Source of the DNA: Alphaproteobacteria bacterium
GTDB taxonomy: Bacteria > Pseudomonadota > Alphaproteobacteria > JAAEOK01
Assembly (NCBI GenBank): GCA_024244705.1
Contig: JAAEOK010000045.1
Span: forward strand, 62,001 to 126,000
Length of the DNA: 64,000 nt
Direction: 5' to 3'
Shown here: positions 1 to 64,000 of the stretch, one piece after another
How positions within the stretch are numbered: the first letter of the stretch is position 1
How the letters are laid out: every line of letters begins with the position of its first letter
Notes under the pieces: generated by a model
Database searches by the model: none
What the model was told of the DNA's origin: nothing
What the model saw: the letters and a program-made list of their open reading frames with translations, nothing else
Program-made: the position numbers and the translations under genes

Positions 1-724
1 CGACCACCTCCTGGAGGGCTTCGATCGACAACGACACTTCGGTCGTTGGGTCGAGGCTCAAGGCCATGCCTATGACGAAATCGGGCCCGGTTGCTTCGCG
101 AATGCGCCGTAGCACTTCGGCGGAAAACCTGGTTCGATTCTCGAGACTTCCGCCCCACCGATCGTCGCGTCGGTTCGACCATGGCGTCCAGAATTGCTCG
201 GGCAACGAGTGATAGGCGGCAAAAATCTCGACGCCGTCGAAGCCCGATTCCCTGGCCCGTAGGGCTGCCGCGACGAAGCCCTCAATGAGCTCTTCGATCT
301 CAGACTCGCTGACGGAGTGGCTGCCGTCGCTGTCGTGATAGGACGGTAATCCGGACGGTGACCAGTTGGGCTCGTACGAATTGTCATAATCGCCGTGCTG
401 GCCGACATGGTAAAGCTGGTGAATCATGACCGCGCCGATGCCGTGGCAAGTGTCGGTGATCCTACGGAAGGCCGGAATAATGGAATCGTCGTCGTGGCGA
501 AGATTGCCCCGGGTTAAAACCCCGGTGCGGTGAATCGGCACCGGTTCGACGACGATCATCGCCGCTCCACCACGCGCGCGCTCTTCGTAGTAGCCACGCA
601 TTCGCTCGCCGGGCAGCCCGTCGACCGACATGTTGTTGGTATGGGCGCCGAAATTGAGCCGATGCTTGAGCGTTACCGATCCGACCTTCAGCGGCTCGAA
701 TAGGTGCGGGAAGGGTGTCGTCAT
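1..724 (-). CDS. NADH:flavin oxidoreductase (old yellow enzyme/TMADH family), partial
   Basis: This is the N-terminal 241 residues of a TIM-barrel flavoenzyme; the 3' part lies beyond base 1. It starts at the ATG at 724, giving MTTPFPHLFEPLKVG. That opening, the HVGQHGD motif and the later FDGVEIFAAY and WGGSLENRTR segments are typical of the FMN-binding barrel of the trimethylamine dehydrogenase, 2,4-dienoyl-CoA reductase and N-methylproline demethylase group. The C-terminal FeS and NAD(P)H domains cannot be seen. It is divergent from a flavin reductase. Two more family members lie at 19150-21192 and 23004-25079, so demethylation of an N-methylated compound is a reasonable guess, but the substrate is unknown. 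Confidence 0.85.
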   Translation of the reverse strand, partial: MTTPFPHLFEPLKVGSVTLKHRLNFGAHTNNMSVDGLPGERMRGYYEERARGGAAMIVVEPVPIHRTGVLTRGNLRHDDDSIIPAFRRITDTCHGIGAVMIHQLYHVGQHGDYDNSYEPNWSPSGLPSYHDSDGSHSVSESEIEELIEGFVAAALRARESGFDGVEIFAAYHSLPEQFWTPWSNRRDDRWGGSLENRTRFSAEVLRRIREATGPDFVIGMALSLDPTTEVSLSIEALQEVV

Positions 725-877
725 CGTTCCGCCTTCGAAGCAATGCGGGGGCCGGTTTCCAGGCACCGGGTGGCTAAATTTCGCACGCTTGGAAGAGGCG
801 AGCCACCGCGAAATGCTAGGGCGAGACGCCCTGGACGGTTACAATGGACGACCAATGCGGTGACGAAGGAAAGCGTT

Positions 878-1822
878 GTGGCAGGCGGTGACTTTGATTC
901 CCTCGAATACCGGAAGGCGCTGGGCTGTTTTCTGACCGGTGTCACGGTCGTCACGACTGTCGACGAATTGGGCAGACCTCGCGGGTTCACGGCGAATTCC
1001 TTTACCTCCGTATCGATGGATCCGCCGCTTGTGCTGATTTGTATCGGCAACCACGCCCATAGCTATGGCGTATTTTCCGAGGCGGAGCATTTCGGCGTCA
1101 ATATCTTGAGCGAGCATCATCGCGAGGTTTCCAATATTTTTGCTTCCAAGCACCCGGAAAAATTCGCCCAGGTCGGCTGGAATCCGGGCGGACGCGGCTG
1201 TCCCTTGTTCGAGGATGCGGTCGCCTGGCTCGATTGCGTTGTGCACCAACGCGTCGAGGCGGGCGATCATATGATCCTGATCGGACGAGTCCTCGACTTC
1301 ACCCACTCGACACGCAGCCCGCTCGGCTATTGCCGAAGCAACTATGTTTCCCCGGGTCTCGACCAGGTGGCGGTCGGCCGGTCTGAGGGGCGAAAACGGC
1401 AGGTCGGTGCGATTCTGGAAACAGACGGAAGGTTACTCTTCCTGGTCGATCCCGGAACCGGCCATCTCACTCTGCCGGTCAGCGCCAGCTTGGGCGATGG
1501 GAGTGCCGATTCGGGCGGTCTTCTGGGCCTCCTCGCCGAGAATGGGGTCCACGCCGAGATCGAGTTTCTGTTCTCGGTCTATGACGACGACAATCACGGG
1601 CTGCAGGTCTTCTATCGCGGCACGGTGTTAAAGGATTTCGTGCCGGACCCAAAACAGACCCGGTTGTGCGGCTTCGACGAAATCCCGTGGGATGATCTTA
1701 CGGACCAGGCTACGCAGACAATGCTCCGCCGATATATCGACGAGCGGCGCAATGATCTGTTCGGCGTCTATGTCGGCGATTCCGACGCCGGGGATGTTCG
1801 CCGTCTGCAGCAGCCCGCCTGA
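878..1822 (+). CDS. Flavin reductase-like protein with C-terminal Nudix-like domain
   Basis: The first 160 or so residues form a split-barrel FMN reductase domain (GVTVVTT, RGFTANSFTSVS, NILSEHH, GRV). Such proteins reduce flavin with NAD(P)H for a partner monooxygenase. The remaining 150 residues resemble a Nudix fold, but the expected REUXEE catalytic glutamates are not visible, so hydrolase activity is doubtful. The total of about 314 aa resembles the two-domain reductase component of nitrilotriacetate-type monooxygenases. I chose GTG at 878 because AAGGAAA lies 7 nt upstream. GTG at 860 is possible, while the ATG at 704 lies inside the divergent gene and is unlikely. No partner monooxygenase is adjacent. 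Confidence 0.8.
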   Translation: MAGGDFDSLEYRKALGCFLTGVTVVTTVDELGRPRGFTANSFTSVSMDPPLVLICIGNHAHSYGVFSEAEHFGVNILSEHHREVSNIFASKHPEKFAQVGWNPGGRGCPLFEDAVAWLDCVVHQRVEAGDHMILIGRVLDFTHSTRSPLGYCRSNYVSPGLDQVAVGRSEGRKRQVGAILETDGRLLFLVDPGTGHLTLPVSASLGDGSADSGGLLGLLAENGVHAEIEFLFSVYDDDNHGLQVFYRGTVLKDFVPDPKQTRLCGFDEIPWDDLTDQATQTMLRRYIDERRNDLFGVYVGDSDAGDVRRLQQPA

Positions 1823-1948
1823 TATCGTCGGATGTTTCGGTAATACCGACCTTCAAGACAATTGTGAGAGCGGGCCAATTTTTTTGGTTCTCCGATGACC
1901 CCCGCGAAACGGCACCCATTCTCCCAATCGCGATCGGCCCAAGTCGCC

Positions 1949-1985
1949 ACCCCTATCGGGACGGTCCCAATCTTGCTATAGGGGT
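1949..1985 (+). promoter_or_regulatory. Nested inverted repeat in leader of MHS transporter
   Basis: The arms ACCCCTAT (1949-1956) and ATAGGGGT (1978-1985) pair perfectly and enclose a second small dyad, GGGAC/GTCCC (1958-1967). The structure lies 37 bp upstream of the transporter ATG. It could be an operator or an mRNA leader hairpin; the sequence does not decide between these. Confidence 0.4.
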
Positions 1986-2021
1986 CGGCCGTTCAAACGC
2001 ATTTCACCGGGACTCAATCCT

Positions 2022-3284
2022 ATGACCGAGTCGCAAGTCCTGCCGTCACGCCAGCGGGTCATCCTCGCCGGTTTGGTGGGGAATGTAATGGAGTGGTACG
2101 ATTTCGCCGTCTACGGCTACTTCGCGACCGTCATCGGACAGCTTTTCTTCCCCTCCGAGGATCCCGCCGTTTCCTTGATCGCAGCGTTCGGCGCCTTCGC
2201 CGCCGGATTTCTGGTTCGTCCGTTGGGCGGCCTGGTTTTTGGGCGCATTGGCGATCTCGTTGGCCGCAAGCGGGCGTTGATCCTATCCATGCTAGCGATG
2301 GCATTGCCGACCGTGTTGATCGGCTGCCTGCCATCCTACCAGACGATCGGAATTGCGGCGCCGGTCTTGATCGTCCTGTTGCGCATCGTGCAGGGCCTCT
2401 CGGTCGGGGGCGAATATACGGGTTCGGTCGTTTTCCTGGTCGAAAACGCACCCGCCAATAGTCGTGCGACAAACGCGATCTGGGGCCCTTGGGGCGCGGT
2501 CTTGGGCATTCTGATCGGGTCGGGGATCGGCGATCTGTTGACCACGGTACTGACCGAGCAGCAAATCACCAGCTGGGGTTGGCGGCTGCCGTTCTTCGCC
2601 GGAATTCTTGTCGCGGGCGTCGGTTTCGTTATTCGAAACTCGCTGCAAATAGTGGAACCAGGCGGTCAGACCAGGAGTCCGATTCGCGATTCGTTCGGCG
2701 TGCATCGCTGGGCCGTGATCAAGGTGGCATTGCTCAATGTGGGCAATGGCGTCGGCTTCTACGCTGCCTTCGTGTACGCGGTGACCTACATCCGCGACAT
2801 CGACAATTTGCCGGAGAACGTCGCGTTCAATCTGAATACCGGTGCAATGACGCTACTGCTGCTTATCATGCCGCTGGCGGCCTGGGCGGCGGACCGTATA
2901 GGGCGAAAGCCGATGGTGATCGCCGGTGCAACATTGCTCGCGTTTGGCGCGGTCCCTTTCTTTATGCTGATCCACACCACCGATCCGCCGACGATTTTCC
3001 TGGGAGAACTCGGGTTCGTACTTGCACTCGGTCTGTTGGCCGGAGGGATCGTTCCCGCCATGGTCGAAATGATTCCGCACGCCGTACGCTGCACCGGGCT
3101 GGCCTTTGCCTACAATGCCTCGATCGGCTATTTCGGTGGCACCACGCCGCTGATTGCCGCTTGGCTCATCACCGCGACCGGCAATCCGATCGCGCCCGCA
3201 TTCTGGATCGCGGGATGCGGGGCGGTGACTCTGATCACCGCGATATTCCTGATGCACGAAACCCGATTCGAGCCTTTACGATAA
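2022..3284 (+). CDS. MFS transporter, metabolite:H+ symporter (MHS) family
   Basis: A 420-aa polytopic inner-membrane protein with about 12 hydrophobic segments. MHS hallmarks are EWYDFAVYG near residue 25, the loop 2-3 motif GRIGDLVGRKRAL, and RIVQGLSVGGEYTGS in helix 4; the second motif-A copy is DRIGRKP. Relatives carry proline/betaine, 2-oxoglutarate, citrate or shikimate with protons, and the substrate here cannot be told. It stands alone between a flavin reductase and a convergent MetX-like hydrolase. Betaine or a dicarboxylate would fit the gene content of the window, but that is inference. Confidence 0.9.
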   Translation: MTESQVLPSRQRVILAGLVGNVMEWYDFAVYGYFATVIGQLFFPSEDPAVSLIAAFGAFAAGFLVRPLGGLVFGRIGDLVGRKRALILSMLAMALPTVLIGCLPSYQTIGIAAPVLIVLLRIVQGLSVGGEYTGSVVFLVENAPANSRATNAIWGPWGAVLGILIGSGIGDLLTTVLTEQQITSWGWRLPFFAGILVAGVGFVIRNSLQIVEPGGQTRSPIRDSFGVHRWAVIKVALLNVGNGVGFYAAFVYAVTYIRDIDNLPENVAFNLNTGAMTLLLLIMPLAAWAADRIGRKPMVIAGATLLAFGAVPFFMLIHTTDPPTIFLGELGFVLALGLLAGGIVPAMVEMIPHAVRCTGLAFAYNASIGYFGGTTPLIAAWLITATGNPIAPAFWIAGCGAVTLITAIFLMHETRFEPLR

Positions 3285-3325
3285 TGCCGGCCAGGCCATG
3301 GCCATGGGTTCGGTTTGCGGCCCGC

Positions 3326-4351
3326 CTAGGTATCGGCCAATAGCTCGCGGCAGGCATCGTCGAAGAACGCGGTGAAGCCCGGATGCCGGCCCGGTGAGGC
3401 GACGCAATGCCCCCATGACGAGTCGAAGATCCGCAGCTCGGCGCTACGCATCTGTTGAATCTCGATCATGTTGTCTTCCGGCGGGAAATAGAGGTCGGTC
3501 GTGCATGGCATGACGATCGCGCGCGCTTGGATCGCGTCGAGCGCACGTGCGAAGTCTCCGTCATAGAGAGCATTGGCGCTAATATCGCCTTGCTGCCACG
3601 TCCACAGCATCGCCAGTAGATCGTTGGCGTCCCAATTCAGATGGTCCTCCTCCCAGTCCAGCAGCAGTTCCTCTACGCTATCGAATCCGAGCTCGCGGTA
3701 CTGCCCTTCACGGTAGAAGGTTTGCGAGTAGGCCCAGCCGGCATAGACGCGACCAAAGGCCCTGAGGCCGACTTCGGGAGGCGCGCTGTATTCTCCGCCA
3801 TTCCAAGCGCAATCCGCTTGCAACGCCACCCGGATACCGTCGAGAAAAACGAAATTGTGTGGCGACGTCTTCGCCGAGCCGCAAAACGGCAAGATGCTCC
3901 GTACCATGTCGGGAAACTGGGCGGCCCACTGGTAGGATTGGCAACCGCCCATCGACCACCCGGTAACCAGGGCGATGCGCTCGACGCCGAGCTCCTCGGT
4001 CAACAGCCGATGCTGGCACGCGACGTTGTCGTAGAAAGTCGTCCTCGGAAAACGAGGACCATCGAACGGCGCGGCGGTATTGCTGGGCGATGACGACAAG
4101 CCGTTGCCGAACAGGTTTGGCGATACGATGAAATGTCGGGCGGGGTCTATCGCACGGCCTTCGCCGATATAGCCGGCGCAGTCACGGTGGGTACCGGTGT
4201 AGTAGGTCGGAAGGACGACGACGTTGTCACCGGCGCCATTCAGTTCGCCCCAGGTCCGATAGACAAGTTTCGCGGCCGGCAACACCGCGCCCGATTGCAG
4301 GCTGACGTCACCAAGTTCGAAGGTCGTATATTCATCGACCGCAACGTTCAT
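3326..4351 (-). CDS. Alpha/beta hydrolase of the homoserine O-acetyltransferase (MetX) family
   Basis: A 341-aa single-domain protein with the MetX fold. It has the nucleophile elbow GWSMGG (Ser133), an oxyanion-side SPNLFGNG loop near residue 78, a late acidic residue in TTDLYFP and a terminal histidine in SWGHCVASPGRHPG, completing a Ser/Asp/His triad. True MetX proteins acetylate homoserine for methionine synthesis. This one lacks obvious methionine-pathway neighbours and may belong to the less-characterised MetX-like acyltransferase/esterase branch. The start has a strong GGGAGGAG site 5 nt upstream. It is convergent with the MHS transporter. Confidence 0.8.
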   Translation of the reverse strand: MNVAVDEYTTFELGDVSLQSGAVLPAAKLVYRTWGELNGAGDNVVVLPTYYTGTHRDCAGYIGEGRAIDPARHFIVSPNLFGNGLSSSPSNTAAPFDGPRFPRTTFYDNVACQHRLLTEELGVERIALVTGWSMGGCQSYQWAAQFPDMVRSILPFCGSAKTSPHNFVFLDGIRVALQADCAWNGGEYSAPPEVGLRAFGRVYAGWAYSQTFYREGQYRELGFDSVEELLLDWEEDHLNWDANDLLAMLWTWQQGDISANALYDGDFARALDAIQARAIVMPCTTDLYFPPEDNMIEIQQMRSAELRIFDSSWGHCVASPGRHPGFTAFFDDACRELLADT

Positions 4352-4549
4352 CTAGCTCCTCCCAAAGATCTCGTCCCGTCGCCATCGACTACGACAGGGT
4401 GAAGTTCCGTCAATTTCCGAAAACCTTAGGATAACCGGGAATGCCCGTCGATATCCGATGAGTCGGTCGCGGCGTCTGTATCGGCATTGTCCAGGCCCCC
4501 CATTCGAGGTGCGGGGCACGGAGTGGTTCAATAGAAACCGAGGCGGCCG

Positions 4550-5683
4550 CTAGCCGAGGATTTGGCGGGCGATGATGTTGCGTTGGACTTCGGACGCGCC
4601 TTCGAAGATACGCATGATTCGGACATCGCGCACATAGCGCTCCAAGGGCAATGCGCGGCTAAACCCGTAGCCGCCATGCAATTGTAAAGCCAAGTCGGTC
4701 ACCTTTGCCGCCATTTCGGAGGCGAACAGTTTTGCCATCGATGCCTCCTTGGAGAAACGTGCACCTTGTTGGCGGAGGCTCGCCGCGTTCTCGGCAAGGA
4801 GTCGCGCAGCGTCGCATTGGGTTGCCATATCGGCCAGCATCCACTGCACGCCCTGATATTCGGCGAGTTGCATGCCTCCGACCTTGCGTTCCTCGACCCA
4901 GGACAGCGTGGCATCGATTGCGGCTTGGGTGATACCGAGACACATTCCGGCGACTTCGACGCGTCCATTGTCGAGCACCCGCATGGCTGTTCCAAATCCG
5001 CTACCTTCCGTTCCGACCAGGTTTTCGATCGGGACGATGCAATCGAACGACAATTCGAAGATATGTCCGCCGCGAACGCCCATTGTCGGTTCGGCAGGGC
5101 CGTATGTCAGGCCGGGGGACCCACGATCGACGATAAATGCGCTGATGCCGCGGTGACCGGCATCAGCATCGGTGACGGCAAAGACCACAATGAAATCCGC
5201 CACCGCACCGTTCGAAATAAAGTGCTTGGTGCCGGCAATATGATATCCGTTCTCCGACCTTGTCGCCCGCGTCCGCATGTCCGCCGGGTTTGATCCGGCC
5301 CCCGGCTCGGTTAGCGCGAATGCGCCAAGATTGCGGCCCGTCGCTGCGTCGGGCAGATACCGCTGACGGATGTCATCGTCGCCGCCGATCAGTATTGAGT
5401 CCGAAGCGAGAAAATGCGCGGTGACCGCGGAGGCAGTCGCGGCGCATGCTCCGGCAATGCTCTCGACCGCTCTCAACAGGGCCGGCGCGGACATCCCTGG
5501 CCCGCCCCACTGCTCGGGTAAATTCATGCCCATGATGCCGAGCTCCGACAGCCCCGCCAAATGTCGGGCAATAAACTCTTCCCTTTCGTCGATCTCCTGC
5601 GCTGCCGGGGCGAGCCTATCGGTGGCATAGGCGGCGACCGCGTCGCACATCGCCCGGTCCGTATCCGAGAGCCCCGTCGTCAT
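4550..5683 (-). CDS. Acyl-CoA dehydrogenase
   Basis: A 377-aa FAD enzyme of the ACAD family. It has an all-alpha N-terminal domain, the flavin/substrate motif FALTEPGAGSNPADM (around 117-131), the GTKHFISNG strand, and the C-terminal LQLHGGYGFSRALPLERYVRD segment. Glu361 in FEGASEVQRN sits where many ACADs place the catalytic base. It would oxidise an acyl-CoA to the 2,3-enoyl-CoA and pass electrons to ETF. Its start overlaps the end of the upstream CoA transferase gene by 4 bp, so the two are co-translated and probably act on the same acid: CoA transfer followed by dehydrogenation. Chain length is unknown. Confidence 0.92.
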   Translation of the reverse strand: MTTGLSDTDRAMCDAVAAYATDRLAPAAQEIDEREEFIARHLAGLSELGIMGMNLPEQWGGPGMSAPALLRAVESIAGACAATASAVTAHFLASDSILIGGDDDIRQRYLPDAATGRNLGAFALTEPGAGSNPADMRTRATRSENGYHIAGTKHFISNGAVADFIVVFAVTDADAGHRGISAFIVDRGSPGLTYGPAEPTMGVRGGHIFELSFDCIVPIENLVGTEGSGFGTAMRVLDNGRVEVAGMCLGITQAAIDATLSWVEERKVGGMQLAEYQGVQWMLADMATQCDAARLLAENAASLRQQGARFSKEASMAKLFASEMAAKVTDLALQLHGGYGFSRALPLERYVRDVRIMRIFEGASEVQRNIIARQILG

Positions 5684-6903
5684 GGCCTCTCTCCCATCGG
5701 TATTGCGCCAGATTCGGCAAGGGCATCGATACGTTCCCTCGAATAGCCCAGCATATCCGAGAGTATCGAGTAAGTATCCTGCCCCAAATCAGGGGCCGGT
5801 CGCGATGGGCCCGGCGCGATGCCGCCGAATTGGACCGGCTGCCTGATCGCCGGAATTTCGCCCAGCCGCGGGTGGGATAGCGTTGACAGAAGCCGCCGCG
5901 CCACCACCTGCATGCCTGTCGCGACCTCGTCGACGGACAAGACCGGTGCCGCTGGGACATCGGCGTCGGTCAATATTTCGACGATGTTCGCCACGGAGTG
6001 CTTCCGGCTCCATTGCTCAATGATGTCGCGCAAGATGGGCTCATGACGCGTACGGTCTTCATCGGAAGAAAACCTCTCGTCCTCGCCGATCTCCGTTCGT
6101 CCGATTACCTCGGTGAACCGGGTAAATTGGGCATTGCTCAATACGGCAATCACGACATGCCCGTCGGCCGCGCCAAATGTCCCGAATGGGGTCGACAGGG
6201 GATGGCGATTCCCGACCCGCTTCGGGAGCTGTCCGGCAAATAGCCATTGGCTAAGGGCCATCGGCATGAATGTAAAAAGCGCATCGACCATGGCGACATC
6301 GATATGTGTGCCGAGGCCCGATCTTTCACGACCGAGGAGGGCAATCGCGATCGCCCATGAGGCATAGAGCCCGGCGCAAAGATCGCCGATTGACTCGCCG
6401 ACCATGAATGGCGGCCCCTCGGGGTCCCCCGTTACCGACATCAGGCCGGACATCGCCTGCGCGATCAGGTCATAGGCAGGTCGTTCGGAGAAGGGTCCTG
6501 ACTGGCCGAATCCGGACACACTCACGTAGACGAGGTCCGGTTTGATTTCGGATAGGCGTGCATAGCCAATCCCCAGCCGTGCTGCCACGCCCGGCTTGAA
6601 ATTCTCGACGACGACATCGGACTGGGCCGCCAGTTCCCGAGCCAAGGCCGCGCCCTGCGCGGTTTTCAGGTCGATGACGACGCTTTTCTTGCCGCGGTTC
6701 ATCATCTGGAACAGCGCGCTCTCACCATCCTTGAACGGACCAATCGATCGGTAATCATCACCCCGTGGGGATTCGATCTTGATAACCTCCGCGCCAAGGT
6801 CGGCAAGCAGCGCCGTACAGAATGGGCCGGCCAGAACCCGCGTGAAATCCAAGATGCGAATACCGGAAAGCGGTGCCCAATCGGTTTCGGTGGGGCTGCT
6901 CAA
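5680..6903 (-). CDS. Class III CoA transferase (CaiB/BaiF family)
   Basis: A 407-aa protein with the interlocked-ring CoA transferase signatures: LDFTRVLAGPFCT, GAEVIKIESPRGDD, the MMNRGKKSV strand, VENFKPG and the catalytic aspartate in IGDLCAG (about Asp174). It would transfer CoA from a donor thioester to a carboxylic acid through an aspartyl-CoA intermediate. It is followed by an acyl-CoA dehydrogenase with an ATGA-type overlap, so it probably activates the dehydrogenase's substrate. L-carnitine, crotonobetaine, succinyl and 2-methylacyl acids are known substrates of relatives; nothing here selects one. Confidence 0.9.
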   Translation of the reverse strand: MSSPTETDWAPLSGIRILDFTRVLAGPFCTALLADLGAEVIKIESPRGDDYRSIGPFKDGESALFQMMNRGKKSVVIDLKTAQGAALARELAAQSDVVVENFKPGVAARLGIGYARLSEIKPDLVYVSVSGFGQSGPFSERPAYDLIAQAMSGLMSVTGDPEGPPFMVGESIGDLCAGLYASWAIAIALLGRERSGLGTHIDVAMVDALFTFMPMALSQWLFAGQLPKRVGNRHPLSTPFGTFGAADGHVVIAVLSNAQFTRFTEVIGRTEIGEDERFSSDEDRTRHEPILRDIIEQWSRKHSVANIVEILTDADVPAAPVLSVDEVATGMQVVARRLLSTLSHPRLGEIPAIRQPVQFGGIAPGPSRPAPDLGQDTYSILSDMLGYSRERIDALAESGAIPMGERP

Positions 6904-6967
6904 ATCGCGCTCCCTGAGGTTTCCGCGCGATACCCGCGCCGAAATCCTGTCAATGCATCTCGTCGGT

Positions 6968-8188
6968 TCACGTCAGCCATTTGGAAATGATCTCGATGAA
7001 AAATTTGATCGTCGCCGCATTCAAGATGTCGATGAAAAACGCGCCGACCAAGGGCACAACCAAGAATGCCTTTGACGAAGGCCCGAAGTTGCGGGTGATG
7101 GAGTCCATGTTCGCGATTGCCACGGGTGTTGCACCGAGACCGAGGCCGACGAAACCAGCGGTGATCACGCTTGCATCGTAGTCCCGCCCCATGGCACGAA
7201 AAACGATAAGAACCGCGAAGAGCGTCATGACCAGGACCTGGATCATCAGCACCACGACGATGGCCACCGCGGCATTGGACAGAATCCATAATTGCATGCT
7301 CATCAGGCTCATGCTGAGGAAGATGTTAAGGCTGACGTCGCCGATCCGATCGATGATCACGCGGTGGATCCGAAAGCGGAAGACGTCGGAAAGGTTCGTG
7401 ATGACGATGCCGACAAACATGGAAGTCAGAAACCCAGGCAGCACTACTCCGTGTTCAAACAAGGCCTCGTTCACGAAGCCGCCAAGCGCGACGCAGATCG
7501 TTAGAACCAAAATGGCGGTCAGGCTATCGAACAGCGTGGTCGTATCGCCTTCGGGCCTGGGCGCCGCGTCGATTATCGTGGTCTCCCGGCCCTCCGGTCC
7601 ACGCAGCTTGTGCTTTGTAATCAATCGCTTCGCAATCGGACCGCCGAGAAGACCGCCGGCAATCAATCCGAATGTGGCAAACGCGATGCCAATTTCGTTA
7701 GCGCCTTCTAGTCCCGCCGCCGCGGCTTCATCACTCCAAGCGATTGCGGTGCCGTGACCACCGGCAAGTGAAACGCTTCCACCCATCAAGCCGAAGCCCG
7801 GATCGACGCCGAGAAGCATCGCAAGGCCGATACCCGTGATATCCTGGACGACCAGGAAGACCCCGGCGATGACGGTGAGTAAGGCGAGCGCCTTGCCGCC
7901 AGCGACGAGTGTTCTGAATTTCGCCGATATCCCGATAGTGCTGAAGAAGACGAGCAAGAGAATATCGCGAAGCTGCAGATCGAATCGTATTTCGAGGTCG
8001 GCGAAGCTGTAGATCAGGGCGACAACGGCACTGCAGATGAGCCCACCGGTCACGGCGGGCGGAATGTAGTAGTCGCTGAGGAATCGGATCTTTCGGTTCA
8101 GGAACATGCCGAGATAGAGCACAAGGATACTCAGCATCAGGACATCCTGTACATCGAGCTGGTATTGGGAGACAACACCCGAATCCAA
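6968..8188 (-). CDS. gltS: Sodium/glutamate symporter
   Basis: A 406-aa polytopic membrane protein with two pseudo-symmetric halves, matching the ESS/GltS family. Seen are the YYIPPAVTGGLI segment, FFSTIGISAKF and the re-entrant SLAGGHGTAIAW motif in the first half, with FVGLGLGATPVAIANM as its counterpart in the second. Family members import L-glutamate with Na+. The start is TTG with GGAG 8 nt upstream. It lies between the CoA transferase and a PhyH-type dioxygenase on the same strand with gaps of 60 to 65 bp; any operon link is uncertain. Confidence 0.9.
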   Translation of the reverse strand: MDSGVVSQYQLDVQDVLMLSILVLYLGMFLNRKIRFLSDYYIPPAVTGGLICSAVVALIYSFADLEIRFDLQLRDILLLVFFSTIGISAKFRTLVAGGKALALLTVIAGVFLVVQDITGIGLAMLLGVDPGFGLMGGSVSLAGGHGTAIAWSDEAAAAGLEGANEIGIAFATFGLIAGGLLGGPIAKRLITKHKLRGPEGRETTIIDAAPRPEGDTTTLFDSLTAILVLTICVALGGFVNEALFEHGVVLPGFLTSMFVGIVITNLSDVFRFRIHRVIIDRIGDVSLNIFLSMSLMSMQLWILSNAAVAIVVVLMIQVLVMTLFAVLIVFRAMGRDYDASVITAGFVGLGLGATPVAIANMDSITRNFGPSSKAFLVVPLVGAFFIDILNAATIKFFIEIISKWLT

Positions 8189-8247
8189 GTCGACTACTCC
8201 ATATTGGCCTCGATTAACCGGACCGGCAGCCGGGCTTGAAATCGCGG

Positions 8248-9084
8248 CTATAGGCGCCCCGTCTTGTGTTCGGCGCCATGGTAAAGAATATCCCGCACGA
8301 CGCCGGCCGCCTTGCGATGGAATTCGACGGCATCGGGATCAAGATCACGTACCGGCTGCGGTGTGTGATGGAAGTTGCGGTGACTGTCCGTGCCCCGTAC
8401 CAGAGCGGCGCTATCCCAGCCGACAACGCTCTGATAGGCCGAAGTCGGAATGAAATGCATCGACACACCTATGCGTCGGTCATCCGACACGTTGGGGCCC
8501 GAAGCGTGCGCGAGCCGAACATTGTGGAGCGACATCTCTCCCGGACTAAGCGGCATGGCGACCGTCGCCGAGTCTTCGATTTTCTCGACAATCTCTTGGC
8601 CCCGGGTCAGCATATTCGAATCGGCGTAGCGATCCTCGTGCTGCATGATGTCCCCAATGTGGGAGCCTGGGAGCACGCGCATGCAACCGCTTTCAAGCGT
8701 TGCCGGAGAAAGAGCAAGCCAAGCCGAAACGACTTCGCCGCCGGCCAGCCCCCAATAGGTAATGTCCTGGTGCCAGGAGACAAAACTCGGCGCATGGGCC
8801 TCTTTGATCCACAGCAATGTGTTCCAGCAGAGGATGTTGGGACCGAGGATATCTTCGATTGGGTCGACAACACACGGGTCCCGGATCAGATCGTCCAACC
8901 ATTTGAATAACAGGTGGGATTTGTTGCGCTGTTCGGGTCTCAGCGCGCCACCTTGAGCGGCCTCGAATGTTTCGAGCTGGTTGCGAAGGTCGGCGACCAA
9001 CGTTTGTGAAAGCACTGGCACCGGGAAGAAGTAGCCGTCGTTTCGAAACTGGGTCAGTGCTGTGTCGGACAGCGCGCGCGCCAT
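8248..9084 (-). CDS. Phytanoyl-CoA dioxygenase (PhyH) family Fe(II)/2-oxoglutarate oxygenase
   Basis: A 278-aa soluble protein. The iron-binding HxD is in SWHQDITYWG (around residue 105), the distal histidine in LAHASGPN, and the 2-oxoglutarate-binding arginine in the following DDRRIGVSMHF stretch. Family members hydroxylate unactivated carbons; ectoine hydroxylase EctD belongs to the same superfamily but has a different signature, so I do not call it EctD. A purine-rich GGGGGAAT lies about 7 nt before the ATG. The substrate is unknown. The upstream gene on this strand is the NicO-type metal transporter, 53 bp away. Confidence 0.88.
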   Translation of the reverse strand: MARALSDTALTQFRNDGYFFPVPVLSQTLVADLRNQLETFEAAQGGALRPEQRNKSHLLFKWLDDLIRDPCVVDPIEDILGPNILCWNTLLWIKEAHAPSFVSWHQDITYWGLAGGEVVSAWLALSPATLESGCMRVLPGSHIGDIMQHEDRYADSNMLTRGQEIVEKIEDSATVAMPLSPGEMSLHNVRLAHASGPNVSDDRRIGVSMHFIPTSAYQSVVGWDSAALVRGTDSHRNFHHTPQPVRDLDPDAVEFHRKAAGVVRDILYHGAEHKTGRL

Positions 9085-9137
9085 GTTCTATTCCCCCTAA
9101 CGCCCAAACGAGCGCTTACCTGGCTTCATACCGATCA

Positions 9138-9824
9138 TCACGTCAAGATGACGACGCCAAACGCGACGGTTCCGGCTCCGACGGCTCCCTGGATTACCTT
9201 GCTGCCCAAGGTGAGGAACCGAGACGCAAGGGCAAGTGGTAGCGCGATCAATGCAGAGAGCAATGCCATGCCAAGAACCGAACCAAGCGCGAAGAAAACG
9301 ATATAGGTCATGCCGAGGGCCGGCTCGTCGACCGCGGCGGTTGACAAGACGAGCAGTGCCGCCGACCCCGCCATGCCATGCATCATACCGACCAACAGCG
9401 TTCTGAACGGGATACCGCGTGCATGGGTGTGGTCGTGGCCGAGCAGTCGGTGCGAACCTGATTCGCCGGCATGTGAATGGGCGTGAAAATGCACCTTGCC
9501 GTCGGCATGACGATGGGTGTGGAAGTGAATGCGGTCACGCCAAAGGCGGTAGAGCAGGTGCCCGCCAAGGGCGACGAGCATGACCCCGACACCGCGTTCG
9601 AGCCAAAGCGCCATATCGTGTCCTATGGCGGCATTGAGCAGGACCGCCGCTCCGGCGAAACCCATCAGTGTCACGGTATGGCCGATGCCCCAGACGGTTC
9701 CATGACGAACGGCCCTGCCAACGGAAGATTCCCTGGCCACGAGACTACTCACCGCGGCCACGTGGTCCGCCTCCAGCGCATGCTGCATGCCGATGAGGAA
9801 ACCAAGGAACAGGATGGACAACAT
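9138..9824 (-). CDS. NicO/UreH-type nickel/cobalt transporter with histidine-rich loop
   Basis: A 228-aa membrane protein with six or so hydrophobic helices. The first helix carries HALEADHVAAVSS, close to the HX4DH signature of nickel/cobalt permeases. A cytoplasmic or periplasmic loop at about residues 98-137 holds some 13 histidines (HFHTHRHADG, HFHAHSHAG, GHDHTHARG), a typical transition-metal chelating stretch. Relatives export or import Ni2+ or Co2+. No urease or hydrogenase genes are in the window. A possible nickel user is the ureohydrolase at 33243, but they are not linked. Confidence 0.85.
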   Translation of the reverse strand: MLSILFLGFLIGMQHALEADHVAAVSSLVARESSVGRAVRHGTVWGIGHTVTLMGFAGAAVLLNAAIGHDMALWLERGVGVMLVALGGHLLYRLWRDRIHFHTHRHADGKVHFHAHSHAGESGSHRLLGHDHTHARGIPFRTLLVGMMHGMAGSAALLVLSTAAVDEPALGMTYIVFFALGSVLGMALLSALIALPLALASRFLTLGSKVIQGAVGAGTVAFGVVILT

Positions 9825-9953
9825 GATGAACCCGGCCTTGCTCTTTGTGCTTGATGGCCCGCGAGCCGATTCATTATCGGCATTGCCGTGCGGCGGACTA
9901 CCTTAGCGACGGGTTTCTACGCGCGCTAGATGATTCCGCCACGGTTTCGCCAC

Positions 9954-11186
9954 TTACTCATTCCCGGCCATCAAGTGGCGAAAGTCATCGCGCTCGAGGA
10001 TCCACGAAGTTGCGAATCCGAACACAAGACCCCAGAATGGGGCGCCGATATTGAAGATCGAGATATCGGCAACCGTCACCAGAAAAGTCATCAGCGCACC
10101 GAGCGTAAAGCGTCCCCGAAAGGAGACATTGAAGGACGTCTGAAGGACACGCAACATCGCCAGACCGGCGAGGGCGGCGATGAATGATGGCGGCGTTGCG
10201 AGCATGAATCGCGTAAAAATTGGCGCAAGAATGCCGAATACCAATGCGATGAACGCGACAAAGAGGCCTGCGGTGTATTGGCGGCTCTTTTCGCCGCTGC
10301 CGGCTAGAATGGCATTGACCGGGCCGGTGAGGCAGGTCGGCGCCGTGCCGACCACGGCGACCGCCATCGATCCGAAACCGCAGGCGCTGGCGATGGCGTT
10401 GATCGGAGGCTTGTGGCCGGCGGCGGTCAAAACCGCGAAACCTTGACCGTTTTGAACGACCAGCACGGTGATGGCCAATGGCACGACAAGCTCGACCATG
10501 GCCTGCCACGAGAAATCGGGCATCTGGATCGTTGGCGGGGCCAAAGCAAGGGGTGCTGCGCCGAACGGCGCGAAGGCGTCCAGAGCGATCATCGCAATGA
10601 TGCCGACGACAAGGGCTCCAATTAGCGGCGGTAAATATCGGCCGAGGCGCGGCAATCCTGTCAAGGCGACGAAAGCTGCGGCCATCGGCGCTGCTATCCA
10701 GAAATCGTCCCGCATCGCGAATATGAGATCGATGCCGAACTTGAGAAATACGCCGGCGACCATCGCCATGACGATGGGCATTGGAATAGCAGACATCGGT
10801 TTTTTCACCCAGCCGGTCAGGCCGAGCAGCAGCATTAATACACCCGTGGCATAGAAGGCGCCGATGACCTCAGGGAATGTCAGGGTCTCCAATGCCGGGC
10901 CGACCAAGACCGTTCCTGGAATGGTCCAGAAAAAGACCAACGGCTGGCGATAGATCAGACAGAATGGGATGGTGACCAGACTGTTGATGAAAAAGCAGCC
11001 AAACAGCCACGACGCCATATCCGATTCCGATAGTCCCCCTTGCGCTCCGACCGACAGGACAACGGCCACCGGTCCCGAGGCCGCGAACACGAACGCAACG
11101 AAAGCGCTGGCAGCGTAAGTCGTGCCAAAGTCGCGCCAAATCTCACCGGGGCGCGGTAGCGGCCATTGTCCTCCCTCAATGGTCAT
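9954..11186 (-). CDS. benE: Benzoate/H+ symporter (BenE family)
   Basis: About 410 aa with 10 to 12 hydrophobic segments. It contains FGILAP and PTCLTGPVNAILAGSGE motifs and the QNGQGFAVL segment diagnostic of the BenE/YdcO group, which belongs to the nucleobase-transporter superfamily fold. I set the start at ATG 11186. The 80 residues upstream of it in the same frame are not family-like and overlap the neighbouring pirin gene. No aromatic-degradation genes are adjacent, so transport of benzoate itself is assumed from the family only. It follows the pirin gene on the same strand after 130 bp. Confidence 0.85.
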   Translation of the reverse strand: MTIEGGQWPLPRPGEIWRDFGTTYAASAFVAFVFAASGPVAVVLSVGAQGGLSESDMASWLFGCFFINSLVTIPFCLIYRQPLVFFWTIPGTVLVGPALETLTFPEVIGAFYATGVLMLLLGLTGWVKKPMSAIPMPIVMAMVAGVFLKFGIDLIFAMRDDFWIAAPMAAAFVALTGLPRLGRYLPPLIGALVVGIIAMIALDAFAPFGAAPLALAPPTIQMPDFSWQAMVELVVPLAITVLVVQNGQGFAVLTAAGHKPPINAIASACGFGSMAVAVVGTAPTCLTGPVNAILAGSGEKSRQYTAGLFVAFIALVFGILAPIFTRFMLATPPSFIAALAGLAMLRVLQTSFNVSFRGRFTLGALMTFLVTVADISIFNIGAPFWGLVFGFATSWILERDDFRHLMAGNE

Positions 11187-11316
11187 TTGTTGCCGAATGG
11201 AACGCGGGGGCAAATCAAGATCGTCCCGTTTAGCGTCAGTAAGACCAGCCGCAATAGAGCACCGGCGGCCGCTTGGGCAAGCGATTTTCGGTCGCCGCGC
11301 CGCAAGCAAACTCCGA

Positions 11317-12189
11317 CTATCCTTTCGGCAGCGGGATGAAATCGGACTCGCCGTGAATTTTCGGAAAGCGGTTATTGGCCCAATCTTCCTTGGCCCGGTC
11401 GATGCGTTGCTGGGAGCTGGCGACAAAATTCCACCATATCAAGCGCTTGCCATCGATCTGCGCACCGCCGAGAAGCATCAATTTGGATGGAATCTCGGCA
11501 TGGACAGTGACTTCCAGGCCCGGAGATAGGACCGCCAATTGGGTGCTGGCCATTCTGTGGTCTCCGATCGATATGGCCCCGTCAACGACATATATTGCTC
11601 GCTCGGCGTGCTCTTCGGGGATTGTCAGTGCGCTTATCGCTGGCATGTCCACGTCGAGGTAAAACGTGTCCATAGGGGTTTCCACCGGTGAGGTTTCGCC
11701 GAAGGCCGTGCCGGCGATTAGGCGCATACGAACATCGTCGCGCTCGATCGACGGCAAAGAATCCGCCGGGTGATGGTGGAATTCCGGTTCGGCATCTTCG
11801 GCTTGCCGGGGCAACGCAACCCATGACTGGATTCCATGCATGCATTGTCCCGAACTCCTTTCTGCCGGGCCGGTACGCTCAGAATGGGCAATGCCGCGCC
11901 CCGCAGTCATCCAGTTTACGTCGCCGGGGTGTATTTCCTGTACCACGCCCAAGCTGTCACGATGCGTCATCGCGCCTTCGAACAGGTAGGTTACGGTGGC
12001 GAGTCCGATGTGCGGGTGTGGCCGTACATCGATCCCCGTGCCCGCCTCGAAGTCGACCGGTCCATAGTGGTCGAAGAATATGAATGGCCCGACCATCTGC
12101 CGCTTGGCGGACGGAAGTACGCGTCGGACGACGAGATCGCCGATATCGCGTTCCCGGGGTGCGATGATGAGTTCGATGACGTCGGTCAC
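11317..12189 (-). CDS. Pirin family protein
   Basis: A 290-aa bicupin. The N-terminal cupin carries the pirin signature FDHYGP, RPHPHIGLATVTYLFEGAMTHRDSLG and GDVNWMTAGRGIAHSER, with the His/His/His/Glu iron site. The second cupin is degenerate. Some pirins act as quercetinases or redox-regulated transcription cofactors, and most have no assigned role. I chose GTG at 12189 because AAAGG lies 8 nt upstream and the length then matches the family. The ATG at 12342 would add 51 atypical residues reaching toward eutB. It is divergent from eutB. Confidence 0.88.
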   Translation of the reverse strand: MTDVIELIIAPRERDIGDLVVRRVLPSAKRQMVGPFIFFDHYGPVDFEAGTGIDVRPHPHIGLATVTYLFEGAMTHRDSLGVVQEIHPGDVNWMTAGRGIAHSERTGPAERSSGQCMHGIQSWVALPRQAEDAEPEFHHHPADSLPSIERDDVRMRLIAGTAFGETSPVETPMDTFYLDVDMPAISALTIPEEHAERAIYVVDGAISIGDHRMASTQLAVLSPGLEVTVHAEIPSKLMLLGGAQIDGKRLIWWNFVASSQQRIDRAKEDWANNRFPKIHGESDFIPLPKG

Positions 12190-12400
12190 GATGAATGCCT
12201 TTCGTCCAGAAATCCCGCCAATGGATGAGCATTGTATAGGCGGACACGAAACCGAGGTCGACCCCGCGATGCGTCGCTCCTCGGTGGACCTGTCACGTCC
12301 GTCTAAGGAACGCGCGCCGCTCTGTCTCGACAACCGGACCAAATTCGCCTACGCAAGCGGTGGCCCCAATATGGTCCTGATCCCACGATGAACGTATCGA

Positions 12401-13402
12401 ATGAACGACAAAGTTACCTTGGATGATATCTATCTTGCGCGGACGGCTCTCGCCGGTCGCTTGCGACGCACGCCGTTGGTTTTATCGGCTTCGCTCAGCG
12501 CGTTGTGCGGCGCTCCGGTCTACCTCAAGCTCGAGCATCAGCAGATCACCGGCAGCTTCAAACTGCGCGGCGCCACGAATGCCGTTAGTCGGTTGACGGA
12601 GGAACAACGACGCCGGGGAATCGTCGGCGTATCGACCGGCAACCATGGGCGCGGGTTGGCCTACGCAGCAAAGCAAGCGAATCTTCATTGTATTATCTGT
12701 ATGTCCAGCCTCGTGCCGCGTAACAAGATTGACGGAATCGAGGCGCTTGGTGCCGAGGTACGGATCGTCGGTGATTCTCAGGACGACGCGCAGCGCGAGG
12801 TCGATCGGCTGATCAGCGAGCAGGGCATGACCATGGTACCGCCGTTCGATCATCGCGACGTCATCGCCGGTCAGGGAACGCTGGGCCTTGAAATCGTCGA
12901 GGACCTGGCCGAGGTCGCAACTATCATCGTCCCGCTATCGGGTGGCGGACTGATCAGCGGCATCGCCCTAGCAACGAAAGCGGCCAATCCGGACGTCAGG
13001 GTGATCGGAGTCACGATGGAAAAGGGCGCCGCGATGTATGAAAGCCAGCGCGCCGGCAAGCCGGTCGAAGTCGAAGAGCTGCCGACGCTTGCCGATTCTC
13101 TCGGTGGCGGTGTCGGCGCCGACAATCGTTACACATTCAAGATGGTCCGCGATCTGGTCGACGACATCGTTTTGATTTCCGAGCATGATATCGCGGCCGG
13201 CATACGCCATGCCTATTGGAGCGAGCAACAGGTCATCGAGGGCGGTGGGGCGGTCGGCTTGGGCGCGTTGCTGGCGGGGCGGGTCGAGATCCACGGGCCG
13301 ACTGCCGTCGTCGTTAGCGGTTGCAACATCGATATGGCCGGGCACGCCGAAATCATCGCCGCCGGGCCGCGGACCCCGGTCGCCGATACGCCGTCGAGCT
13401 AG
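12401..13402 (+). CDS. eutB: Ectoine/hydroxyectoine utilization dehydratase EutB (threonine dehydratase-like)
   Basis: A 333-aa PLP fold-type II enzyme. The Schiff-base lysine is Lys54 in ITGSFKLRGA, and the phosphate-binding loop is PLSGGGLISG. On its own it would be called a serine/threonine dehydratase or serine racemase. The immediate neighbours (cyclodeaminase, DoeA and DoeB) make it EutB, thought to remove the hydroxyl group of the hydroxyectoine-derived diaminobutyrate intermediate. It is the first gene of a four-gene operon with gaps of 5 to 12 bp. The ATG at 12401 has only a weak ribosome site. Confidence 0.9.
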   Translation: MNDKVTLDDIYLARTALAGRLRRTPLVLSASLSALCGAPVYLKLEHQQITGSFKLRGATNAVSRLTEEQRRRGIVGVSTGNHGRGLAYAAKQANLHCIICMSSLVPRNKIDGIEALGAEVRIVGDSQDDAQREVDRLISEQGMTMVPPFDHRDVIAGQGTLGLEIVEDLAEVATIIVPLSGGGLISGIALATKAANPDVRVIGVTMEKGAAMYESQRAGKPVEVEELPTLADSLGGGVGADNRYTFKMVRDLVDDIVLISEHDIAAGIRHAYWSEQQVIEGGGAVGLGALLAGRVEIHGPTAVVVSGCNIDMAGHAEIIAAGPRTPVADTPSS

Positions 13403-13413
13403 GAATTGGAGCA

Positions 13414-14406
13414 ATGCCGGACATCAATATTCTGACCGAATCCGAACTTCGCCAATGTGTCGTACTCGACCTCGAAACGGTGCAATGCGTCGAGGACTGC
13501 TTTCGCGCGCTGGCCACCGAGGACATCGCAATGCCGCCGATACTCAGTATGAATATTGCGGATCACAATGGTGAGATCGATGTCAAGACGGCCTATGTAC
13601 CAGGTCTGGATAGCTTTGCCGTCAAGATCAGTCCCGGGTTCTTCGATAATCCAAAGCTCGGGCTGCCAAGTGTAAACGGCCTCATGGTCGCGCTCAGCGC
13701 CAAAACGGGCTTGGTCGAGGCGGTGCTCTTGGACAATGGCTATTTGACCGATATCAGGACCGCGGCGGCGGGTGCGGTCGCCGCCAAATGGCTCGCCCGA
13801 TCCGATTGCCGAAGCGTCGGCATCGTCGGGGCCGGAGTGCAGGCGGGCCTTCAACTGCGGGCGCTTACCCTTGTGCGCGAAATCGAAGCCGTTAGCGTCT
13901 GGGCACGCGATTTCGAGAAAGCATCAAATTTCGCCGCTGAATTAGAGTCGTCGCTGGATATTGCCGTGACGCCCCGCGCTACGCCACGAGAGGTGATTGA
14001 AGGCCATGACATCGTGGTCACGACGACTCCATCGACCGTGCCGTTGATCGAGGCCGATTGGCTGTTGCCTGGCCAACATATCACCACGATGGGCTCGGAT
14101 GCGGAACATAAGAACGAACTCGATCCGGCCGCCGTCTCGCGGGCCGATCTATTCGTCTGCGATCGCCTTGGTCAAAGCCGTGTTGTTGGCGAGGTCCATC
14201 ATGCGATCGAGGCTGGTGTCGTGGCCGCGGATGAAGCTTTTCCAGAGCTCGGACAGGTCATCGCGGGACAGGTTGGGGGGCGATCCTCGGACGCGGAAAT
14301 CACGATTTGCGATTTGACCGGGACCGGTGTTCAGGATACCGCGATCGCGACATTTGCCCTTGCCCGTGCCTCCGCGGCTGAGCTCGGCACGCTATTTAGT
14401 TCTTGA
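13414..14406 (+). CDS. eutC: Ectoine utilization protein EutC (ornithine cyclodeaminase family)
   Basis: A 330-aa protein of the ornithine cyclodeaminase/mu-crystallin family. The Rossmann motif GIVGAGVQAGLQL is at about residue 130, with TVPLIEADWLLPGQH and GSDAEHKNELDP further on. In hydroxyectoine degradation EutB and EutC are thought to work together in converting the hydroxylated diaminobutyrate intermediate. I placed the start at ATG 13414, with AGGA and GGAGC just upstream. An in-frame ATG at 13321 lies inside eutB and is rejected. It is 11 bp after eutB and 12 bp before doeA. Confidence 0.9.
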   Translation: MPDINILTESELRQCVVLDLETVQCVEDCFRALATEDIAMPPILSMNIADHNGEIDVKTAYVPGLDSFAVKISPGFFDNPKLGLPSVNGLMVALSAKTGLVEAVLLDNGYLTDIRTAAAGAVAAKWLARSDCRSVGIVGAGVQAGLQLRALTLVREIEAVSVWARDFEKASNFAAELESSLDIAVTPRATPREVIEGHDIVVTTTPSTVPLIEADWLLPGQHITTMGSDAEHKNELDPAAVSRADLFVCDRLGQSRVVGEVHHAIEAGVVAADEAFPELGQVIAGQVGGRSSDAEITICDLTGTGVQDTAIATFALARASAAELGTLFSS

Positions 14407-14418
14407 GCGGGGATCGAT

Positions 14419-15600
14419 ATGGCCGACATGACACTCAATTTCGAACGCAGCGAATATGACGAGCGAATCGCCAAAACACGGTCGGCGATGGCGGCGCGCG
14501 ATATCGACCTATTGATCGTGACCGATCCCTCCAACATGGCATGGCTTACCGGCTATGACGGGTGGTCGTTCTATGTTCACCAGTGCGTCCTGCTCGCGCT
14601 CGAGGACGAGCCGGTTTGGTATGGCCGGGGCCAGGACGCAAACGGCGCCAAGCGTACGGTCTTCATGGCCCACAGCAATATCATCGGGTATCCGGACAAC
14701 TACGTTCAATCGACCGAGCGTCACCCCATGGACCTGCTTAGCACGATTATTGGCGACCGGGGCTGGAGCAAGGCGACAATTGGCGTCGAGATGGAGAACT
14801 ATTACTTCAGCGCCGCCGCCTTTGTCGCTTTGCAACGGGGCCTTCCGGATGCCGTGCTGAGAGACGCGACGGCGCTGGTCAATTGGCAGCGGGCGATCAA
14901 GTCGCCCCGGGAATTAGACTATATGCGCACCGCCGGTCGCATCGTCAGCGCCATGCATCAACGCATTCTCGAACTCGTCGAGCCGGGAATGCGTAAGAAC
15001 GAATTGGTCGCAGAAATCTATCGCGCCGGCATTCGTGGTGTTCAGGGCGCCGGCGGAGATTATCCCGCCATCGTTCCCATGTTGCCGACGGGCCGTGATG
15101 CTTCGGCGCCGCACTTGACCTGGGACGATCGGCCGATGGAATCGGGTGCGGGGACTTTCTTTGAGATCAGTGGCTGTTACAGACGCTATCATTGTCCGTT
15201 GTCCCGGACGATCTATCTCGGCACGCCGCCGCAAAAGGTCCGGGACGCGGAACGGGCACAACTCGAGGGTATCGAAGCGGCGCTCGAAGCGGCACGGCCG
15301 GGCAACACGTGTGAAGAGGTCGAGGCCGCGTGGCGCCGGGTCATCGCCAGCCACGGCATCGAAAAAGAAAGTCGTTGCGGTTACTCGATTGGCCTTAGCT
15401 ATCCGCCGGACTGGGGCGAGCGTACGATGAGTCTGCGACCTGGAGACAAGACAGTGATCGAGGAGGGCATGACCTTTCATTTTATTCCCGCCTTGTGGTT
15501 CGACGATTGGGGCCTCGAAATCACCGAGAGTATCGCAATCACGGCGGCGGGAAACGAGCTCCTGGCCGACGTTCCGCGCCATCTCTTCGTGAAGGATTGA
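14419..15600 (+). CDS. doeA: Ectoine hydrolase DoeA (EutD), M24 creatinase-like fold
   Basis: A 393-aa pita-bread-fold protein. It opens the ectoine ring to N-acetyl-2,4-diaminobutyrate. The five metal ligands of methionine aminopeptidase-type M24 enzymes are not all present: the usual Asp pair is replaced around FFEISGCYRRYHCPLSRT, as expected for the non-metal creatinase/DoeA branch. Other landmarks are VTDPSNMAWLTGYDGWSFY near the N-terminus and GYSIGLSYPPDWGE near residue 325. It is third in the eutBC-doeAB operon, and the next gene starts 5 bp after its stop. Confidence 0.92.
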   Translation: MADMTLNFERSEYDERIAKTRSAMAARDIDLLIVTDPSNMAWLTGYDGWSFYVHQCVLLALEDEPVWYGRGQDANGAKRTVFMAHSNIIGYPDNYVQSTERHPMDLLSTIIGDRGWSKATIGVEMENYYFSAAAFVALQRGLPDAVLRDATALVNWQRAIKSPRELDYMRTAGRIVSAMHQRILELVEPGMRKNELVAEIYRAGIRGVQGAGGDYPAIVPMLPTGRDASAPHLTWDDRPMESGAGTFFEISGCYRRYHCPLSRTIYLGTPPQKVRDAERAQLEGIEAALEAARPGNTCEEVEAAWRRVIASHGIEKESRCGYSIGLSYPPDWGERTMSLRPGDKTVIEEGMTFHFIPALWFDDWGLEITESIAITAAGNELLADVPRHLFVKD

Positions 15601-15605
15601 TCGAT

Positions 15606-16598
15606 ATGAAACCGTCGCCGATCAAGCCGACAGTCGATTTTGACCGTGACGGTGTTCAACACGGGTTCCTGAGATTGCCCTATTCGCGGGATGATTCCGC
15701 CTGGGGCGCGATCATGATTCCGATCACCGTCGTGCGAAACGGGGAGGGGCCAACGGCACTCTTGACGGGAGCCAATCATGGCGACGAATTCGAGGGCCCG
15801 ATCGCGCTCTTCGATCTTGCAAATGGACTTCGCGCCGACGAAATCACCGGTCGCGTGATCATCGTGCCGGGCATGAATCACCCGGCATTCTGCGCCGGAC
15901 GAAGAACGTCACCGATCGACAACGGAAATCTGAATCGGTCCTTCCCGGGACGGCCGGACGGGACCGTGACCGAGCGGATCGCCGACTATTTTCAGCGGTT
16001 CCTATTGCCCGGCGCCAATATCGTCCTCGATATTCACTCCGGTGGGCGCACCCTGGAATTCATACCCTACGCGGCGATTCACGCGTTGGATGACGCCGGG
16101 CAGCAGGCGCGGTGCCAGGCGGCGATGGATGCATTCAATGCACCCTATAGTCTGAAGCTGATCGAACTCGATGTGATCGGCATGTACGACACCGCAGCCG
16201 AGGAAATGGGCAAGGTGTTTCTTTCGACCGAACTCGGCGGTGGCGGTACGGCAAGCGCACATACTGTCGAGATCGCCAAACGCGGCATTCGGAACGTTCT
16301 CAAGCACGTGGGGATCTTGTCAGGGGAACCGGAGCGCAGCGAAACGGTCAATCTCGATATGCCGGATGACAGCTGCTACGTAATCAGCCACAGCAGCGGC
16401 CTGTTGGAGATGTGCGTCGACCTCGGCGCGATGGTTAGCAAGGGCGATGTCATCGGGCGTGTTTTTGATGTGACGCGAACGGGCGTTGAACCGGTCGAGT
16501 ATCGAGCCGGCATCGATGGTCTTCTCGCCGGACGGCATTTTCCAGGCCATGTCAAAATGGGCGATTTTCTTGCCCTGGTGGCGGTCCCGCAAGACTGA
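15606..16598 (+). CDS. doeB: N-acetyl-2,4-diaminobutyrate deacetylase DoeB (EutE)
   Basis: A 330-aa zinc carboxypeptidase-like hydrolase of the succinylglutamate desuccinylase/aspartoacylase family. The Zn site is ANHGDEFEGP (His, Glu) plus the later DIHSGG; NRSFPG supplies the substrate arginine. It removes the acetyl group from the product of DoeA, giving 2,4-diaminobutyrate, which is then funnelled to aspartate. The ATG at 15606 follows the doeA stop by 5 bp. Genes for later steps (doeC, doeD), an ectoine transporter and an AsnC/EnuR regulator are not found next to it. Confidence 0.92.
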   Translation: MKPSPIKPTVDFDRDGVQHGFLRLPYSRDDSAWGAIMIPITVVRNGEGPTALLTGANHGDEFEGPIALFDLANGLRADEITGRVIIVPGMNHPAFCAGRRTSPIDNGNLNRSFPGRPDGTVTERIADYFQRFLLPGANIVLDIHSGGRTLEFIPYAAIHALDDAGQQARCQAAMDAFNAPYSLKLIELDVIGMYDTAAEEMGKVFLSTELGGGGTASAHTVEIAKRGIRNVLKHVGILSGEPERSETVNLDMPDDSCYVISHSSGLLEMCVDLGAMVSKGDVIGRVFDVTRTGVEPVEYRAGIDGLLAGRHFPGHVKMGDFLALVAVPQD

Positions 16599-16709
16599 GC
16601 ACTTTCCGCTGAGGTGAGAGCCGCGGCGCAACCGCCTCGCCGATTCGGTGGTTGGCGATTTCCATCCGGCATAACTGCCAAGATTTTCCACTACAGGAGA
16701 ACAAATCCG

Positions 16710-16997
16710 ATGTATTTCGTACTGCTCAAGTTTTCGGACAACAAAGGTAAAGTCGGCCAGTTCCTGGAAGGCCACAAAGAATGGATCAAGCGCGGTTTCG
16801 ATGACGGCGTGTTCTTGTTGGTCGGTAGTCTGCAGCCCAATTTGGGCGGTGGGATTGTGGCACACAATTCATCACTGTCGGATCTGCAAAGCAGAGTGGA
16901 TCGTGATCCGTTTGTGGCTGAAAAGGTGGTGAAAGCTGAAATCTTGGAAATCGCCCCGTCAAAAGCCGATGCACGGCTGAATTTTTTGCTCGATTGA
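16710..16997 (+). CDS. YciI family protein
   Basis: A 95-aa ferredoxin-like (dimeric alpha-beta barrel) protein. It begins MYFVLLKFSDNKGKV and contains the HKEWIKRGFDDG helix and a DPFVAEKVVKAEI segment, as in the YCII/YciI family, where a conserved His/Asp pair is proposed to be catalytic. Its function is unknown. CAGGAGA lies 9 nt before the ATG, so I prefer this start to an upstream in-frame ATG at 16614. It lies 111 bp after doeB; whether it belongs to that operon is open. Confidence 0.75.
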   Translation: MYFVLLKFSDNKGKVGQFLEGHKEWIKRGFDDGVFLLVGSLQPNLGGGIVAHNSSLSDLQSRVDRDPFVAEKVVKAEILEIAPSKADARLNFLLD

Positions 16998-17071
16998 GCA
17001 ATTTTCATCCCTAAAGGTTTCTGGAATGAAATCGGATAACCGAGGGGCAATAAACGTGGGAATGTCGGCAT

Positions 17072-17683
17072 ATGAGCGCGACGATATCAGGCCCAGATGG
17101 GAAATTGCGTTGCCGCTGGTGCGGTGCCGCGCCGGATTTTCTCGACTATCACGATACCGAATGGGGTTTCCCAGTCAGTGATGATCATCGCTTATTTGAG
17201 AAATTGAGCCTGGAGAGTTTTCAATCCGGATTGAGCTGGCGCACCATCCTCGCCAAGCGCGAGAACTTTCGCGCAGCGTTTCATGAATTCGATTTCGATA
17301 GGGTAGCGCGCTTTACTCAGCGCGACGTCGATCGTCTGCTCAAGGACAAAGGCATCGTCCGCCATCGTGGCAAGATCGAGGCGGTCATCAACAATGCACG
17401 ACGAGCCCACGAACTTGTCAAACAGGAAGGCTCGCTCGCAGCGTTCATATGGCGTTACGAACCTGACATCGAGTTGCTGGCAAAACCGCAGACTGTGTCG
17501 ACCTCAGCGGAATCGCTTGTCCTGTCGAAGGATCTCAAGAAGCAAGGCTGGAAATTTGTCGGACCGACTACGGTTTTTGCCTTCATGGAAGCAATGGGGT
17601 TGATCAACGATCATGTTGAGGACTGCGTGATCAGAGCCAAAGTTGAACGCGCGCGGAAGAGTTTTAGGCGGCCAGGGCACTAA
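17072..17683 (+). CDS. tag: DNA-3-methyladenine glycosylase I
   Basis: A 203-aa HhH-superfamily repair enzyme that excises 3-methyladenine from alkylated DNA. The zinc-snap ligands are visible: the N-terminal RCRWCG (Cys14/Cys17) and YHDTEWG (His27), and the C-terminal INDHVEDC (His and Cys). The 3-methyladenine pocket is in LESFQSGLSWRTIL. The length is normal for Tag. The start is ATG 17072. An alkyltransferase-like protein (26051-26419) also occurs in the window but is not linked. Confidence 0.95.
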   Translation: MSATISGPDGKLRCRWCGAAPDFLDYHDTEWGFPVSDDHRLFEKLSLESFQSGLSWRTILAKRENFRAAFHEFDFDRVARFTQRDVDRLLKDKGIVRHRGKIEAVINNARRAHELVKQEGSLAAFIWRYEPDIELLAKPQTVSTSAESLVLSKDLKKQGWKFVGPTTVFAFMEAMGLINDHVEDCVIRAKVERARKSFRRPGH

Positions 17684-17779
17684 GAGACCGTTCGAGAAAG
17701 GGTTCGACGGCGGATGGTGCGCGGGAGCCACCTACCGGGATCCGCGGTGGTGTGCTTGATTCCAAACACCGACGACGCA

Positions 17780-17808
17780 TTGGAATTTGTATACAAAATT
17801 ACTATAAT
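17780..17808 (+). promoter_or_regulatory. Sigma-70 promoter with GntR-type palindrome in the spacer
   Basis: The -35 TTGGAA (17780-17785) and -10 TATAAT (17803-17808) are separated by exactly 17 bp. The spacer opens with the perfect 12-bp palindrome TTTGTATACAAA (17786-17797), the kind of site bound by GntR-family repressors. A repressor bound there would block RNA polymerase. It drives the M20 amidohydrolase gene, whose GTG lies 60 bp downstream. Confidence 0.75.
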
Positions 17809-17868
17809 CATGTATCCAATATTTGATCAGGGTCATCCTTGCCCCTTGTCCCTTATACGGAGCGCACC

Positions 17869-19137
17869 GTGACCGAAACCGAATCTGGAACAATTGCGAC
17901 CGACGGTCGATTGGGCGCGGAGATCATGGACCGGTTGCATCAACTGGCCGGCCACTCGGAATCGGCGGAAGGGTTGACGCGGGTTTATCTGAGCGTGGAG
18001 GAAAAGGCTGCCGGCGAGCTCCTGATTGGATGGATGAAGGAGGCGGGGATGTCCGCCGACTTCGACGCCGTCGGCAATGTCGTCGGGCGATATGAGGGGA
18101 TGACACCGGGCCTCCCTGCCGTCGTGACCGGTTCCCATTACGACGCGGTTCGCAATGCGGGAAGCTATGATGGCATGCTCGGCGTCGTGCTGCCGATATC
18201 GTGCGTGAAGATTATGCACGAGGCCGGCGAGCGCCTGCCCCATGCGATCGAGGTCATCGGCTTCGCCGACGAGGAAGGGGTCCGCTTTCAATCGACGTTA
18301 CTTGGCAGCCGTGCCATTGCCGGAACACTCGCCCCCGAGACCCTCAACAAGAAGGACAGCGATGGGATGACGATGGCCGAGGCTTTGACCGCCTTCGGCC
18401 TCGACCCAGCCCGGATCGCTGATGCCGCGCACCGCCCGGAAGACGTACTCGCCTATGTCGAGGTCCACATCGAACAGGGCCCGGTATTGGAGCAGGAAGG
18501 GTTGCCGGTTGGTATCGTGACTTCGATCGCCGGGGCCAATCGCTTCGTCGTTCGCGTCCGTGGCCAGGCCGGCCATGCCGGCACGGTTCCGATGATGCTG
18601 CGCCGTGACGCGGCGACGGCGGCGTCGGAGATGGTGTTGGAGATAGAGAAAAGATGCCAGGGTATCGATGGCCTCGTTGGCACCGCTGGGCAGCTCTTCG
18701 TCCCCGACGGTGCCACAAACGTAATTCCGGGTGCGGCCGAGTTTACTATCGACATTCGTGCCGGCGAAGATCGAGAGCGGGAGGCGGCGGTTGGCGATGT
18801 CATGAAGTCGATCGACGCGATCGCCGACCGGCGCGGCGTCACCGTCGAAGTCGAGACATCCCACGAGGAGCGCAGCGCCAATTGTGCGGCTTGGCTTATG
18901 AACATGTTGCGCGAGTCCGTGGCTCGCGCCGGTATCGTGCCGCGGGACCTCATGAGTGGCGCTGGTCACGATGCGATGGCAATTGCCGATATCGCCGACA
19001 TATCCATGCTGTTTGTTCGCTGTGGGAACGGCGGAATTAGTCACCATTCCGATGAGACGATGACGGCGGAGGACGCGGACATCTCGGCAGCAATCCTTCT
19101 CGATTTCTTCCGCAGGTTTCGACCCAAAACGAACTGA
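17869..19137 (+). CDS. M20 family amidohydrolase (allantoate amidohydrolase/N-carbamoyl-L-amino acid hydrolase)
   Basis: About 422 aa. The dinuclear metal site of the M20 hydantoinase/carbamoylase group is seen: TGSHYDAV (His), GSYDGMLG (Asp), GFADEEGVRF (Glu), VEVHIEQGPVLE (His) and the C-terminal GGISHHSDE (His). The dimerisation insert contains GANRFVVRVRGQAGHAGT. It hydrolyses ureido or carbamoyl bonds such as allantoate or N-carbamoyl amino acids; which one cannot be told. I chose GTG 17869 because CGGAG sits 6 nt upstream; TTG 17839 is the alternative. It is transcribed from the promoter/operator at 17780 and is convergent with the flavoenzyme at 19150, 12 bp away. Confidence 0.87.
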   Translation: MTETESGTIATDGRLGAEIMDRLHQLAGHSESAEGLTRVYLSVEEKAAGELLIGWMKEAGMSADFDAVGNVVGRYEGMTPGLPAVVTGSHYDAVRNAGSYDGMLGVVLPISCVKIMHEAGERLPHAIEVIGFADEEGVRFQSTLLGSRAIAGTLAPETLNKKDSDGMTMAEALTAFGLDPARIADAAHRPEDVLAYVEVHIEQGPVLEQEGLPVGIVTSIAGANRFVVRVRGQAGHAGTVPMMLRRDAATAASEMVLEIEKRCQGIDGLVGTAGQLFVPDGATNVIPGAAEFTIDIRAGEDREREAAVGDVMKSIDAIADRRGVTVEVETSHEERSANCAAWLMNMLRESVARAGIVPRDLMSGAGHDAMAIADIADISMLFVRCGNGGISHHSDETMTAEDADISAAILLDFFRRFRPKTN

Positions 19138-19149
19138 ATCTGCCCCTGC

Positions 19150-21192
19150 TCAGAAAACATGGCAGAGACGTATGGCGTCGTATATCGCGGCGTGGATATT
19201 ACGGCTCGCCACGGCGTCACCGATGCGATACAGCCTAAATTTGCCGGTTGGGTTGGCCGTAAGTTGCTGAGGCTTGCAGGCGATTAGGGCATCGATGTCG
19301 ATTTCACCCCCGTTCACGGAGCCCCCGACAAGGTCGAAGTAGAGCTCGTCGACCGGCAGCGAACCGTGTTCGACGACAATTTGATCGACGTGGCGCTTGG
19401 ACATCGTCTTGGCGTATTCGTTGAAGAGCTCCGCGACGAATTTGTTGCCCTCTCGGCGTACACCGATCAGCCGTTCGTTGAGCGTGATTCTGACTTGGTG
19501 CTTCGCGAAGGCGCGAAAATACGCTGGATAGTTTATGCCGCCAACGTCCGGTGCGATGACGCGTTCCGGCGAGACGATCTCTAGCGCGGCCCCGGATTCC
19601 GCGATCAGTTCTGCGCAGCTCATCCCCGGATGAGCGCCGTTATCGTCGAACAGCAACACGTCGTCCGCTGGCCTGACGTCGCGATTGAGAATATCCCATG
19701 TCGTCGTGACGAGGTCCTCACCACGGGCGAGAAACGACGAATTCGGCAGACCGCCGGTGGCAATAATGACGATATCAGGGTCTTCGGCCTGTACGTCATC
19801 GGCCTCCGCGAGCGCGTTGAAGCGCATCGCGACATCATGATGCTCGAGTTCATGAAGGCGCCAGTCGATAATCCCCATGATCTCGCGTCGACGCCTTAAG
19901 CCCGCCGCCAAACGAACCTGCCCCCCGGCCTCGTCCTGGGCCTCGAAAAGCACGACCTTGTGACCCCTTTCGGCGGACACGCGCGCCGCCTCGAGCCCGG
20001 CCGGGCCGGCGCCAACGACGACGACTTTCAAGCTCGGATTGGCGCTGCGTGAGACGACCTGCGGGATGTCGCGTTCGCGGCCGGTCGCCGGATTGTGAAT
20101 GCACAGAGCCTCGCCACTCTCGTAGATGCGGTCGATGCAATAGCCGGCGCCGACGCAGGGGCGAATTCGATCCTCCTCGCCACGCTCGATCTTGGCGACG
20201 ATGTGCGGGTCGGCCATATGCGCCCGCGTCATGCCGACCATGTCGAGGTAACCCGACGCGATCGCATGGCGCGCCGTCGCGATGTCGTTGATTCGCGCGG
20301 CGTGAAAAACCGGGACGCCGAGTTCGGCCTTGATCTCGCCGGCGAATTCCAAGTGCGGCGCCGCCGGGGTGCCCATACCCGGTATGACGTGGGACAGCGC
20401 CTCATCGGTTTCGATATGGCCGCGGATAACGCTGATAAAGTCGACGAGGTCGGCTCCGACCAACCGGCGCGCGATTTCAGTTCCCTCATCGCGGGACAAT
20501 CCCTGGTCCCAATTCTCGTCGAGCACCATGCGAATACCGACGATGAAATCCGGTCCGACCTTTTCCCTTATGGTCTCGAGGATTCCGACGATGACGCGCA
20601 TCCGGTTGTCGAGGCTGCCGCCATAGCCGTCTTGACGCCGGTTGGTCGCCGGCGACCAGAAACTGTCGGCGAAATGGCCATAGGCCTCGATCTCGACACC
20701 GTCGAGTCCACCGTCCCTGCAGCGCCTTGCCGCTTCGCCATAGGCGCTCACGATCCGGCGGATATCGAATTCCTCGGCTTCCTTCGGAAAGGCGCGGTGC
20801 GCGGGCTCGCGGATTGGCGAGGCGGAGATCACCGGCAGCCAATCGTCGGTATTCCAACTGGTACGCCGGCCGAGATGGGTGATTTGGCACATGACGGCAC
20901 AGCCATGGGCGTGGACCGCCTCGGAAAGCGCACCAAACCAGGGCACGATCTCGTCCTTGTAGATGTGCAAATTGCCGAAGGCCGCTGGGCTGTCCGGCGT
21001 CACGATCGAAGACCCGCCGATCATGGTCAGCGCGATGCCGCCCTTCGCCTTTTCCTCGTGGTAGAGACGATAGCGTTCCGCAGGCATGCCATCTTCGGAA
21101 TAGGCCGGTTCGTGGCTGGTGCTCATGACCCGGTTCTTCAGGGTCAAATGCTTAAGTTGGAATGGCTGCAGGAGTGGGTCGTTCGCTGGCAT
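19150..21192 (-). CDS. NADH:flavin oxidoreductase, N-methylproline demethylase (StcD)-like
   Basis: A 680-aa three-part flavoenzyme: FMN TIM barrel (1-340), a cysteine-containing linker (346-364), then nucleotide-binding domains with VVVGAGPAGLEAARVSAERG near 391. The opening FQLKHLTLKNRVMSTSHEPAYSED-type segment resembles proteins that demethylate N-methylproline in stachydrine (proline betaine) catabolism. In the linker three cysteines remain (346, 352, 364), but the second position of a TMADH-type CxxCxxxC motif is Ala349, so a standard 4Fe-4S cluster needs another ligand. It is in tandem with MttB, 58 bp apart, fitting stepwise removal of methyl groups from a betaine. Confidence 0.85.
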   Translation of the reverse strand: MPANDPLLQPFQLKHLTLKNRVMSTSHEPAYSEDGMPAERYRLYHEEKAKGGIALTMIGGSSIVTPDSPAAFGNLHIYKDEIVPWFGALSEAVHAHGCAVMCQITHLGRRTSWNTDDWLPVISASPIREPAHRAFPKEAEEFDIRRIVSAYGEAARRCRDGGLDGVEIEAYGHFADSFWSPATNRRQDGYGGSLDNRMRVIVGILETIREKVGPDFIVGIRMVLDENWDQGLSRDEGTEIARRLVGADLVDFISVIRGHIETDEALSHVIPGMGTPAAPHLEFAGEIKAELGVPVFHAARINDIATARHAIASGYLDMVGMTRAHMADPHIVAKIERGEEDRIRPCVGAGYCIDRIYESGEALCIHNPATGRERDIPQVVSRSANPSLKVVVVGAGPAGLEAARVSAERGHKVVLFEAQDEAGGQVRLAAGLRRRREIMGIIDWRLHELEHHDVAMRFNALAEADDVQAEDPDIVIIATGGLPNSSFLARGEDLVTTTWDILNRDVRPADDVLLFDDNGAHPGMSCAELIAESGAALEIVSPERVIAPDVGGINYPAYFRAFAKHQVRITLNERLIGVRREGNKFVAELFNEYAKTMSKRHVDQIVVEHGSLPVDELYFDLVGGSVNGGEIDIDALIACKPQQLTANPTGKFRLYRIGDAVASRNIHAAIYDAIRLCHVF

Positions 21193-21250
21193 CCTATCGA
21201 TCCGTCAATCGGTTTGCGTCTGGCAACGGACGTCTATGCGGCCCGTGTAG

Positions 21251-22804
21251 TCAATACCACGCGTCGGGCATGGCTTCTTTTTTCTTGGTGATGAAAGACA
21301 CAAGCGCCTCGTCGACTCCTGGGTCGATCGATGGCGGCTCGTAGGCGGCGAGCATTTCCTTCCATCGCGCGTTGGCGCGGGTTTCGGCATCTTTCTCGCC
21401 GGCATCCCGCCACTGCTCCCACGAGTTGTTGTCGGCCAAATCGGAATCATAGAAGGCGTCGGTATAATTCGCCATCGTGTGGGCACAACCGAGGAAATGC
21501 TTGCCGGGGCCGACCTCGCGGAAGGCGTCGAGGGCGAAGGCATTGTCGTCCAAGCTGAGTCCCTGGAGGAAAACATGCATCATGCCGAGATGATCGGCGT
21601 CGAGCATGAATTTTTCATAGCTCATTACCAGGGCGCCCTCCAGCCAACCGGCGGCGTGAAGGATGAAACTGGCGCCGGAGAGAAGGGCAGGCATCAGCGA
21701 ATCGGCACTTTCCTGGGCGGCTTGGGCGTCGGCCGTCTTGGCGCTGGTCAACGCGCCCCCGCAACGCAACGGGACACCCAGGCGCCGCGCCAATTGGCCG
21801 ACGGCAAGGTACGCCAGCGCCGGCTCCGGCATGCCAAAGGTCGGGGCGCCGGAACGCAGCGACATGGAGCTTAGGAAATTTCCATAGATGGCCGGCGCCC
21901 CGGGCCGGACCAATTGGGTCAGCGCAACCCCGACCATGGCCTCGGCATGCGCCTGTGCCAGCGCCCCGGCGGTGGTGACCGGCCCCATTGCACCGCCGAG
22001 GATGAAGGGCACGACGACAGTGGCCTGGTTGGCGGCGGCATAAGCACGCAGGGAGCCGCTCATGGCGATGTCGTAGACGAGGGGCGAGTTGACATTGATG
22101 TTGCTAAGGATCACGCAATTCTTGTCGACGAAATCGGCGCCGAACAGGACCCGGCACATATCGATCGAATCCTCCGCTCTCTCAGGCTGGGTCACGGAGC
22201 CCATGAACGGTTTGTCCGACAACCGCATGTGGGCATAGACCATATCGAGGTGCCGCTTGTTGACGGGGACGTCAACCGGTTCGCAAATCGTGCCGCCGGA
22301 ATGGTGCAGCCACCGCGACATGTAGGCGAGCTTGATAAAATTCTCGAAATCCTCGAGCGTGCCGTAGCGTCGCCCCTTGTCGAGATCACGCACGAACGGT
22401 GAGCCGTAGGCAGGGGAGAAGACGACGGTATCGGCACCGTAGGAAACCGAGCGCGCGGGATTGCGCGCATGCTGGGTAAAAGTCGAGGGCGTGGTGCGCT
22501 GGACGATGTCGCGAACCATGCCGCGATCGAAGCGGACGCGCTCCTCCTTCACGTCGGCGCCCGCCTCGCGCCAAAGGCGTAAGGTCTCAGGATCGTTGCG
22601 GAACTCGATTCCGATCTCTTGCAACAAGATATCCGCATTGTCTTCGATCGCGGCGAGGCCGTCTTCGCTGAGCAGCTCGAAAAAGGGAATTTTCCGCGTG
22701 ATATACGGCGGTGCGGCGACCGAAGACGCCGCACGAGTCTTGGGTCCGCGCCGCGGACGGCGCCTTCGACGTTTGTTTGCCGTAGTAGATTGCTCTTGGC
22801 TCAT
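21251..22804 (-). CDS. Trimethylamine methyltransferase (MttB) superfamily protein, non-pyrrolysine type
   Basis: A 517-aa TIM-barrel methyltransferase. It has no in-frame amber codon, so it belongs to the widespread non-pyrrolysine branch whose characterised members demethylate glycine betaine, proline betaine, carnitine or butyrobetaine onto a corrinoid protein. A basic N-terminal tail (RRRRRPRRGP from about residue 13) precedes the barrel; FIKLAYMS, PFILGGAMGPVT, APTFGMPEPA and ILHAAGWLEGAL are conserved-looking segments. No corrinoid protein or reductive activase gene is near. It is flanked by two demethylase-type flavoenzymes on the same strand, supporting a role in quaternary-amine breakdown. 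Confidence 0.88.
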   Translation of the reverse strand: MSQEQSTTANKRRRRRPRRGPKTRAASSVAAPPYITRKIPFFELLSEDGLAAIEDNADILLQEIGIEFRNDPETLRLWREAGADVKEERVRFDRGMVRDIVQRTTPSTFTQHARNPARSVSYGADTVVFSPAYGSPFVRDLDKGRRYGTLEDFENFIKLAYMSRWLHHSGGTICEPVDVPVNKRHLDMVYAHMRLSDKPFMGSVTQPERAEDSIDMCRVLFGADFVDKNCVILSNINVNSPLVYDIAMSGSLRAYAAANQATVVVPFILGGAMGPVTTAGALAQAHAEAMVGVALTQLVRPGAPAIYGNFLSSMSLRSGAPTFGMPEPALAYLAVGQLARRLGVPLRCGGALTSAKTADAQAAQESADSLMPALLSGASFILHAAGWLEGALVMSYEKFMLDADHLGMMHVFLQGLSLDDNAFALDAFREVGPGKHFLGCAHTMANYTDAFYDSDLADNNSWEQWRDAGEKDAETRANARWKEMLAAYEPPSIDPGVDEALVSFITKKKEAMPDAWY

Positions 22805-23003
22805 TGACGATCCGCCGAATGGGCTGGGGTGATTTGGCCGACATGTGCAACGTTCATGATAAACCTACGCCAAGTTGGTCCCTTTGTGACCGTTGAATAC
22901 GCGGTCGGTCGACCGTTTTCGGGTCTGCAAGTTTTTCGCGAGCCGATCGCGTCGTCTCATACGCTGTTCGCTTCCGTCGCGGGTGGATCGGCTTTGGACG
23001 GGG

Positions 23004-25079
23004 TCAAGCAAGCTCGACAGGCCTTGGCAGCTCACGCTTGAAGGGCGGGGCGTCGCCCAGCTCGGGCCCATCCAACTCCTGCGCGTAGCGGTGTCCGGCA
23101 TAGACGGCATGGGCGATTGTCGCCGGCGCGGCGGCGTCGCCGATCGTCTGCACCGAACGTATCCCCGCGTCGGCCCATTCCTCGCGACGCGACTGAAGAT
23201 CGAGATAGAGTTGATTTTCGGGCAGGCGTGCGGTTACCAGAACACAGCAGTCAGACGTGGATTCTCTTTTTCGCCCGGTGTAGACGCAGGCGCTCTCGAC
23301 TCGGTCGCGGCGGACCGCGGTTACGGCACGCAGGGCGACGATTTCAACGCCAAGCTCCAGCAGGCGTGTCTGAATCCGCGCTTGTTCCAGCGTGTTGTGG
23401 GTCCAATTTGAAACATCCGCCGCCGGCGTGATCAGAGTTACGGTGTTTCCTTCCGAAACCAGCAACTCCGCCAGCACCCCACCCATGTAGTAGTGGTCAT
23501 CGTCATAGACAACGACATGTCCCTCGGGGCGTTGACCGGAGAAGAGATCGTCGGGTGCAAGGACGATGGCATCGTCCGCGATCTCAATCGGTTGCATATG
23601 GAACCGGGCGATGCCGTCCGCGCGCCATGTAGCGCCGGTCGCCACGACGACATGGTCAAAGCCGAATTCAAGCACGTGACCGGCGTCGAGGGCACTATCG
23701 TAAAAGACCTCCACATTCGGCAGGCGATGGAGTGCCTGGACACGGTAATCGCGCACCCGCCCCCACGCCGCCAGGCCGGGAAGCCCGCACTCCTTCGCGA
23801 CACGACCGCCGGGCTCGGTAGATGCCTCCGCGAGGGCCACCTCGTAGCCACGAAGGCCGAGGGCGCGAGCGCATTCGAGTCCGGACGGCCCGGTACCGAT
23901 CACCAAGACTTTGGTGTCCGATTCCTTGGCACGGATGCGTTCGGGATGCCAGCCGCGCCGCCACTCTTCACCCATCGTCGGGTTTTGTGTGCAGCGGATC
24001 GGCGACATCGTGTTGTCGCCGGACACGCATATGTTGCAACCAATGCATTCGCGGATCTCGTCGATCCGGCCTTCTTCGATCTTGCGCGGTAAAAAAGGAT
24101 CCGCGATCGATGGGCGCGCGGCGCCGATCAAATCGAGGATACCGCGCCTGATCTGAGAAACCATGGCGTCGGGAGAGGTGAATCTACCGACACCGACAAC
24201 CGGTTTTGTGGTCAGTGACTTGATGCCCGCAACGAAGGGCTCCTGGAAGCCTTCCGGCGAAAATCGTGATGTTTGAGAGTCGTTTGACCAGCCGCTCATG
24301 ACGATATCCCAAAGATCGGGCAATTCGGCCAGCATCGCGATCACTTCAAGCGATTCTTCTTTGGTTATGCCCTCGGAACCGAGCATTTCGTCCACCGACA
24401 TGCGGACCGCGACGGCGCAGGTATCGCCGATGGTGTCCTTCGTGTCCTCGATGATTTCGCGGAACAGGCGGGCGCGGTTTTCCAGGTTCCCGCCATATTC
24501 GTCGGTGCGGTCATTGTGGCGCCGTGAAAGAAAATGCTGGGTCGTGGTCATGTTGTGCCCGGCATAGGCGTAAACGATATCGAACCCCGCCTTTCGCGCG
24601 CGCAAGGCCGCGTTGCGGTGCCAGCGGCGAAAGTTGGCGATATCTTGCCGGTCCATGGCGCGGGCCTGCACCGGTTCGTGGTTCGACGTTTCGATCGGCC
24701 GATGGGCGGGCCCCAGAGGGACTTCTCTTGTGAATGAATTGGGGACGTGCATCCCATTGTGGACCAATTCGATACCCGCCAACGCGCCATGGGCGTGAAC
24801 CGCATCGACCATTCTCGACAGCATCGGAATATCGCGGTCGTCCCAAATGCGCAGTTCGATATAGGGTGTCAGGTCGGCACTGTGGTGAATTTCCGTTTCT
24901 TCCGTGCACACGACTCCCCAGCCGCCCTCCGCTTTGACGCCCCGCATTGCCGCCATACCGGACGGGTCGCGATGGCCCATGCCATTGCAGTGGGGCACTT
25001 GATAGAAGCGGTTGCGCGTTGTGACCGGACCGATTCTTACCGGCTCGAAAAGAATGTCGTAACGCGAATCTTTTGTCAT
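23004..25079 (-). CDS. Trimethylamine dehydrogenase-like flavoprotein (TMADH/DMADH/dimethylglycine demethylase family)
   Basis: A 691-aa protein aligned with trimethylamine dehydrogenase over its whole length. Cys31 in FYQVPHCNGMG matches the cysteine that binds FMN covalently; Cys345, 348, 351 and 363 match the 4Fe-4S ligands; EEWRRGWHPERI and VLVIGTGPSGLECA start the ADP-binding part. Two of three residues of the TMADH aromatic bowl differ: Tyr60 corresponds to Glu61 and Trp355 to Asp355, while Trp264 is kept. The substrate is therefore probably not trimethylamine; a secondary or carboxylated N-methyl amine such as dimethylglycine is more likely. It is 199 bp upstream of MttB and downstream of an alpha/beta hydrolase. 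Confidence 0.88.
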   Translation of the reverse strand: MTKDSRYDILFEPVRIGPVTTRNRFYQVPHCNGMGHRDPSGMAAMRGVKAEGGWGVVCTEETEIHHSADLTPYIELRIWDDRDIPMLSRMVDAVHAHGALAGIELVHNGMHVPNSFTREVPLGPAHRPIETSNHEPVQARAMDRQDIANFRRWHRNAALRARKAGFDIVYAYAGHNMTTTQHFLSRRHNDRTDEYGGNLENRARLFREIIEDTKDTIGDTCAVAVRMSVDEMLGSEGITKEESLEVIAMLAELPDLWDIVMSGWSNDSQTSRFSPEGFQEPFVAGIKSLTTKPVVGVGRFTSPDAMVSQIRRGILDLIGAARPSIADPFLPRKIEEGRIDEIRECIGCNICVSGDNTMSPIRCTQNPTMGEEWRRGWHPERIRAKESDTKVLVIGTGPSGLECARALGLRGYEVALAEASTEPGGRVAKECGLPGLAAWGRVRDYRVQALHRLPNVEVFYDSALDAGHVLEFGFDHVVVATGATWRADGIARFHMQPIEIADDAIVLAPDDLFSGQRPEGHVVVYDDDHYYMGGVLAELLVSEGNTVTLITPAADVSNWTHNTLEQARIQTRLLELGVEIVALRAVTAVRRDRVESACVYTGRKRESTSDCCVLVTARLPENQLYLDLQSRREEWADAGIRSVQTIGDAAAPATIAHAVYAGHRYAQELDGPELGDAPPFKRELPRPVELA

Positions 25080-25125
25080 GAAACCACCATTCGCTCTTTC
25101 CGATGTCGAGAACGGGACCGCGACG

Positions 25126-25896
25126 TTAGGTCAGATCAACTATGAAAGCGGCCATGACGGACAGCATCTCGTCCGCCAACTCAATATGCGGGTCGTGACC
25201 GCAATCGGGACTGAGTGCCGTAAGCGGGCAACGCGCTAGGGCGCAAAGGCGCTCCAACTGGGCTCCCGTCCCGTAGACGTCGTGGCGGCCGCGGATGGCC
25301 AGGATGGGACACCTCACTTTGGGCACATGTTCTTCGATGTTCCAGTTTTCGTATCCCGCCTGCAGCCAGGATTCGTTCCAGCCATAGAAGGCGCCGTCGA
25401 CATTCTCACCGTGATGGCGCTGGAGCTTCTCGCGCAGGTCCTGCTTTTCGAAGGCGTCGCGTGCCTCGGCAATGGCGTTCAACGTTGCCGGCTCCGCATT
25501 CATGTGGGCTGCCTCAACGATGACCCCCCGCACCCCCGTCGCCCCCGATGCCGCATAGACCAAAGCCATTGACGCGCCGTCCGAATGTCCGATCAGTACC
25601 ATGTCGTCGATCGATGCCGCGTCCAGAACCTTCGGGAACGTGCTGAGCGCATCGTCCTGTATGTAGTTGATTTGACGCCGCCAAGGTTTCGGAGCGGGAT
25701 CCGAGGTTCCGTATCCGAGTCGGCTGTAGACAAAGGCAGGACATTCGGTCGCCTGCGACAAGCGTTGCGGAAAATCACGCCACAAGGCGACACATCCGAG
25801 GCCGTGGTGCAGAAACACAAGTGTCGGTCGCCCCGGGCTCATGGTACCGAAGCGAGCGTATTCCAATCTGTGACCGTCAACGGATAGGAGCGGCAT
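25126..25896 (-). CDS. Alpha/beta hydrolase
   Basis: A 256-aa single-domain hydrolase. The oxyanion segment is FLHHGLGCVALW, the nucleophile elbow is IGHSDGASMAL (Ser near residue 114), the acid is in IRGRHDVYG and the histidine in DCGHDPHIE. The triad is complete. The substrate is unknown. It lies 46 bp upstream of the TMADH-like gene on the same strand, so it may be the first gene of that methylated-amine unit and could hydrolyse an ester or thioester of the same compound; that is inference only. Confidence 0.85.
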   Translation of the reverse strand: MPLLSVDGHRLEYARFGTMSPGRPTLVFLHHGLGCVALWRDFPQRLSQATECPAFVYSRLGYGTSDPAPKPWRRQINYIQDDALSTFPKVLDAASIDDMVLIGHSDGASMALVYAASGATGVRGVIVEAAHMNAEPATLNAIAEARDAFEKQDLREKLQRHHGENVDGAFYGWNESWLQAGYENWNIEEHVPKVRCPILAIRGRHDVYGTGAQLERLCALARCPLTALSPDCGHDPHIELADEMLSVMAAFIVDLT

Positions 25897-26050
25897 AGTC
25901 CATACGAATGAGGGAAGGCCTGACGACTGCGCAGAAAATCAACATCGACATGCGGTTCTGTCAACAATACAGGCCGAAAGCCCGGACCGGGGTTCGGCAC
26001 TGCCTTGGTACGGAATACAGCGGCCACCGACTGTCAAATATATCTTCCGG

Positions 26051-26419
26051 TTACGCGCCAGGGTCGTAGCCGTGTGTTTCCAGCCAATCCCATCCAGGGC
26101 CGACCCACCGATAAAGCTCAAGATCGAGACGACCCCGGCGATCGAACTTGATCCCCTCGGCCTGGAGCAAACGGCGTTGTTGAGCCTCGCCGCCGCCTTC
26201 TCGCCGGACGCTGATTTTCCCGGCACTATTGACGACGCGTTGCCAGGGGACGACGTCCCCATTGGGTACTGCGGCCATCGCAAAGCCGACGACACGCGGG
26301 GTGCATCCCACGATTCGCGCAATCTGCCCGTACGTCGCGACCGATCCCGGTGGAATTTCGTTCACGAGTTCATAAATTCGCGGGTACAAATTGGATCGCT
26401 TGTTCCCGTCATCGCCCAT
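26051..26419 (-). CDS. Alkyltransferase-like protein (ATL), MGMT-related
   Basis: A 122-aa protein with the DNA-binding domain of O6-alkylguanine-DNA alkyltransferase (PPGSVATYGQIARIVG and the arginine-finger region). The methyl-acceptor Cys of the PCHR motif is replaced by Trp (VPWQRVV, near residue 58). Such ATL proteins bind alkylated guanines without repairing them and flag them for nucleotide excision repair. The C-terminal tail WLETHGYDPGA is short. It is 42 bp downstream of a cupin gene on the same strand. Confidence 0.88.
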   Translation of the reverse strand: MGDDGNKRSNLYPRIYELVNEIPPGSVATYGQIARIVGCTPRVVGFAMAAVPNGDVVPWQRVVNSAGKISVRREGGGEAQQRRLLQAEGIKFDRRGRLDLELYRWVGPGWDWLETHGYDPGA

Positions 26420-26460
26420 CGGTCAATACCGGAATTCGGCCGATGACGGCGTCGCCGGCC

Positions 26461-26778
26461 TTATTTGATTTCGACTTCGACAAAGACGAACTCAAACTCG
26501 TTGGGGTTGGTGACATCGTGCTCGACGCCGGCTTCGCGGGAGTAAGCCAGTCCGCTCGTCAATTCGGCCTCATGGGTTCCCCCCTCGGGCCCAATCATCC
26601 TGAGCCGCCCCGTCGTTTGCGGTACGACGACGTAGTCGAATTCATGGCGGTGGTAGCCGGTCGCGGCACCCGGGGCGAAACGCCATTCGGTGACGCGCAC
26701 GCGATCATTCTCGAACTGGATCGTGGGAACGGCCTTTGCCGTCATGTGCGAAGTCCCCCTTTTACCGATGCATGCCAA
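26461..26778 (-). CDS. Single-domain cupin protein
   Basis: A 105-aa beta-barrel protein. The first cupin motif is in GYHRHEFDYVVVPQTTG (two His plus a polar residue) and the second, weaker motif in GVEHDVTNPNEFEFVFVEVE. A metal site formed by three His and one acid is possible. No function can be assigned. It precedes the ATL gene on the same strand and is divergent from the acyl-CoA ligase. Confidence 0.75.
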   Translation of the reverse strand: MACIGKRGTSHMTAKAVPTIQFENDRVRVTEWRFAPGAATGYHRHEFDYVVVPQTTGRLRMIGPEGGTHEAELTSGLAYSREAGVEHDVTNPNEFEFVFVEVEIK

Positions 26779-27005
26779 TCGAGTTTTGGTGTGATCGGCG
26801 ATGCTTTCGACCTAAGCGTATGGCAAGGCGTCGACGCCGTCAAACAACGGGTTTCTAGCGGCCTACAGTTAGCATTTACATGCCTTGAGATCGACGGATC
26901 TGGCTTTTCCTGGACCGAGCCTTTAATCGTTTAATCGTCGGTCCGTTTCGGTCCAAGATGGAGCACAATAATGGGAATTTCGATCGCCGAGAGGAGGAGA
27001 ATGTC

Positions 27006-28661
27006 TTGAACGAGTCCGCGCCGAGCACGAGTGCGTTCGATACTGGTCTCGATCGACGAGCAGCCAACTTCGCGCCTCTGACGCCGCTAACGTTCCTGGC
27101 CCGCAGCGCCGACGTATTCCCTCACAAGACAGCGGTCATTCATGGCGACCTTCGCCTGAGTTATGGTGAGCTATATGCCAGGTGCAGGCAATTTGCGTCG
27201 GCCCTGGCGAAGCGTGGAATTGGCCGAAACGAAACGGTTTCGATCATCGCGCCAAACATTCCGGCGCTGCTGGAGGCGCATTACGGCCCGGCAATGGTCG
27301 GAGCGGTGCTGAATCCCATCAACATTCGCCTTGACCCGGCAACAATAGCCTTCACGCTCGAACACGCCCAGTCGAAGCTGTTCATCGTCGACCGTGAATT
27401 CAACGCCGCGGCGAAAGAGGCCATCGCGCTGATGGCGAGCCCGCCGCCCGTGATCGACATCGATGATCCAATGTTCGATGTCGGTGCAGGTGACCGCGCC
27501 AATTTGATTGGCGATACCGAGTATGAAGGCTTTTTGGCCGAAGGGGATCCGGACTTCGAATGGCGCCGACCATCCGATGAATGGGATGCCATCAGCCTCA
27601 ACTACACGTCGGGGACCACCGGCAACCCCAAAGGCGTCGTCGTTCATCATCGGGGCGCCTACCTGAACGGACTGGGCCAGGTACTCGTTCACGGCCTCCG
27701 TCCCGACAGCCGATATCTTTGGACGTTGCCGATGTTTCACTGCAACGGATGGACGTACACCTGGGGGGTCACGGCAATCGGGGGAACTCATGTTTGCCTG
27801 CGGCGGGTCGAATCAGCACCAATCTTTGCCGCGATTGCCGACAACGGAATCACTCACATGTGCGGTGCGCCGATTGTCCTCAACATGTTGGCCAATTCAG
27901 ACGCCGAAGACCGCCGCCCCTTTGACCAGCTTGTCGACGTCGCGACCGGCGGCGCGGCCCCCCCGAGTGCCGTGATCTCGGCGATGGAGGCGATGGGATT
28001 CCACGTTACCCATCTTTACGGCACCACGGAGGCTTACGGCCCGGCGACCGTATGCGCCTGGCGGGACGAGTGGGACGAACTTCCAGCCGACGCTCGAGCC
28101 GAGAAAACAGCGCGCCAAGGCGTGCGTTATCCAACTCTCGAGGAGGTCGAAGTGCTCGACCCTGAAACCATGGAGCCGGTTCCGCACGACGGGGAAACGA
28201 TCGGGGAAATCATGTTGCGCGGAAATACCGTGATGAAGGGATATCTGAAGAATCCCGAAGCGACCGAAGCGGCATTCATGGGCGACTGGTATCACAGCGG
28301 CGATCTGGCCGTGGTTTATCCGGACGGCTATATCGAGGTCAAAGACCGATCGAAGGACATTATTATTTCCGGCGGCGAAAACATTTCCACGCTCGAGGTC
28401 GAAAGTGTTCTCTATCGTCATCCCGCCGTTCTCGAGGCCGCCGTCGTCGCCCGTCCGGACGAGAAGTGGGGCGAAACGCCGTGCGCGTTCGTGACGCTGA
28501 AGCAGGGGGCGGAAGTCGGAGACGGTGAGATCATCGACCATTGCCGCAATAACATGGCCCGCTTCAAGGTCCCCAAGACGATTGTGTTCGGGCCGTTGCC
28601 AAAAACATCGACCGGAAAAGTTCAGAAATACGAATTGCGTGAACGAGCCCGCGGCATGTGA
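27006..28661 (+). CDS. AMP-forming acyl-CoA synthetase
   Basis: About 551 aa, ANL superfamily. Motifs are the P-loop YTSGTTGNPKGVVVHH (about 200-215), HLYGTTEAYGP (ATP/adenine), YHSGDLAVVYPDGYIEVKDRSKDIIISGGENIS (hinge Asp/Arg) and the terminal catalytic lysine in KTSTGKVQKYEL. It activates a carboxylic acid to its acyl-CoA. The best ribosome site, GAGGAGGAG, ends about 6 nt before TTG at 27006, so I take TTG as the start; ATG 26958 would put that purine run inside the coding sequence. Medium-chain or methylthio/aryl acids are possible substrates. A cyclase gene follows after 165 bp. Confidence 0.88.
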   Translation: MNESAPSTSAFDTGLDRRAANFAPLTPLTFLARSADVFPHKTAVIHGDLRLSYGELYARCRQFASALAKRGIGRNETVSIIAPNIPALLEAHYGPAMVGAVLNPINIRLDPATIAFTLEHAQSKLFIVDREFNAAAKEAIALMASPPPVIDIDDPMFDVGAGDRANLIGDTEYEGFLAEGDPDFEWRRPSDEWDAISLNYTSGTTGNPKGVVVHHRGAYLNGLGQVLVHGLRPDSRYLWTLPMFHCNGWTYTWGVTAIGGTHVCLRRVESAPIFAAIADNGITHMCGAPIVLNMLANSDAEDRRPFDQLVDVATGGAAPPSAVISAMEAMGFHVTHLYGTTEAYGPATVCAWRDEWDELPADARAEKTARQGVRYPTLEEVEVLDPETMEPVPHDGETIGEIMLRGNTVMKGYLKNPEATEAAFMGDWYHSGDLAVVYPDGYIEVKDRSKDIIISGGENISTLEVESVLYRHPAVLEAAVVARPDEKWGETPCAFVTLKQGAEVGDGEIIDHCRNNMARFKVPKTIVFGPLPKTSTGKVQKYELRERARGM

Positions 28662-28826
28662 AGGATCGCCACATCGGATGTTCGTTACCGCCGTCGAGCC
28701 TGGCGCCGGGTATACATCCCGCATCCAAACGCCCGACAGCGGCGGAATTGACGGTCGGCTGGTCTCGGTCCACGCTGCTCCGCCTTCGATCGCATGATGG
28801 CGAATCGATAATCCAGGAGGACGAAG

Positions 28827-29513
28827 ATGCATATCATCGACCTTTCCTTGCCGGTAGAGGACGGCGCCGGTCGCCTTAAGGTCGATGTTTCGTTTTCGAC
28901 GCCCTATCGCCATGACGAATGCGGTTGGCAAGGATCGACGTTTACGATGTTTTGCCATTACGCCACGCATGTCGACGCGCCCGTGCACTTCATTCCCGGC
29001 GGTGAAAGCATCGACCGCGTTCCGCTCGGCAAGCTCATCGGACCGGCGGCGGTGATCGATCTATCGGACCATGGTGAGAACATGGGGATCACCGGCGATA
29101 CGCTCGAGGAGCGGGGCCGGCATGTCGTTGGCGGCGACATCGCCATCCTGCGCACCGGTTGGACCGATGCGTGTTGGGGCACGGACCCGTTTTGGACGAC
29201 AGGGCCTTTCCTCGACGGCGACGGCGCCGATTGGCTCGTGGAGCGCGGCGTCAATGCGGTCGTTTATGACTTTTCCGAGGAGTTTGTCGTGCGAGAGCCG
29301 GGTTTTCGTGGTGAGGATTGCGAAATTCACCACAAGATCCTGGGCCGCGACATTTACAACATCGAATATGTCCACAACCTCTCGGCCATTACCCGGCCGC
29401 GCTGCACGATCGTGGCGCTGCCATTGAAACTCGCCGGACTCGATGGCGCGCCGGCGCGGGTGCTCGCAATCGAAGGGTTGGACCTGCCGGGTGAGTTCAA
29501 GGTCTCTTCGTAG
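28827..29513 (+). CDS. Cyclase family protein (kynurenine formamidase-like metal hydrolase)
   Basis: A 228-aa protein of the Cyclase_2 family. The metal motif is CHYATHVDAPVHF, a variant of HXGTHXDXPXHF with Cys-His-Tyr-Ala at its start, and it is followed by a GDIAILRTGW strand. Characterised relatives include N-formylkynurenine formamidase, isatin hydrolase and lactone or cyclic-amide hydrolases. AGGAGG lies about 7 nt before the ATG. It may be co-transcribed with the acyl-CoA ligase upstream. It is convergent with glyoxalase II. Confidence 0.85.
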   Translation: MHIIDLSLPVEDGAGRLKVDVSFSTPYRHDECGWQGSTFTMFCHYATHVDAPVHFIPGGESIDRVPLGKLIGPAAVIDLSDHGENMGITGDTLEERGRHVVGGDIAILRTGWTDACWGTDPFWTTGPFLDGDGADWLVERGVNAVVYDFSEEFVVREPGFRGEDCEIHHKILGRDIYNIEYVHNLSAITRPRCTIVALPLKLAGLDGAPARVLAIEGLDLPGEFKVSS

Positions 29514-29522
29514 TTGCACCGA

Positions 29523-30314
29523 CTACCAGTCGTTGCGGAGCTCGCGCAACTTTAGGAAAACGGTTTTCGGATCCGGATCTTCGGATAGGTCGGGAAAGGT
29601 TACGCGCAGTCGACGGATGACCGTCGGGCTATGGAGGCGGAAAAAGGTATTGATTTCCTTCTCCAGGCCCAGCGTCGATACCAAGGCGGCGTTCGGATCC
29701 TGGCTGTCGACGTCGTTCAGCAGCGTTCGCGCGTGGGAATTGTCGGGCTCCCGATCGAGCGTGAACTGCAGGTTGATGGCGATATAATCATGACCCGGAT
29801 AGATCAATGTATCGTCCTGCAACTTGCTCAATTGGGTGGCGAAAGTCGTATAGAGTTCGTTGGGGTGGCCGCCGTTATGACAATTGCCGGCGCCGGCATT
29901 GAATAACGTATCGCCGCAGAATAGCGACGGCTGGTCGGTGCGGGAGAGCAGGCATACGTGGCTCATGGTGTGGCCCGGTGTATCGAGCGATTCGAGCTCG
30001 ACGATCTTGCCGACCCGGATCACGTCACCGGCATTCAAGCCGCGGTCAACGCCCGGTATCCTTCCGGCCGCATTGGCATGAGCCAAGAGCGTGGCGCCGG
30101 TCGCCGCGACCATCGCCTTGTTGCCTCCGGTGTGGTCCCCGTGCTCGTGCGTGTTGACGATCTGAGTAATGTGCCAGTCATTGCGTTTGGCTGCGGCCAA
30201 GCACTTTTCATGGTCCAGGGGATCAACGGCCAGGGCTTCGCCGGATTCGGGGCAAACGATGAGGTAATTGAAGTTTCGATAGGCGTTGCCGGTCCATATC
30301 TGTTCGACGATCAC
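29523..30314 (-). CDS. gloB: Hydroxyacylglutathione hydrolase (glyoxalase II)
   Basis: A 263-aa metallo-beta-lactamase-fold protein. The dinuclear metal motif is VNTHEHGDHTGGN, with further ligands in DTPGHTMSHV and FCGDTLFNAGAGNC and the last histidine in YPGHDYIAINL. The C-terminal HAGH domain (LGLEKEINTFFRLHSP, loss of the second Arg/Lys glutathione site not assessed) is present. It hydrolyses S-lactoylglutathione. The start is GTG 30314, with AAGGAG 6 nt upstream. An ATG 66 nt further upstream lacks such a site. Confidence 0.92.
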   Translation of the reverse strand: MIVEQIWTGNAYRNFNYLIVCPESGEALAVDPLDHEKCLAAAKRNDWHITQIVNTHEHGDHTGGNKAMVAATGATLLAHANAAGRIPGVDRGLNAGDVIRVGKIVELESLDTPGHTMSHVCLLSRTDQPSLFCGDTLFNAGAGNCHNGGHPNELYTTFATQLSKLQDDTLIYPGHDYIAINLQFTLDREPDNSHARTLLNDVDSQDPNAALVSTLGLEKEINTFFRLHSPTVIRRLRVTFPDLSEDPDPKTVFLKLRELRNDW

Positions 30315-30518
30315 GCTACTCTCCTTGTCTTGCCGGTTTCCCAAGGCTGGGTGGCTACCAATCCCACGCCCAGGGCACACTACCCCAAATTAGGCACTCC
30401 TGCCCCGGCTTTTGAGTTGCCCGATGTGGCCAGGTCAACCGGGCTGGCGGACCACACATTTGCCTCGATGCGACCTTCGTATACACTTCGTCGTTGAACC
30501 GCCAACAGGGAGGGTGCC

Positions 30519-30710
30519 GTGCCGCTGTGGCAAAGAGTGATCGTGACCATCGCCGCGATGCTGATCGTCAGCTTCATAGCCGGCTTGGTGTGGTTCGCCG
30601 CGTTCAATATCGAACTGCCGAGCTATATCGGCGGCCTGATCGGGGGGCTCGTCACGTTGCCGACTTGGGAGTTCCTGAAGCGGATCAAGCCGCGCCAGGG
30701 AGTCGGCTAA
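30519..30710 (+). CDS. Small two-helix membrane protein, unknown
   Basis: A 63-aa protein with a hydrophobic helix at about residues 8-28 (VIVTIAAMLIVSFIAGLVWF), a second at about 35-48 (SYIGGLIGGLVTLPTW) and a basic tail KRIKPRQG. The start is GTG with an AGGGAGGG ribosome site immediately upstream, which supports it being a real gene. I do not recognise the family. It sits between the divergent glyoxalase II gene and the LysR regulator. Confidence 0.6.
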   Translation: MPLWQRVIVTIAAMLIVSFIAGLVWFAAFNIELPSYIGGLIGGLVTLPTWEFLKRIKPRQGVG

Positions 30711-30785
30711 CCGACGCCAATCGATAATCTTTTGTGGCCCGAAATCAAGTACTTGGGTATGGCCGCACGGATCGCGAGGGTGCAA

Positions 30786-31739
30786 ATGTCTGATCGAAGC
30801 GAGCGGCATGAATCGGAAGAGGCACGGCCGCTAACCGGGCTCAGATTTACCCGCAACCTCGATTGGAACCTGCTCAAGACCTTTCATGAAATCGTCGAGG
30901 CCGGCGGCCTCAGCAACGCCGCACAGCGCATCGGCCGCAAGCAGCCGGCATTGAGTATGGCGCTACGCCGTTTGGAGGCTCACGTCGGTGTCAGCCTCTG
31001 TCGCCGCGGCCCCGGCGGTTTCGTGCTATCCCACGCCGGCGAGCAGGTTGCGGAAGTCTGCGCCGAAATGTTTGGAAAAGTTTCCAACGTTCCCCGCCGC
31101 GTCGCCGACATGGCGGAGGAGGTAAGGGGCCGGGTCAGAATGCAGTTGATCAGCAACCTGGTCGACCGGCGCATAGACGATGCGATCGATCGGTTTCATC
31201 GTGCGCACCCCCTGGTCGAAATTTATGTCAGCGTGGCGACCTGGGATGTCGTCAGCCGGGCAGTTCTTCGTGCCGAGGCGGAGATCGGCATTGCGCCGGT
31301 TCATCATCGCGACCCGGCACTCACCTATGAATCGCTGTTTCGTGAAGTACACCGGCCGTATTGCGGTCGTGCTCATCCGCTTTTTGGACGAACAGTCGCC
31401 AATCCGCGCGATCTCGGCGCCGAAATGTTCATATTGACCGGCGCTGACGAGCCCGAGCAGCTTACCAAATACCGGCGAAGACATGGTCTCGGCCATCGCG
31501 TCGCGGGCCTGTCCGAGCATCTCGAAGAAGCCCGCCGGTTGGCGGTGCTCGGTGTCGGCATCTGCTTTCTGCCCGATGCATTCGTTGCACGCGAAGTCGC
31601 GGACGGCCTTCTACATCCGCTGTTGCCGGACGCCGACGAGCCGGCCATGGACATTCTGATCATTACCAATCCGGGGGCGCCCACCCACGCCGCGAGAGAC
31701 CGCCTGCTCGACGAATTTCGCCATCGGTCAACGGGCTGA
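30786..31739 (+). CDS. LysR-type transcriptional regulator
   Basis: About 317 aa. The N-terminal winged helix-turn-helix occupies residues 15-75 (LDWNLLKTFHEIVEAGGLSN, AAQRIGRKQPALSMALRRLE) and is followed by a linker helix and a two-lobed effector domain containing the conserved GVGICFLPDAFV. I prefer ATG 30786, with AGGG about 6 nt before it; two earlier in-frame ATGs exist at 30732 and 30759. It is transcribed toward the binding-protein gene, and a LysR-like dyad (T-N11-A) stands in the gap between them, so it likely controls that gene and the ureohydrolase after it. Confidence 0.92.
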   Translation: MSDRSERHESEEARPLTGLRFTRNLDWNLLKTFHEIVEAGGLSNAAQRIGRKQPALSMALRRLEAHVGVSLCRRGPGGFVLSHAGEQVAEVCAEMFGKVSNVPRRVADMAEEVRGRVRMQLISNLVDRRIDDAIDRFHRAHPLVEIYVSVATWDVVSRAVLRAEAEIGIAPVHHRDPALTYESLFREVHRPYCGRAHPLFGRTVANPRDLGAEMFILTGADEPEQLTKYRRRHGLGHRVAGLSEHLEEARRLAVLGVGICFLPDAFVAREVADGLLHPLLPDADEPAMDILIITNPGAPTHAARDRLLDEFRHRSTG

Positions 31740-31782
31740 ACGTGTATCTCTTGCGTCGTACGCACCGATTGGCGATGGCACA

Positions 31783-31807
31783 TAAACATCAATTTGGGTG
31801 ATGTTTA
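31783..31807 (+). promoter_or_regulatory. Putative LysR operator (9-bp dyad with T-N11-A core)
   Basis: TAAACATCA (31783-31791) and TGATGTTTA (31799-31807) are perfect inverted repeats separated by 7 bp. The inner part reads TCA-N7-TGA, i.e. the T-N11-A core of LysR boxes. A TATAAT hexamer (31830-31835) lies 22 bp further on with no good -35, as expected for an activator-dependent promoter. The LysR gene ends 43 bp upstream. Confidence 0.65.
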
Positions 31808-31829
31808 GCATTGAAAAATTGCCGCTTTT

Positions 31830-31835
31830 TATAAT
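31830..31835 (+). promoter_or_regulatory. Candidate -10 element of the binding-protein gene
   Basis: A consensus TATAAT follows the 31783-31807 dyad. No -35 consensus stands at 16 to 18 bp, so activation by the LysR protein is the simplest reading. Confidence 0.5.
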
Positions 31836-31993
31836 GAAATTTAACGGAGAGAATCGTTCCGAGTTGGCGTTGTAGTGACCTTGAATGCGATCCCTGATCA
31901 ACGGCCTTGGGGCATACGAAAGGTCGCACGCAAAATACCGGTAGGAACTTTTCTGCTGCGCGTCGGCGCCGAAAAGGAAACGGGAGGAGAAGT

Positions 31994-33148
31994 ATGAATC
32001 TCGAAACCAGTCTAAAAAAGATGGTCGCCAGCGCTGTGTTGAGTGTCGCGCTGATGGCCGGTGGGGTCGCTAGCACGGTCGCGCAGGAGACCGTCAATAT
32101 CGCGATCATTTCCTTCTCGCCCTATGCCCCTTGGTACATCGTCCAGGACAAGAAGATGGCCAAGGGTATAGACCTCAATATCCAACTCATAGAGGACATC
32201 ACGGCCAAGAACGCGGGCATCGTGAGCGGCCAGATTCAATGCATGCTGAATACGCTGGACTCGGTGGTCGTCGCCCGTGGTGCCGGCGTGCCGATGAAGG
32301 TGATCGCGATACCCGCGATGTCGTATGGTCTCGATGAAATGATCGCCGACGCATCGATCACTGACGTTTCGCAGTTTCCGGGTAAGAGTTACGGCGCGGA
32401 TTATGCATTCCTCAACCACATGTGGATGCTACTGACGCTGAAAGATGCCGGCATTGCATTTGACGCGGTCGAACACCGAATCATGCTGCCTCAGGAAAGC
32501 GCTGCCGCATTCATCAGCGGTGGCCTCGACATAGATGTGAACTACCAGCCGTTTTCAAGCCAGTCGTTGGAGCGAGAGGGAGCGCATATCCTCAAGACCA
32601 GCCTTACCGACCGTACCTGGGAGCGGGGCTTGATCTCGGAATCGATTGCCTGCAACGAACAATGGCTCAGCGAAAAGCCTGACGTTGCCAAGGAGCTGAT
32701 GCGGGCTTGGTTCGAGGCCGTCAACTGGTGGAAAGAAAACCCCGACGAGGGAAATGCCCTGGTTGCCAAGGGTCTCGATTGGCCGATCGAGGATGTCAAG
32801 CTTACCCAATACGGTGCCGTCATGTTGACGCTCGATCAAGACTTGGGTGCTTTCGGCATCGGCGATGGCAAGCCGCTGTGTATGAGCCTGCCCGAGGGCG
32901 CTCCCGAACCGCCGGCCGAGCCGAGCGGCTGGGGCAAGACGCTTTTCGGCGGTCAGCCCGACTGCCAGCCCGGTTATGTAGCGGCCACGTGGGAACTTTT
33001 CGGCCAAGTCTACAAAGACGCCGGCGTTGCCGAGGAAACCGCGCCGGCGAGCGAGGGCGTCGATCCCGGCATTCTTGAACAGCTCGCCAATGAGGGCTAT
33101 GCCAAGAAGTACGGTTCCAACAAGTGGATCGGTCGCGTCGGACTTTGA
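31994..33148 (+). CDS. NMT1/TauA-type ABC transporter substrate-binding protein
   Basis: A 384-aa exported protein. The signal peptide covers about residues 1-30 (two Lys, hydrophobic core, STVA-QE cleavage). The mature part resembles periplasmic proteins for nitrate, taurine or thiamine precursors (ISFSPYAPWYIVQDK, a DVSQFPGKSYG strand, NYQPFSSQ hinge). The ATG is preceded by GGGAGGAG. No permease or ATPase gene adjoins it, so it is an orphan or uses a distant transporter. The LysR regulator upstream and the ureohydrolase downstream (94 bp) suggest the ligand is a guanidino or urea-like compound. Confidence 0.82.
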   Translation: MNLETSLKKMVASAVLSVALMAGGVASTVAQETVNIAIISFSPYAPWYIVQDKKMAKGIDLNIQLIEDITAKNAGIVSGQIQCMLNTLDSVVVARGAGVPMKVIAIPAMSYGLDEMIADASITDVSQFPGKSYGADYAFLNHMWMLLTLKDAGIAFDAVEHRIMLPQESAAAFISGGLDIDVNYQPFSSQSLEREGAHILKTSLTDRTWERGLISESIACNEQWLSEKPDVAKELMRAWFEAVNWWKENPDEGNALVAKGLDWPIEDVKLTQYGAVMLTLDQDLGAFGIGDGKPLCMSLPEGAPEPPAEPSGWGKTLFGGQPDCQPGYVAATWELFGQVYKDAGVAEETAPASEGVDPGILEQLANEGYAKKYGSNKWIGRVGL

Positions 33149-33242
33149 TCCGGACGGCCACGACACTTGGCGGTGTCGTCGTTTCGAAGTCGCTTTCGTA
33201 TCGAAGCGCGGCCACTGCCAGTCCGACATGGGGAGTATAGGA

Positions 33243-34427
33243 ATGCCGGATCCGAAATCGGATGAGTTCCGCGGCAACCGAAACCTGAAGCGGTTAAGCC
33301 GAATCTCGCAAAAGAAACAGGATGAAGAAATTCGGCGTTGCCTCGAGTTGGGGCTGGAAGCCGCTGATTCGATTAACGATCGCACGATCTCACTTTTCAG
33401 TCGCGGCCACCAGCCGGCTTTCGCTGGGATCAATACCTTCATGAAGTCGCCCTATTGTGAGGACGTAAAAAAGGTCGGGGAGTACGAGGCGGCATTTCTG
33501 GGCATACCGTTCGACACCGGCACGACCTATCGTTCCGGAACCCGCTTCGGTCCACAGGCGGTCCGTCGCATCTCGGCTGTCTATGACGGCTATTCGGTCG
33601 ATGGCGGCGTCGACCTGTTCGAGGAATTGGATATCTGCGATGCCGGCGACGTCTTCGTCATCCCAGGCAATATCGAAAAGACCTTCGATCAGGTTTCGAA
33701 AGCGGTCTCGCATGTCTATACCTCGGGTGCCTTTCCCATTCTCCTCGGCGGCGATCATTCATTGGGCTATCCCAACGTGCGCGGTATCGCTCCCCATATG
33801 GACGGCAATGTCGGAATCATTCATTTCGACCGCCATATCGACATGCAGGAGATCGATATGGATGAGCGCATGCACACCACGCCGTGGTTCTGGACCAGCA
33901 ACGCCCACGAAAGCGTGCAGCCGACGACCCACCACGATCACAGCCATATGCACGACGTCGGGCTCGACAATTGTCCACCGAAGAACCTGGTGCAGATCGG
34001 GATCGGCGGGTGGTACGGGTCGCGTCCCGGTTCGGAAGTTGCGCGCGAGCGAGGTACCAGCGTGATGACGATGACCGACGTCGAGGAACTCGGTACGAAG
34101 AAGGCCGCGGAACGCGCACTCGAGCTTGCCTGGGATGGTGCCAAGGCGGTCTACCTTTCGTTCGATATCGATTCCATCGATCCGGGCTTCGCTCCCGGGA
34201 CCGGGACCCCCGAACCGGGCGGGTTCACGCCACGAGAGGCATTGGAAATGGTTCGCTTGATCGCCCGTGAAGGGCTCTGCGGCATGGAAGTCGTCGAGGT
34301 CTCGCCGCCCTATGACGTCAACGACAATACCTCGCAGCTTGCCTGCCGGGTCATTCTCGATGCGCTGGGAACGATGGTTGTCGAAGGCAAGCTTGGCCAC
34401 CGAAGCGAAGTCATGGTACCGGAATAG
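33243..34427 (+). CDS. Ureohydrolase (agmatinase/guanidinobutyrase/guanidine hydrolase type)
   Basis: A 394-aa arginase-fold enzyme, longer than typical agmatinases (about 310). All six metal ligands are present: His172 in LGGDHS, Asp196/His198/Asp200 in HFDRHID, and Asp308/Asp310 in SFDIDSIDP. A 70-residue N-terminal extension and an insertion at about 222-245 rich in histidine (TTHHDHSHMHD) set it apart. The long form with a RHxD-type motif recalls the nickel-dependent guanidine hydrolase group, but 4-guanidinobutyrate or another guanidino compound is equally possible. The start is ATG 33243, with GGAG and AGGA upstream. An isochorismatase-fold hydrolase follows after 52 bp. Confidence 0.88.
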   Translation: MPDPKSDEFRGNRNLKRLSRISQKKQDEEIRRCLELGLEAADSINDRTISLFSRGHQPAFAGINTFMKSPYCEDVKKVGEYEAAFLGIPFDTGTTYRSGTRFGPQAVRRISAVYDGYSVDGGVDLFEELDICDAGDVFVIPGNIEKTFDQVSKAVSHVYTSGAFPILLGGDHSLGYPNVRGIAPHMDGNVGIIHFDRHIDMQEIDMDERMHTTPWFWTSNAHESVQPTTHHDHSHMHDVGLDNCPPKNLVQIGIGGWYGSRPGSEVARERGTSVMTMTDVEELGTKKAAERALELAWDGAKAVYLSFDIDSIDPGFAPGTGTPEPGGFTPREALEMVRLIAREGLCGMEVVEVSPPYDVNDNTSQLACRVILDALGTMVVEGKLGHRSEVMVPE

Positions 34428-34479
34428 GGACCGGCGCCGTTCCAATCGCATGACGGCGCGACGCAAGGGAACGCCCGAA

Positions 34480-35034
34480 ATGTTGATGAAGCCCGACCGG
34501 TCGTCGCTGCTTGTCATAGATTTACAGGAAAAATTGGTCCCGGCCATCGAAGACGGCGTGCGCGTGGTGGCTAACGCGACGACCCTGGTCAACGCGGCGG
34601 AACGACTTGGGATTCCGGTGACCGTCACGGAACATTGCCCCGATCGTATCGGCCATACGGTACCGGGATTGCGCGCGGCGGTGGCGGACGGGTCGGTCAT
34701 TAGCAAGGTTCACTTTTCGGGTCTTGCCGAACCAACGTTAGACGAGCGATTCCGCGCACTCGGTCGCGATCGGATCATTGTTGCCGGCACCGAGACCCAT
34801 GTCTGCGTCCTGCAGACGACAATGGATATCAAGGCCGCTGGCTATCGACCCTGTCTGGTCGTGGATGCGACCGGCACACGACACGGGATCGACAAGGAAA
34901 CCGCGATCGCCCGGTTGAGATCCGAGGGCGTGGACGTTGTCACCACCGAGATGGTTTTGTTCGAGTGGTGCGAGCGCGGCGACACCGCGCTATTCCAATC
35001 CGTGCTGCCGCTGATCAAGGCAACTAACTCCTAG
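34480..35034 (+). CDS. Isochorismatase-fold cysteine hydrolase
   Basis: A 184-aa protein of the isochorismatase/nicotinamidase superfamily. The Asp of the catalytic triad is in LLVIDLQEKLVP, the Lys in VISKVHFSG and the Cys in GTETHVCVLQTTMD. Family members hydrolyse amides such as nicotinamide, biuret or ureidoacrylate. It lacks the motif differences needed to name a substrate. ATG 34480 (or 34486) has AAGGGAAC upstream. Placement directly after the ureohydrolase suggests it acts on a product or on a related amide. Confidence 0.82.
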   Translation: MLMKPDRSSLLVIDLQEKLVPAIEDGVRVVANATTLVNAAERLGIPVTVTEHCPDRIGHTVPGLRAAVADGSVISKVHFSGLAEPTLDERFRALGRDRIIVAGTETHVCVLQTTMDIKAAGYRPCLVVDATGTRHGIDKETAIARLRSEGVDVVTTEMVLFEWCERGDTALFQSVLPLIKATNS

Positions 35035-35347
35035 GGAATCTCCCGTCGCCATCCGGTGGTTTGATTGGTGGCCGAGGCGTATGCGGTACCTACTTCAGGT
35101 GCCAACCGCGTTCCGGCAGCTGGCTCATTAATTAATGAACAGGTATAAAGACGAGCTTTAACCACCGAATTTGTAGTCATTAATTGAAATTCAGATTTAG
35201 CCCAGGAGGAATCTATCTGGTCTGGCGCTGGGCCATGAAGGCGTAGATTTTCTTTTTCCTAACAGTAAAATTATGTGAACATGGGTTGAAATGTGTTCGA
35301 CAAATTGTTACACTGCGCAAACAATCTCAGCGCCGGGAGATGAGGTA
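35035..35347. other. Intergenic region before the mgs-like operon; AT-rich, no gene
   Basis: This 313-bp gap is noticeably more AT-rich than its surroundings and I see no credible reading frame in it. It holds a 14-bp palindrome (35125-35138), a partial copy of it at about 35177-35187, and a GGAGATGAGG ribosome site for the next gene. It is most likely the promoter region of the mgs-like operon. Confidence 0.6.
35125..35138. promoter_or_regulatory. Palindrome TCATTAATTAATGA, candidate operator
   Basis: A perfect 14-bp palindrome; a related TCATTAATTGA lies at 35177-35187, 52 bp away (about five helical turns). This arrangement is suggestive of a dimeric regulator binding two sites upstream of mgsA. 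No regulator gene adjoins it. Confidence 0.4.
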
Positions 35348-36265
35348 ATGTGCGGGATCGTCGGGCTCTATCTAAAGAACCCCAATCTTTATGAAAAATT
35401 GGGCGAACACCTCCAGACCATGCTGGTGGGAATGACCGAACGCGGGCCAGACAGTGCGGGGTTTGCCGTTTATGGAGACCAGTTGTCGGCCGGATTGGTT
35501 AAATTGACGTTGTACGATCCGGCCCAGGCGACAAACTGGGACGGGCTCGCACACCGATTGCAGGATGATCTGAACGCCACCGCCGAGGTGACAGCTCGAG
35601 CCTCGCATGCGGTGCTGATCGCCGATACGACCCATGATGCCGTCGCGAATTGGCTCCGTACCTACGCTCCGGCTATTCGGGTGATGAGCCATGGGGACCG
35701 AATCGAAATATACAAAGACATGGGCCTGCCGGTTGACGTGGCCAATCGTTTCGGCCTTGCCGCCATGGTTGGAAGCCACGGCATCGGACATACCCGCATG
35801 GCGACGGAGAGTGCCGTTACGACCGAGCATTCGCACCCCTTCATCGCCGGTGCCGATTTGTGCCTCGTGCACAACGGATCGCTGAGCAACTACAACCGAC
35901 TCCGCGCCTGGCTATCGCGACGCGGCCGGATATTCGCGACCGACAACGACAGTGAGGTGGCGGCCCAATACTTCGCCTTTCGCCTCGGTCAGGGCTTGCC
36001 GCTGAGCGAGGCGCTTCGGGCGGGCCTACGCGATCTGGATGGGTTCTATACTTTCGCCGTGGGCACACGTGACGGATTCGCAGTTTTGCGCGATGGCATC
36101 GCGTGCAAGCCGGCGGTCCTGGCTGAGAACGATGATTGGGTGGCGATGGCTTCCGAATTCCGGAGCCTGTCGGCGCTACCGGGAATCGATCGGGCCCGAG
36201 TCTGGGAACCGGCACCGGCAGTCGTTTACAGCTGGGAGGCCGAGCGCATGGATCGTGCCGCGTGA
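35348..36265 (+). CDS. mgsA: Class II glutamine amidotransferase, N-methylglutamate synthase subunit A-like (MgsA/GlxB)
   Basis: A 305-aa Ntn-hydrolase domain. The start is fixed by chemistry: MCGIVG, where Cys2 becomes the N-terminal nucleophile. Further motifs are GMTERGPDSAGFAVYG, GIGHTRMATES, LVHNGSLSNYN and TDNDSEVAAQYF. It would release ammonia from glutamine, or use the same site to bind methylamine-derived nitrogen. With the next two genes it reproduces the three pieces of glutamate synthase large subunit, as in N-methylglutamate synthase (MgsABC) or the rhizobial GlxBCD proteins. Its stop overlaps the next start by 4 bp. Confidence 0.82.
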   Translation: MCGIVGLYLKNPNLYEKLGEHLQTMLVGMTERGPDSAGFAVYGDQLSAGLVKLTLYDPAQATNWDGLAHRLQDDLNATAEVTARASHAVLIADTTHDAVANWLRTYAPAIRVMSHGDRIEIYKDMGLPVDVANRFGLAAMVGSHGIGHTRMATESAVTTEHSHPFIAGADLCLVHNGSLSNYNRLRAWLSRRGRIFATDNDSEVAAQYFAFRLGQGLPLSEALRAGLRDLDGFYTFAVGTRDGFAVLRDGIACKPAVLAENDDWVAMASEFRSLSALPGIDRARVWEPAPAVVYSWEAERMDRAA

Positions 36266-36957
36266 CGGTCCAGGATTCGATCACGGTCGACCTCGCCGAG
36301 GTCAGCGTTCGGGACCTAAACCAGCGCCTCCATCACTTGACCGACGGAGGCGATGCGGATTGGCAGATCTTGAACCCGCGTGGACAGCACGCCATTGCTG
36401 TCGGTTTGATGGATCCGGTGCAAATCACGATCGACGGGCCGGTTGGTTATTATTGCGGCGGCATGAACCAGAATGCGCAAATCGTCGTCAACGGACATTC
36501 CGGTTGGGGCGTCGCCGAGAACATTATGTCCGGCGTTGTCCGAGTTCGTGGCAATGCCTCGGAGTCGGCGGCGGCCACCGGCCGAGCCGGCTTGGTTGTG
36601 ATCGAAGGGGACGCGAGCTCGCGCTGCGGGGTCTCGATGAAGGGGGTCGACATCGTGGTCGGCGGTTCGGTCGGCCACATGAGCGGCTTTCTGGCTCAAA
36701 CCGGCCGCATGGCCGTTTGCGGCGATGCCGGGGCCGACCTCGGTTCGTCGATTTATGAGGCCGTCATTTATGTCCGCGGCGACGTTGAAAGCCTGGGCGC
36801 CGACTGTATCGAAAAAGAAATGACCGACGCACACATTAGCGAGCTCGCGGAATTGTTGACCCGCGCCGAGGTCGCGGCGGATCCATCCGAATTCCGCCGC
36901 TACGGCTCGGCGCGAAACCTTTACCACTTCAAGGTCGATCATGCCGACGCCTACTAG
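36262..36957 (+). CDS. mgsB: GltB C-terminal-domain-like protein (MgsB/GlxC)
   Basis: A 231-aa right-handed beta-helix protein equivalent to the GXGXG domain of glutamate synthase. Repeated glycine-rich turns are seen (YCGGMNQNAQIVVNGHSGWG, VRVRGNASE, VIEGDASSRCG, IVVGGSVGHMSG, YVRGDVESLG). It is structural in glutamate synthase, holding the ammonia tunnel together. GTG 36262 overlaps the mgsA stop (GTGA), implying translational coupling. The next gene starts 24 bp later. Confidence 0.82.
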   Translation: MTVQDSITVDLAEVSVRDLNQRLHHLTDGGDADWQILNPRGQHAIAVGLMDPVQITIDGPVGYYCGGMNQNAQIVVNGHSGWGVAENIMSGVVRVRGNASESAAATGRAGLVVIEGDASSRCGVSMKGVDIVVGGSVGHMSGFLAQTGRMAVCGDAGADLGSSIYEAVIYVRGDVESLGADCIEKEMTDAHISELAELLTRAEVAADPSEFRRYGSARNLYHFKVDHADAY

Positions 36958-36981
36958 GCCGACACTGGCGGGAGAAAAGGC

Positions 36982-38304
36982 TTGACCGTTGATCGTCGTA
37001 CAGTCCGCGAATCGGCGACATTTCCGCCTTCCGTGATTGCCGAAATTCAACGCGCCGCAGACCAGGGTATTTACGATATCCGCGGATTCGGCGGCAAGCG
37101 GCGGCTGCCGAATTTCGACGACTTGGTATTTCTGGGTGCGTCGACATCGCGCTATCCGCTCGAGGGCTATCGTGAGCGCTGCGATACGTCGGTTACGTTG
37201 GGAGCGCGCCACGCGAAAAAGCCGATCGAACTCAAGATCCCGATCACCATCGCCGGTATGAGCTTCGGCGCCTTGGGTGCTCACGCCAAGGAAGCAATCG
37301 GCCGTGCAGCTACCGAAATGGGGACCAGCACGACGACCGGTGACGGCGGTATGACCGAAGAGGAGCGCAACAGCTCCAAGACCCTTGTCTATCAGGTCCT
37401 GCCCTCCCGCTACGGCATGAATCCGGACGATCTTCGTCGTTGCGACGCGATAGAGGTTGTCGTGGGGCAGGGGGCCAAACCCGGCGGCGGCGGCATGTTA
37501 TTGGGCCAGAAAATCACCGAGCGCGTGGCCGAGATGCGTACGTTGCCTGTCGGCATCGATCAGCGCAGTGCCTGCCGTCATCCCGATTGGACCGGCCCCG
37601 ACGATCTGGCGATCAAGATACGCGAATTGCGCGAAATCACGGATTGGGAAAAACCGATCTACGTCAAGGTGGGCGCGACGCGGACCCGATACGACGTTGC
37701 GCTCGCCGCCAAGGCCGGCGCCGACGTGATTGTCGTCGACGGAATGCAGGGCGGGACCGCCGCGACGCAGGACGTATTTATTGAACATGTCGGAATACCG
37801 ACCCTGCCGGCGGTGCGCCTGGCCGTCGAGAGTCTGAAGGAGCTCGATCTTCACCGTGAGGTCCAGCTCATCGTGTCGGGCGGGATCCGAACTGGTGCCG
37901 ATGTGGCCAAGGCTTTGGCGTTAGGGGCGGACGCGGTCGCGATTGGCTCGGCGGCGATGCTTGCGCTCGGGTGCAACAAGCCTGTCCATGAAGAGGATTA
38001 TCGCGCAATCGGCGCTGAGCCCGGTTATTGCCATCATTGTCATACCGGTCGCTGCCCGGTCGGCATCACCACCCAGGACCCTGACCTCGAACGACGCCTA
38101 CCACCGGAAGTCGGTGCGCGTCATTTGCGCAACTATCTCACCGTTATGGTCCTTGAGTTGCAAACCCTGGCCCGCGCATGCGGCAAGAGTCATATTCACA
38201 ATCTCGAGCCCGAGGATATGGTCGCGCTAACGATCGAGGCCGCCGCCATGGCCGGAGTGCCACTTGCCGGGACCGACTGGATTCCTGGCCGCACTGCTTT
38301 TTGA
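36982..38304 (+). CDS. mgsC: FMN-binding glutamate synthase-like protein (MgsC/GlxD)
   Basis: A 440-aa FMN TIM barrel corresponding to the synthase domain of glutamate synthase. FMN-phosphate and 2-oxoglutarate regions include AGMSFGALGAHAKEAIG, GQGAKPGGGG and VDGMQGGTAATQ; the 3Fe-4S cysteines are in CHHCHTGRCPVGITTQ. The start is TTG with GAGAAAAGG upstream. In methylamine users MgsABC makes N-methylglutamate from glutamate and methylamine. Genes for GMA synthetase (gmaS) and N-methylglutamate dehydrogenase (mgdABCD) are not in this window, so the pathway cannot be confirmed. Confidence 0.82.
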   Translation: MTVDRRTVRESATFPPSVIAEIQRAADQGIYDIRGFGGKRRLPNFDDLVFLGASTSRYPLEGYRERCDTSVTLGARHAKKPIELKIPITIAGMSFGALGAHAKEAIGRAATEMGTSTTTGDGGMTEEERNSSKTLVYQVLPSRYGMNPDDLRRCDAIEVVVGQGAKPGGGGMLLGQKITERVAEMRTLPVGIDQRSACRHPDWTGPDDLAIKIRELREITDWEKPIYVKVGATRTRYDVALAAKAGADVIVVDGMQGGTAATQDVFIEHVGIPTLPAVRLAVESLKELDLHREVQLIVSGGIRTGADVAKALALGADAVAIGSAAMLALGCNKPVHEEDYRAIGAEPGYCHHCHTGRCPVGITTQDPDLERRLPPEVGARHLRNYLTVMVLELQTLARACGKSHIHNLEPEDMVALTIEAAAMAGVPLAGTDWIPGRTAF

Positions 38305-38519
38305 CCTAACTGCCGAAAACGCGAAAAGCGCTCCCTGGGCCTATTCTGTCCCTTTCGGCCGCCTCGTAGCCTCGATGATTCGATCCATTGCCATCAAACG
38401 AGCCAAAAAACCGGCTGTACCGCCAAACCTCTAGTGTAGTATCCGACCGTCAACGCATCGGGGGTGGCGTCTCGTGCCGGGGCTTGTATTCTAGGGGCCA
38501 CGGGCGGAGGCAAAGGCAT

Positions 38520-40220
38520 ATGACCCAATCCACGGTTGCGCCCCATATCGAGTTGGACCTGCACGGGGGGCAACTCCTTGATAATCCCCTCTACAACAAG
38601 GGTACGGCGTTCTCCAAGGACGAGCGTAAAGAGTTCGACCTCGTCGGTCTCCTGCCACCCCATATCGACGACATGGAGACTCAGGCCGAGCGCGCCTACG
38701 CGGCCTACCAACGAAAAACGGAAGACCTCGAACGCCACATTTTCCTCCGCGGCCTCCAGGACACGAATGAAACGCTGTTTTACCGTTTGGTGCTCGATCA
38801 TCTGCCCGAGATGATGCCGATGATCTATACCCCGGTCGTCGGCGCCGCCTGTCAACAGTTCAGCGAGATATACCGGCGACCGCGTGGCTTGTTCATATCC
38901 TACCCGGAACGGGAAAAGATCGACGTCATGCTGGATAACGCGCCGGTTCCCAACGTCGAAGCCATCGTCGTGACCGACGGAGAAAGAATTCTCGGTCTCG
39001 GGGATCAGGGTGCCGGCGGCATGGGCATTCCGATCGGCAAATTGTCTCTCTATACGGCATGCGGCGGAATCACGCCGACCGGCACGTTGCCGATCCTCCT
39101 CGACGTGGGGACCAATAACGAGGAGCGATTGAACGACCCCATGTATGTCGGCTGGCGTCACGAGCGCGTGACGGGTGACGACTACTATGACTTTGTCGAC
39201 ATGTTTGTGCAGGCGGTGAAGCGGAAATTTCCACACGTTCTGCTCCAGTTCGAGGATTTCGCGCAGACCCACGCGGCCCCGTTGCTGGCCAAATATCGCG
39301 ACCAGTTGTGCACCTTCAACGATGACATTCAGGGGACGGCGGCGGTCACGGTGGGAACGCTGCTCGCCGCCTGTAAGGTCACCGGCGGCAAACTATCGGG
39401 TCAGACAGTAGCCATGTTTGGTGCCGGGTCCGCGGGCTGCGGCATCGCCGAACAGATGGTCGCCGCGATGGTCAGGGAAGGTTTATCGGAGAAAGACGCG
39501 CGGGCTCGTTTCTATATGATCGACCGGCCCGGCCTGCTCCACGACAAAGTCGAGGACTTGCTGCCTTTCCAAACGAAGCTATTGCAGCCGCACGACAAGG
39601 TTGCGAGTTGGGGAACCGGGAAGGGTGGGGAGATAACGTTTCTCGACGTGATCAAGAACGCGCATCCGACAATCCTCATAGGGGTCTCGGGCCAGCCCGG
39701 GAAATTCACCGAAGAAATAATCCGGGAAATGGCGAGCCACACCGATCGCCCCATCATCTTTCCGCTGTCCAATCCGACGTCCCGCATCGAGGGCGTTCCT
39801 GCGGACTTGATTTCGTGGACCGATGGACGGGCCCTGATCGCGACCGGGAGCCCGTTCGGTCCGGTGGATTTCAAAGGACACACCTACCCGGTCGCCCAAT
39901 GCAACAACAGCTATATCTTTCCAGCGATGGGGCTGGGAATCCTTGGGATCGGCGCGCGGCGAGTTTCCGACGGCATGTTCATGGCGGCGTCGGAAGAACT
40001 CAGCCGCCACGCGCCCGCGCTGAAGAACCCCGAGGGGTCACTTTTACCGTCGCTGGAGCAGGTGCGGGAGATTTCCGCTGACATTGCCTATGCCGTGGCG
40101 GCTCAGGCCCAGTCCGAGGGGCTTGCCGAGGACACGCCGAAATCGGAGATGAAAGAACGGGTTGACGCAAAACGGTGGCAACCGGTCTATTCCGCCCTCA
40201 AGCGGCGGTCCCGCAACTAG
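38520..40220 (+). CDS. maeA: NAD-type malic enzyme
   Basis: A 566-aa protein, the length of E. coli MaeA. Motifs are [44 protein letters not shown], the Asp/Glu metal site in [10 protein letters not shown] and [11 protein letters not shown], and the Rossmann [15 protein letters not shown]. It decarboxylates malate to pyruvate with NAD(P)+. The start is ATG 38520, with GGAGG upstream; the frame is open 132 nt further but without a ribosome site. Pyruvate made here could feed the pyruvate decarboxylases encoded 5 kb downstream. The next gene starts 42 bp later, so this may be the first gene of a sub-operon. Confidence 0.95.
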
Positions 40221-40262
40221 CTTTACAGTGAGCCGAGGCGAAACGGCAAACGGAGGACGACA

Positions 40263-41510
40263 ATGAGCCTGGACATCATGACCGTGGCGCCGAAAGGCGA
40301 TAAGAAAAATTCCGATTTCTTCAACGAATATCGATTGAAGGTCTATGAACGGCGGAAGTCGAGCGGGCTGGAGGATCTTCTCGGCACGATGCGAGGCATC
40401 GTAATCCAGGTCGAGCATGGCGATGCGCTTCCTTATCTGGAAGAACTTTATACGATGTCGCCCTATCGGTTCGAGGCCGCCCGTCTGAACGAGACTCACA
40501 AGATCTATTTTCTTCGAACCACGCCCGACCAACCGCGTCTTATCGTGCTCGAGCCGCTCAATGCCAACTACGTCGACGATATCACGCGCTTCAATATGCT
40601 ATATCCGCGCGCCCGCCCGAAACCAAACGCGCGCTATGTCGGCGAGCTTTTTGCCACCAAGGACCTCGGCGAAACCCAAAAAATACTGGAATCGCACGAA
40701 ATTAGATTCCACACCGCGGCGGAGGAGACAAACTCGCTATTCGCCAACGAGCATTTCAGTTTCACCGTGCCGTCCGATTTCACCGGGAATCGGGTTGGCT
40801 ATACCTCGATCGATCTAAACGATGTCGACCAGATCGGCGCGGGCCAGGGTCTTGAATTGGCCAACGATGAGGTCAACCGCCTGAAGAAGGCCGACGACGA
40901 AATCCAAAAGACAGATATTCCAAAGGTGGTCCTGGGCCCCGATCACATGGCAACGCGCATCCTGTCCGGCGAACGCGAGGACGCGATCCTCGAGTTTCTA
41001 ACATTGTCGAATTACTATTTCTGGGGCGCTTACAACATCAGCGACATGAATTCGTCGACCAACGTCAACCGCAATCCGAATGTCGACGACGAAAAGCAAT
41101 CTCCCGCAAAGGTCTTTACCGCGAACAATACGCCGTCATTCGTCAATTCCTTCGAGGGATTGCCGATGCCGACCGAGAACTTCGTACGGAACTTTGGCCG
41201 CAGAATGCATCACATGGCCTATCAGGTTCTCGACGGAGACCATTCCAGCAAGCAAAAGAACATCGATTACGTCGTCGAGGAGCTCAAGAAACGGAAAGTT
41301 GCATTTCTCGCCCACGTTGTCGGCGAATGTGGCGATGAGCCGGACCTCAAGCAGATCTTTTCTAAGCACTCGGAATATTCGATTCTGATCACCGAATACA
41401 TTGAACGCTGCAACGGCTACCAAGGGTTCTTTACCAAACAGAACGTCGCGGCGTTGACCGAGGCAGCCGGGCTCGACGAGCGCTACGAGCACGGCCACGT
41501 TTTCGATTAA
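40263..41510 (+). CDS. HPPD-like VOC-fold iron dioxygenase, unassigned substrate
   Basis: A 415-aa protein that I place in the vicinal-oxygen-chelate group near 4-hydroxyphenylpyruvate dioxygenase. The C-terminal half matches in order: the first ligand His228 in GPDHMATRI, the second His317 in MHHMAYQV, the strand LKQIFSK, and Glu378 in LITEYIERCNGYQGFF, followed by QNVAALTEA. The 2-His/1-Glu iron triad is intact. The N-terminal half is diverged. The product label HPPD is not justified: no tyrosine-catabolic genes adjoin. Its neighbours are malic enzyme (42 bp before), an FMN glutamate-synthase-like gene (12 bp after) and pyruvate decarboxylases, so a 2-oxo acid substrate is plausible. Confidence 0.72.
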   Translation: MSLDIMTVAPKGDKKNSDFFNEYRLKVYERRKSSGLEDLLGTMRGIVIQVEHGDALPYLEELYTMSPYRFEAARLNETHKIYFLRTTPDQPRLIVLEPLNANYVDDITRFNMLYPRARPKPNARYVGELFATKDLGETQKILESHEIRFHTAAEETNSLFANEHFSFTVPSDFTGNRVGYTSIDLNDVDQIGAGQGLELANDEVNRLKKADDEIQKTDIPKVVLGPDHMATRILSGEREDAILEFLTLSNYYFWGAYNISDMNSSTNVNRNPNVDDEKQSPAKVFTANNTPSFVNSFEGLPMPTENFVRNFGRRMHHMAYQVLDGDHSSKQKNIDYVVEELKKRKVAFLAHVVGECGDEPDLKQIFSKHSEYSILITEYIERCNGYQGFFTKQNVAALTEAAGLDERYEHGHVFD

Positions 41511-41522
41511 TCGAGGTAGTAG

Positions 41523-43142
41523 ATGCTTGGTCAAGTTGATTGGTTGAGGCCGTTCCTGCGGTTCGTTCCATTCGCCCTCTGCGCCACGTTGTCGGTGGTA
41601 TTCTTTATCTTGTGGGTGTCGTCGAGCGGCGGCTATTTCTGGCTTTTCCTCGCTGCGATTGTCCTAACCGGGATGGGTGTGTGGGACTATTTCCAGGAAC
41701 GCCACAACCTGATGCGCAACTATCCGGTTGCCGGCCGCCTGCGGTGGGTCTTGGAAGGCATCCGGCCGCAAATAAGGCAATACTTCATCGAGAGCGATAT
41801 CGATGGCGCACCGTTCAACCGAAACGAACGAACGCTTGTTTACGAACGCGCCAAGAACATCCACGCGGAGGAGCCCTTCGGCACCGAGCGTGACGTCTAT
41901 GCGCCGGGGTACGAATGGTTTGCGCATTCGATCGCACCCGTTCCAGCGTCCGAGACTCACTTTCGGGTCGACATCGGCGGGCCCGGCTGTAGCCAGCCGT
42001 ACGCGATGGCGCTATTGAACGTCTCGGCAATGAGTTTCGGTGCGCTCAGCGCTAATGCCATAAGTGCCTTGAACCTGGGCGCCAAATTGGGCGGCTTCGC
42101 CCACGATACCGGGGAGGGAGGTCTGACCGACCACCATCTTGAACACGGCGGCGATTTGATATGGGAAATCGCCAGCGGCTATTTCGGCTGCCGGACCGCG
42201 GACGGGAAATTCGACCCGGACAAATTCAAAGTCAAGGTGAACGTCGATTCCGTCAAATGCGTCAGCATCAAATTGTCGCAGGGTGCGAAACCGGGCCTCG
42301 GCGGCGTCATGCCGGCGGCCAAGGTGACGCCGGAAATCGCCCGCATTCGGGGCGTCCCGGTCGGCGTCAAATGCATCTCGCCGCCCTATCACACGGCTTT
42401 TTCCACGCCGCGCGAGTTGATCGAGTTCGTCGCCAAGCTTCGCGAACTGGCTAACGGCCGGCCGACGGGTTTCAAGTTCTGCGTTGGCCATGGTTCCGAA
42501 TTTCTCGGCATTTGCAAGGCGATGATCGACCTCGACGTGTATCCCGATTTCGTTATCGTCGACGGCGGCGAAGGCGGCACGGGTGCGGCGCCCTTGGAAT
42601 TCGAGAACCATGTCGGGTCGCCTTTGACCGAGGGACTGATATTCGTCAACAATGCCCTCGTCGGATGCAATTTGCGTGACCACATCAAGATCGGCTGCAG
42701 CGGCAAGATCAATTCGGGTTTTGCCATCGCCCAGAAAATTGCCCAGGGGGCAGACTACTGCAACGCGGCCCGAGCCATGATGTTCGCGCTTGGATGCGTG
42801 CAGTCGCAAAAGTGCCAAACCAATCGCTGCCCGACCGGCGTAGCGACCCAGGATCCGCGGCGTAGCAGGGCGATCGTCGTCCCAACCAAGGCCGACCGAG
42901 TGCACCAGTTTCAAAGGCAGACCGTCGAAAGCTTTAACGAATTTATCGCTGCTATGGGTCTCGACGATCCCAGTCAGTTGAAACCGTCGATGCTGTTCCG
43001 TCGCGTCGATGAGAAATCGATTCTCCCCTACAGCGAAATATACAGCTATCTGGAGCCCGGAGAGTTGCTCGGAGGAACTTCGAATGCGCGATTTCGACAG
43101 TATTGGGAAGCAGCGGACCCCGATAGATTCCGAACCGGCTAA
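41523..43142 (+). CDS. Membrane-anchored FMN-binding glutamate synthase family protein
   Basis: A 539-aa protein with two N-terminal transmembrane helices (about residues 8-29 and 34-50) followed by an FMN barrel of the glutamate synthase type: NVSAMSFGALSANAISAL, HDTGEGGLTDHH, SQGAKPGLGGVMPAAKV, DGGEGGTGAAP, and FeS cysteines in KCQTNRCPTGVATQDP. It lacks an amidotransferase domain. Proteins of this orphan group are common but their reaction is not established. It starts 12 bp after the dioxygenase-like gene and is 116 bp before the first pyruvate decarboxylase. Confidence 0.88.
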   Translation: MLGQVDWLRPFLRFVPFALCATLSVVFFILWVSSSGGYFWLFLAAIVLTGMGVWDYFQERHNLMRNYPVAGRLRWVLEGIRPQIRQYFIESDIDGAPFNRNERTLVYERAKNIHAEEPFGTERDVYAPGYEWFAHSIAPVPASETHFRVDIGGPGCSQPYAMALLNVSAMSFGALSANAISALNLGAKLGGFAHDTGEGGLTDHHLEHGGDLIWEIASGYFGCRTADGKFDPDKFKVKVNVDSVKCVSIKLSQGAKPGLGGVMPAAKVTPEIARIRGVPVGVKCISPPYHTAFSTPRELIEFVAKLRELANGRPTGFKFCVGHGSEFLGICKAMIDLDVYPDFVIVDGGEGGTGAAPLEFENHVGSPLTEGLIFVNNALVGCNLRDHIKIGCSGKINSGFAIAQKIAQGADYCNAARAMMFALGCVQSQKCQTNRCPTGVATQDPRRSRAIVVPTKADRVHQFQRQTVESFNEFIAAMGLDDPSQLKPSMLFRRVDEKSILPYSEIYSYLEPGELLGGTSNARFRQYWEAADPDRFRTG

Positions 43143-43214
43143 TCGGCAAATTGTCATAGCGGGCGCTTCATGGTCGATGGATCGCCGGACGGCAACGAGC
43201 CGCCTCCACCGAAC

Positions 43215-44987
43215 ACGCCGTGGTCTAAATAGACAGCACGAAAACGGGAGCACAAACAATGAGTGATTCCAGCACAGTCGGCGGATATCTCGCCAGCCGG
43301 TTACAGGATATTGGTCTGCGGCAGTATTTCGCCGTGCCCGGCGACTACAACCTTGTCCTCTTGGATGAGCTGTTGAAAAACAAGAACCTGCAGATGATCA
43401 GCTGCTGCAACGAATTGAACGCGGGCTACGCGGCCGATGGTTATTCGCGTGCGACAGGCGGACCCGCCGCGGCTGTCGTGACTTACAGTGTCGGCGGGCT
43501 GAGCCTGCTGAACGCCGTTGCGGGTGCCTATGCGGAAGATATCCCCGTCATCGCCATTTCTGGCGGGCCAAATACCAACTCCGAAGCCGAGTACGAGTAC
43601 CTCCACCATACCTTGGGCGAGGTCGACTATAGTTATCAAAGGGATCTGTTTAGTCGCGTAACCGTCGAGTCGGTTGTCCTCCATCACCCGATGCTGGCGC
43701 CGGCCCAGATCGACAATGCGATCGAGATGGCTTTGTCGCGACGCAAGCCCGTCTACATCGAAGTTGCCAGCAATATTGCGGGGGCGTCGACGTCGGCACC
43801 GAGCAGCCGGGGGTTCGGCGAGCCCTCGGCGAGCGATCCACGGTCGCTGAAAACGGCGGTCGAGCATGCCGCCAAATTCCTCAACGCTGCGGAAAAACCG
43901 GTTCTCGTTGCCGGATCGAGGATCCGCGCGGGTCAGGCCGAGGCGTCATTTCGGGCCCTCGCGGACACCAGCGGATATGCCGTCGCCAGCATGCCCAACG
44001 CGAAGAGTTTCGTTTCGGAACACCAAGAAAACTACATGGGGATCTATTGGGGCCCGGTGAGCAGCACCGGATGTAGCGAGGTAGTAGAAGCTTCAGACGC
44101 CGCCCTTTTCGCCGGACCCATCTTTACCGACTACACGACGACCGGGCACCAACTCGGCGTCAATCGCAAGAACATGGTCGTCGTCGCACCGAACTCGGTT
44201 CTGCTGCAGGGTGCGCTCTACAGTCAGGTAAGAATGGATGATTTCTTGAGCAAGCTTGCGCCCAAGCTGAATAAGAGCGATGGCGCGATGGTCGCCTTCG
44301 ATCGCATTCGCGAGGATGTTCCGGAACTCGAACCCACCGGCGGTGAGGCGCCGCTCACCGTGCGGCAACTCTTCGCCCGCGTGCAGAAAATGCTCGACGG
44401 CGATTCGACACTACTCGTTGAGACCGGTGATTCCTGGTTCAACGGCATGGACATCAAGCTGCCGGCCGATGCGCGATTCGAAATTCAAATGCAATACGGG
44501 TCGATCGGCTGGTCCGTTGGGGCGACGCTGGGTTACGCGTTGGGCAAGTCCAAGGGCCGGCTCATTTCGTGTATTGGCGACGGTTCGTTCCAGATGACCG
44601 CGCAGGAACTGTCCACCATGATCCGATACGGCGTGAACCCGATTATCTTTCTGATCAACAATGGCGGCTACACAATCGAGGTGGAAATACACGACGGCCC
44701 CTACAATACGATCAAGAATTGGCGCTACGCGGATTTGGTTGATGTTTTCGGCGCTGGCGAAGGGAATGGATGGAGTGGCCGCGCGTCGACTGAAGGGGAA
44801 TTGGACGACGCGATCGCCAAGGCCCTCGGCCATGATGGACTCTGTCTCATCGAGGTCATGATCGATCGTGATGATTGCAATCGAAACCTGCTGCGCTGGG
44901 GCAATCGGGTTGCCCAGAACAATGGGCGACCGCCGCGCTGTGAATGAGTGAGGTTCGCCGATAGAGCCCGAAAGCATCCCGTGCCGC
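43215..44987 (+). repeat. Tandem duplication, copy 1 (pdc plus flanks)
   Basis: The first of two head-to-tail copies, offset by about 1774 bp. The similarity begins about 45 bp before the pdc ATG, includes its GGGAG ribosome site, and continues about 40 bp past the stop (shared GTGAGGTTCGCCGATAGAGC). Confidence 0.85.
43259..44947 (+). CDS. pdc: Pyruvate decarboxylase (thiamine diphosphate-dependent), copy 1
   Basis: A 562-aa ThDP enzyme. The key PDC residues of the Zymomonas enzyme have counterparts: Asp29 (VPGDYN), Glu52 (CCNELNAGYAADGYSR), His116-His117 (LHHTLG) and Glu474 (GYTIE in IHDGPYN context). The ThDP/Mg motif runs from GDGS at 440 to INN at 467. It would convert pyruvate to acetaldehyde and CO2; indolepyruvate or phenylpyruvate decarboxylation is an alternative because the families are close. 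PDC is rare in bacteria. No alcohol or aldehyde dehydrogenase gene is adjacent. A near-identical copy follows 85 bp downstream. Confidence 0.88.
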   Translation: MSDSSTVGGYLASRLQDIGLRQYFAVPGDYNLVLLDELLKNKNLQMISCCNELNAGYAADGYSRATGGPAAAVVTYSVGGLSLLNAVAGAYAEDIPVIAISGGPNTNSEAEYEYLHHTLGEVDYSYQRDLFSRVTVESVVLHHPMLAPAQIDNAIEMALSRRKPVYIEVASNIAGASTSAPSSRGFGEPSASDPRSLKTAVEHAAKFLNAAEKPVLVAGSRIRAGQAEASFRALADTSGYAVASMPNAKSFVSEHQENYMGIYWGPVSSTGCSEVVEASDAALFAGPIFTDYTTTGHQLGVNRKNMVVVAPNSVLLQGALYSQVRMDDFLSKLAPKLNKSDGAMVAFDRIREDVPELEPTGGEAPLTVRQLFARVQKMLDGDSTLLVETGDSWFNGMDIKLPADARFEIQMQYGSIGWSVGATLGYALGKSKGRLISCIGDGSFQMTAQELSTMIRYGVNPIIFLINNGGYTIEVEIHDGPYNTIKNWRYADLVDVFGAGEGNGWSGRASTEGELDDAIAKALGHDGLCLIEVMIDRDDCNRNLLRWGNRVAQNNGRPPRCE

Positions 44988-46757
44988 ACGCTGCGGTCCA
45001 GATAGCAGACACCAATGACGGGAGCACGGACAATGAGTGATTCCAGCACAGTCGGCGGATACCTCGCCAGCCGGTTGCAGGATATTGGTCTTGGACAGTA
45101 TTTCGCCGTACCCGGCGACTACAATCTTGTCCTCTTGGATGAGCTGTTGAAGAACAAGAACCTGCAGATGATAAGCTGCTGCAACGAATTGAACGCGGGC
45201 TATGCGGCGGACGGATATTCACGGGCAACGGGCGGACCCGCCGCGGCCGTTGTGACCTACAGTGTCGGCGGGCTAAGCCTGCTGAACGCGGTTGCCGGCG
45301 CCTATGCGGAAGACCTCCCCGTCATCGCCATTTCTGGCGGGCCAAATACCAACTCCGAAGCCGAATACGAGTACCTGCACCATACCTTGGGCGAGGTCGA
45401 CTACGGTTACCAAAGAGATATATTTAGCCGCGTAACGGTCGAGTCCGTTGTCCTCCATCACCCGATGCTGGCGCCGGACCAAATCGACAATGCGATCGAG
45501 ATGGCCTTGTCGCGCCGCAAGCCCGTCTACATCGAAATCGCCAGCAATATTGCGGGGGCGTCGACTTCGGCACCGAGCCGCCGGGGGTTCGGCGAGCCCT
45601 CGGCGAGTGATCCGCAGTCGCTGAAAGCGGCAGTCGAACATGCCGCCAAATTCCTCAACGCGGCGGAAAAACCGGTTCTCGTTGCCGGGTCGAGGATTCG
45701 CGCGGGCGGAGCCGAGGCGTCATTTCGTGCTCTCGCGGATACCAGCGGATATGCCGTAGCCAGCATGCCCAACGCAAAGGGCTTCGTTTCGGAACAGCAC
45801 GAAAACTATATCGGGATCTATTGGGGCCCGGTGAGCAGCACCGGGTGTAGCGAGGTGGTGGAAGCCTCGGATGCGGCCCTTTTCGCGGGACCCAACTTTA
45901 ACGACTACGCGACGGCCGGTCACCAGTTTGGCGTCAATCGCAAGAACATGATCGTCGCCGCACCGACCTCGGTTCTGCTGCAGGGTGCGCTCTACAGCCA
46001 GGTAAGAATGGATGAATTCCTGAGCAAACTTGCGCCCAAGCTGAATAGGAACGGCGGTGCGATGGTCACGTTCGATCGCATTCGCGAGGACGTTCCGGAC
46101 CTCGAACCGACCGGCGGTGAGGCTCCGCTCACCGTGCGGCAACTCTTCGCCCGAGTGCAGAGAATGCTCGACGGCGACTCGACACTGCTCGTCGAAATCG
46201 GCGATTCCTGGTTCAACGGCATGGACCTCAGGCTCCCGGACAACGCGCGGTTCGAAATTCAAATGCAGTACGGGTCGATCGGCTGGTCCGTTGGGGCCAC
46301 GCTGGGTTATGCGTTGGGCAAGCCGAAGGGCCGGCTCATTTCGTGCATCGGCGACGGTTCGTTCCAGATGACCGCGCAGGAACTGTCAACCATGATCCGG
46401 TACGACGCGAACCCGATTATATTTTTGATCAATAACGGGGGTTACACGATCGAAGCGGAGATTCACGACGGCCCCTACAATACGATCAGGAATTGGCGCT
46501 ACGCGGATTTGGTTGACGTCTTTGGCGCCGGCGAAGGGAATGGATGGAGCGGCCGCGTGTCGACGGAAGGGGAATTGGACGACGCGATCGCCAAGGCCCT
46601 CGGCCATGATGGGCTTTGCCTTATCGAGGTTATGATCGATCGCGGCGATTGCAATCGAAACCTGCTGCGTTGGGGCAATCGGGTTGCTCAGAACAATGGG
46701 CGCCCGCCACGCTGCGAATGAGTGAGGTTCGCCGATAGAGCCTGAAAGAATCCCACG
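44988..46757 (+). repeat. Tandem duplication, copy 2 (pdc plus flanks)
   Basis: The second copy of the 1.77-kb unit. It abuts copy 1 directly. Many silent and about 41 amino-acid differences show that the duplication is not recent. Confidence 0.85.
45033..46721 (+). CDS. pdc: Pyruvate decarboxylase (thiamine diphosphate-dependent), copy 2
   Basis: 562 aa, about 93% identical to copy 1 by hand alignment (some 41 substitutions), with every catalytic residue listed for copy 1 retained. About 16 of the substitutions cluster in the middle domain (roughly residues 258-345, e.g. the stretch after ALFAGP), whereas the ThDP-binding ends are nearly invariant. The start is taken at ATG 45033 to match copy 1; an in-frame ATG 18 nt upstream is less likely. 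Whether the two subunits form mixed tetramers or differ in kinetics is unknown. An M24-fold gene follows after 206 bp. Confidence 0.88.
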   Translation: MSDSSTVGGYLASRLQDIGLGQYFAVPGDYNLVLLDELLKNKNLQMISCCNELNAGYAADGYSRATGGPAAAVVTYSVGGLSLLNAVAGAYAEDLPVIAISGGPNTNSEAEYEYLHHTLGEVDYGYQRDIFSRVTVESVVLHHPMLAPDQIDNAIEMALSRRKPVYIEIASNIAGASTSAPSRRGFGEPSASDPQSLKAAVEHAAKFLNAAEKPVLVAGSRIRAGGAEASFRALADTSGYAVASMPNAKGFVSEQHENYIGIYWGPVSSTGCSEVVEASDAALFAGPNFNDYATAGHQFGVNRKNMIVAAPTSVLLQGALYSQVRMDEFLSKLAPKLNRNGGAMVTFDRIREDVPDLEPTGGEAPLTVRQLFARVQRMLDGDSTLLVEIGDSWFNGMDLRLPDNARFEIQMQYGSIGWSVGATLGYALGKPKGRLISCIGDGSFQMTAQELSTMIRYDANPIIFLINNGGYTIEAEIHDGPYNTIRNWRYADLVDVFGAGEGNGWSGRVSTEGELDDAIAKALGHDGLCLIEVMIDRGDCNRNLLRWGNRVAQNNGRPPRCE

Positions 46758-46927
46758 GTCGCGGTGTCGTTGCGCTTGAATCAAATTTCTGGGTAGGCGA
46801 CTGCCTCGAACCTGCAGCGGCCATTGACCGCGCACGAATATGGGTTTTTGATCTTGCCCGGGAAACTGGCCGCCGCGCTTGCGGGGCTCGGTCACAAGTT
46901 CCCAGAATGTCGGGGGGAGCTAATCGA

Positions 46928-48082
46928 ATGGCGGACATTTACCAACAACGTGTGGCCGATCTGCAGGAACGGATGAGGGCGGCGGGCCACGATTCCTTCG
47001 TCGTCTATGACGCCGACACGATCTATTACCTGTCGGGATACTGGGGTTATCTGGGAATGGAATTCGATCGCGCCACTTTGATCGTCGTGCCGGCTACCGG
47101 AAATCCGGTCTTGATCACGCCGGCCATGGAAGCGGAAATGGCCCGCAACATGACTTCGATCGCAGACGTGCGGGAATGGATGGATGGTGTGGATGGCGAG
47201 TGGATGCGCCACCTTGCCGATATTCTCGAGGCCCGGCCGACGCGCTCGGTGGCGGTTGAGCGCTATAAGACACATTCTCGCGTCATGGAAACCCTAGGCA
47301 AGCTCGTATCCGAAGCGGCGTTGGTCGACGCGGCATCTATCATCGGCGAGATGCGAATCGTCAAGAGCGCGGAAGATATCGCGGTCATGCGGCAAGCTGG
47401 GCAAGTCGCGGCGGCAATGGCTCGCGCCGGACAGGAGGCCATCGGCGAAGGGGTCCCGGAATATGAGATGGCATTGGCTGTCATCAATGCGGGATCGCGC
47501 AAAGGCGCTGAGTTGCTGGAAGCCGTGGGCGAAGACCACCTGGCTTCGCCGATGATCTACAACCTTCAGATCATGCAATCCGGCCAACATACTTGCATGG
47601 TTCACCGCCGATCGACAGTTAAGCGCCTGGTCCGCGGTGACCCGGTCTATTTTTGCTTTTGTGGTATCGCCAATTTCAAGCAATTCAAGCTCGGCTTCGA
47701 CCGCTCGTTTTTCGTGAGTGAGGTTACCGATGAGCAGGCGAGAATCTACGAACTGGCATTGGCTGCCCAGCAGACCGCACTGGCCCAAATTCGCCCGGGA
47801 GCGATTGCGGAAGAGGTCCATGCCGCCGCCGAGGAAGTCTATCGATCCGCTGGATTCAGCGCGGGCTACCGGACGGGGCGCGGAGTTGGGTATTCCTTTC
47901 TTGAGAATCCCCAACTGAAGGCCGGCGACCGGACGATCCTGATGCCGGGCATGACCATGGCCGTCGACGGCGGCATAAATGTACCGGGGGACTTCGGCGC
48001 CCGTATTGGCGATTCAATCGTGGTGACGGAGAGCGGTTTCGATTATCTCACCGACTATCCTCGCGACTTAACCGTCGCCTAA
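46928..48082 (+). CDS. M24-fold hydrolase lacking metal ligands (creatinase/DoeA-like)
   Basis: A 384-aa pita-bread protein, usually annotated Xaa-Pro dipeptidase. The N-terminal domain has VVYDADTIYYLSGYWGYLGMEF. The position of the first metal Asp pair reads VYFCFCGIANFKQFKLGFDRSFFV, without the usual aspartates, so it belongs to the metal-independent creatinase/ectoine hydrolase-like branch and may open a C-N bond in a cyclic or amidino compound. ATG 46928 has GGGGGGAG about 9 nt upstream. A GatC/AtzG-like gene and an amidase follow at 19 and 2 bp. Confidence 0.82.
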   Translation: MADIYQQRVADLQERMRAAGHDSFVVYDADTIYYLSGYWGYLGMEFDRATLIVVPATGNPVLITPAMEAEMARNMTSIADVREWMDGVDGEWMRHLADILEARPTRSVAVERYKTHSRVMETLGKLVSEAALVDAASIIGEMRIVKSAEDIAVMRQAGQVAAAMARAGQEAIGEGVPEYEMALAVINAGSRKGAELLEAVGEDHLASPMIYNLQIMQSGQHTCMVHRRSTVKRLVRGDPVYFCFCGIANFKQFKLGFDRSFFVSEVTDEQARIYELALAAQQTALAQIRPGAIAEEVHAAAEEVYRSAGFSAGYRTGRGVGYSFLENPQLKAGDRTILMPGMTMAVDGGINVPGDFGARIGDSIVVTESGFDYLTDYPRDLTVA

Positions 48083-48101
48083 AGAATGAGGTGAGGCGGT
48101 C

Positions 48102-48311
48102 ATGAAGCGAATCGAAAGACGAACGCTGAAGCGCGTCTCGGAGCAGCTCGCGGGCCGCGAATGGGATGGCGAGGCGCTCGATGAGTTGGTCGCACCGGCC
48201 CACGGCGTCATCATCGGATTTCAGGAACTCCTGGATGAATTGGCCGATCTGAGCCGGGTAGATCTCGGCGACACGCGTCCGGCCGGCTTGCCTCACTCGC
48301 CGAAGAGCTAG
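48102..48311 (+). CDS. Small GatC/AtzG-like amidase partner
   Basis: A 69-aa protein: a basic N-terminus, helix-forming EALDELVAPAHGVIIGFQELLDELADL, then DLGDTRPAGLP. The last motif and the position 2 bp before an amidase recall AtzG, the GatC-like subunit that stabilises the AtzE amidase. I propose the same role here; similarity is short and based on pattern only. The ATG is preceded by GAGGTGAGGCGG. Confidence 0.65.
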   Translation: MKRIERRTLKRVSEQLAGREWDGEALDELVAPAHGVIIGFQELLDELADLSRVDLGDTRPAGLPHSPKS

Positions 48312-48313
48312 TC

Positions 48314-49723
48314 ATGCCCGGCAGCGAATTGGCATTCCTGCCGGTGTCCGATATCGCCCGGTTGATGGCCAATGGTGCGGTTTCGCCGGTCTCATTGACA
48401 CAGTATTTCCTCGATCGCATCGATAAATACGATGCCGGTCTGCACGCGTTCATCACGGTTATGGGCCGGCCGGCCCTGGCCGCGGCCGCCCGGGCCGAGG
48501 ACGCGGCATCATCCGGTCCGCTATGGGGTATTCCTTTCGCCTGCAAAGACATGATTCAGGCGCGGGGGGCGCCAACGACGGCGGGTTCCGCGGTGCTCGC
48601 CGATTGGATGCCCGAAGCGGACGCGACCGTGGTTGAGCGGATGACGGCGGCCGGCGCGATATTGATCGGCAAGAATAACCTCCATGAGTTTGCCTATGGA
48701 GCGATGGGCGAGAACGCGATTTACGGGACCCCGCCAAACCCATTTGATCGCGAACGCTTGGCCGGAGGCTCGAGCAGCGGTTCGGCGGCGGCCGTTGCTG
48801 CCGGTCTGGTTCCCGCCGCGATCGGTACCGATACCGGCGGCTCGGTCCGCGTGCCGGCCGCGCTCTGTGGCCTCGTCGGACTAAAGCCGACGCTGGGGCG
48901 GATCAGCACTTACGGAATCATTCCTTTCGCCTGGACGCTGGACCATGTCGGCTTGCTGACCCGCACCATCGAAGACAGCGCATTGTTGCTCGAAATTCTA
49001 TCCGGATTCGACCCACGGGATTCCGGTAGCGTAGATGTGGCGAATGAGGATTCGATTGGCACCCCGCGGGCGGATGTCGCGGGACTGAAGGTTGGCGTGC
49101 CACGGCGTTTTTTTTACGAACGGGCAGATCCCGAGATCCTGGACGCAACGGATCGCGCGCTGGCGACACTGGAGAAAGCCGGCGCCACTTGCATCGAAAT
49201 CGAACTGCCTGCGATGGACCATGCCAGGACCGTGTCGTTGACGATCCAGCTATCCGAGGCGCTTTCCTACCATAGCCGTTACCTTGAAACCGGCCGCGAC
49301 GCCTATGGCGAAGATCTCCTTGCCGGGCTTGCGGCTGGGCAGTTCATTCTGGCCGAGCACTACGTTCGTGCCAGGCGGTTCGTGCAGCAATTTCGGGAGT
49401 CGACCAACCTGGTTTTCGAAACGGCGGATATCATCGTAACGCCAACGACACCATTTGTCGCACCAATGATCGGAACAACGGAAGTCGAGACGGACGGCCT
49501 GACCGAGGCGGTCGGGAACGGGCTGACGCGATACACGACGTTCTTCAATATGTCGGGACATCCGGCCGTGAGCATGCCCGCGGGCCTTCACTCGACCGGC
49601 TTGCCGATGGGTGTGCAAATCGTTGGACGCCATTTCGAAGAGAAAACCATACTTGGCGCCGGGGCGGTGATCGAACGAGAACCAGATTTCGCCATTCCGA
49701 TGCCTAAGGCGTTCCTGGATTAA
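48314..49723 (+). CDS. Amidase signature family hydrolase (AtzE/GatA-like)
   Basis: A 469-aa amidase. The Ser-cisSer-Lys triad is visible: Lys in IPFACKDMI (about residue 78), and the two serines in LAGGSSSGSAAAVAAG and DTGGSVRVPAALCG. It would hydrolyse an amide to an acid and ammonia. A GatC-like gene immediately precedes it, as atzG precedes atzE, so a heteromeric enzyme acting on a ureido or carbamoyl acid is likely. The M24-fold gene upstream could produce its substrate. The GatB partner of true tRNA amidotransferases is absent, arguing against a translation role. Confidence 0.9.
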   Translation: MPGSELAFLPVSDIARLMANGAVSPVSLTQYFLDRIDKYDAGLHAFITVMGRPALAAAARAEDAASSGPLWGIPFACKDMIQARGAPTTAGSAVLADWMPEADATVVERMTAAGAILIGKNNLHEFAYGAMGENAIYGTPPNPFDRERLAGGSSSGSAAAVAAGLVPAAIGTDTGGSVRVPAALCGLVGLKPTLGRISTYGIIPFAWTLDHVGLLTRTIEDSALLLEILSGFDPRDSGSVDVANEDSIGTPRADVAGLKVGVPRRFFYERADPEILDATDRALATLEKAGATCIEIELPAMDHARTVSLTIQLSEALSYHSRYLETGRDAYGEDLLAGLAAGQFILAEHYVRARRFVQQFRESTNLVFETADIIVTPTTPFVAPMIGTTEVETDGLTEAVGNGLTRYTTFFNMSGHPAVSMPAGLHSTGLPMGVQIVGRHFEEKTILGAGAVIEREPDFAIPMPKAFLD

Positions 49724-49869
49724 GCCAGGAAAGGTTACAACCATCGGCCTAGTCAAATCAAACATCCGGCGATTGAGGGCCGGTATCGAGAGATTCCGGC
49801 TCAGCTATCGGTCGCGTGCGGCTTGGAAACAACAATGCGCTATGCCAGACTGCACCCTTTGGAGCCGCG

Positions 49870-50382
49870 ATGAAGGTGAGGTTTATGATCATCAGATCTC
49901 GACGAGCGAATAGGTCATTTGCCACGGACCGCCAAGGCGCCGCGACAGGGGTGGCGACTTCCATTTTGCAGATTTTGGCCGCCCGGCGACGAGGTGAAAT
50001 CGGCAAACGGATTTGGTTGGGACTTGCTTGCACGGCGATGATCGTTATTGGCGGATCGGTACCGGACGGGGCCGCTCTCGCACTCGAATGCCCGGTCGCG
50101 GAGGTGCAGCCTAATCAGCACGTGTTGCGCGAATCTCAACAGCGGATCGAAGAACTGTCGGAGCTTCTTTCAACGGGTGATGTGGCCAACCGCATGGGCG
50201 AGATCGTGACCGAAATGCGGCGGACCTATCCCGCCGTAACCGATGCCGAACTCGTCAATTACTTTGTCACGGCCTATTGTCCGGTCGTCAATTCGATGGG
50301 CGGCCTCAGCGACGACGAGAAGCGATCTCGCCTCGACCGATTCTCAGGTCAGGTGTTTCAGGCCGTAGAGGCGGGCAGCTAG
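49870..50382 (+). CDS. Hypothetical exported or membrane-anchored protein
   Basis: About 170 aa from ATG 49870; the true start is uncertain and a longer frame from 49816 exists. A basic stretch (RRRGEIGKR) precedes a hydrophobic segment (IWLGLACTAMIVIGG) that ends in an ALALE-type cleavage site, so the mature part may be about 100 residues beginning CPVAEVQPNQ. It is helical and contains the paired cysteines of CPVAEV and AYCPVV. I do not recognise the family. Confidence 0.5.
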   Translation: MKVRFMIIRSRRANRSFATDRQGAATGVATSILQILAARRRGEIGKRIWLGLACTAMIVIGGSVPDGAALALECPVAEVQPNQHVLRESQQRIEELSELLSTGDVANRMGEIVTEMRRTYPAVTDAELVNYFVTAYCPVVNSMGGLSDDEKRSRLDRFSGQVFQAVEAGS

Positions 50383-50494
50383 ACCGCTCGGTTGCGTTGG
50401 GTCGATTCCACTCCGGATCGTCCCCTGACGCTTCAATGACAATCGTGAAAGCCGGCCGGCGCCGGTTTTCTTCAAGAAGCTATAAGGGACCTGG

Positions 50495-51502
50495 GTGGTG
50501 GGCGCTGACGGCACGATATTGGTAACCGGAGGTGCCGGCTATATCGGCAGCCATGTCGTATTGGCTTTGCAGGACGCCGGGCGGCCGGTCGTCGTCGTCG
50601 ATGATCTCTCCAACGGATCGAAGGATTTGATCCCCTCCGGCGTGCCACTAATTGTCGGCGATGTTGGGGATGCGGCTTTGATTGGAGACGCTCTCGGCGA
50701 TCACCGGGTGAGCGCGGTGATGCATTTCGCGGCCAATATTTCGGTCGCCGAATCGATGACCACGCCGCTGGTCTATTATCGCAACAACACCGTCGCCAGT
50801 CGAACGCTGATCGATAGTTGTGTTAAGGCGCGCATACGCGACTTCGTGTTTTCGTCGACCGCCGCCGTATACGGGATGCTCGATAAGGTGCCGGTAAGGG
50901 AAGATGCGCCACCGCGTCCGATAAATCCCTACGGCCGCTCCAAGCTGATGACCGAGTGGATGCTGGCCGATGCCGCTTCAGCTCACGGCCTGCGATACGC
51001 GGCGCTAAGATATTTCAATGTTGCGGGTGCGGATCCGCGAGGACGAAGCGGGGAGTACGCGACGCATGTCGGACATTTGCTCAAGGTCGCGGGCGAAGTC
51101 GCGGCCGGAACGCGACAATTCTTAGAGATATTCGGCGAGGACTACGACACGCCGGACGGGACCTGCATCCGCGACTACATTCATGTCAGCGACCTAGCCG
51201 ACGCACACATGCTGATTCTCGACCGATTGGCCGGCAGCGAGGAATCGTTGATCGTGAATTGCGGCTATGGGCATGGGTTCTCGGTCCGTGAGGTGATACG
51301 CGCGGTCGAAAAGACACTCGGCCGAAAAGTCGAGTGGCGAGGCGCGCCGCGGCGGGCCGGTGATCCGCCGATATTGGTCGCCGATGCGTCCAGAATGCGG
51401 TCCTTCGGCTGGCGACCGCGGTTCGACGATTTGTCGGCAATCGTGCAGACTGCCATCGACTGGGAGCTGAAACGTTCCTCGCCGCAGCGCGCGGAGGGTT
51501 AG
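50495..51502 (+). CDS. galE: UDP-glucose 4-epimerase
   Basis: A 335-aa short-chain dehydrogenase-fold epimerase. The NAD motif is TGGAGYIGSH, with SSTAAVYG and the catalytic NPYGRSK (Tyr-X3-Lys), then AALRYFNVAGADP and GTCIRDYIHVSDLADAH. It interconverts UDP-glucose and UDP-galactose for surface polysaccharides, consistent with the glycan genes at the window end. The start is GTG, followed by a second GTG. It is convergent with the GMC oxidoreductase. Confidence 0.93.
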   Translation: MVGADGTILVTGGAGYIGSHVVLALQDAGRPVVVVDDLSNGSKDLIPSGVPLIVGDVGDAALIGDALGDHRVSAVMHFAANISVAESMTTPLVYYRNNTVASRTLIDSCVKARIRDFVFSSTAAVYGMLDKVPVREDAPPRPINPYGRSKLMTEWMLADAASAHGLRYAALRYFNVAGADPRGRSGEYATHVGHLLKVAGEVAAGTRQFLEIFGEDYDTPDGTCIRDYIHVSDLADAHMLILDRLAGSEESLIVNCGYGHGFSVREVIRAVEKTLGRKVEWRGAPRRAGDPPILVADASRMRSFGWRPRFDDLSAIVQTAIDWELKRSSPQRAEG

Positions 51503-51640
51503 ACGAAATTGTAACGTTGGCCGATGGGGCCGAACTGTGGAAGGCAGGTCGCGCGCACCGATTTGGCCGATCGCGGACTTGTCCGGGCAACTTCGCAACG
51601 CGTTCGGAACATGCCTAGCCCGGAGTCGGTCACTGCGACC

Positions 51641-53281
51641 CTATGCCGCCGAAGTTGATCCAAGCTTTGCGTCTTGGTGGATCATGTCCGCCGCTTTCTC
51701 CGCGATCATGATCGTCGGCGAGTTTGTATTGCCCGAGGTGATGGTCGGCATGATCGAGGCATCAACCACGCGTAAGCCCTGAATGCCGTGGACGCGCAGC
51801 CGGTCGTCCACGACCGCGCGGTCGTCCCGCCCCATCTTGCAGGTCCCGACCGGGTGGAAGATCGTCGTACCAATCGTTCCTGCCGCCGTCGCCAGTTCTT
51901 CATCGCTCTGGTGTTCGACCCCGGGCCGGAATTCCTCGGGCTCGAAAGGTGCCAATGCAATGGCATCACATATTCGACGTGTCAGCCGAATCGCATTGGC
52001 GGCGACCCTGCGGTCGACCTGATCGGAGAGATAATTGGGCCGAATGGAGGGAGGGGCGAGTGGATCGGGCGATTTTATCGAGACCGATCCTCGACTTGCC
52101 GGCCTGAGGTTGCAGACTGAGGCGGTGAACGCCGGAAAGCGGTGTAATTCGGAGCCGAGTTTGTCCGTGCTAAGGGGTTGGACGTGATATTCGAGGTCGG
52201 GGGTTTCGAGGCTCGGATCGCTCTTAGTGAAGCACCCCAATTGGCTCGGCGCCATGGTCAAGGGCCCGCGGCGAAATAGACAATATTCGAGACCCATCGC
52301 GAGGCGTCCCACGGCACTATTGGCGCGTTCGTTGAGGGTCACGGTGTTCTTGACCTTGAACACGGTCCGTATTTGAAGGTGGTCCTGAAGATTACTGCCA
52401 ACGCCGGCAAGGTGGTGTCGCACCGTAATGCCGTGGGCGCCGAGAAGGTCCGCGGGGCCGACGCCTGAGAGCTGAAGCAGTTGCGGCGAGCCAATCGACC
52501 CGGTCGCCAATATGAGCTCGCCGCTAACGTTGGCCGTCTTGCGGGCGTCGCCATGCAGAAATTCAATGCCAATTGCGCGGCGGCCTTCGAAATTGATTCT
52601 CGTTGATTGCGCCTTGGTAAGCACCTTTAGGTTTTGGCGGTTCATGACCGGGCGCAAGAAGGCCTTTGATGTGTTCCAACGAACCCCCTGTTTCTGATTG
52701 ACCTGGAAATAGCCGCAGCCCTCGTTGTTGCCGCGATTGAAGTCGTTCGTCAGGGGAATGCCGGTCTCCGCCGCTGCAGCGCGAAAGGCGTCTAGGATTT
52801 CCCACGACAGAGACATGTTCTCCACGCGCCATTCGCCGCCTTCGCCGTGGAAATCGTCACCGCCGGGTCGATAATCCTCGGAACGCCGGAAATAAGGAAG
52901 GATATCGTCCCAACCCCACCCGATATTGCCCATTTGCCGCCATTGATCGTAATCGCGTGCCTGCCCGCGCATATAGATCATGCCGTTTATCGATGAACAC
53001 CCGCCCAACGTCTTGCCTCTGGCGTAGTTGAGGGCACGGCCGTTGAGGCCGGCCTCGGGCTCGGTCATGAAACACCAATCGGTCTTGGGATTGTTCAGCG
53101 TATAGAGGTAGCCGATGGGGATATGGATCCATAAATAGTTGTCTTTGCCGCCCGCTTCGAGGAGCAGGACCGAAACGCTCGGATCGGCGGAAAGCCGGTT
53201 GGCCAGCACGCATCCGGCCGAGCCGGCGCCGACGATGATGTAGTCAAAAGTCCCGATGGAGTCCCCAATTTGGTCGGTCAT
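51641..53281 (-). CDS. GMC family FAD-dependent alcohol/choline dehydrogenase-like oxidoreductase
   Basis: A 546-aa flavoprotein. The FAD motif is IIVGAGSAGCVLANRLS at about residue 15; GMC signature 1 is around GKTLGGCSSINGMIYMRG and signature 2 is GSIGSPQLLQLSGVGP. The active-site His and Asn are in FHPVGTCKMG and SGNTNSPTIMIAEKA. It could be choline dehydrogenase, but many GMC enzymes oxidise other alcohols and no betaine aldehyde dehydrogenase is adjacent. The start is ATG 53281; the frame is open 201 nt further but overlaps the divergent gene. Confidence 0.9.
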   Translation of the reverse strand: MTDQIGDSIGTFDYIIVGAGSAGCVLANRLSADPSVSVLLLEAGGKDNYLWIHIPIGYLYTLNNPKTDWCFMTEPEAGLNGRALNYARGKTLGGCSSINGMIYMRGQARDYDQWRQMGNIGWGWDDILPYFRRSEDYRPGGDDFHGEGGEWRVENMSLSWEILDAFRAAAAETGIPLTNDFNRGNNEGCGYFQVNQKQGVRWNTSKAFLRPVMNRQNLKVLTKAQSTRINFEGRRAIGIEFLHGDARKTANVSGELILATGSIGSPQLLQLSGVGPADLLGAHGITVRHHLAGVGSNLQDHLQIRTVFKVKNTVTLNERANSAVGRLAMGLEYCLFRRGPLTMAPSQLGCFTKSDPSLETPDLEYHVQPLSTDKLGSELHRFPAFTASVCNLRPASRGSVSIKSPDPLAPPSIRPNYLSDQVDRRVAANAIRLTRRICDAIALAPFEPEEFRPGVEHQSDEELATAAGTIGTTIFHPVGTCKMGRDDRAVVDDRLRVHGIQGLRVVDASIMPTITSGNTNSPTIMIAEKAADMIHQDAKLGSTSAA

Positions 53282-53480
53282 TCTCAATTCCCAATCCGGC
53301 TGGTCATCGGTACGGTAGCGGCCGTCGATCGCTGAGCATAATATCCGGATTTTACAATTGGAAAACAAACCGATGAATCGGGCACGGTGTACTCGATGCA
53401 TTCCGCTGCCAATGGGCCGGCCGACATCCGCCTGTGGGGTTGGTCCGGCATGAGACGGTGATCGTTGAGGTTCGCGCAGC

Positions 53481-54809
53481 ATGATTTACCAGGAAACCGA
53501 AACGTCGAACCGGCCGCAGCGCCCGATCGGCTACCAGATCGGGCTGTTGGCGCTCTTGCTGGCCTACCTAGCGTTGATGGTGCTGGCCTGGAATGGCGGT
53601 TTTTATCAGGAAGCGGCGCGGCATCTCGGTGTACCCGCGTTCGAAACCCTGTTTCTCGATATTGTCGGTCCATTGTCTTGGTTGGAATGCGCTCGGCAAG
53701 GTATCGATGTATTCACGACCAATCCCTGCGATATCGCCAATCGTATCTACAATTATGGGCATGGCTGGCTGATTTTGATGGGCACCGGTTTATCGACCGC
53801 GGACACGGTATGGGCCGGTGCTCTGACGTCGAGTGTTTTCCTGTTCGGTATCGTCGCCTTACTGCGGCCAATGGATCTCGGCCAGGCATTGTACTGTGCC
53901 CTGATCGTCGTCGCGCCGGCCATCATGTTCGCCGCCGAACGCGCCAACGTGGATATTGTGATCTTCCTGTTGGTGTTGGCCGCGGCCGGCTTGCTTTCAA
54001 TGGGTCTCGTGGGACGGCTTCTTGGCTATGTCGTGCTGTTTTTTTGCGGCCTGCTCAAGTTCTTTCCATTCTTCGCGTTGGGCCTGGCATTGCGCGAAAG
54101 AACCAAGGTTTTTTTCGCCGTGACGGCGATATCTGCCATCGGCGTCGCCATCTATATCGGCTTGTACGGGTCGGAGATATGGACCGTTTTCGGCAACATG
54201 CCGTGGACATCTCATCCGATCGAATTCACCACCCGTGGCCTAGCCAAGTCGATTGCCGCTATGTGGCATCTTGTTTTTGGTTGGGAACCGGATCGTCGCG
54301 GCCTGTGGTACGACATCGTCCGCCTACTGTTGCCGTTGGCCGGGATCTGGTTGTCTTTCCGGTCATTCAAATGGTTGCGCAGATCGGGTTTCTGCATCAA
54401 GGCGAGCAAGACCGAGATGACTCTGTTTCTGCTCGGTTGCGTCATTATCTGCTTCTGCTTCTTTACCGGCCGGAATTTCAGCTATCGTGCGATATTCCTG
54501 GTTCTGTGCGTTCCCGCCTTGCTGACGGCCCTCGGCGGGGTGGACAACGACGATAACCGCCAGACCAAGAAGATAGGATGGACAATCCTGGTTCTGCTGG
54601 CGTTCTCGCTCTGGTCGAGCGCGGTTTTCTACAACCTACAGGCGATAGGGGATGTGATAGGCGATTTCGCCTACATAGTGATTTGGGTCTTGGCCGAGGT
54701 CTTGAATTGGGCCCTGGTCGTTCTTTTGGCCGCGTTCATCTGGGATCTGGCGGCGCGTTCACCCGCATGGGGCGCCCTGGTGCGGAGCGGAAAATTCGCC
54801 GACCGATAG
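53481..54809 (+). CDS. Polytopic membrane protein, GT87/DUF2029-like glycosyltransferase
   Basis: A 442-aa protein with about 10 transmembrane segments. The motif ERANVDIVIFLLVLAAAG and the following KFFPFFALGLALRER are characteristic of GT87 (DUF2029) polyprenyl-phosphomannose-dependent enzymes. The large periplasmic loop after helix 1 contains cysteines and acidic residues. Donor and acceptor are unknown. It is divergent from the GMC gene and convergent with hutG, 2 bp apart. Confidence 0.75.
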   Translation: MIYQETETSNRPQRPIGYQIGLLALLLAYLALMVLAWNGGFYQEAARHLGVPAFETLFLDIVGPLSWLECARQGIDVFTTNPCDIANRIYNYGHGWLILMGTGLSTADTVWAGALTSSVFLFGIVALLRPMDLGQALYCALIVVAPAIMFAAERANVDIVIFLLVLAAAGLLSMGLVGRLLGYVVLFFCGLLKFFPFFALGLALRERTKVFFAVTAISAIGVAIYIGLYGSEIWTVFGNMPWTSHPIEFTTRGLAKSIAAMWHLVFGWEPDRRGLWYDIVRLLLPLAGIWLSFRSFKWLRRSGFCIKASKTEMTLFLLGCVIICFCFFTGRNFSYRAIFLVLCVPALLTALGGVDNDDNRQTKKIGWTILVLLAFSLWSSAVFYNLQAIGDVIGDFAYIVIWVLAEVLNWALVVLLAAFIWDLAARSPAWGALVRSGKFADR

Positions 54810-54811
54810 CG

Positions 54812-55621
54812 TCATAGGATCCGAATCGCTTCGGCCCACGCGGCGGCGGCCTCGACCATGGCCCGCAAGGCCGGCTGCACATTCCGCGCCAGGTCTTGTC
54901 GGTAGGCGAACGGCGGATCTTCATCCATATAGGTTGCCTGCGAGAGCTCGAGCTGAAAGGCGTGCAGCCGCTCGGTCGGGCGACCATAGTGGCGGGTGAT
55001 GTAGCCGCCCTTGAACCGGCCATCGACCGCCAACGTATATGTCGGTGCGGTGCGAAGCACATGATCGAGCCGGTCCCGGAGCGCGGAATCGCAGCTCCGC
55101 TTTTCTGCCGTGCCGAGGTTGAAATCGGGCAGCGTGCCGTCGAAGAACCGCGGCACCTGTGACCGGATAGAATGGGAGTCGAATAGAACTGCAACGCTGT
55201 GGCGGTCTCGTATGGCGGCGAGTTCAGCCTCGATTCGATCATGATAGAGGGCCCAATATGTCGTACGGCGTTCGGCGATTTCGGTGCTGCCCGGCGCGGT
55301 GTCGTCGGTATAAATGGGCTCGTTCGCGAACGTTGTCGTCGGCACGAGCTCGGTATTGTTGGCGCCCGCATAAAACGGGCGATTGTCGGGCGAACGGTTG
55401 AGATCGATGACGTAGCGGGAATAGTTGGCCTCGATGACGCTAATGCCCAGGTCAACGGCGAAATCGTAAAGGCTTGGGAGATGCCAATCGGTATCGGCGA
55501 CAAGATGCCCAGCGGCGGTCATGCGGTTCGCGATGCCAGGGGGAATAAAGGTACCGCTATGGGGCAGACTCATGAGCAACGGCCTGTGGCCGCGATGCAG
55601 TGCGAAAAGATCTGGTGTCAT
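54812..55621 (-). CDS. hutG: N-formylglutamate amidohydrolase (HutG-like)
   Basis: A 269-aa metalloenzyme of the N-formylglutamate deformylase family. Motifs are SLPHSGTFIPP, VADTDWHLPSLYDF, NYSRYVIDLNRSPDN and LFDSHSIRSQVPRFFDG, which carry the expected His, Asp and Glu ligands. In the five-step histidine pathway it yields glutamate and formate. I take ATG 55621 as the start. It is divergent from the LIV-type ABC operon that ends in hutC, with a HutC-like operator between them, so this whole unit is probably for histidine use. Confidence 0.9.
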   Translation of the reverse strand: MTPDLFALHRGHRPLLMSLPHSGTFIPPGIANRMTAAGHLVADTDWHLPSLYDFAVDLGISVIEANYSRYVIDLNRSPDNRPFYAGANNTELVPTTTFANEPIYTDDTAPGSTEIAERRTTYWALYHDRIEAELAAIRDRHSVAVLFDSHSIRSQVPRFFDGTLPDFNLGTAEKRSCDSALRDRLDHVLRTAPTYTLAVDGRFKGGYITRHYGRPTERLHAFQLELSQATYMDEDPPFAYRQDLARNVQPALRAMVEAAAAWAEAIRIL

Positions 55622-55690
55622 CCGTAACTTGTGGCGTGAAGGCTGGCTGGCGGTCAACAAGGACTTGACTCCCCAGGCGACGTTGATTTA

Positions 55691-55704
55691 CTTGTCTATA
55701 CAAC
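55691..55704. promoter_or_regulatory. HutC-like operator between hutG and the LIV operon
   Basis: CTTGTCTATACAAC has TTGT and ACAA arms around a CTAT centre, similar to the HutC-type TTGTATATACAA operator. It lies 70 bp upstream of hutG and 66 bp upstream of the binding-protein gene. The hutC gene is the last of this operon. Confidence 0.6.
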
Positions 55705-55769
55705 TTGAGCGACGTAAGCCGCATAAGGCCGGGCCGCTCGAGGCATCATGTTTTCGGGGAGGTCACAAA

Positions 55770-56921
55770 ATGAGAACGTCTCTTGGAAGAATAGCAGCCA
55801 TCGCGATGGCGGGTGTTGTCCTGGCGGTGCCGGCATTGGCGGCGGATGCCTACAAGATCGGCATCAACGTGCCATTGACCGGTTTTGCCGCTGCCGACGG
55901 CAAGTCGGCGCTGACCGGGGCCGAACTTGCGGTCGAACAAATAAATGCGGCGGGCGGAGTCAACGGCACGATGCTTGAGCTGGTCGTCGAGGACGACCAG
56001 GCGAACCCAAAACAGGCGGTTCCCGTCGTCACCAAGCTGATTGAGGACGACGGCGTGGTTCTCGGCATCTCGGGAAGTTATTCCGGCGCCACCCGTGCGG
56101 CGGCCGGGATCTACCAGTCTGCAGGCAAGCCCTATATTTCGGCCTTCGCGGTTCATCCGGACATCACCCGCGCCGGCGACTATGTGTTTCGAACCTCGTT
56201 CGTCGGCGAGGTCCAGGGTCGGGCCGGCGCCAAGCTGATCGGCGAGGACATTGGGAAAAAGAACGTTGTTCTTATTACGCTCAACAACGACTTCGGAAAA
56301 TCCTTGGCCACGGGTTTCAAGGAGAAGGCAGCCGACTACGGAATCAATATCGTCAACGAGTACGAATACGGCATCAAGGACCGGCAATTTGGGCCCATCG
56401 TCGCCAGCGTCAAGGCTGATAATCCGGACGCCATCTATGCGTCGGGCTATTTCTTCACGGCCGGCCCGCTGGTGAAGCAATTGCGGGATGGCGGCGTGAC
56501 CGCACTGGTAGTTGGCCAAGAAGGTTACGACTCGGAGAAGTTCATCGAGATTGCCGGTCCCGATGCCGAGGGCGTTATCATCACGACCTCGCTCGACCGC
56601 GATTCCGATGCGCCAGAGACCAAGTCTTTCATCGAGGAATTCGAGAAAAAGGCGGGTTTCAAGGCGGACATGGTTGCTGCGTCCGGTCACACCGCGGTCA
56701 AGGTCGCGGCGGCGGCACTGGCAAAGGCCGGTAGCGACGATCCGAAAGCCTTGCGCGATGCCATTGCCAGCGCATCGGTTGATGCCTCGACCGGGAATAT
56801 CTCTTTCAACGAATTGGGAGAGGTGCGGAAAGATGTTCAGGTCCAGGTCGTCAAGGACGGCGCTTGGCATCGTTACTCGGTAATCAGTGACGCCGAATTG
56901 TTGGCGCCCCCCGAAAGCTGA
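55770..56921 (+). CDS. LIV-type ABC transporter substrate-binding protein
   Basis: A 383-aa periplasmic protein. The signal peptide spans about residues 1-24 (AIAMAGVVLAVPALA-AD). The mature domain is a type I periplasmic fold (IGINVPLTGFAA, NAAGGVNGT, GISGSYSGATRAAAG, FGKSLATGFKEKA). The start is ATG 55770, with GGGGAGG about 6 nt upstream. Given hutG, hutC and the operator, the ligand may be histidine or urocanate rather than leucine. A strong hairpin separates it from the permease genes. Confidence 0.92.
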   Translation: MRTSLGRIAAIAMAGVVLAVPALAADAYKIGINVPLTGFAAADGKSALTGAELAVEQINAAGGVNGTMLELVVEDDQANPKQAVPVVTKLIEDDGVVLGISGSYSGATRAAAGIYQSAGKPYISAFAVHPDITRAGDYVFRTSFVGEVQGRAGAKLIGEDIGKKNVVLITLNNDFGKSLATGFKEKAADYGINIVNEYEYGIKDRQFGPIVASVKADNPDAIYASGYFFTAGPLVKQLRDGGVTALVVGQEGYDSEKFIEIAGPDAEGVIITTSLDRDSDAPETKSFIEEFEKKAGFKADMVAASGHTAVKVAAAALAKAGSDDPKALRDAIASASVDASTGNISFNELGEVRKDVQVQVVKDGAWHRYSVISDAELLAPPES

Positions 56922-56940
56922 GCCGTCCGCTTGATTGTTG

Positions 56941-56971
56941 CGACGTCCCGGAGCGGGTCTCCGGGACGTCG
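56941..56971 (+). promoter_or_regulatory. 13-bp perfect hairpin between binding-protein and permease genes
   Basis: CGACGTCCCGGAG (56941-56953) pairs completely with CTCCGGGACGTCG (56959-56971) around a 5-nt loop. It sits 20 bp after the binding-protein stop and 63 bp before the livH start. No U-tract follows, so it is more like an mRNA-stabilising or attenuating stem than a full terminator. Confidence 0.75.
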
Positions 56972-57033
56972 ATTCATATGACCTTGCGAGCGCTTTTCGT
57001 GGGGAACGATCTGCCGAGCGAGGATCGTCTCGA

Positions 57034-57894
57034 ATGCTCTATGTAGATCTGTTCATACAGGGCTTGGTGCAGGGCAGTATCTATGCGCTGATCGCCGTCG
57101 GGCTGACGCTGGTCTATGGCTTGCTCCGAATTCTCCACGTTGCACACGCTGGATTGTTCACGCTCGGCGGCTACTTTGGTGTCCTGATTACCAATCAGAC
57201 GGGCAGTTTGGGGCTCGCGGTGTTCGTGGCGATGATCGTCGTGGGCGCGATCGGAATGGCGATCTATCGCCTCGCCTACCAGCCGATCCTCGATCAACCG
57301 CCCTATGTCGCGTTGATCGCGTCGATAGGCCTGTTCATTGCGATGGAGGAAATCTATCGCCTAACTTTTGGGCCGTATGGCCTTTCCTATACAAACCCAC
57401 CGCTGCAGGGATCGATCGGTTTCGCCGGATTGAGCCTCCGTAGCGCCGAAGTCGTGACGATCGTGGGGGCGTTCGTCATGGTCACGGTATTGGCGGTTTT
57501 GTCGAGTCGAACCCGAGTTGGGATTGCCTGGCGCGCCACGGTAACCGATCCGCAGATGGCCGAATCGTTTGGCGTCAATATCATCAAAGTACGGTATCTG
57601 AATTTCTTCCTGGGCACGGCCTTGGCCGCCGCCGCCGGCGTCATGGTCGCCCTTCTCAACAATTTGGTCGAGCCGACGATGGGCAGCGTCCCGAGTTATA
57701 AGGCGTTGGCGATCATCGTCCTGGGCGGTCTCGGCAATGTCAAAGGCACGTTGATCGCATCGATTGCGCTCGGTGTCATCGAGTCCTTCGGAACGATCTA
57801 TCTTGGTTCCATACTGGATCGCGATGCCATCGCCTTCGCCTTCTTGATCGTTGTGCTCATGATTCGGCCCCAGGGCCTGTTCGGTAGGCGGTAA
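57034..57894 (+). CDS. livH: LIV-type ABC transporter permease LivH
   Basis: A 286-aa polytopic permease. It shows the family motif QGLVQGSIYALIAVGLTLVYGLLRILHVAHAG at the N-terminus, the EAA-like coupling loop around SFGVNIIKVRYLNF, and GLGNVKGTLIASIALGVIES near the end. The start is placed at ATG 57034 to match the family; an in-frame ATG at 56935 would run through the hairpin. livM follows after 3 bp. Confidence 0.92.
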   Translation: MLYVDLFIQGLVQGSIYALIAVGLTLVYGLLRILHVAHAGLFTLGGYFGVLITNQTGSLGLAVFVAMIVVGAIGMAIYRLAYQPILDQPPYVALIASIGLFIAMEEIYRLTFGPYGLSYTNPPLQGSIGFAGLSLRSAEVVTIVGAFVMVTVLAVLSSRTRVGIAWRATVTDPQMAESFGVNIIKVRYLNFFLGTALAAAAGVMVALLNNLVEPTMGSVPSYKALAIIVLGGLGNVKGTLIASIALGVIESFGTIYLGSILDRDAIAFAFLIVVLMIRPQGLFGRR

Positions 57895-57897
57895 CTC

Positions 57898-58752
57898 ATG
57901 GCCTACGAGATCAGCCTACTCACCGCCATGGGGATCAGCGTAGTTTTCGCATTGAGCCTCAATCTTATCACTGGCTTCTGCGGCCAAATCAGCCTCGGAC
58001 ATGCCGCTTTTTATGGTACCGGCGCCTACTGCGCGGCGATGCTGACGACCAACGGATTGCCCTTCGCGTTGGCGATCGTCGCGGCTGCGCTGGCGGCTGG
58101 ACTGCTTGGCGTGATTGTCGGGTTTGCGAGCTTGCGCGTACGTCATGATTTCTTGGCGATTACCACCATGGGCGTGGGTTTTCTGTTTATTGGAGTCGTT
58201 CGCAAACAGGATTTTCTTGGCGGCGAAATGGGGATCGGAGGCATTCCTGGTACCGGCTTGGACAAGCTCGAGTTCATGATCTTGGTGCTGGTCGTGGCTG
58301 CGTTGATTGCGGTTTTCAGTATCTACCTAAAGAAATCGTGGATGGGATACGCATTCGATTCTATCGCGGATGACGAAGACACGGCTCGCGTGGTGGGCAT
58401 AGATGTCGCCCGCTACAAGCTTACCGCCTTCGCCATGGGGACCTCGCTGGCCGGTGTTGCGGGTGCCCTTTACGCCCACAACGTCCGTTTCATCGATCCA
58501 GACAGTTTCGGTTTTGTCGAATCGATCACCGTTTTGGCGATGGTCGTGGTCGGCGGCATCGGCTCGGTCTGGGGCGTCGCGATCGCCGCCGCGGTGCTGA
58601 CGGCGCTACCGTTATCAGTTGCCTTCATCTCCGACTACAAACTGCTGCTCTATGGAGGACTGTTGTTTGCCGTCATGCGTTTCAGCCCCGATGGTTTGGC
58701 CGGCTGGACTCGTCGCCTGCTCTCTCGGGTATCCAAGAGGGCGCCGGCGTGA
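57898..58752 (+). CDS. livM: LIV-type ABC transporter permease LivM
   Basis: A 284-aa permease. It carries the LivM signatures SLNLITGFCGQISLGHAAFYGTGAY, the coupling loop SIADDEDTARVVGIDVARYK and VVGGIGSVWGVAIAAA. It pairs with LivH to form the membrane channel. Its last codons overlap the livG GTG by 4 bp (GTGA), indicating coupled translation. Confidence 0.93.
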   Translation: MAYEISLLTAMGISVVFALSLNLITGFCGQISLGHAAFYGTGAYCAAMLTTNGLPFALAIVAAALAAGLLGVIVGFASLRVRHDFLAITTMGVGFLFIGVVRKQDFLGGEMGIGGIPGTGLDKLEFMILVLVVAALIAVFSIYLKKSWMGYAFDSIADDEDTARVVGIDVARYKLTAFAMGTSLAGVAGALYAHNVRFIDPDSFGFVESITVLAMVVVGGIGSVWGVAIAAAVLTALPLSVAFISDYKLLLYGGLLFAVMRFSPDGLAGWTRRLLSRVSKRAPA

Positions 58753-59513
58753 CGGCGCTCCTTGAAATTCGCGGGGTGACCGTCCGGTTCGGCGGTGTGA
58801 CGGCGATTGACAATGTGTCGTTTCAGCTCGAACAGGGTGAATTGCTTGGACTAATTGGTCCGAATGGGGCCGGCAAGACGACCATGCTGAGGTCGATTAC
58901 GGGCGTTGTCCGGCCTCAAAACGGTGAGGTTTGCCTGAACGGCGTCGATATCTCCCGTTTGCCGATCCATGTCCGCGTGCGACGCGGCCTGGGATTGTCG
59001 CAGCAGATCGTACGGCCGTTTCGTCAAATGACCGTGCTCGACAACGTCGCCTTGACGGCGGGCCACATGAAGACCGCCGATCCGCTACGTGCGCTCCTGT
59101 TCACGGACCGTTCTTCGCAGCGCGCTCGCGCTCGTGAACTGCTCGACCTGGTCGGGATCGGGGATACGGCGCAGGCAATGCCGTCTTCGCTGCCACTGGG
59201 CTATTTGAAGCGCCTCGAAGTCGCGCGCGCTTTGGCGCTCGAACCGACGGTTCTGCTGCTCGACGAGCCGCTCGCCGGACTCAATAGCATCGAGGCGGCG
59301 CGCCTTGCAGACACGATCGTAAAGCTGAACGGCGGGGGACTATCCGTGGTTCTGATCGAACACAATTTGGGAGAAGTGCTTCGAATTTGCAGCCGTCTCG
59401 TCGTTCTCGACAACGGCCGCAAGATTGGCGACGGACGGCCCGAAGCGGTGATGGCCGATGGTCACGTAAGGGCGGCATATCTTGGCGTGGAGGCAAGCGA
59501 TGCTGCGGCTTGA
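58749..59513 (+). CDS. livG: LIV-type ABC transporter ATP-binding protein LivG
   Basis: A 254-aa ATPase. Walker A is GPNGAGKT, the signature loop is degenerate (LPLGYLKRLEVARAL in place of LSYGQQR), Walker B is VLLLDEPLAGL and the switch His is in LIEHNLG. GTG start, overlapping livM. It overlaps livF by 14 bp. Confidence 0.93.
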   Translation: MTALLEIRGVTVRFGGVTAIDNVSFQLEQGELLGLIGPNGAGKTTMLRSITGVVRPQNGEVCLNGVDISRLPIHVRVRRGLGLSQQIVRPFRQMTVLDNVALTAGHMKTADPLRALLFTDRSSQRARARELLDLVGIGDTAQAMPSSLPLGYLKRLEVARALALEPTVLLLDEPLAGLNSIEAARLADTIVKLNGGGLSVVLIEHNLGEVLRICSRLVVLDNGRKIGDGRPEAVMADGHVRAAYLGVEASDAAA

Positions 59514-60219
59514 ATCGATGAGCTGCGGCTACGGGCCGTTCCAGGCGGTGCACGATCTTAGCTTCGAGGTTGCCGAGGGCTCGATTTTCGCTCTTGTCGG
59601 CGCGAACGGGGCAGGGAAGTCTTCGACCATCATGACCATCGCCGGTCACGTCGAGCTTCAGGGCGGTGTCATAAAATTCGATGGCGAGGATATTTCCACG
59701 CTTGCGGCCCGTGACCGCGTGCGGAAGGGAATTGCCCTGGCACCGGAGGGGCGGCGCCTGTTCCCCGACCTCACGGTAGCCGAAAATCTGATCGTCGGGG
59801 GTTATAGCAGGCCGGCTGCGGAGACGACCGCCACGCGCGATATGGTATTTGGCCTGTTTCCAAGGCTGGCCGAGCGATCGACCCAATATGCCGGTTCGAT
59901 GTCCGGTGGCGAACAGCAAATGCTAGCGATCGGCCGTGCGTTGATGGCCCATCCGCGATTTCTGATGATCGACGAAGTCTCGCTTGGGCTGATGCCGAAA
60001 GTTGTCGATATCTGCTATTCGGCGATCTCGCGCCTCAAGCAGTCCGGCCTCACGGTATTGCTCGTCGAGCAAAGCACCCAACGTGCGCTCGAGGTCGCGG
60101 ACACGATATGCGTTCTGGAATCGGGTCGCCCGGTATGGCAGGGCGGCGTCGCCGAGGCGCGCGCCGATCCCGGGATGATCGACGCCTATCTTGGCCTGGC
60201 GCGGGAGCAGGAGACATGA
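59500..60219 (+). CDS. livF: LIV-type ABC transporter ATP-binding protein LivF
   Basis: A 239-aa ATPase. Walker A is GANGAGKS, the signature SGGEQQML, Walker B is FLMIDEVSLGL and the switch His position reads VEQSTQRAL (Gln, as in many LivF proteins). The start is ATG 59500, directly after GGAGG, inside the 3' end of livG. The stop overlaps the hutC start by 4 bp (ATGA). Confidence 0.93.
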   Translation: MLRLESMSCGYGPFQAVHDLSFEVAEGSIFALVGANGAGKSSTIMTIAGHVELQGGVIKFDGEDISTLAARDRVRKGIALAPEGRRLFPDLTVAENLIVGGYSRPAAETTATRDMVFGLFPRLAERSTQYAGSMSGGEQQMLAIGRALMAHPRFLMIDEVSLGLMPKVVDICYSAISRLKQSGLTVLLVEQSTQRALEVADTICVLESGRPVWQGGVAEARADPGMIDAYLGLAREQET

Positions 60220-60935
60220 CAACCGCGCGGCCGGTGCCGCTCTATCAGCAGGTCAAAGACTATATCTCCAGTCATGTCGCGTCCGGAGAATGGGTCGAAG
60301 GGGATCGCGTGCCGTCGGAAAACGAACTGGTGCGCCGGCTCGGAGCCAGCCGGATGACGGTCAATCGCGCCCTGCGAGAATTATCGGTCGAGGGCGTAAT
60401 ACGGCGCGTTCAGGGGCTTGGCACCTTCGTCGAAAGCAACAAGGCGCAATCGACTTTCCTGGAGATACGGAATATCGCCGATGAGATCCGTGAACGCGGC
60501 CATTCCTATCATGCGGAGCCATACACCGTCGGCACCGAGACGGTGACGGATAGGATCGCCTATCTGCTCGAGCTCGAGCCTGGCGCACGGGTATTTCATT
60601 CCATCATTGTCCATTTCGAGAACCGAGAGCCGGTGCAACTCGAGGATAGGTTTGTCAATCCGGCTATCGCCCCGGACTATCTCGATATCGATTTCACCGA
60701 GACCACGCCCAATGAGTATTTGATGCGGGTGGCGCCGCTGCTCGCCGTCGAACATGTGGTCGAGGCGACACCGCCCAATCCTTTGACCCAAAAACTGCTA
60801 TCGATGTCGAGGGAAGAGCCGTGCCTACTGCTGCACCGGCGCACTTGGTCCGGGCGGCACGTTGCGGCCTATGCGCGTTTGCTGCACCCCGGCAGCCGAT
60901 ACCGGCTGAGCGCTCAATTTCCCGTTGGCGACTGA
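60216..60935 (+). CDS. hutC: GntR-family histidine utilization repressor-like protein HutC
   Basis: A 239-aa HutC-subfamily regulator. The winged helix-turn-helix is at residues 10-70 (YQQVKDYI, VPSENELVRRLGASRMTVNRALREL, GLGTFVES) and the UTRA effector domain at about 95-235, containing FHSIIVHFENREPVQLEDRFVNP. HutC binds urocanate and represses hut genes. It is the last gene of the LIV operon, overlaps livF, and presumably binds the TTGT-N4-ACAA site at 55691. Confidence 0.9.
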   Translation: MTTARPVPLYQQVKDYISSHVASGEWVEGDRVPSENELVRRLGASRMTVNRALRELSVEGVIRRVQGLGTFVESNKAQSTFLEIRNIADEIRERGHSYHAEPYTVGTETVTDRIAYLLELEPGARVFHSIIVHFENREPVQLEDRFVNPAIAPDYLDIDFTETTPNEYLMRVAPLLAVEHVVEATPPNPLTQKLLSMSREEPCLLLHRRTWSGRHVAAYARLLHPGSRYRLSAQFPVGD

Positions 60936-60960
60936 ATGTGGGGAAACGGTTCCGCGAGTT

Positions 60961-62433
60961 CTAGTAGGTTTCGCGATTGTCGAAAACGACCAGGATGGTC
61001 TTCGCGGCGATATATAGATCGAACCAAATCGACCAATTCTTGATGTAGTCGAGATCGTACTCGACCCTCTTTTCAATTTTCTCGACCGTGTCCGTTTCGC
61101 CGCGCCACCCGTTGACTTGAGCCCAGCCGGTGATTCCGGGTTTGACCTTGTGACGTGCCGCATAATGATTGGCCACCTCCTCGTAACGGCGGCCGGCGGC
61201 CTTGGCGGCCAATCCGTGTGGCCGGGGGCCGACGATGGACATGTCGCCGCGCACCACGTTGATGAACTGCGGCAACTCGTCCAAGCTCCACTTCCTGAGG
61301 AATTTCCCGACCGGAGTGACGCGGGGGTCGTCCCGGGTCGTAAGGACTTCAGCCGCGCGGTCCTCCAGGTGGCTATACATCGACCGAAATTTTAGGACCT
61401 CGATTGGCCTGTTGTTATAGCCGTACCGAATTTGGCGGAACAGCACAGGGCCCGGCGAGTCCAATCTTATGGCGAGCGCGATCAGACCGAGTATTGGGGA
61501 AATCGCCAAGAGAATCAGCGACCCTAGCACGCGATCCTCCAACGCCTTCAGAATGTAGTCCCACCCCGATATGGGTCGGTCGAGGACACCGAGCATGGGC
61601 AGGCCGGCGACATCGACGTAGGATCGGCCGCGAAATTCGGGAGCAAGATTTTCGGGCGCCAACCGAATATCGACCGGTGTCTCGGCGAGCCTGTTGATGA
61701 CCGTGCGCAGGCGCTGGTGTTCGTGCCACGGAATGGCGACGATGACCTGGTCGATCGCCCCATCGCGAATCATGGCGACGAGGCCTGTGAGTCCACCGAG
61801 TGTGTCTCTGCTCCCGTACCCAGCCTGACCGCCGGACGCGGTTGCATCCCGGCGATCGTCGACAAAGCCCAGGATACTGATCGAATCACCACATTCGCTA
61901 CCGAACTGCCGAACCAAGCCGGCGGCCCGTTCTCCGACCCCAACGATGGCGGTCCGAATGGCGAACCGGCCTGCTTGGGCGCGGTCGGTAATCCAGGCCC
62001 GGAAAATGATGCGGCCGATGATCAATGACGCGATTGCGCCGGTTAGCCAGGACGTCGCCCATACGCGCGAGTAGAACCCGGTGATCTTGAGGGCGAAGGC
62101 GAGCACCAGGAGACCCGCCGCTGTCATGGCGAGCGCCCCGATCAATCTGCCAATTGCGAAGTTCCGACCGAGTATGAATGACTTGCGATAGGTGCCGAAC
62201 CATTGAAGATTGAGGAGTGCGACGATGACCGTGACAAAGAAAGCGACCGCGTATCGGCTGCTGATTTCATTCTCGCCAGGTAGGACATAGAGCGCATAAA
62301 TCGAAATGCCCGGTAAGACGACGGCGACCGCGTCGACAGCCCGCGCGATACCGAGCAGCGACGTTTTTGTCAACGCCGTTGCGCGCCGGGGGAGTTCCCG
62401 TGTGTGTACGAAGGTGGCGTTCAAATCGGTCAT
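60961..62433 (-). CDS. Undecaprenyl-phosphate glycosylphosphotransferase (WcaJ/EpsB-like)
   Basis: About 490 aa. Four or five N-terminal transmembrane helices (residues 15-130) are followed by a CoA-binding-like domain (AIVGVGERAAGLVRQFG, FVDDRR) and the C-terminal sugar transferase domain: RLDSPGPVLFRQIRYG, VLKFRSMYSH, the catalytic Asp-Glu in SLDELPQFINVVRGDMSIVGPRPHG. It starts exopolysaccharide repeat-unit assembly by moving a hexose-1-phosphate to undecaprenyl phosphate. The start is uncertain: ATG 62433 is used here, while GTG 62520 is possible. It is convergent with hutC. Confidence 0.9.
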   Translation of the reverse strand: MTDLNATFVHTRELPRRATALTKTSLLGIARAVDAVAVVLPGISIYALYVLPGENEISSRYAVAFFVTVIVALLNLQWFGTYRKSFILGRNFAIGRLIGALAMTAAGLLVLAFALKITGFYSRVWATSWLTGAIASLIIGRIIFRAWITDRAQAGRFAIRTAIVGVGERAAGLVRQFGSECGDSISILGFVDDRRDATASGGQAGYGSRDTLGGLTGLVAMIRDGAIDQVIVAIPWHEHQRLRTVINRLAETPVDIRLAPENLAPEFRGRSYVDVAGLPMLGVLDRPISGWDYILKALEDRVLGSLILLAISPILGLIALAIRLDSPGPVLFRQIRYGYNNRPIEVLKFRSMYSHLEDRAAEVLTTRDDPRVTPVGKFLRKWSLDELPQFINVVRGDMSIVGPRPHGLAAKAAGRRYEEVANHYAARHKVKPGITGWAQVNGWRGETDTVEKIEKRVEYDLDYIKNWSIWFDLYIAAKTILVVFDNRETY

Positions 62434-62673
62434 CCGGGTCCACGATCGAAACGGCAGGGCACAGTGCACGTCCGAGAGGTGGATTGCTGTGTGCTCTGTA
62501 GTCGTGGGAATTATCGCCACATATCCTTAATCAGCGGTTTACTGGAGGCGCTGATTTTCGGATTGCTTTTGCCCAATTTGAAATAAGTCAGGCGTCCCCC
62601 GTAGTGCGCGGCCACATCGGCGACCGAGCGGGTGGGCTTGGCGATGGAAAGCGTCGCGCCATCGGATTGGTGC

Positions 62674-64000
62674 TCAAGGCGATATCGCCTTTTGCGGCCT
62701 CTCAACGGTCATGGTTTCGAGAAGCGGCCAATCAGTGTCAGGTTTCGAAATCAGTGCATTATGCCGCTGTTGTTCGGTCGCTTGGCCCAAGCCCCAAGCA
62801 GCCTCCAGGCGCGCGACGATTGTGGCAAGCGGCCGTGAGGGTGTCACGAAATGGTCGCCGGCCGAATCAACCACCGTCCGGCGACCTCCTTCGACAACTG
62901 ATTTGATATCCGCGGCTGTTCGAATTCGCAGCGCTCGGCCGCTGTCGACGAGATCTCGCACCACGTCGCTGCCCGGTAGGGCGGCGATCATCGTCGTGCA
63001 TCCCAGATCGAGGCCTTCGTACAAGGCGGTTGAATAGACGCCCACCTGATGCGCGGCACTTGCCTGCAGTTCCAGCGTTTCGAACGAATTGTCGTTGCCA
63101 CTAATGGTGAGCCGGTGGACGTCCGGGGCACCCTTGGGTTTGGCGATGCGCTCTATCTCCGCCTGGTCATCGCCGGGATGCAGTCGATACACGATGTCGC
63201 GATCCGGCATGAGTCGAGCCGCATCAATGGCGATCTTAATGAGCTGGCTGGCAATCGAAGGTTGGGAAATGAAGACAATGCGATCCGACTTAGGGGTCGT
63301 ACGCAGGGCGATGATTCGGGCCGCGACATGTGGGGCGCCATAGACAATGGCCTGTTTCGCGCCGCTTGGGTCCAGCTGCGTTCGCCAGGCCGGTCCGAAG
63401 AGCAGCAGGAAGTCGGGGCGGTACGGTACCGGCACACCGGGCGGGAAGGAATAACCCGGGTGGGATTTGTGAATGATGCCGTGTTGCATTTCGATTGTGG
63501 GAATGTCCAGTTCCTGGGCCGCCGCGATGAGATCGGCGTGACCGTAGGCGACGACAACGAAGAGGCGCTTGGTCTCGCGTTGACGCATCAACGACTTGTA
63601 CAGGCGCCGACGTGCGTTGAATTGCCCGAGACGAGTGGCCACCATATCGACAAGAGGTAATCGAACCTCGAATCGATCTTGGATTCTCGCCTCTAGATCA
63701 GACAAGAATTCGATCTCTGTCGCTTGGAGTTTGCCAGGCCTGAATAGACACCATAACCTTGCCAGAATCGTGATGGCGTCGGTACTCCTCGCCATTCCAA
63801 AGCGATCCGAAATGACTCCGGAGAGATCGAGCGTCATACAATTGTCTCGACCCAACTCGGACAAAATATGCGCACCAAGCACTTCGGTGCGATGCCCGTT
63901 ATCGAACCGTGTCCGGCCCCATTTCATGATCAAGGTGTCGGCATTTCTCCAGCCCAGGAATGGATTCCGCCACAGGCAATTTATCACGGCCCTGATCAGA
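62674..64000 (-). CDS. Capsule/polysaccharide-type glycosyltransferase, 5'-truncated by window end
   Basis: At least 441 codons; the frame stays open from 63987 to base 64000, so the N-terminus is missing. Seen are a likely UDP/CMP-sugar transferase C-terminal region (TIEMQHGIIHKSHPGY, FLLLFGPAW, IVFISQPSIASQLIKIA, VYRLHPGDD, GVYSTALYEGLDLGC), typical of capsule-synthesis (KpsS/KpsC or CDP-glycerol transferase-like) GT-B enzymes. It neighbours the WcaJ-like gene on the same strand (240 bp), so it probably builds the same exopolysaccharide. Confidence 0.75.
   Translation of the reverse strand, partial: LIRAVINCLWRNPFLGWRNADTLIMKWGRTRFDNGHRTEVLGAHILSELGRDNCMTLDLSGVISDRFGMARSTDAITILARLWCLFRPGKLQATEIEFLSDLEARIQDRFEVRLPLVDMVATRLGQFNARRRLYKSLMRQRETKRLFVVVAYGHADLIAAAQELDIPTIEMQHGIIHKSHPGYSFPPGVPVPYRPDFLLLFGPAWRTQLDPSGAKQAIVYGAPHVAARIIALRTTPKSDRIVFISQPSIASQLIKIAIDAARLMPDRDIVYRLHPGDDQAEIERIAKPKGAPDVHRLTISGNDNSFETLELQASAAHQVGVYSTALYEGLDLGCTTMIAALPGSDVVRDLVDSGRALRIRTAADIKSVVEGGRRTVVDSAGDHFVTPSRPLATIVARLEAAWGLGQATEQQRHNALISKPDTDWPLLETMTVERPQKAISP

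Follow-up and report, generated by a model that had tools for sequence, protein, structure and literature searches.

What reaction would be performed by an HPPD-like protein whose gene lies between those of a malic enzyme and an FMN protein? This question was raised by a gene at positions 40263..41510 (+ strand; 415 aa) of the window, i.e. the whole stretch of 64,000 nucleotides of the alphaproteobacterial contig JAAEOK010000045.1 that was analyzed in this study. As described below, its product is very probably an HPPD-type VOC metalloenzyme, and the finding exceeds the original prediction made for this locus, as it concerns a whole uncharacterized family with a conserved metabolic setting and a variant of known chemistry. 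Neither this VOC family nor its gene set was found described in our literature searches.

Genetic organization of the locus

The VOC gene starts with ATG, and the sequence GGAGG is located just 5' of it. It is separated by 42 bp from the stop (position 40220) of a gene encoding an NAD-type, oxaloacetate-decarboxylating malic enzyme (38388..40220, +; NF010052, 835 bits, cut-off 326), the true start of which probably lies inside the listed open reading frame, and by 12 bp from the start of a gene encoding an FMN protein with a glutamate-synthase domain (41523..43142, +). The coordinates, the length and both spacings given in the original prediction were exact. The FMN protein matches glutamate synthase (its orthologues match PF01645) and possesses a hydrophobic N-terminus and a cluster of Cys residues. 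The next two genes (43259..44947 and 45015..46721, both +) are tandem duplicates, sharing 93% identity, and encode pyruvate decarboxylase (PDC). The first of the two scored 515–542 bits against the bacterial PDCs of the PDB (and 583 bits against an ancestral construct) versus 262 bits against indolepyruvate decarboxylase, and therefore this TPP enzyme can be regarded as a genuine PDC. It is noteworthy that PDC is uncommon in bacteria and that the pair appears to result from a recent duplication.

Several other genes surround this group. Positions 35291-38304 carry three genes, for a class II glutamine amidotransferase, a GXGXG/FwdC-like protein and a glutamate-synthase FMN domain, a trio resembling a split glutamate synthase or an N-methylglutamate-synthase-type complex. 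Just upstream of it (31907-35034) are genes encoding an SsuA-like substrate-binding protein, an agmatinase/arginase-family protein and an isochorismatase-family hydrolase, while 3' of the PDC pair (46907-49723) there are genes for an Xaa-Pro peptidase-like (ectoine hydrolase-like) protein and an amidase, which are not conserved at other VOC loci. Four genes of the window, namely those for the glutamine amidotransferase, the agmatinase-like protein, the Xaa-Pro peptidase and the amidase, were rejected as partners of the VOC gene, as they are not conserved neighbours.

Predicted fold and metal site

The window protein gave zero matches in Pfam, even at an E-value of 10, and nothing meaningful in NCBIfam (TIGR01263 was unmatched) or in a sequence search of the PDB, where the matches to 5M8L and others (E about 1) were dismissed as chance. 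PF07063 (HglS/DUF1338) was unmatched in both the window protein and the host genome. The original prediction had anticipated VOC/HPPD hits from a profile search; Pfam gave none, and matches were obtained only by fold and profile-profile comparisons.

An AlphaFold2 model built from 44 aligned family members (pLDDT 81, pTM 0.87) has a predicted fold of paired beta-alpha-beta-beta-beta modules that would surround a metal site. Its best PDB matches found with Foldseek were hydroxymandelate synthase (HMS) and HPPD (E 1e-9 to 1e-10), and VIA-align gave a Z of 22.2 with human HPPD and, with two HMS structures, Z values of 21.6 and 21.3, all well above the level given in the tool's notes for common arrangements. 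Over the HPPD and HMS structures as a whole, VIA Z values were about 18–22 (rmsd 3.5–4.3, over 280–310 residues), and the two-domain VOC arrangement was matched whole. Two highly conserved but poorly modelled loops (255–266 and 299–310) are likely to be placed near the active site.

The putative metal ligands were located by a local profile-profile alignment of the family against 12 alphaproteobacterial HPPDs (E 0.0054, with a low probability, from two shallow profiles), in which H228, H317 and E378 fall, in order, on the HPPD iron triad. The aligned segments (family on HPPD) are DHMATR/DHLTHN, RRMHHMAYQV/EGIQHIALGT, LKQIFSKHS..ILITEYIERC/LLQIFTE..IFFEIIQR and, at the C-terminal end, GFFTKQNVAALTEAAGLDE over GFGEGNFKALFEAMELDQ, with LKQIF and GFF..N..AL.EA..DE as shared C-terminal motifs. 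These three residues, as well as R232, are invariant in 44/44 aligned members, and all three putative ligands are placed by the model on predicted strands (223–232, 316–322 and 376–383). The original prediction of a VOC/HPPD fold is thus upheld by the structural comparison with HPPD and HMS (Z 20–22 in VIA, spanning 285–308 residues), its HPPD landmarks and triad agree with the alignment, and the divergent N-terminal half that it noted is reflected in the distribution of invariant columns, 88 of 112 of which fall in the C-terminal half.

The position four residues after the first ligand (H+4) is occupied by Arg in 44/44 family members and by Asn in 12/12 HPPDs. The stretch H228..R232 matches, at the level of sequence alone, the H-x-A-x-R motif of HglS (a fetched HglS homologue reads RHGAIRLG), whose Arg74 is situated four residues past a metal-binding His. 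Such an Arg is not rare at this position of VOC strands, glyoxalase I being another example, and Arg232 therefore suggests a carboxylate but no specific substrate. In HglS, Arg74 forms a salt bridge with the distal carboxylate of 2-oxoadipate, and the R74A variant is inactive (PMC7286885).

Size and spread of the family

When one genome of each species was scanned, 110 relatives were obtained, and the 80 loci kept were nearly all full length and 57–69% identical; the window open reading frame is therefore a real gene of a strongly conserved, unnamed family and not a chance frame. Members were identified in Planctomycetota (Pirellulales, Mariniblastus, Bythopirellula, Aeoliella and Phycisphaerae), Alphaproteobacteria (Ruegeria, Sneathiella and Kiloniellaceae), Gammaproteobacteria (Haliea, Halioglobus, Legionella and Coxiellaceae) and Myxococcota, as well as in two Synechococcus bins. 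The occurrences in Synechococcus and in a Methyloprofundus MAG may be binning errors. The distribution of the family is patchy: in the host's class, 3 matches were reported in 385 genomes, one of them spurious. The match in another genome of that class (L083; 51% over 39 residues) was discarded, as it looks like chance and its frame is not coding-like. Plasmids, phages and viral contigs were also searched and yielded no relatives. The phyla are intermixed on the family tree, which suggests horizontal transfer of the VOC gene.

Conserved gene neighbourhood

The analysis of neighbouring genes revealed that a malic enzyme adjoins the VOC gene in 25 loci, which belong to several phyla and show either gene order, while the FMN glutamate-synthase-domain protein adjoins it in 18 loci and PDC-type TPP enzymes in 10; an NDH-2-like flavoprotein is a further recurrent neighbour. 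In several Pirellulales, the malic enzyme gene is located 3' of the VOC gene, whereas a 5' position is seen in the window as well as in Sneathiella, Mariniblastus, Kiloniellaceae and two loci each of Ruegeria and Legionella; the two genes have therefore probably come together on more than one occasion. Along the family tree, the presence of a malic enzyme neighbour changes about 9 times, with at least 7 of the changes forced by well-supported branches. In many loci of Legionella, Coxiellaceae, Haliea and Ruegeria, the malic enzyme and the other recurrent neighbours are absent nearby.

At five loci (L002 and its kin), the gene flanked by those for the NDH-2-like protein and the malic enzyme encodes a PoxB-like enzyme. 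Its best match is ubiquinone-dependent pyruvate dehydrogenase, with a score of 598 bits that does not reach the curated cut-off of 792, and in some planctomycetes it takes the place of PDC. The VOC family and PDC also co-occur at the level of genomes: in a planctomycete-centred sample of 297 genomes, the family was found in 20, PDC in 21 and both in 18 (Fisher p 8e-24, uncorrected for kinship), in many cases without linkage of the two loci. Among the 44 genomes searched from all lineages, PDC was present in only 17. In one group of genomes, which we take to be Rhodopirellula-like, the VOC and NDH-2-like genes share one locus and the malic enzyme and PDC genes are hundreds of kb away.

Other genes were seen beside the VOC gene at single loci. 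A SidE phosphodiesterase-domain protein is encoded directly 3' of it in Legionella impletisoli (L063:11477-13384) and a phytochelatin synthase in Bythopirellula (L008:11245-11964). Two planctomycete VOC operons (L016:3009-8315 and L014:12338-18183) adjoin genes for Rieske, cytochrome b, COX1/COX3 and CtaG proteins, a possible respiratory link.

Proposed reaction and its alternatives

The fold, the aligned triad and the chemistry of related enzymes point to the use of Fe(II), O2 and a 2-oxo acid, and the invariant Arg232 suggests that this acid is dicarboxylic. We infer an HPPD/HMS-type Fe(II) oxygenase that would convert 2-oxoglutarate and O2 into malate and CO2, a statement to which, taken as a whole, we assign a probability of about 0.35. 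According to this proposal, H228, H317 and E378 would hold a mononuclear Fe(II), to which the 2-oxo acid would bind via two vicinal oxygens, and O2 would drive first its decarboxylation and then its hydroxylation. A small 2-oxo dicarboxylate would serve as the substrate, its far carboxylate being held by Arg232 in the way that Arg74 does this in HglS. Among such compounds, 2-oxoglutarate is the most economical candidate, as a reaction of the HMS/HglS type would convert it into malate and CO2; decarboxylation-hydroxylation is the reaction performed by HMS and HglS (PMC7286885). The malate would then pass to the neighbouring malic enzyme, giving pyruvate, CO2 and NADH, of which pyruvate would be used by PDC (to acetaldehyde) or by the PoxB-like enzyme (to acetate), and NADH by the NDH-2-like flavoprotein. 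As the companion genes would turn malate into pyruvate and acetaldehyde, the VOC enzyme may constitute an oxygen-using step of central metabolism and not of tyrosine breakdown. The proposal would fit the conserved neighbourhood, the co-occurrence with PDC and the resemblance of the FMN protein to glutamate synthase, also a 2-oxoglutarate handler; what speaks against it is that HglS does not use 2-oxoglutarate (PMC7286885), as do the many loci lacking a malic enzyme nearby, the limited occurrence of PDC (17/44 genomes) and the poor modelling of the two conserved loops. Of the two kinds of new substrate suggested by the original prediction, a 2-oxo acid is the likeliest, whereas an amide is unsupported, the amidase and peptidase not being conserved neighbours.

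Several alternatives have to be weighed against this proposal. The same fold and iron chemistry might act on another 2-oxo dicarboxylate, either 2-oxoadipate (yielding 2-hydroxyglutarate, as with HglS) or oxaloacetate. This would suit the HPPD/HMS fold, the HglS-like Arg at H+4 and a host without HglS, but no lysine-catabolism genes were recognized among the recurrent neighbours, which handle malate and pyruvate, and we consider it rather unlikely. An aromatic or branched-chain 2-oxo acid is quite improbable as the substrate of an HPPD-type oxygenase here. The known substrates of HPPD and HMS are aromatic, and Q364, F366 and N394 align with Gln379, Phe381 and Asn423 of AtHPPD (PMC6750108). However, the neighbouring decarboxylase belongs to the pyruvate type, and some genomes carry the family together with a true HPPD. 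In addition, of two residues in the Ser-Asn-Gln-Gln active-site network that are important for HPPD catalysis (PMC6750108), Gln307 is replaced in the profile alignment by His (H316, before the second ligand) and Gln293 is unmatched by Gln, although this alignment is uncertain in the part from the first ligand to the second.

Pyruvate itself, shared with PDC after its formation by the malic enzyme and oxidized to glycolate and CO2, would agree with the convergence of malic enzyme and PDC/PoxB-like enzyme on this compound; it would nevertheless offer no second carboxylate to the invariant Arg232 and would have to be competed for with the adjacent PDC, which makes this reading very improbable. 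Finally, the VOC superfamily is mechanistically diverse, and a glutamate-synthase-like FMN protein recurs as a neighbour, so a metal-dependent non-oxygenase (isomerase, lyase or hydrolase), or a two-substrate oxygenase with 2-oxoglutarate only as its co-substrate, has to be considered. We regard this as unlikely, as HPPD and HMS oxygenases are the top fold matches and agree with the model over its entire two-domain arrangement.

Two further roles for the VOC gene were dropped. An ordinary 2-oxoglutarate dehydrogenase is present in 32/40 carriers, the host included, so the VOC gene does not replace a missing one and the proposed shortcut fills no gap in most carriers. Similarly, 16/40 carriers have a true HPPD beside the VOC family gene, which is therefore no substitute for HPPD. 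In the host genome, neither HglS nor a TIGR01263 (HPPD) match at E 0.001 was found; this, together with the genomes carrying both genes, agrees with the placement of the protein outside tyrosine catabolism made from the window alone.

Returning to the conversion of 2-oxoglutarate into malate, a broader and still more doubtful reading is that the VOC proteins are single-substrate 2-oxo-acid oxygenases of a new family, which would perform this conversion directly with O2 as part of a portable gene set (the VOC enzyme, malic enzyme, the FMN and NDH-2-like proteins, and either PDC or the PoxB-like enzyme) bypassing half of the TCA cycle and ending in acetaldehyde or acetate. The enzymes that use a single 2-oxo acid as substrate and co-substrate at once comprise HPPD, HMS and, as the third to be identified, HglS (PMC7286885). 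If the proposal is true, a fourth, strongly conserved family, encoded beside malic enzyme and PDC, would bring single-2-oxo-acid chemistry into central carbon metabolism and provide a way of bypassing 2-oxoglutarate dehydrogenase that depends on oxygen. The proposal also supplies a functional hypothesis for a protein family absent from Pfam.

Comparison with known systems

The family shares with HPPD (human 3ISQ and P. fluorescens 1CJX) the two-domain VOC fold, the HHE positions, an LLQIF-like strand and the C-terminal helix motif. It differs in its low identity (about 13–16%), in the lack of a Pfam/TIGR01263 match, in its operon and in the replacement of the Asn at H+4 by the invariant Arg; in the profile alignment, the Gln before the second His also appears as His. 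HMS (2R5V and 3ZGJ) is similar in fold (Z 21–22) and in the proposed outcome, decarboxylation-alpha-hydroxylation, but shares only 17–19% identity in the structural alignment, and the antibiotic-biosynthesis setting of HMS is missing here. HglS/DUF1338 (PF07063) is another VOC enzyme with an HHE triad, and its first ligand lies in an H-x-A-x-R stretch that the family matches by sequence; in HglS, this Arg holds the distal carboxylate of a 2-oxo dicarboxylate. The window protein and the host genome have no PF07063 match, and HglS, which functions in lysine catabolism, is strict in its use of 2-oxoadipate. The human HPDL protein, compared here by its described role, is another HPPD-like paralogue outside tyrosine catabolism, differing in its aromatic chemistry linked to coenzyme Q.
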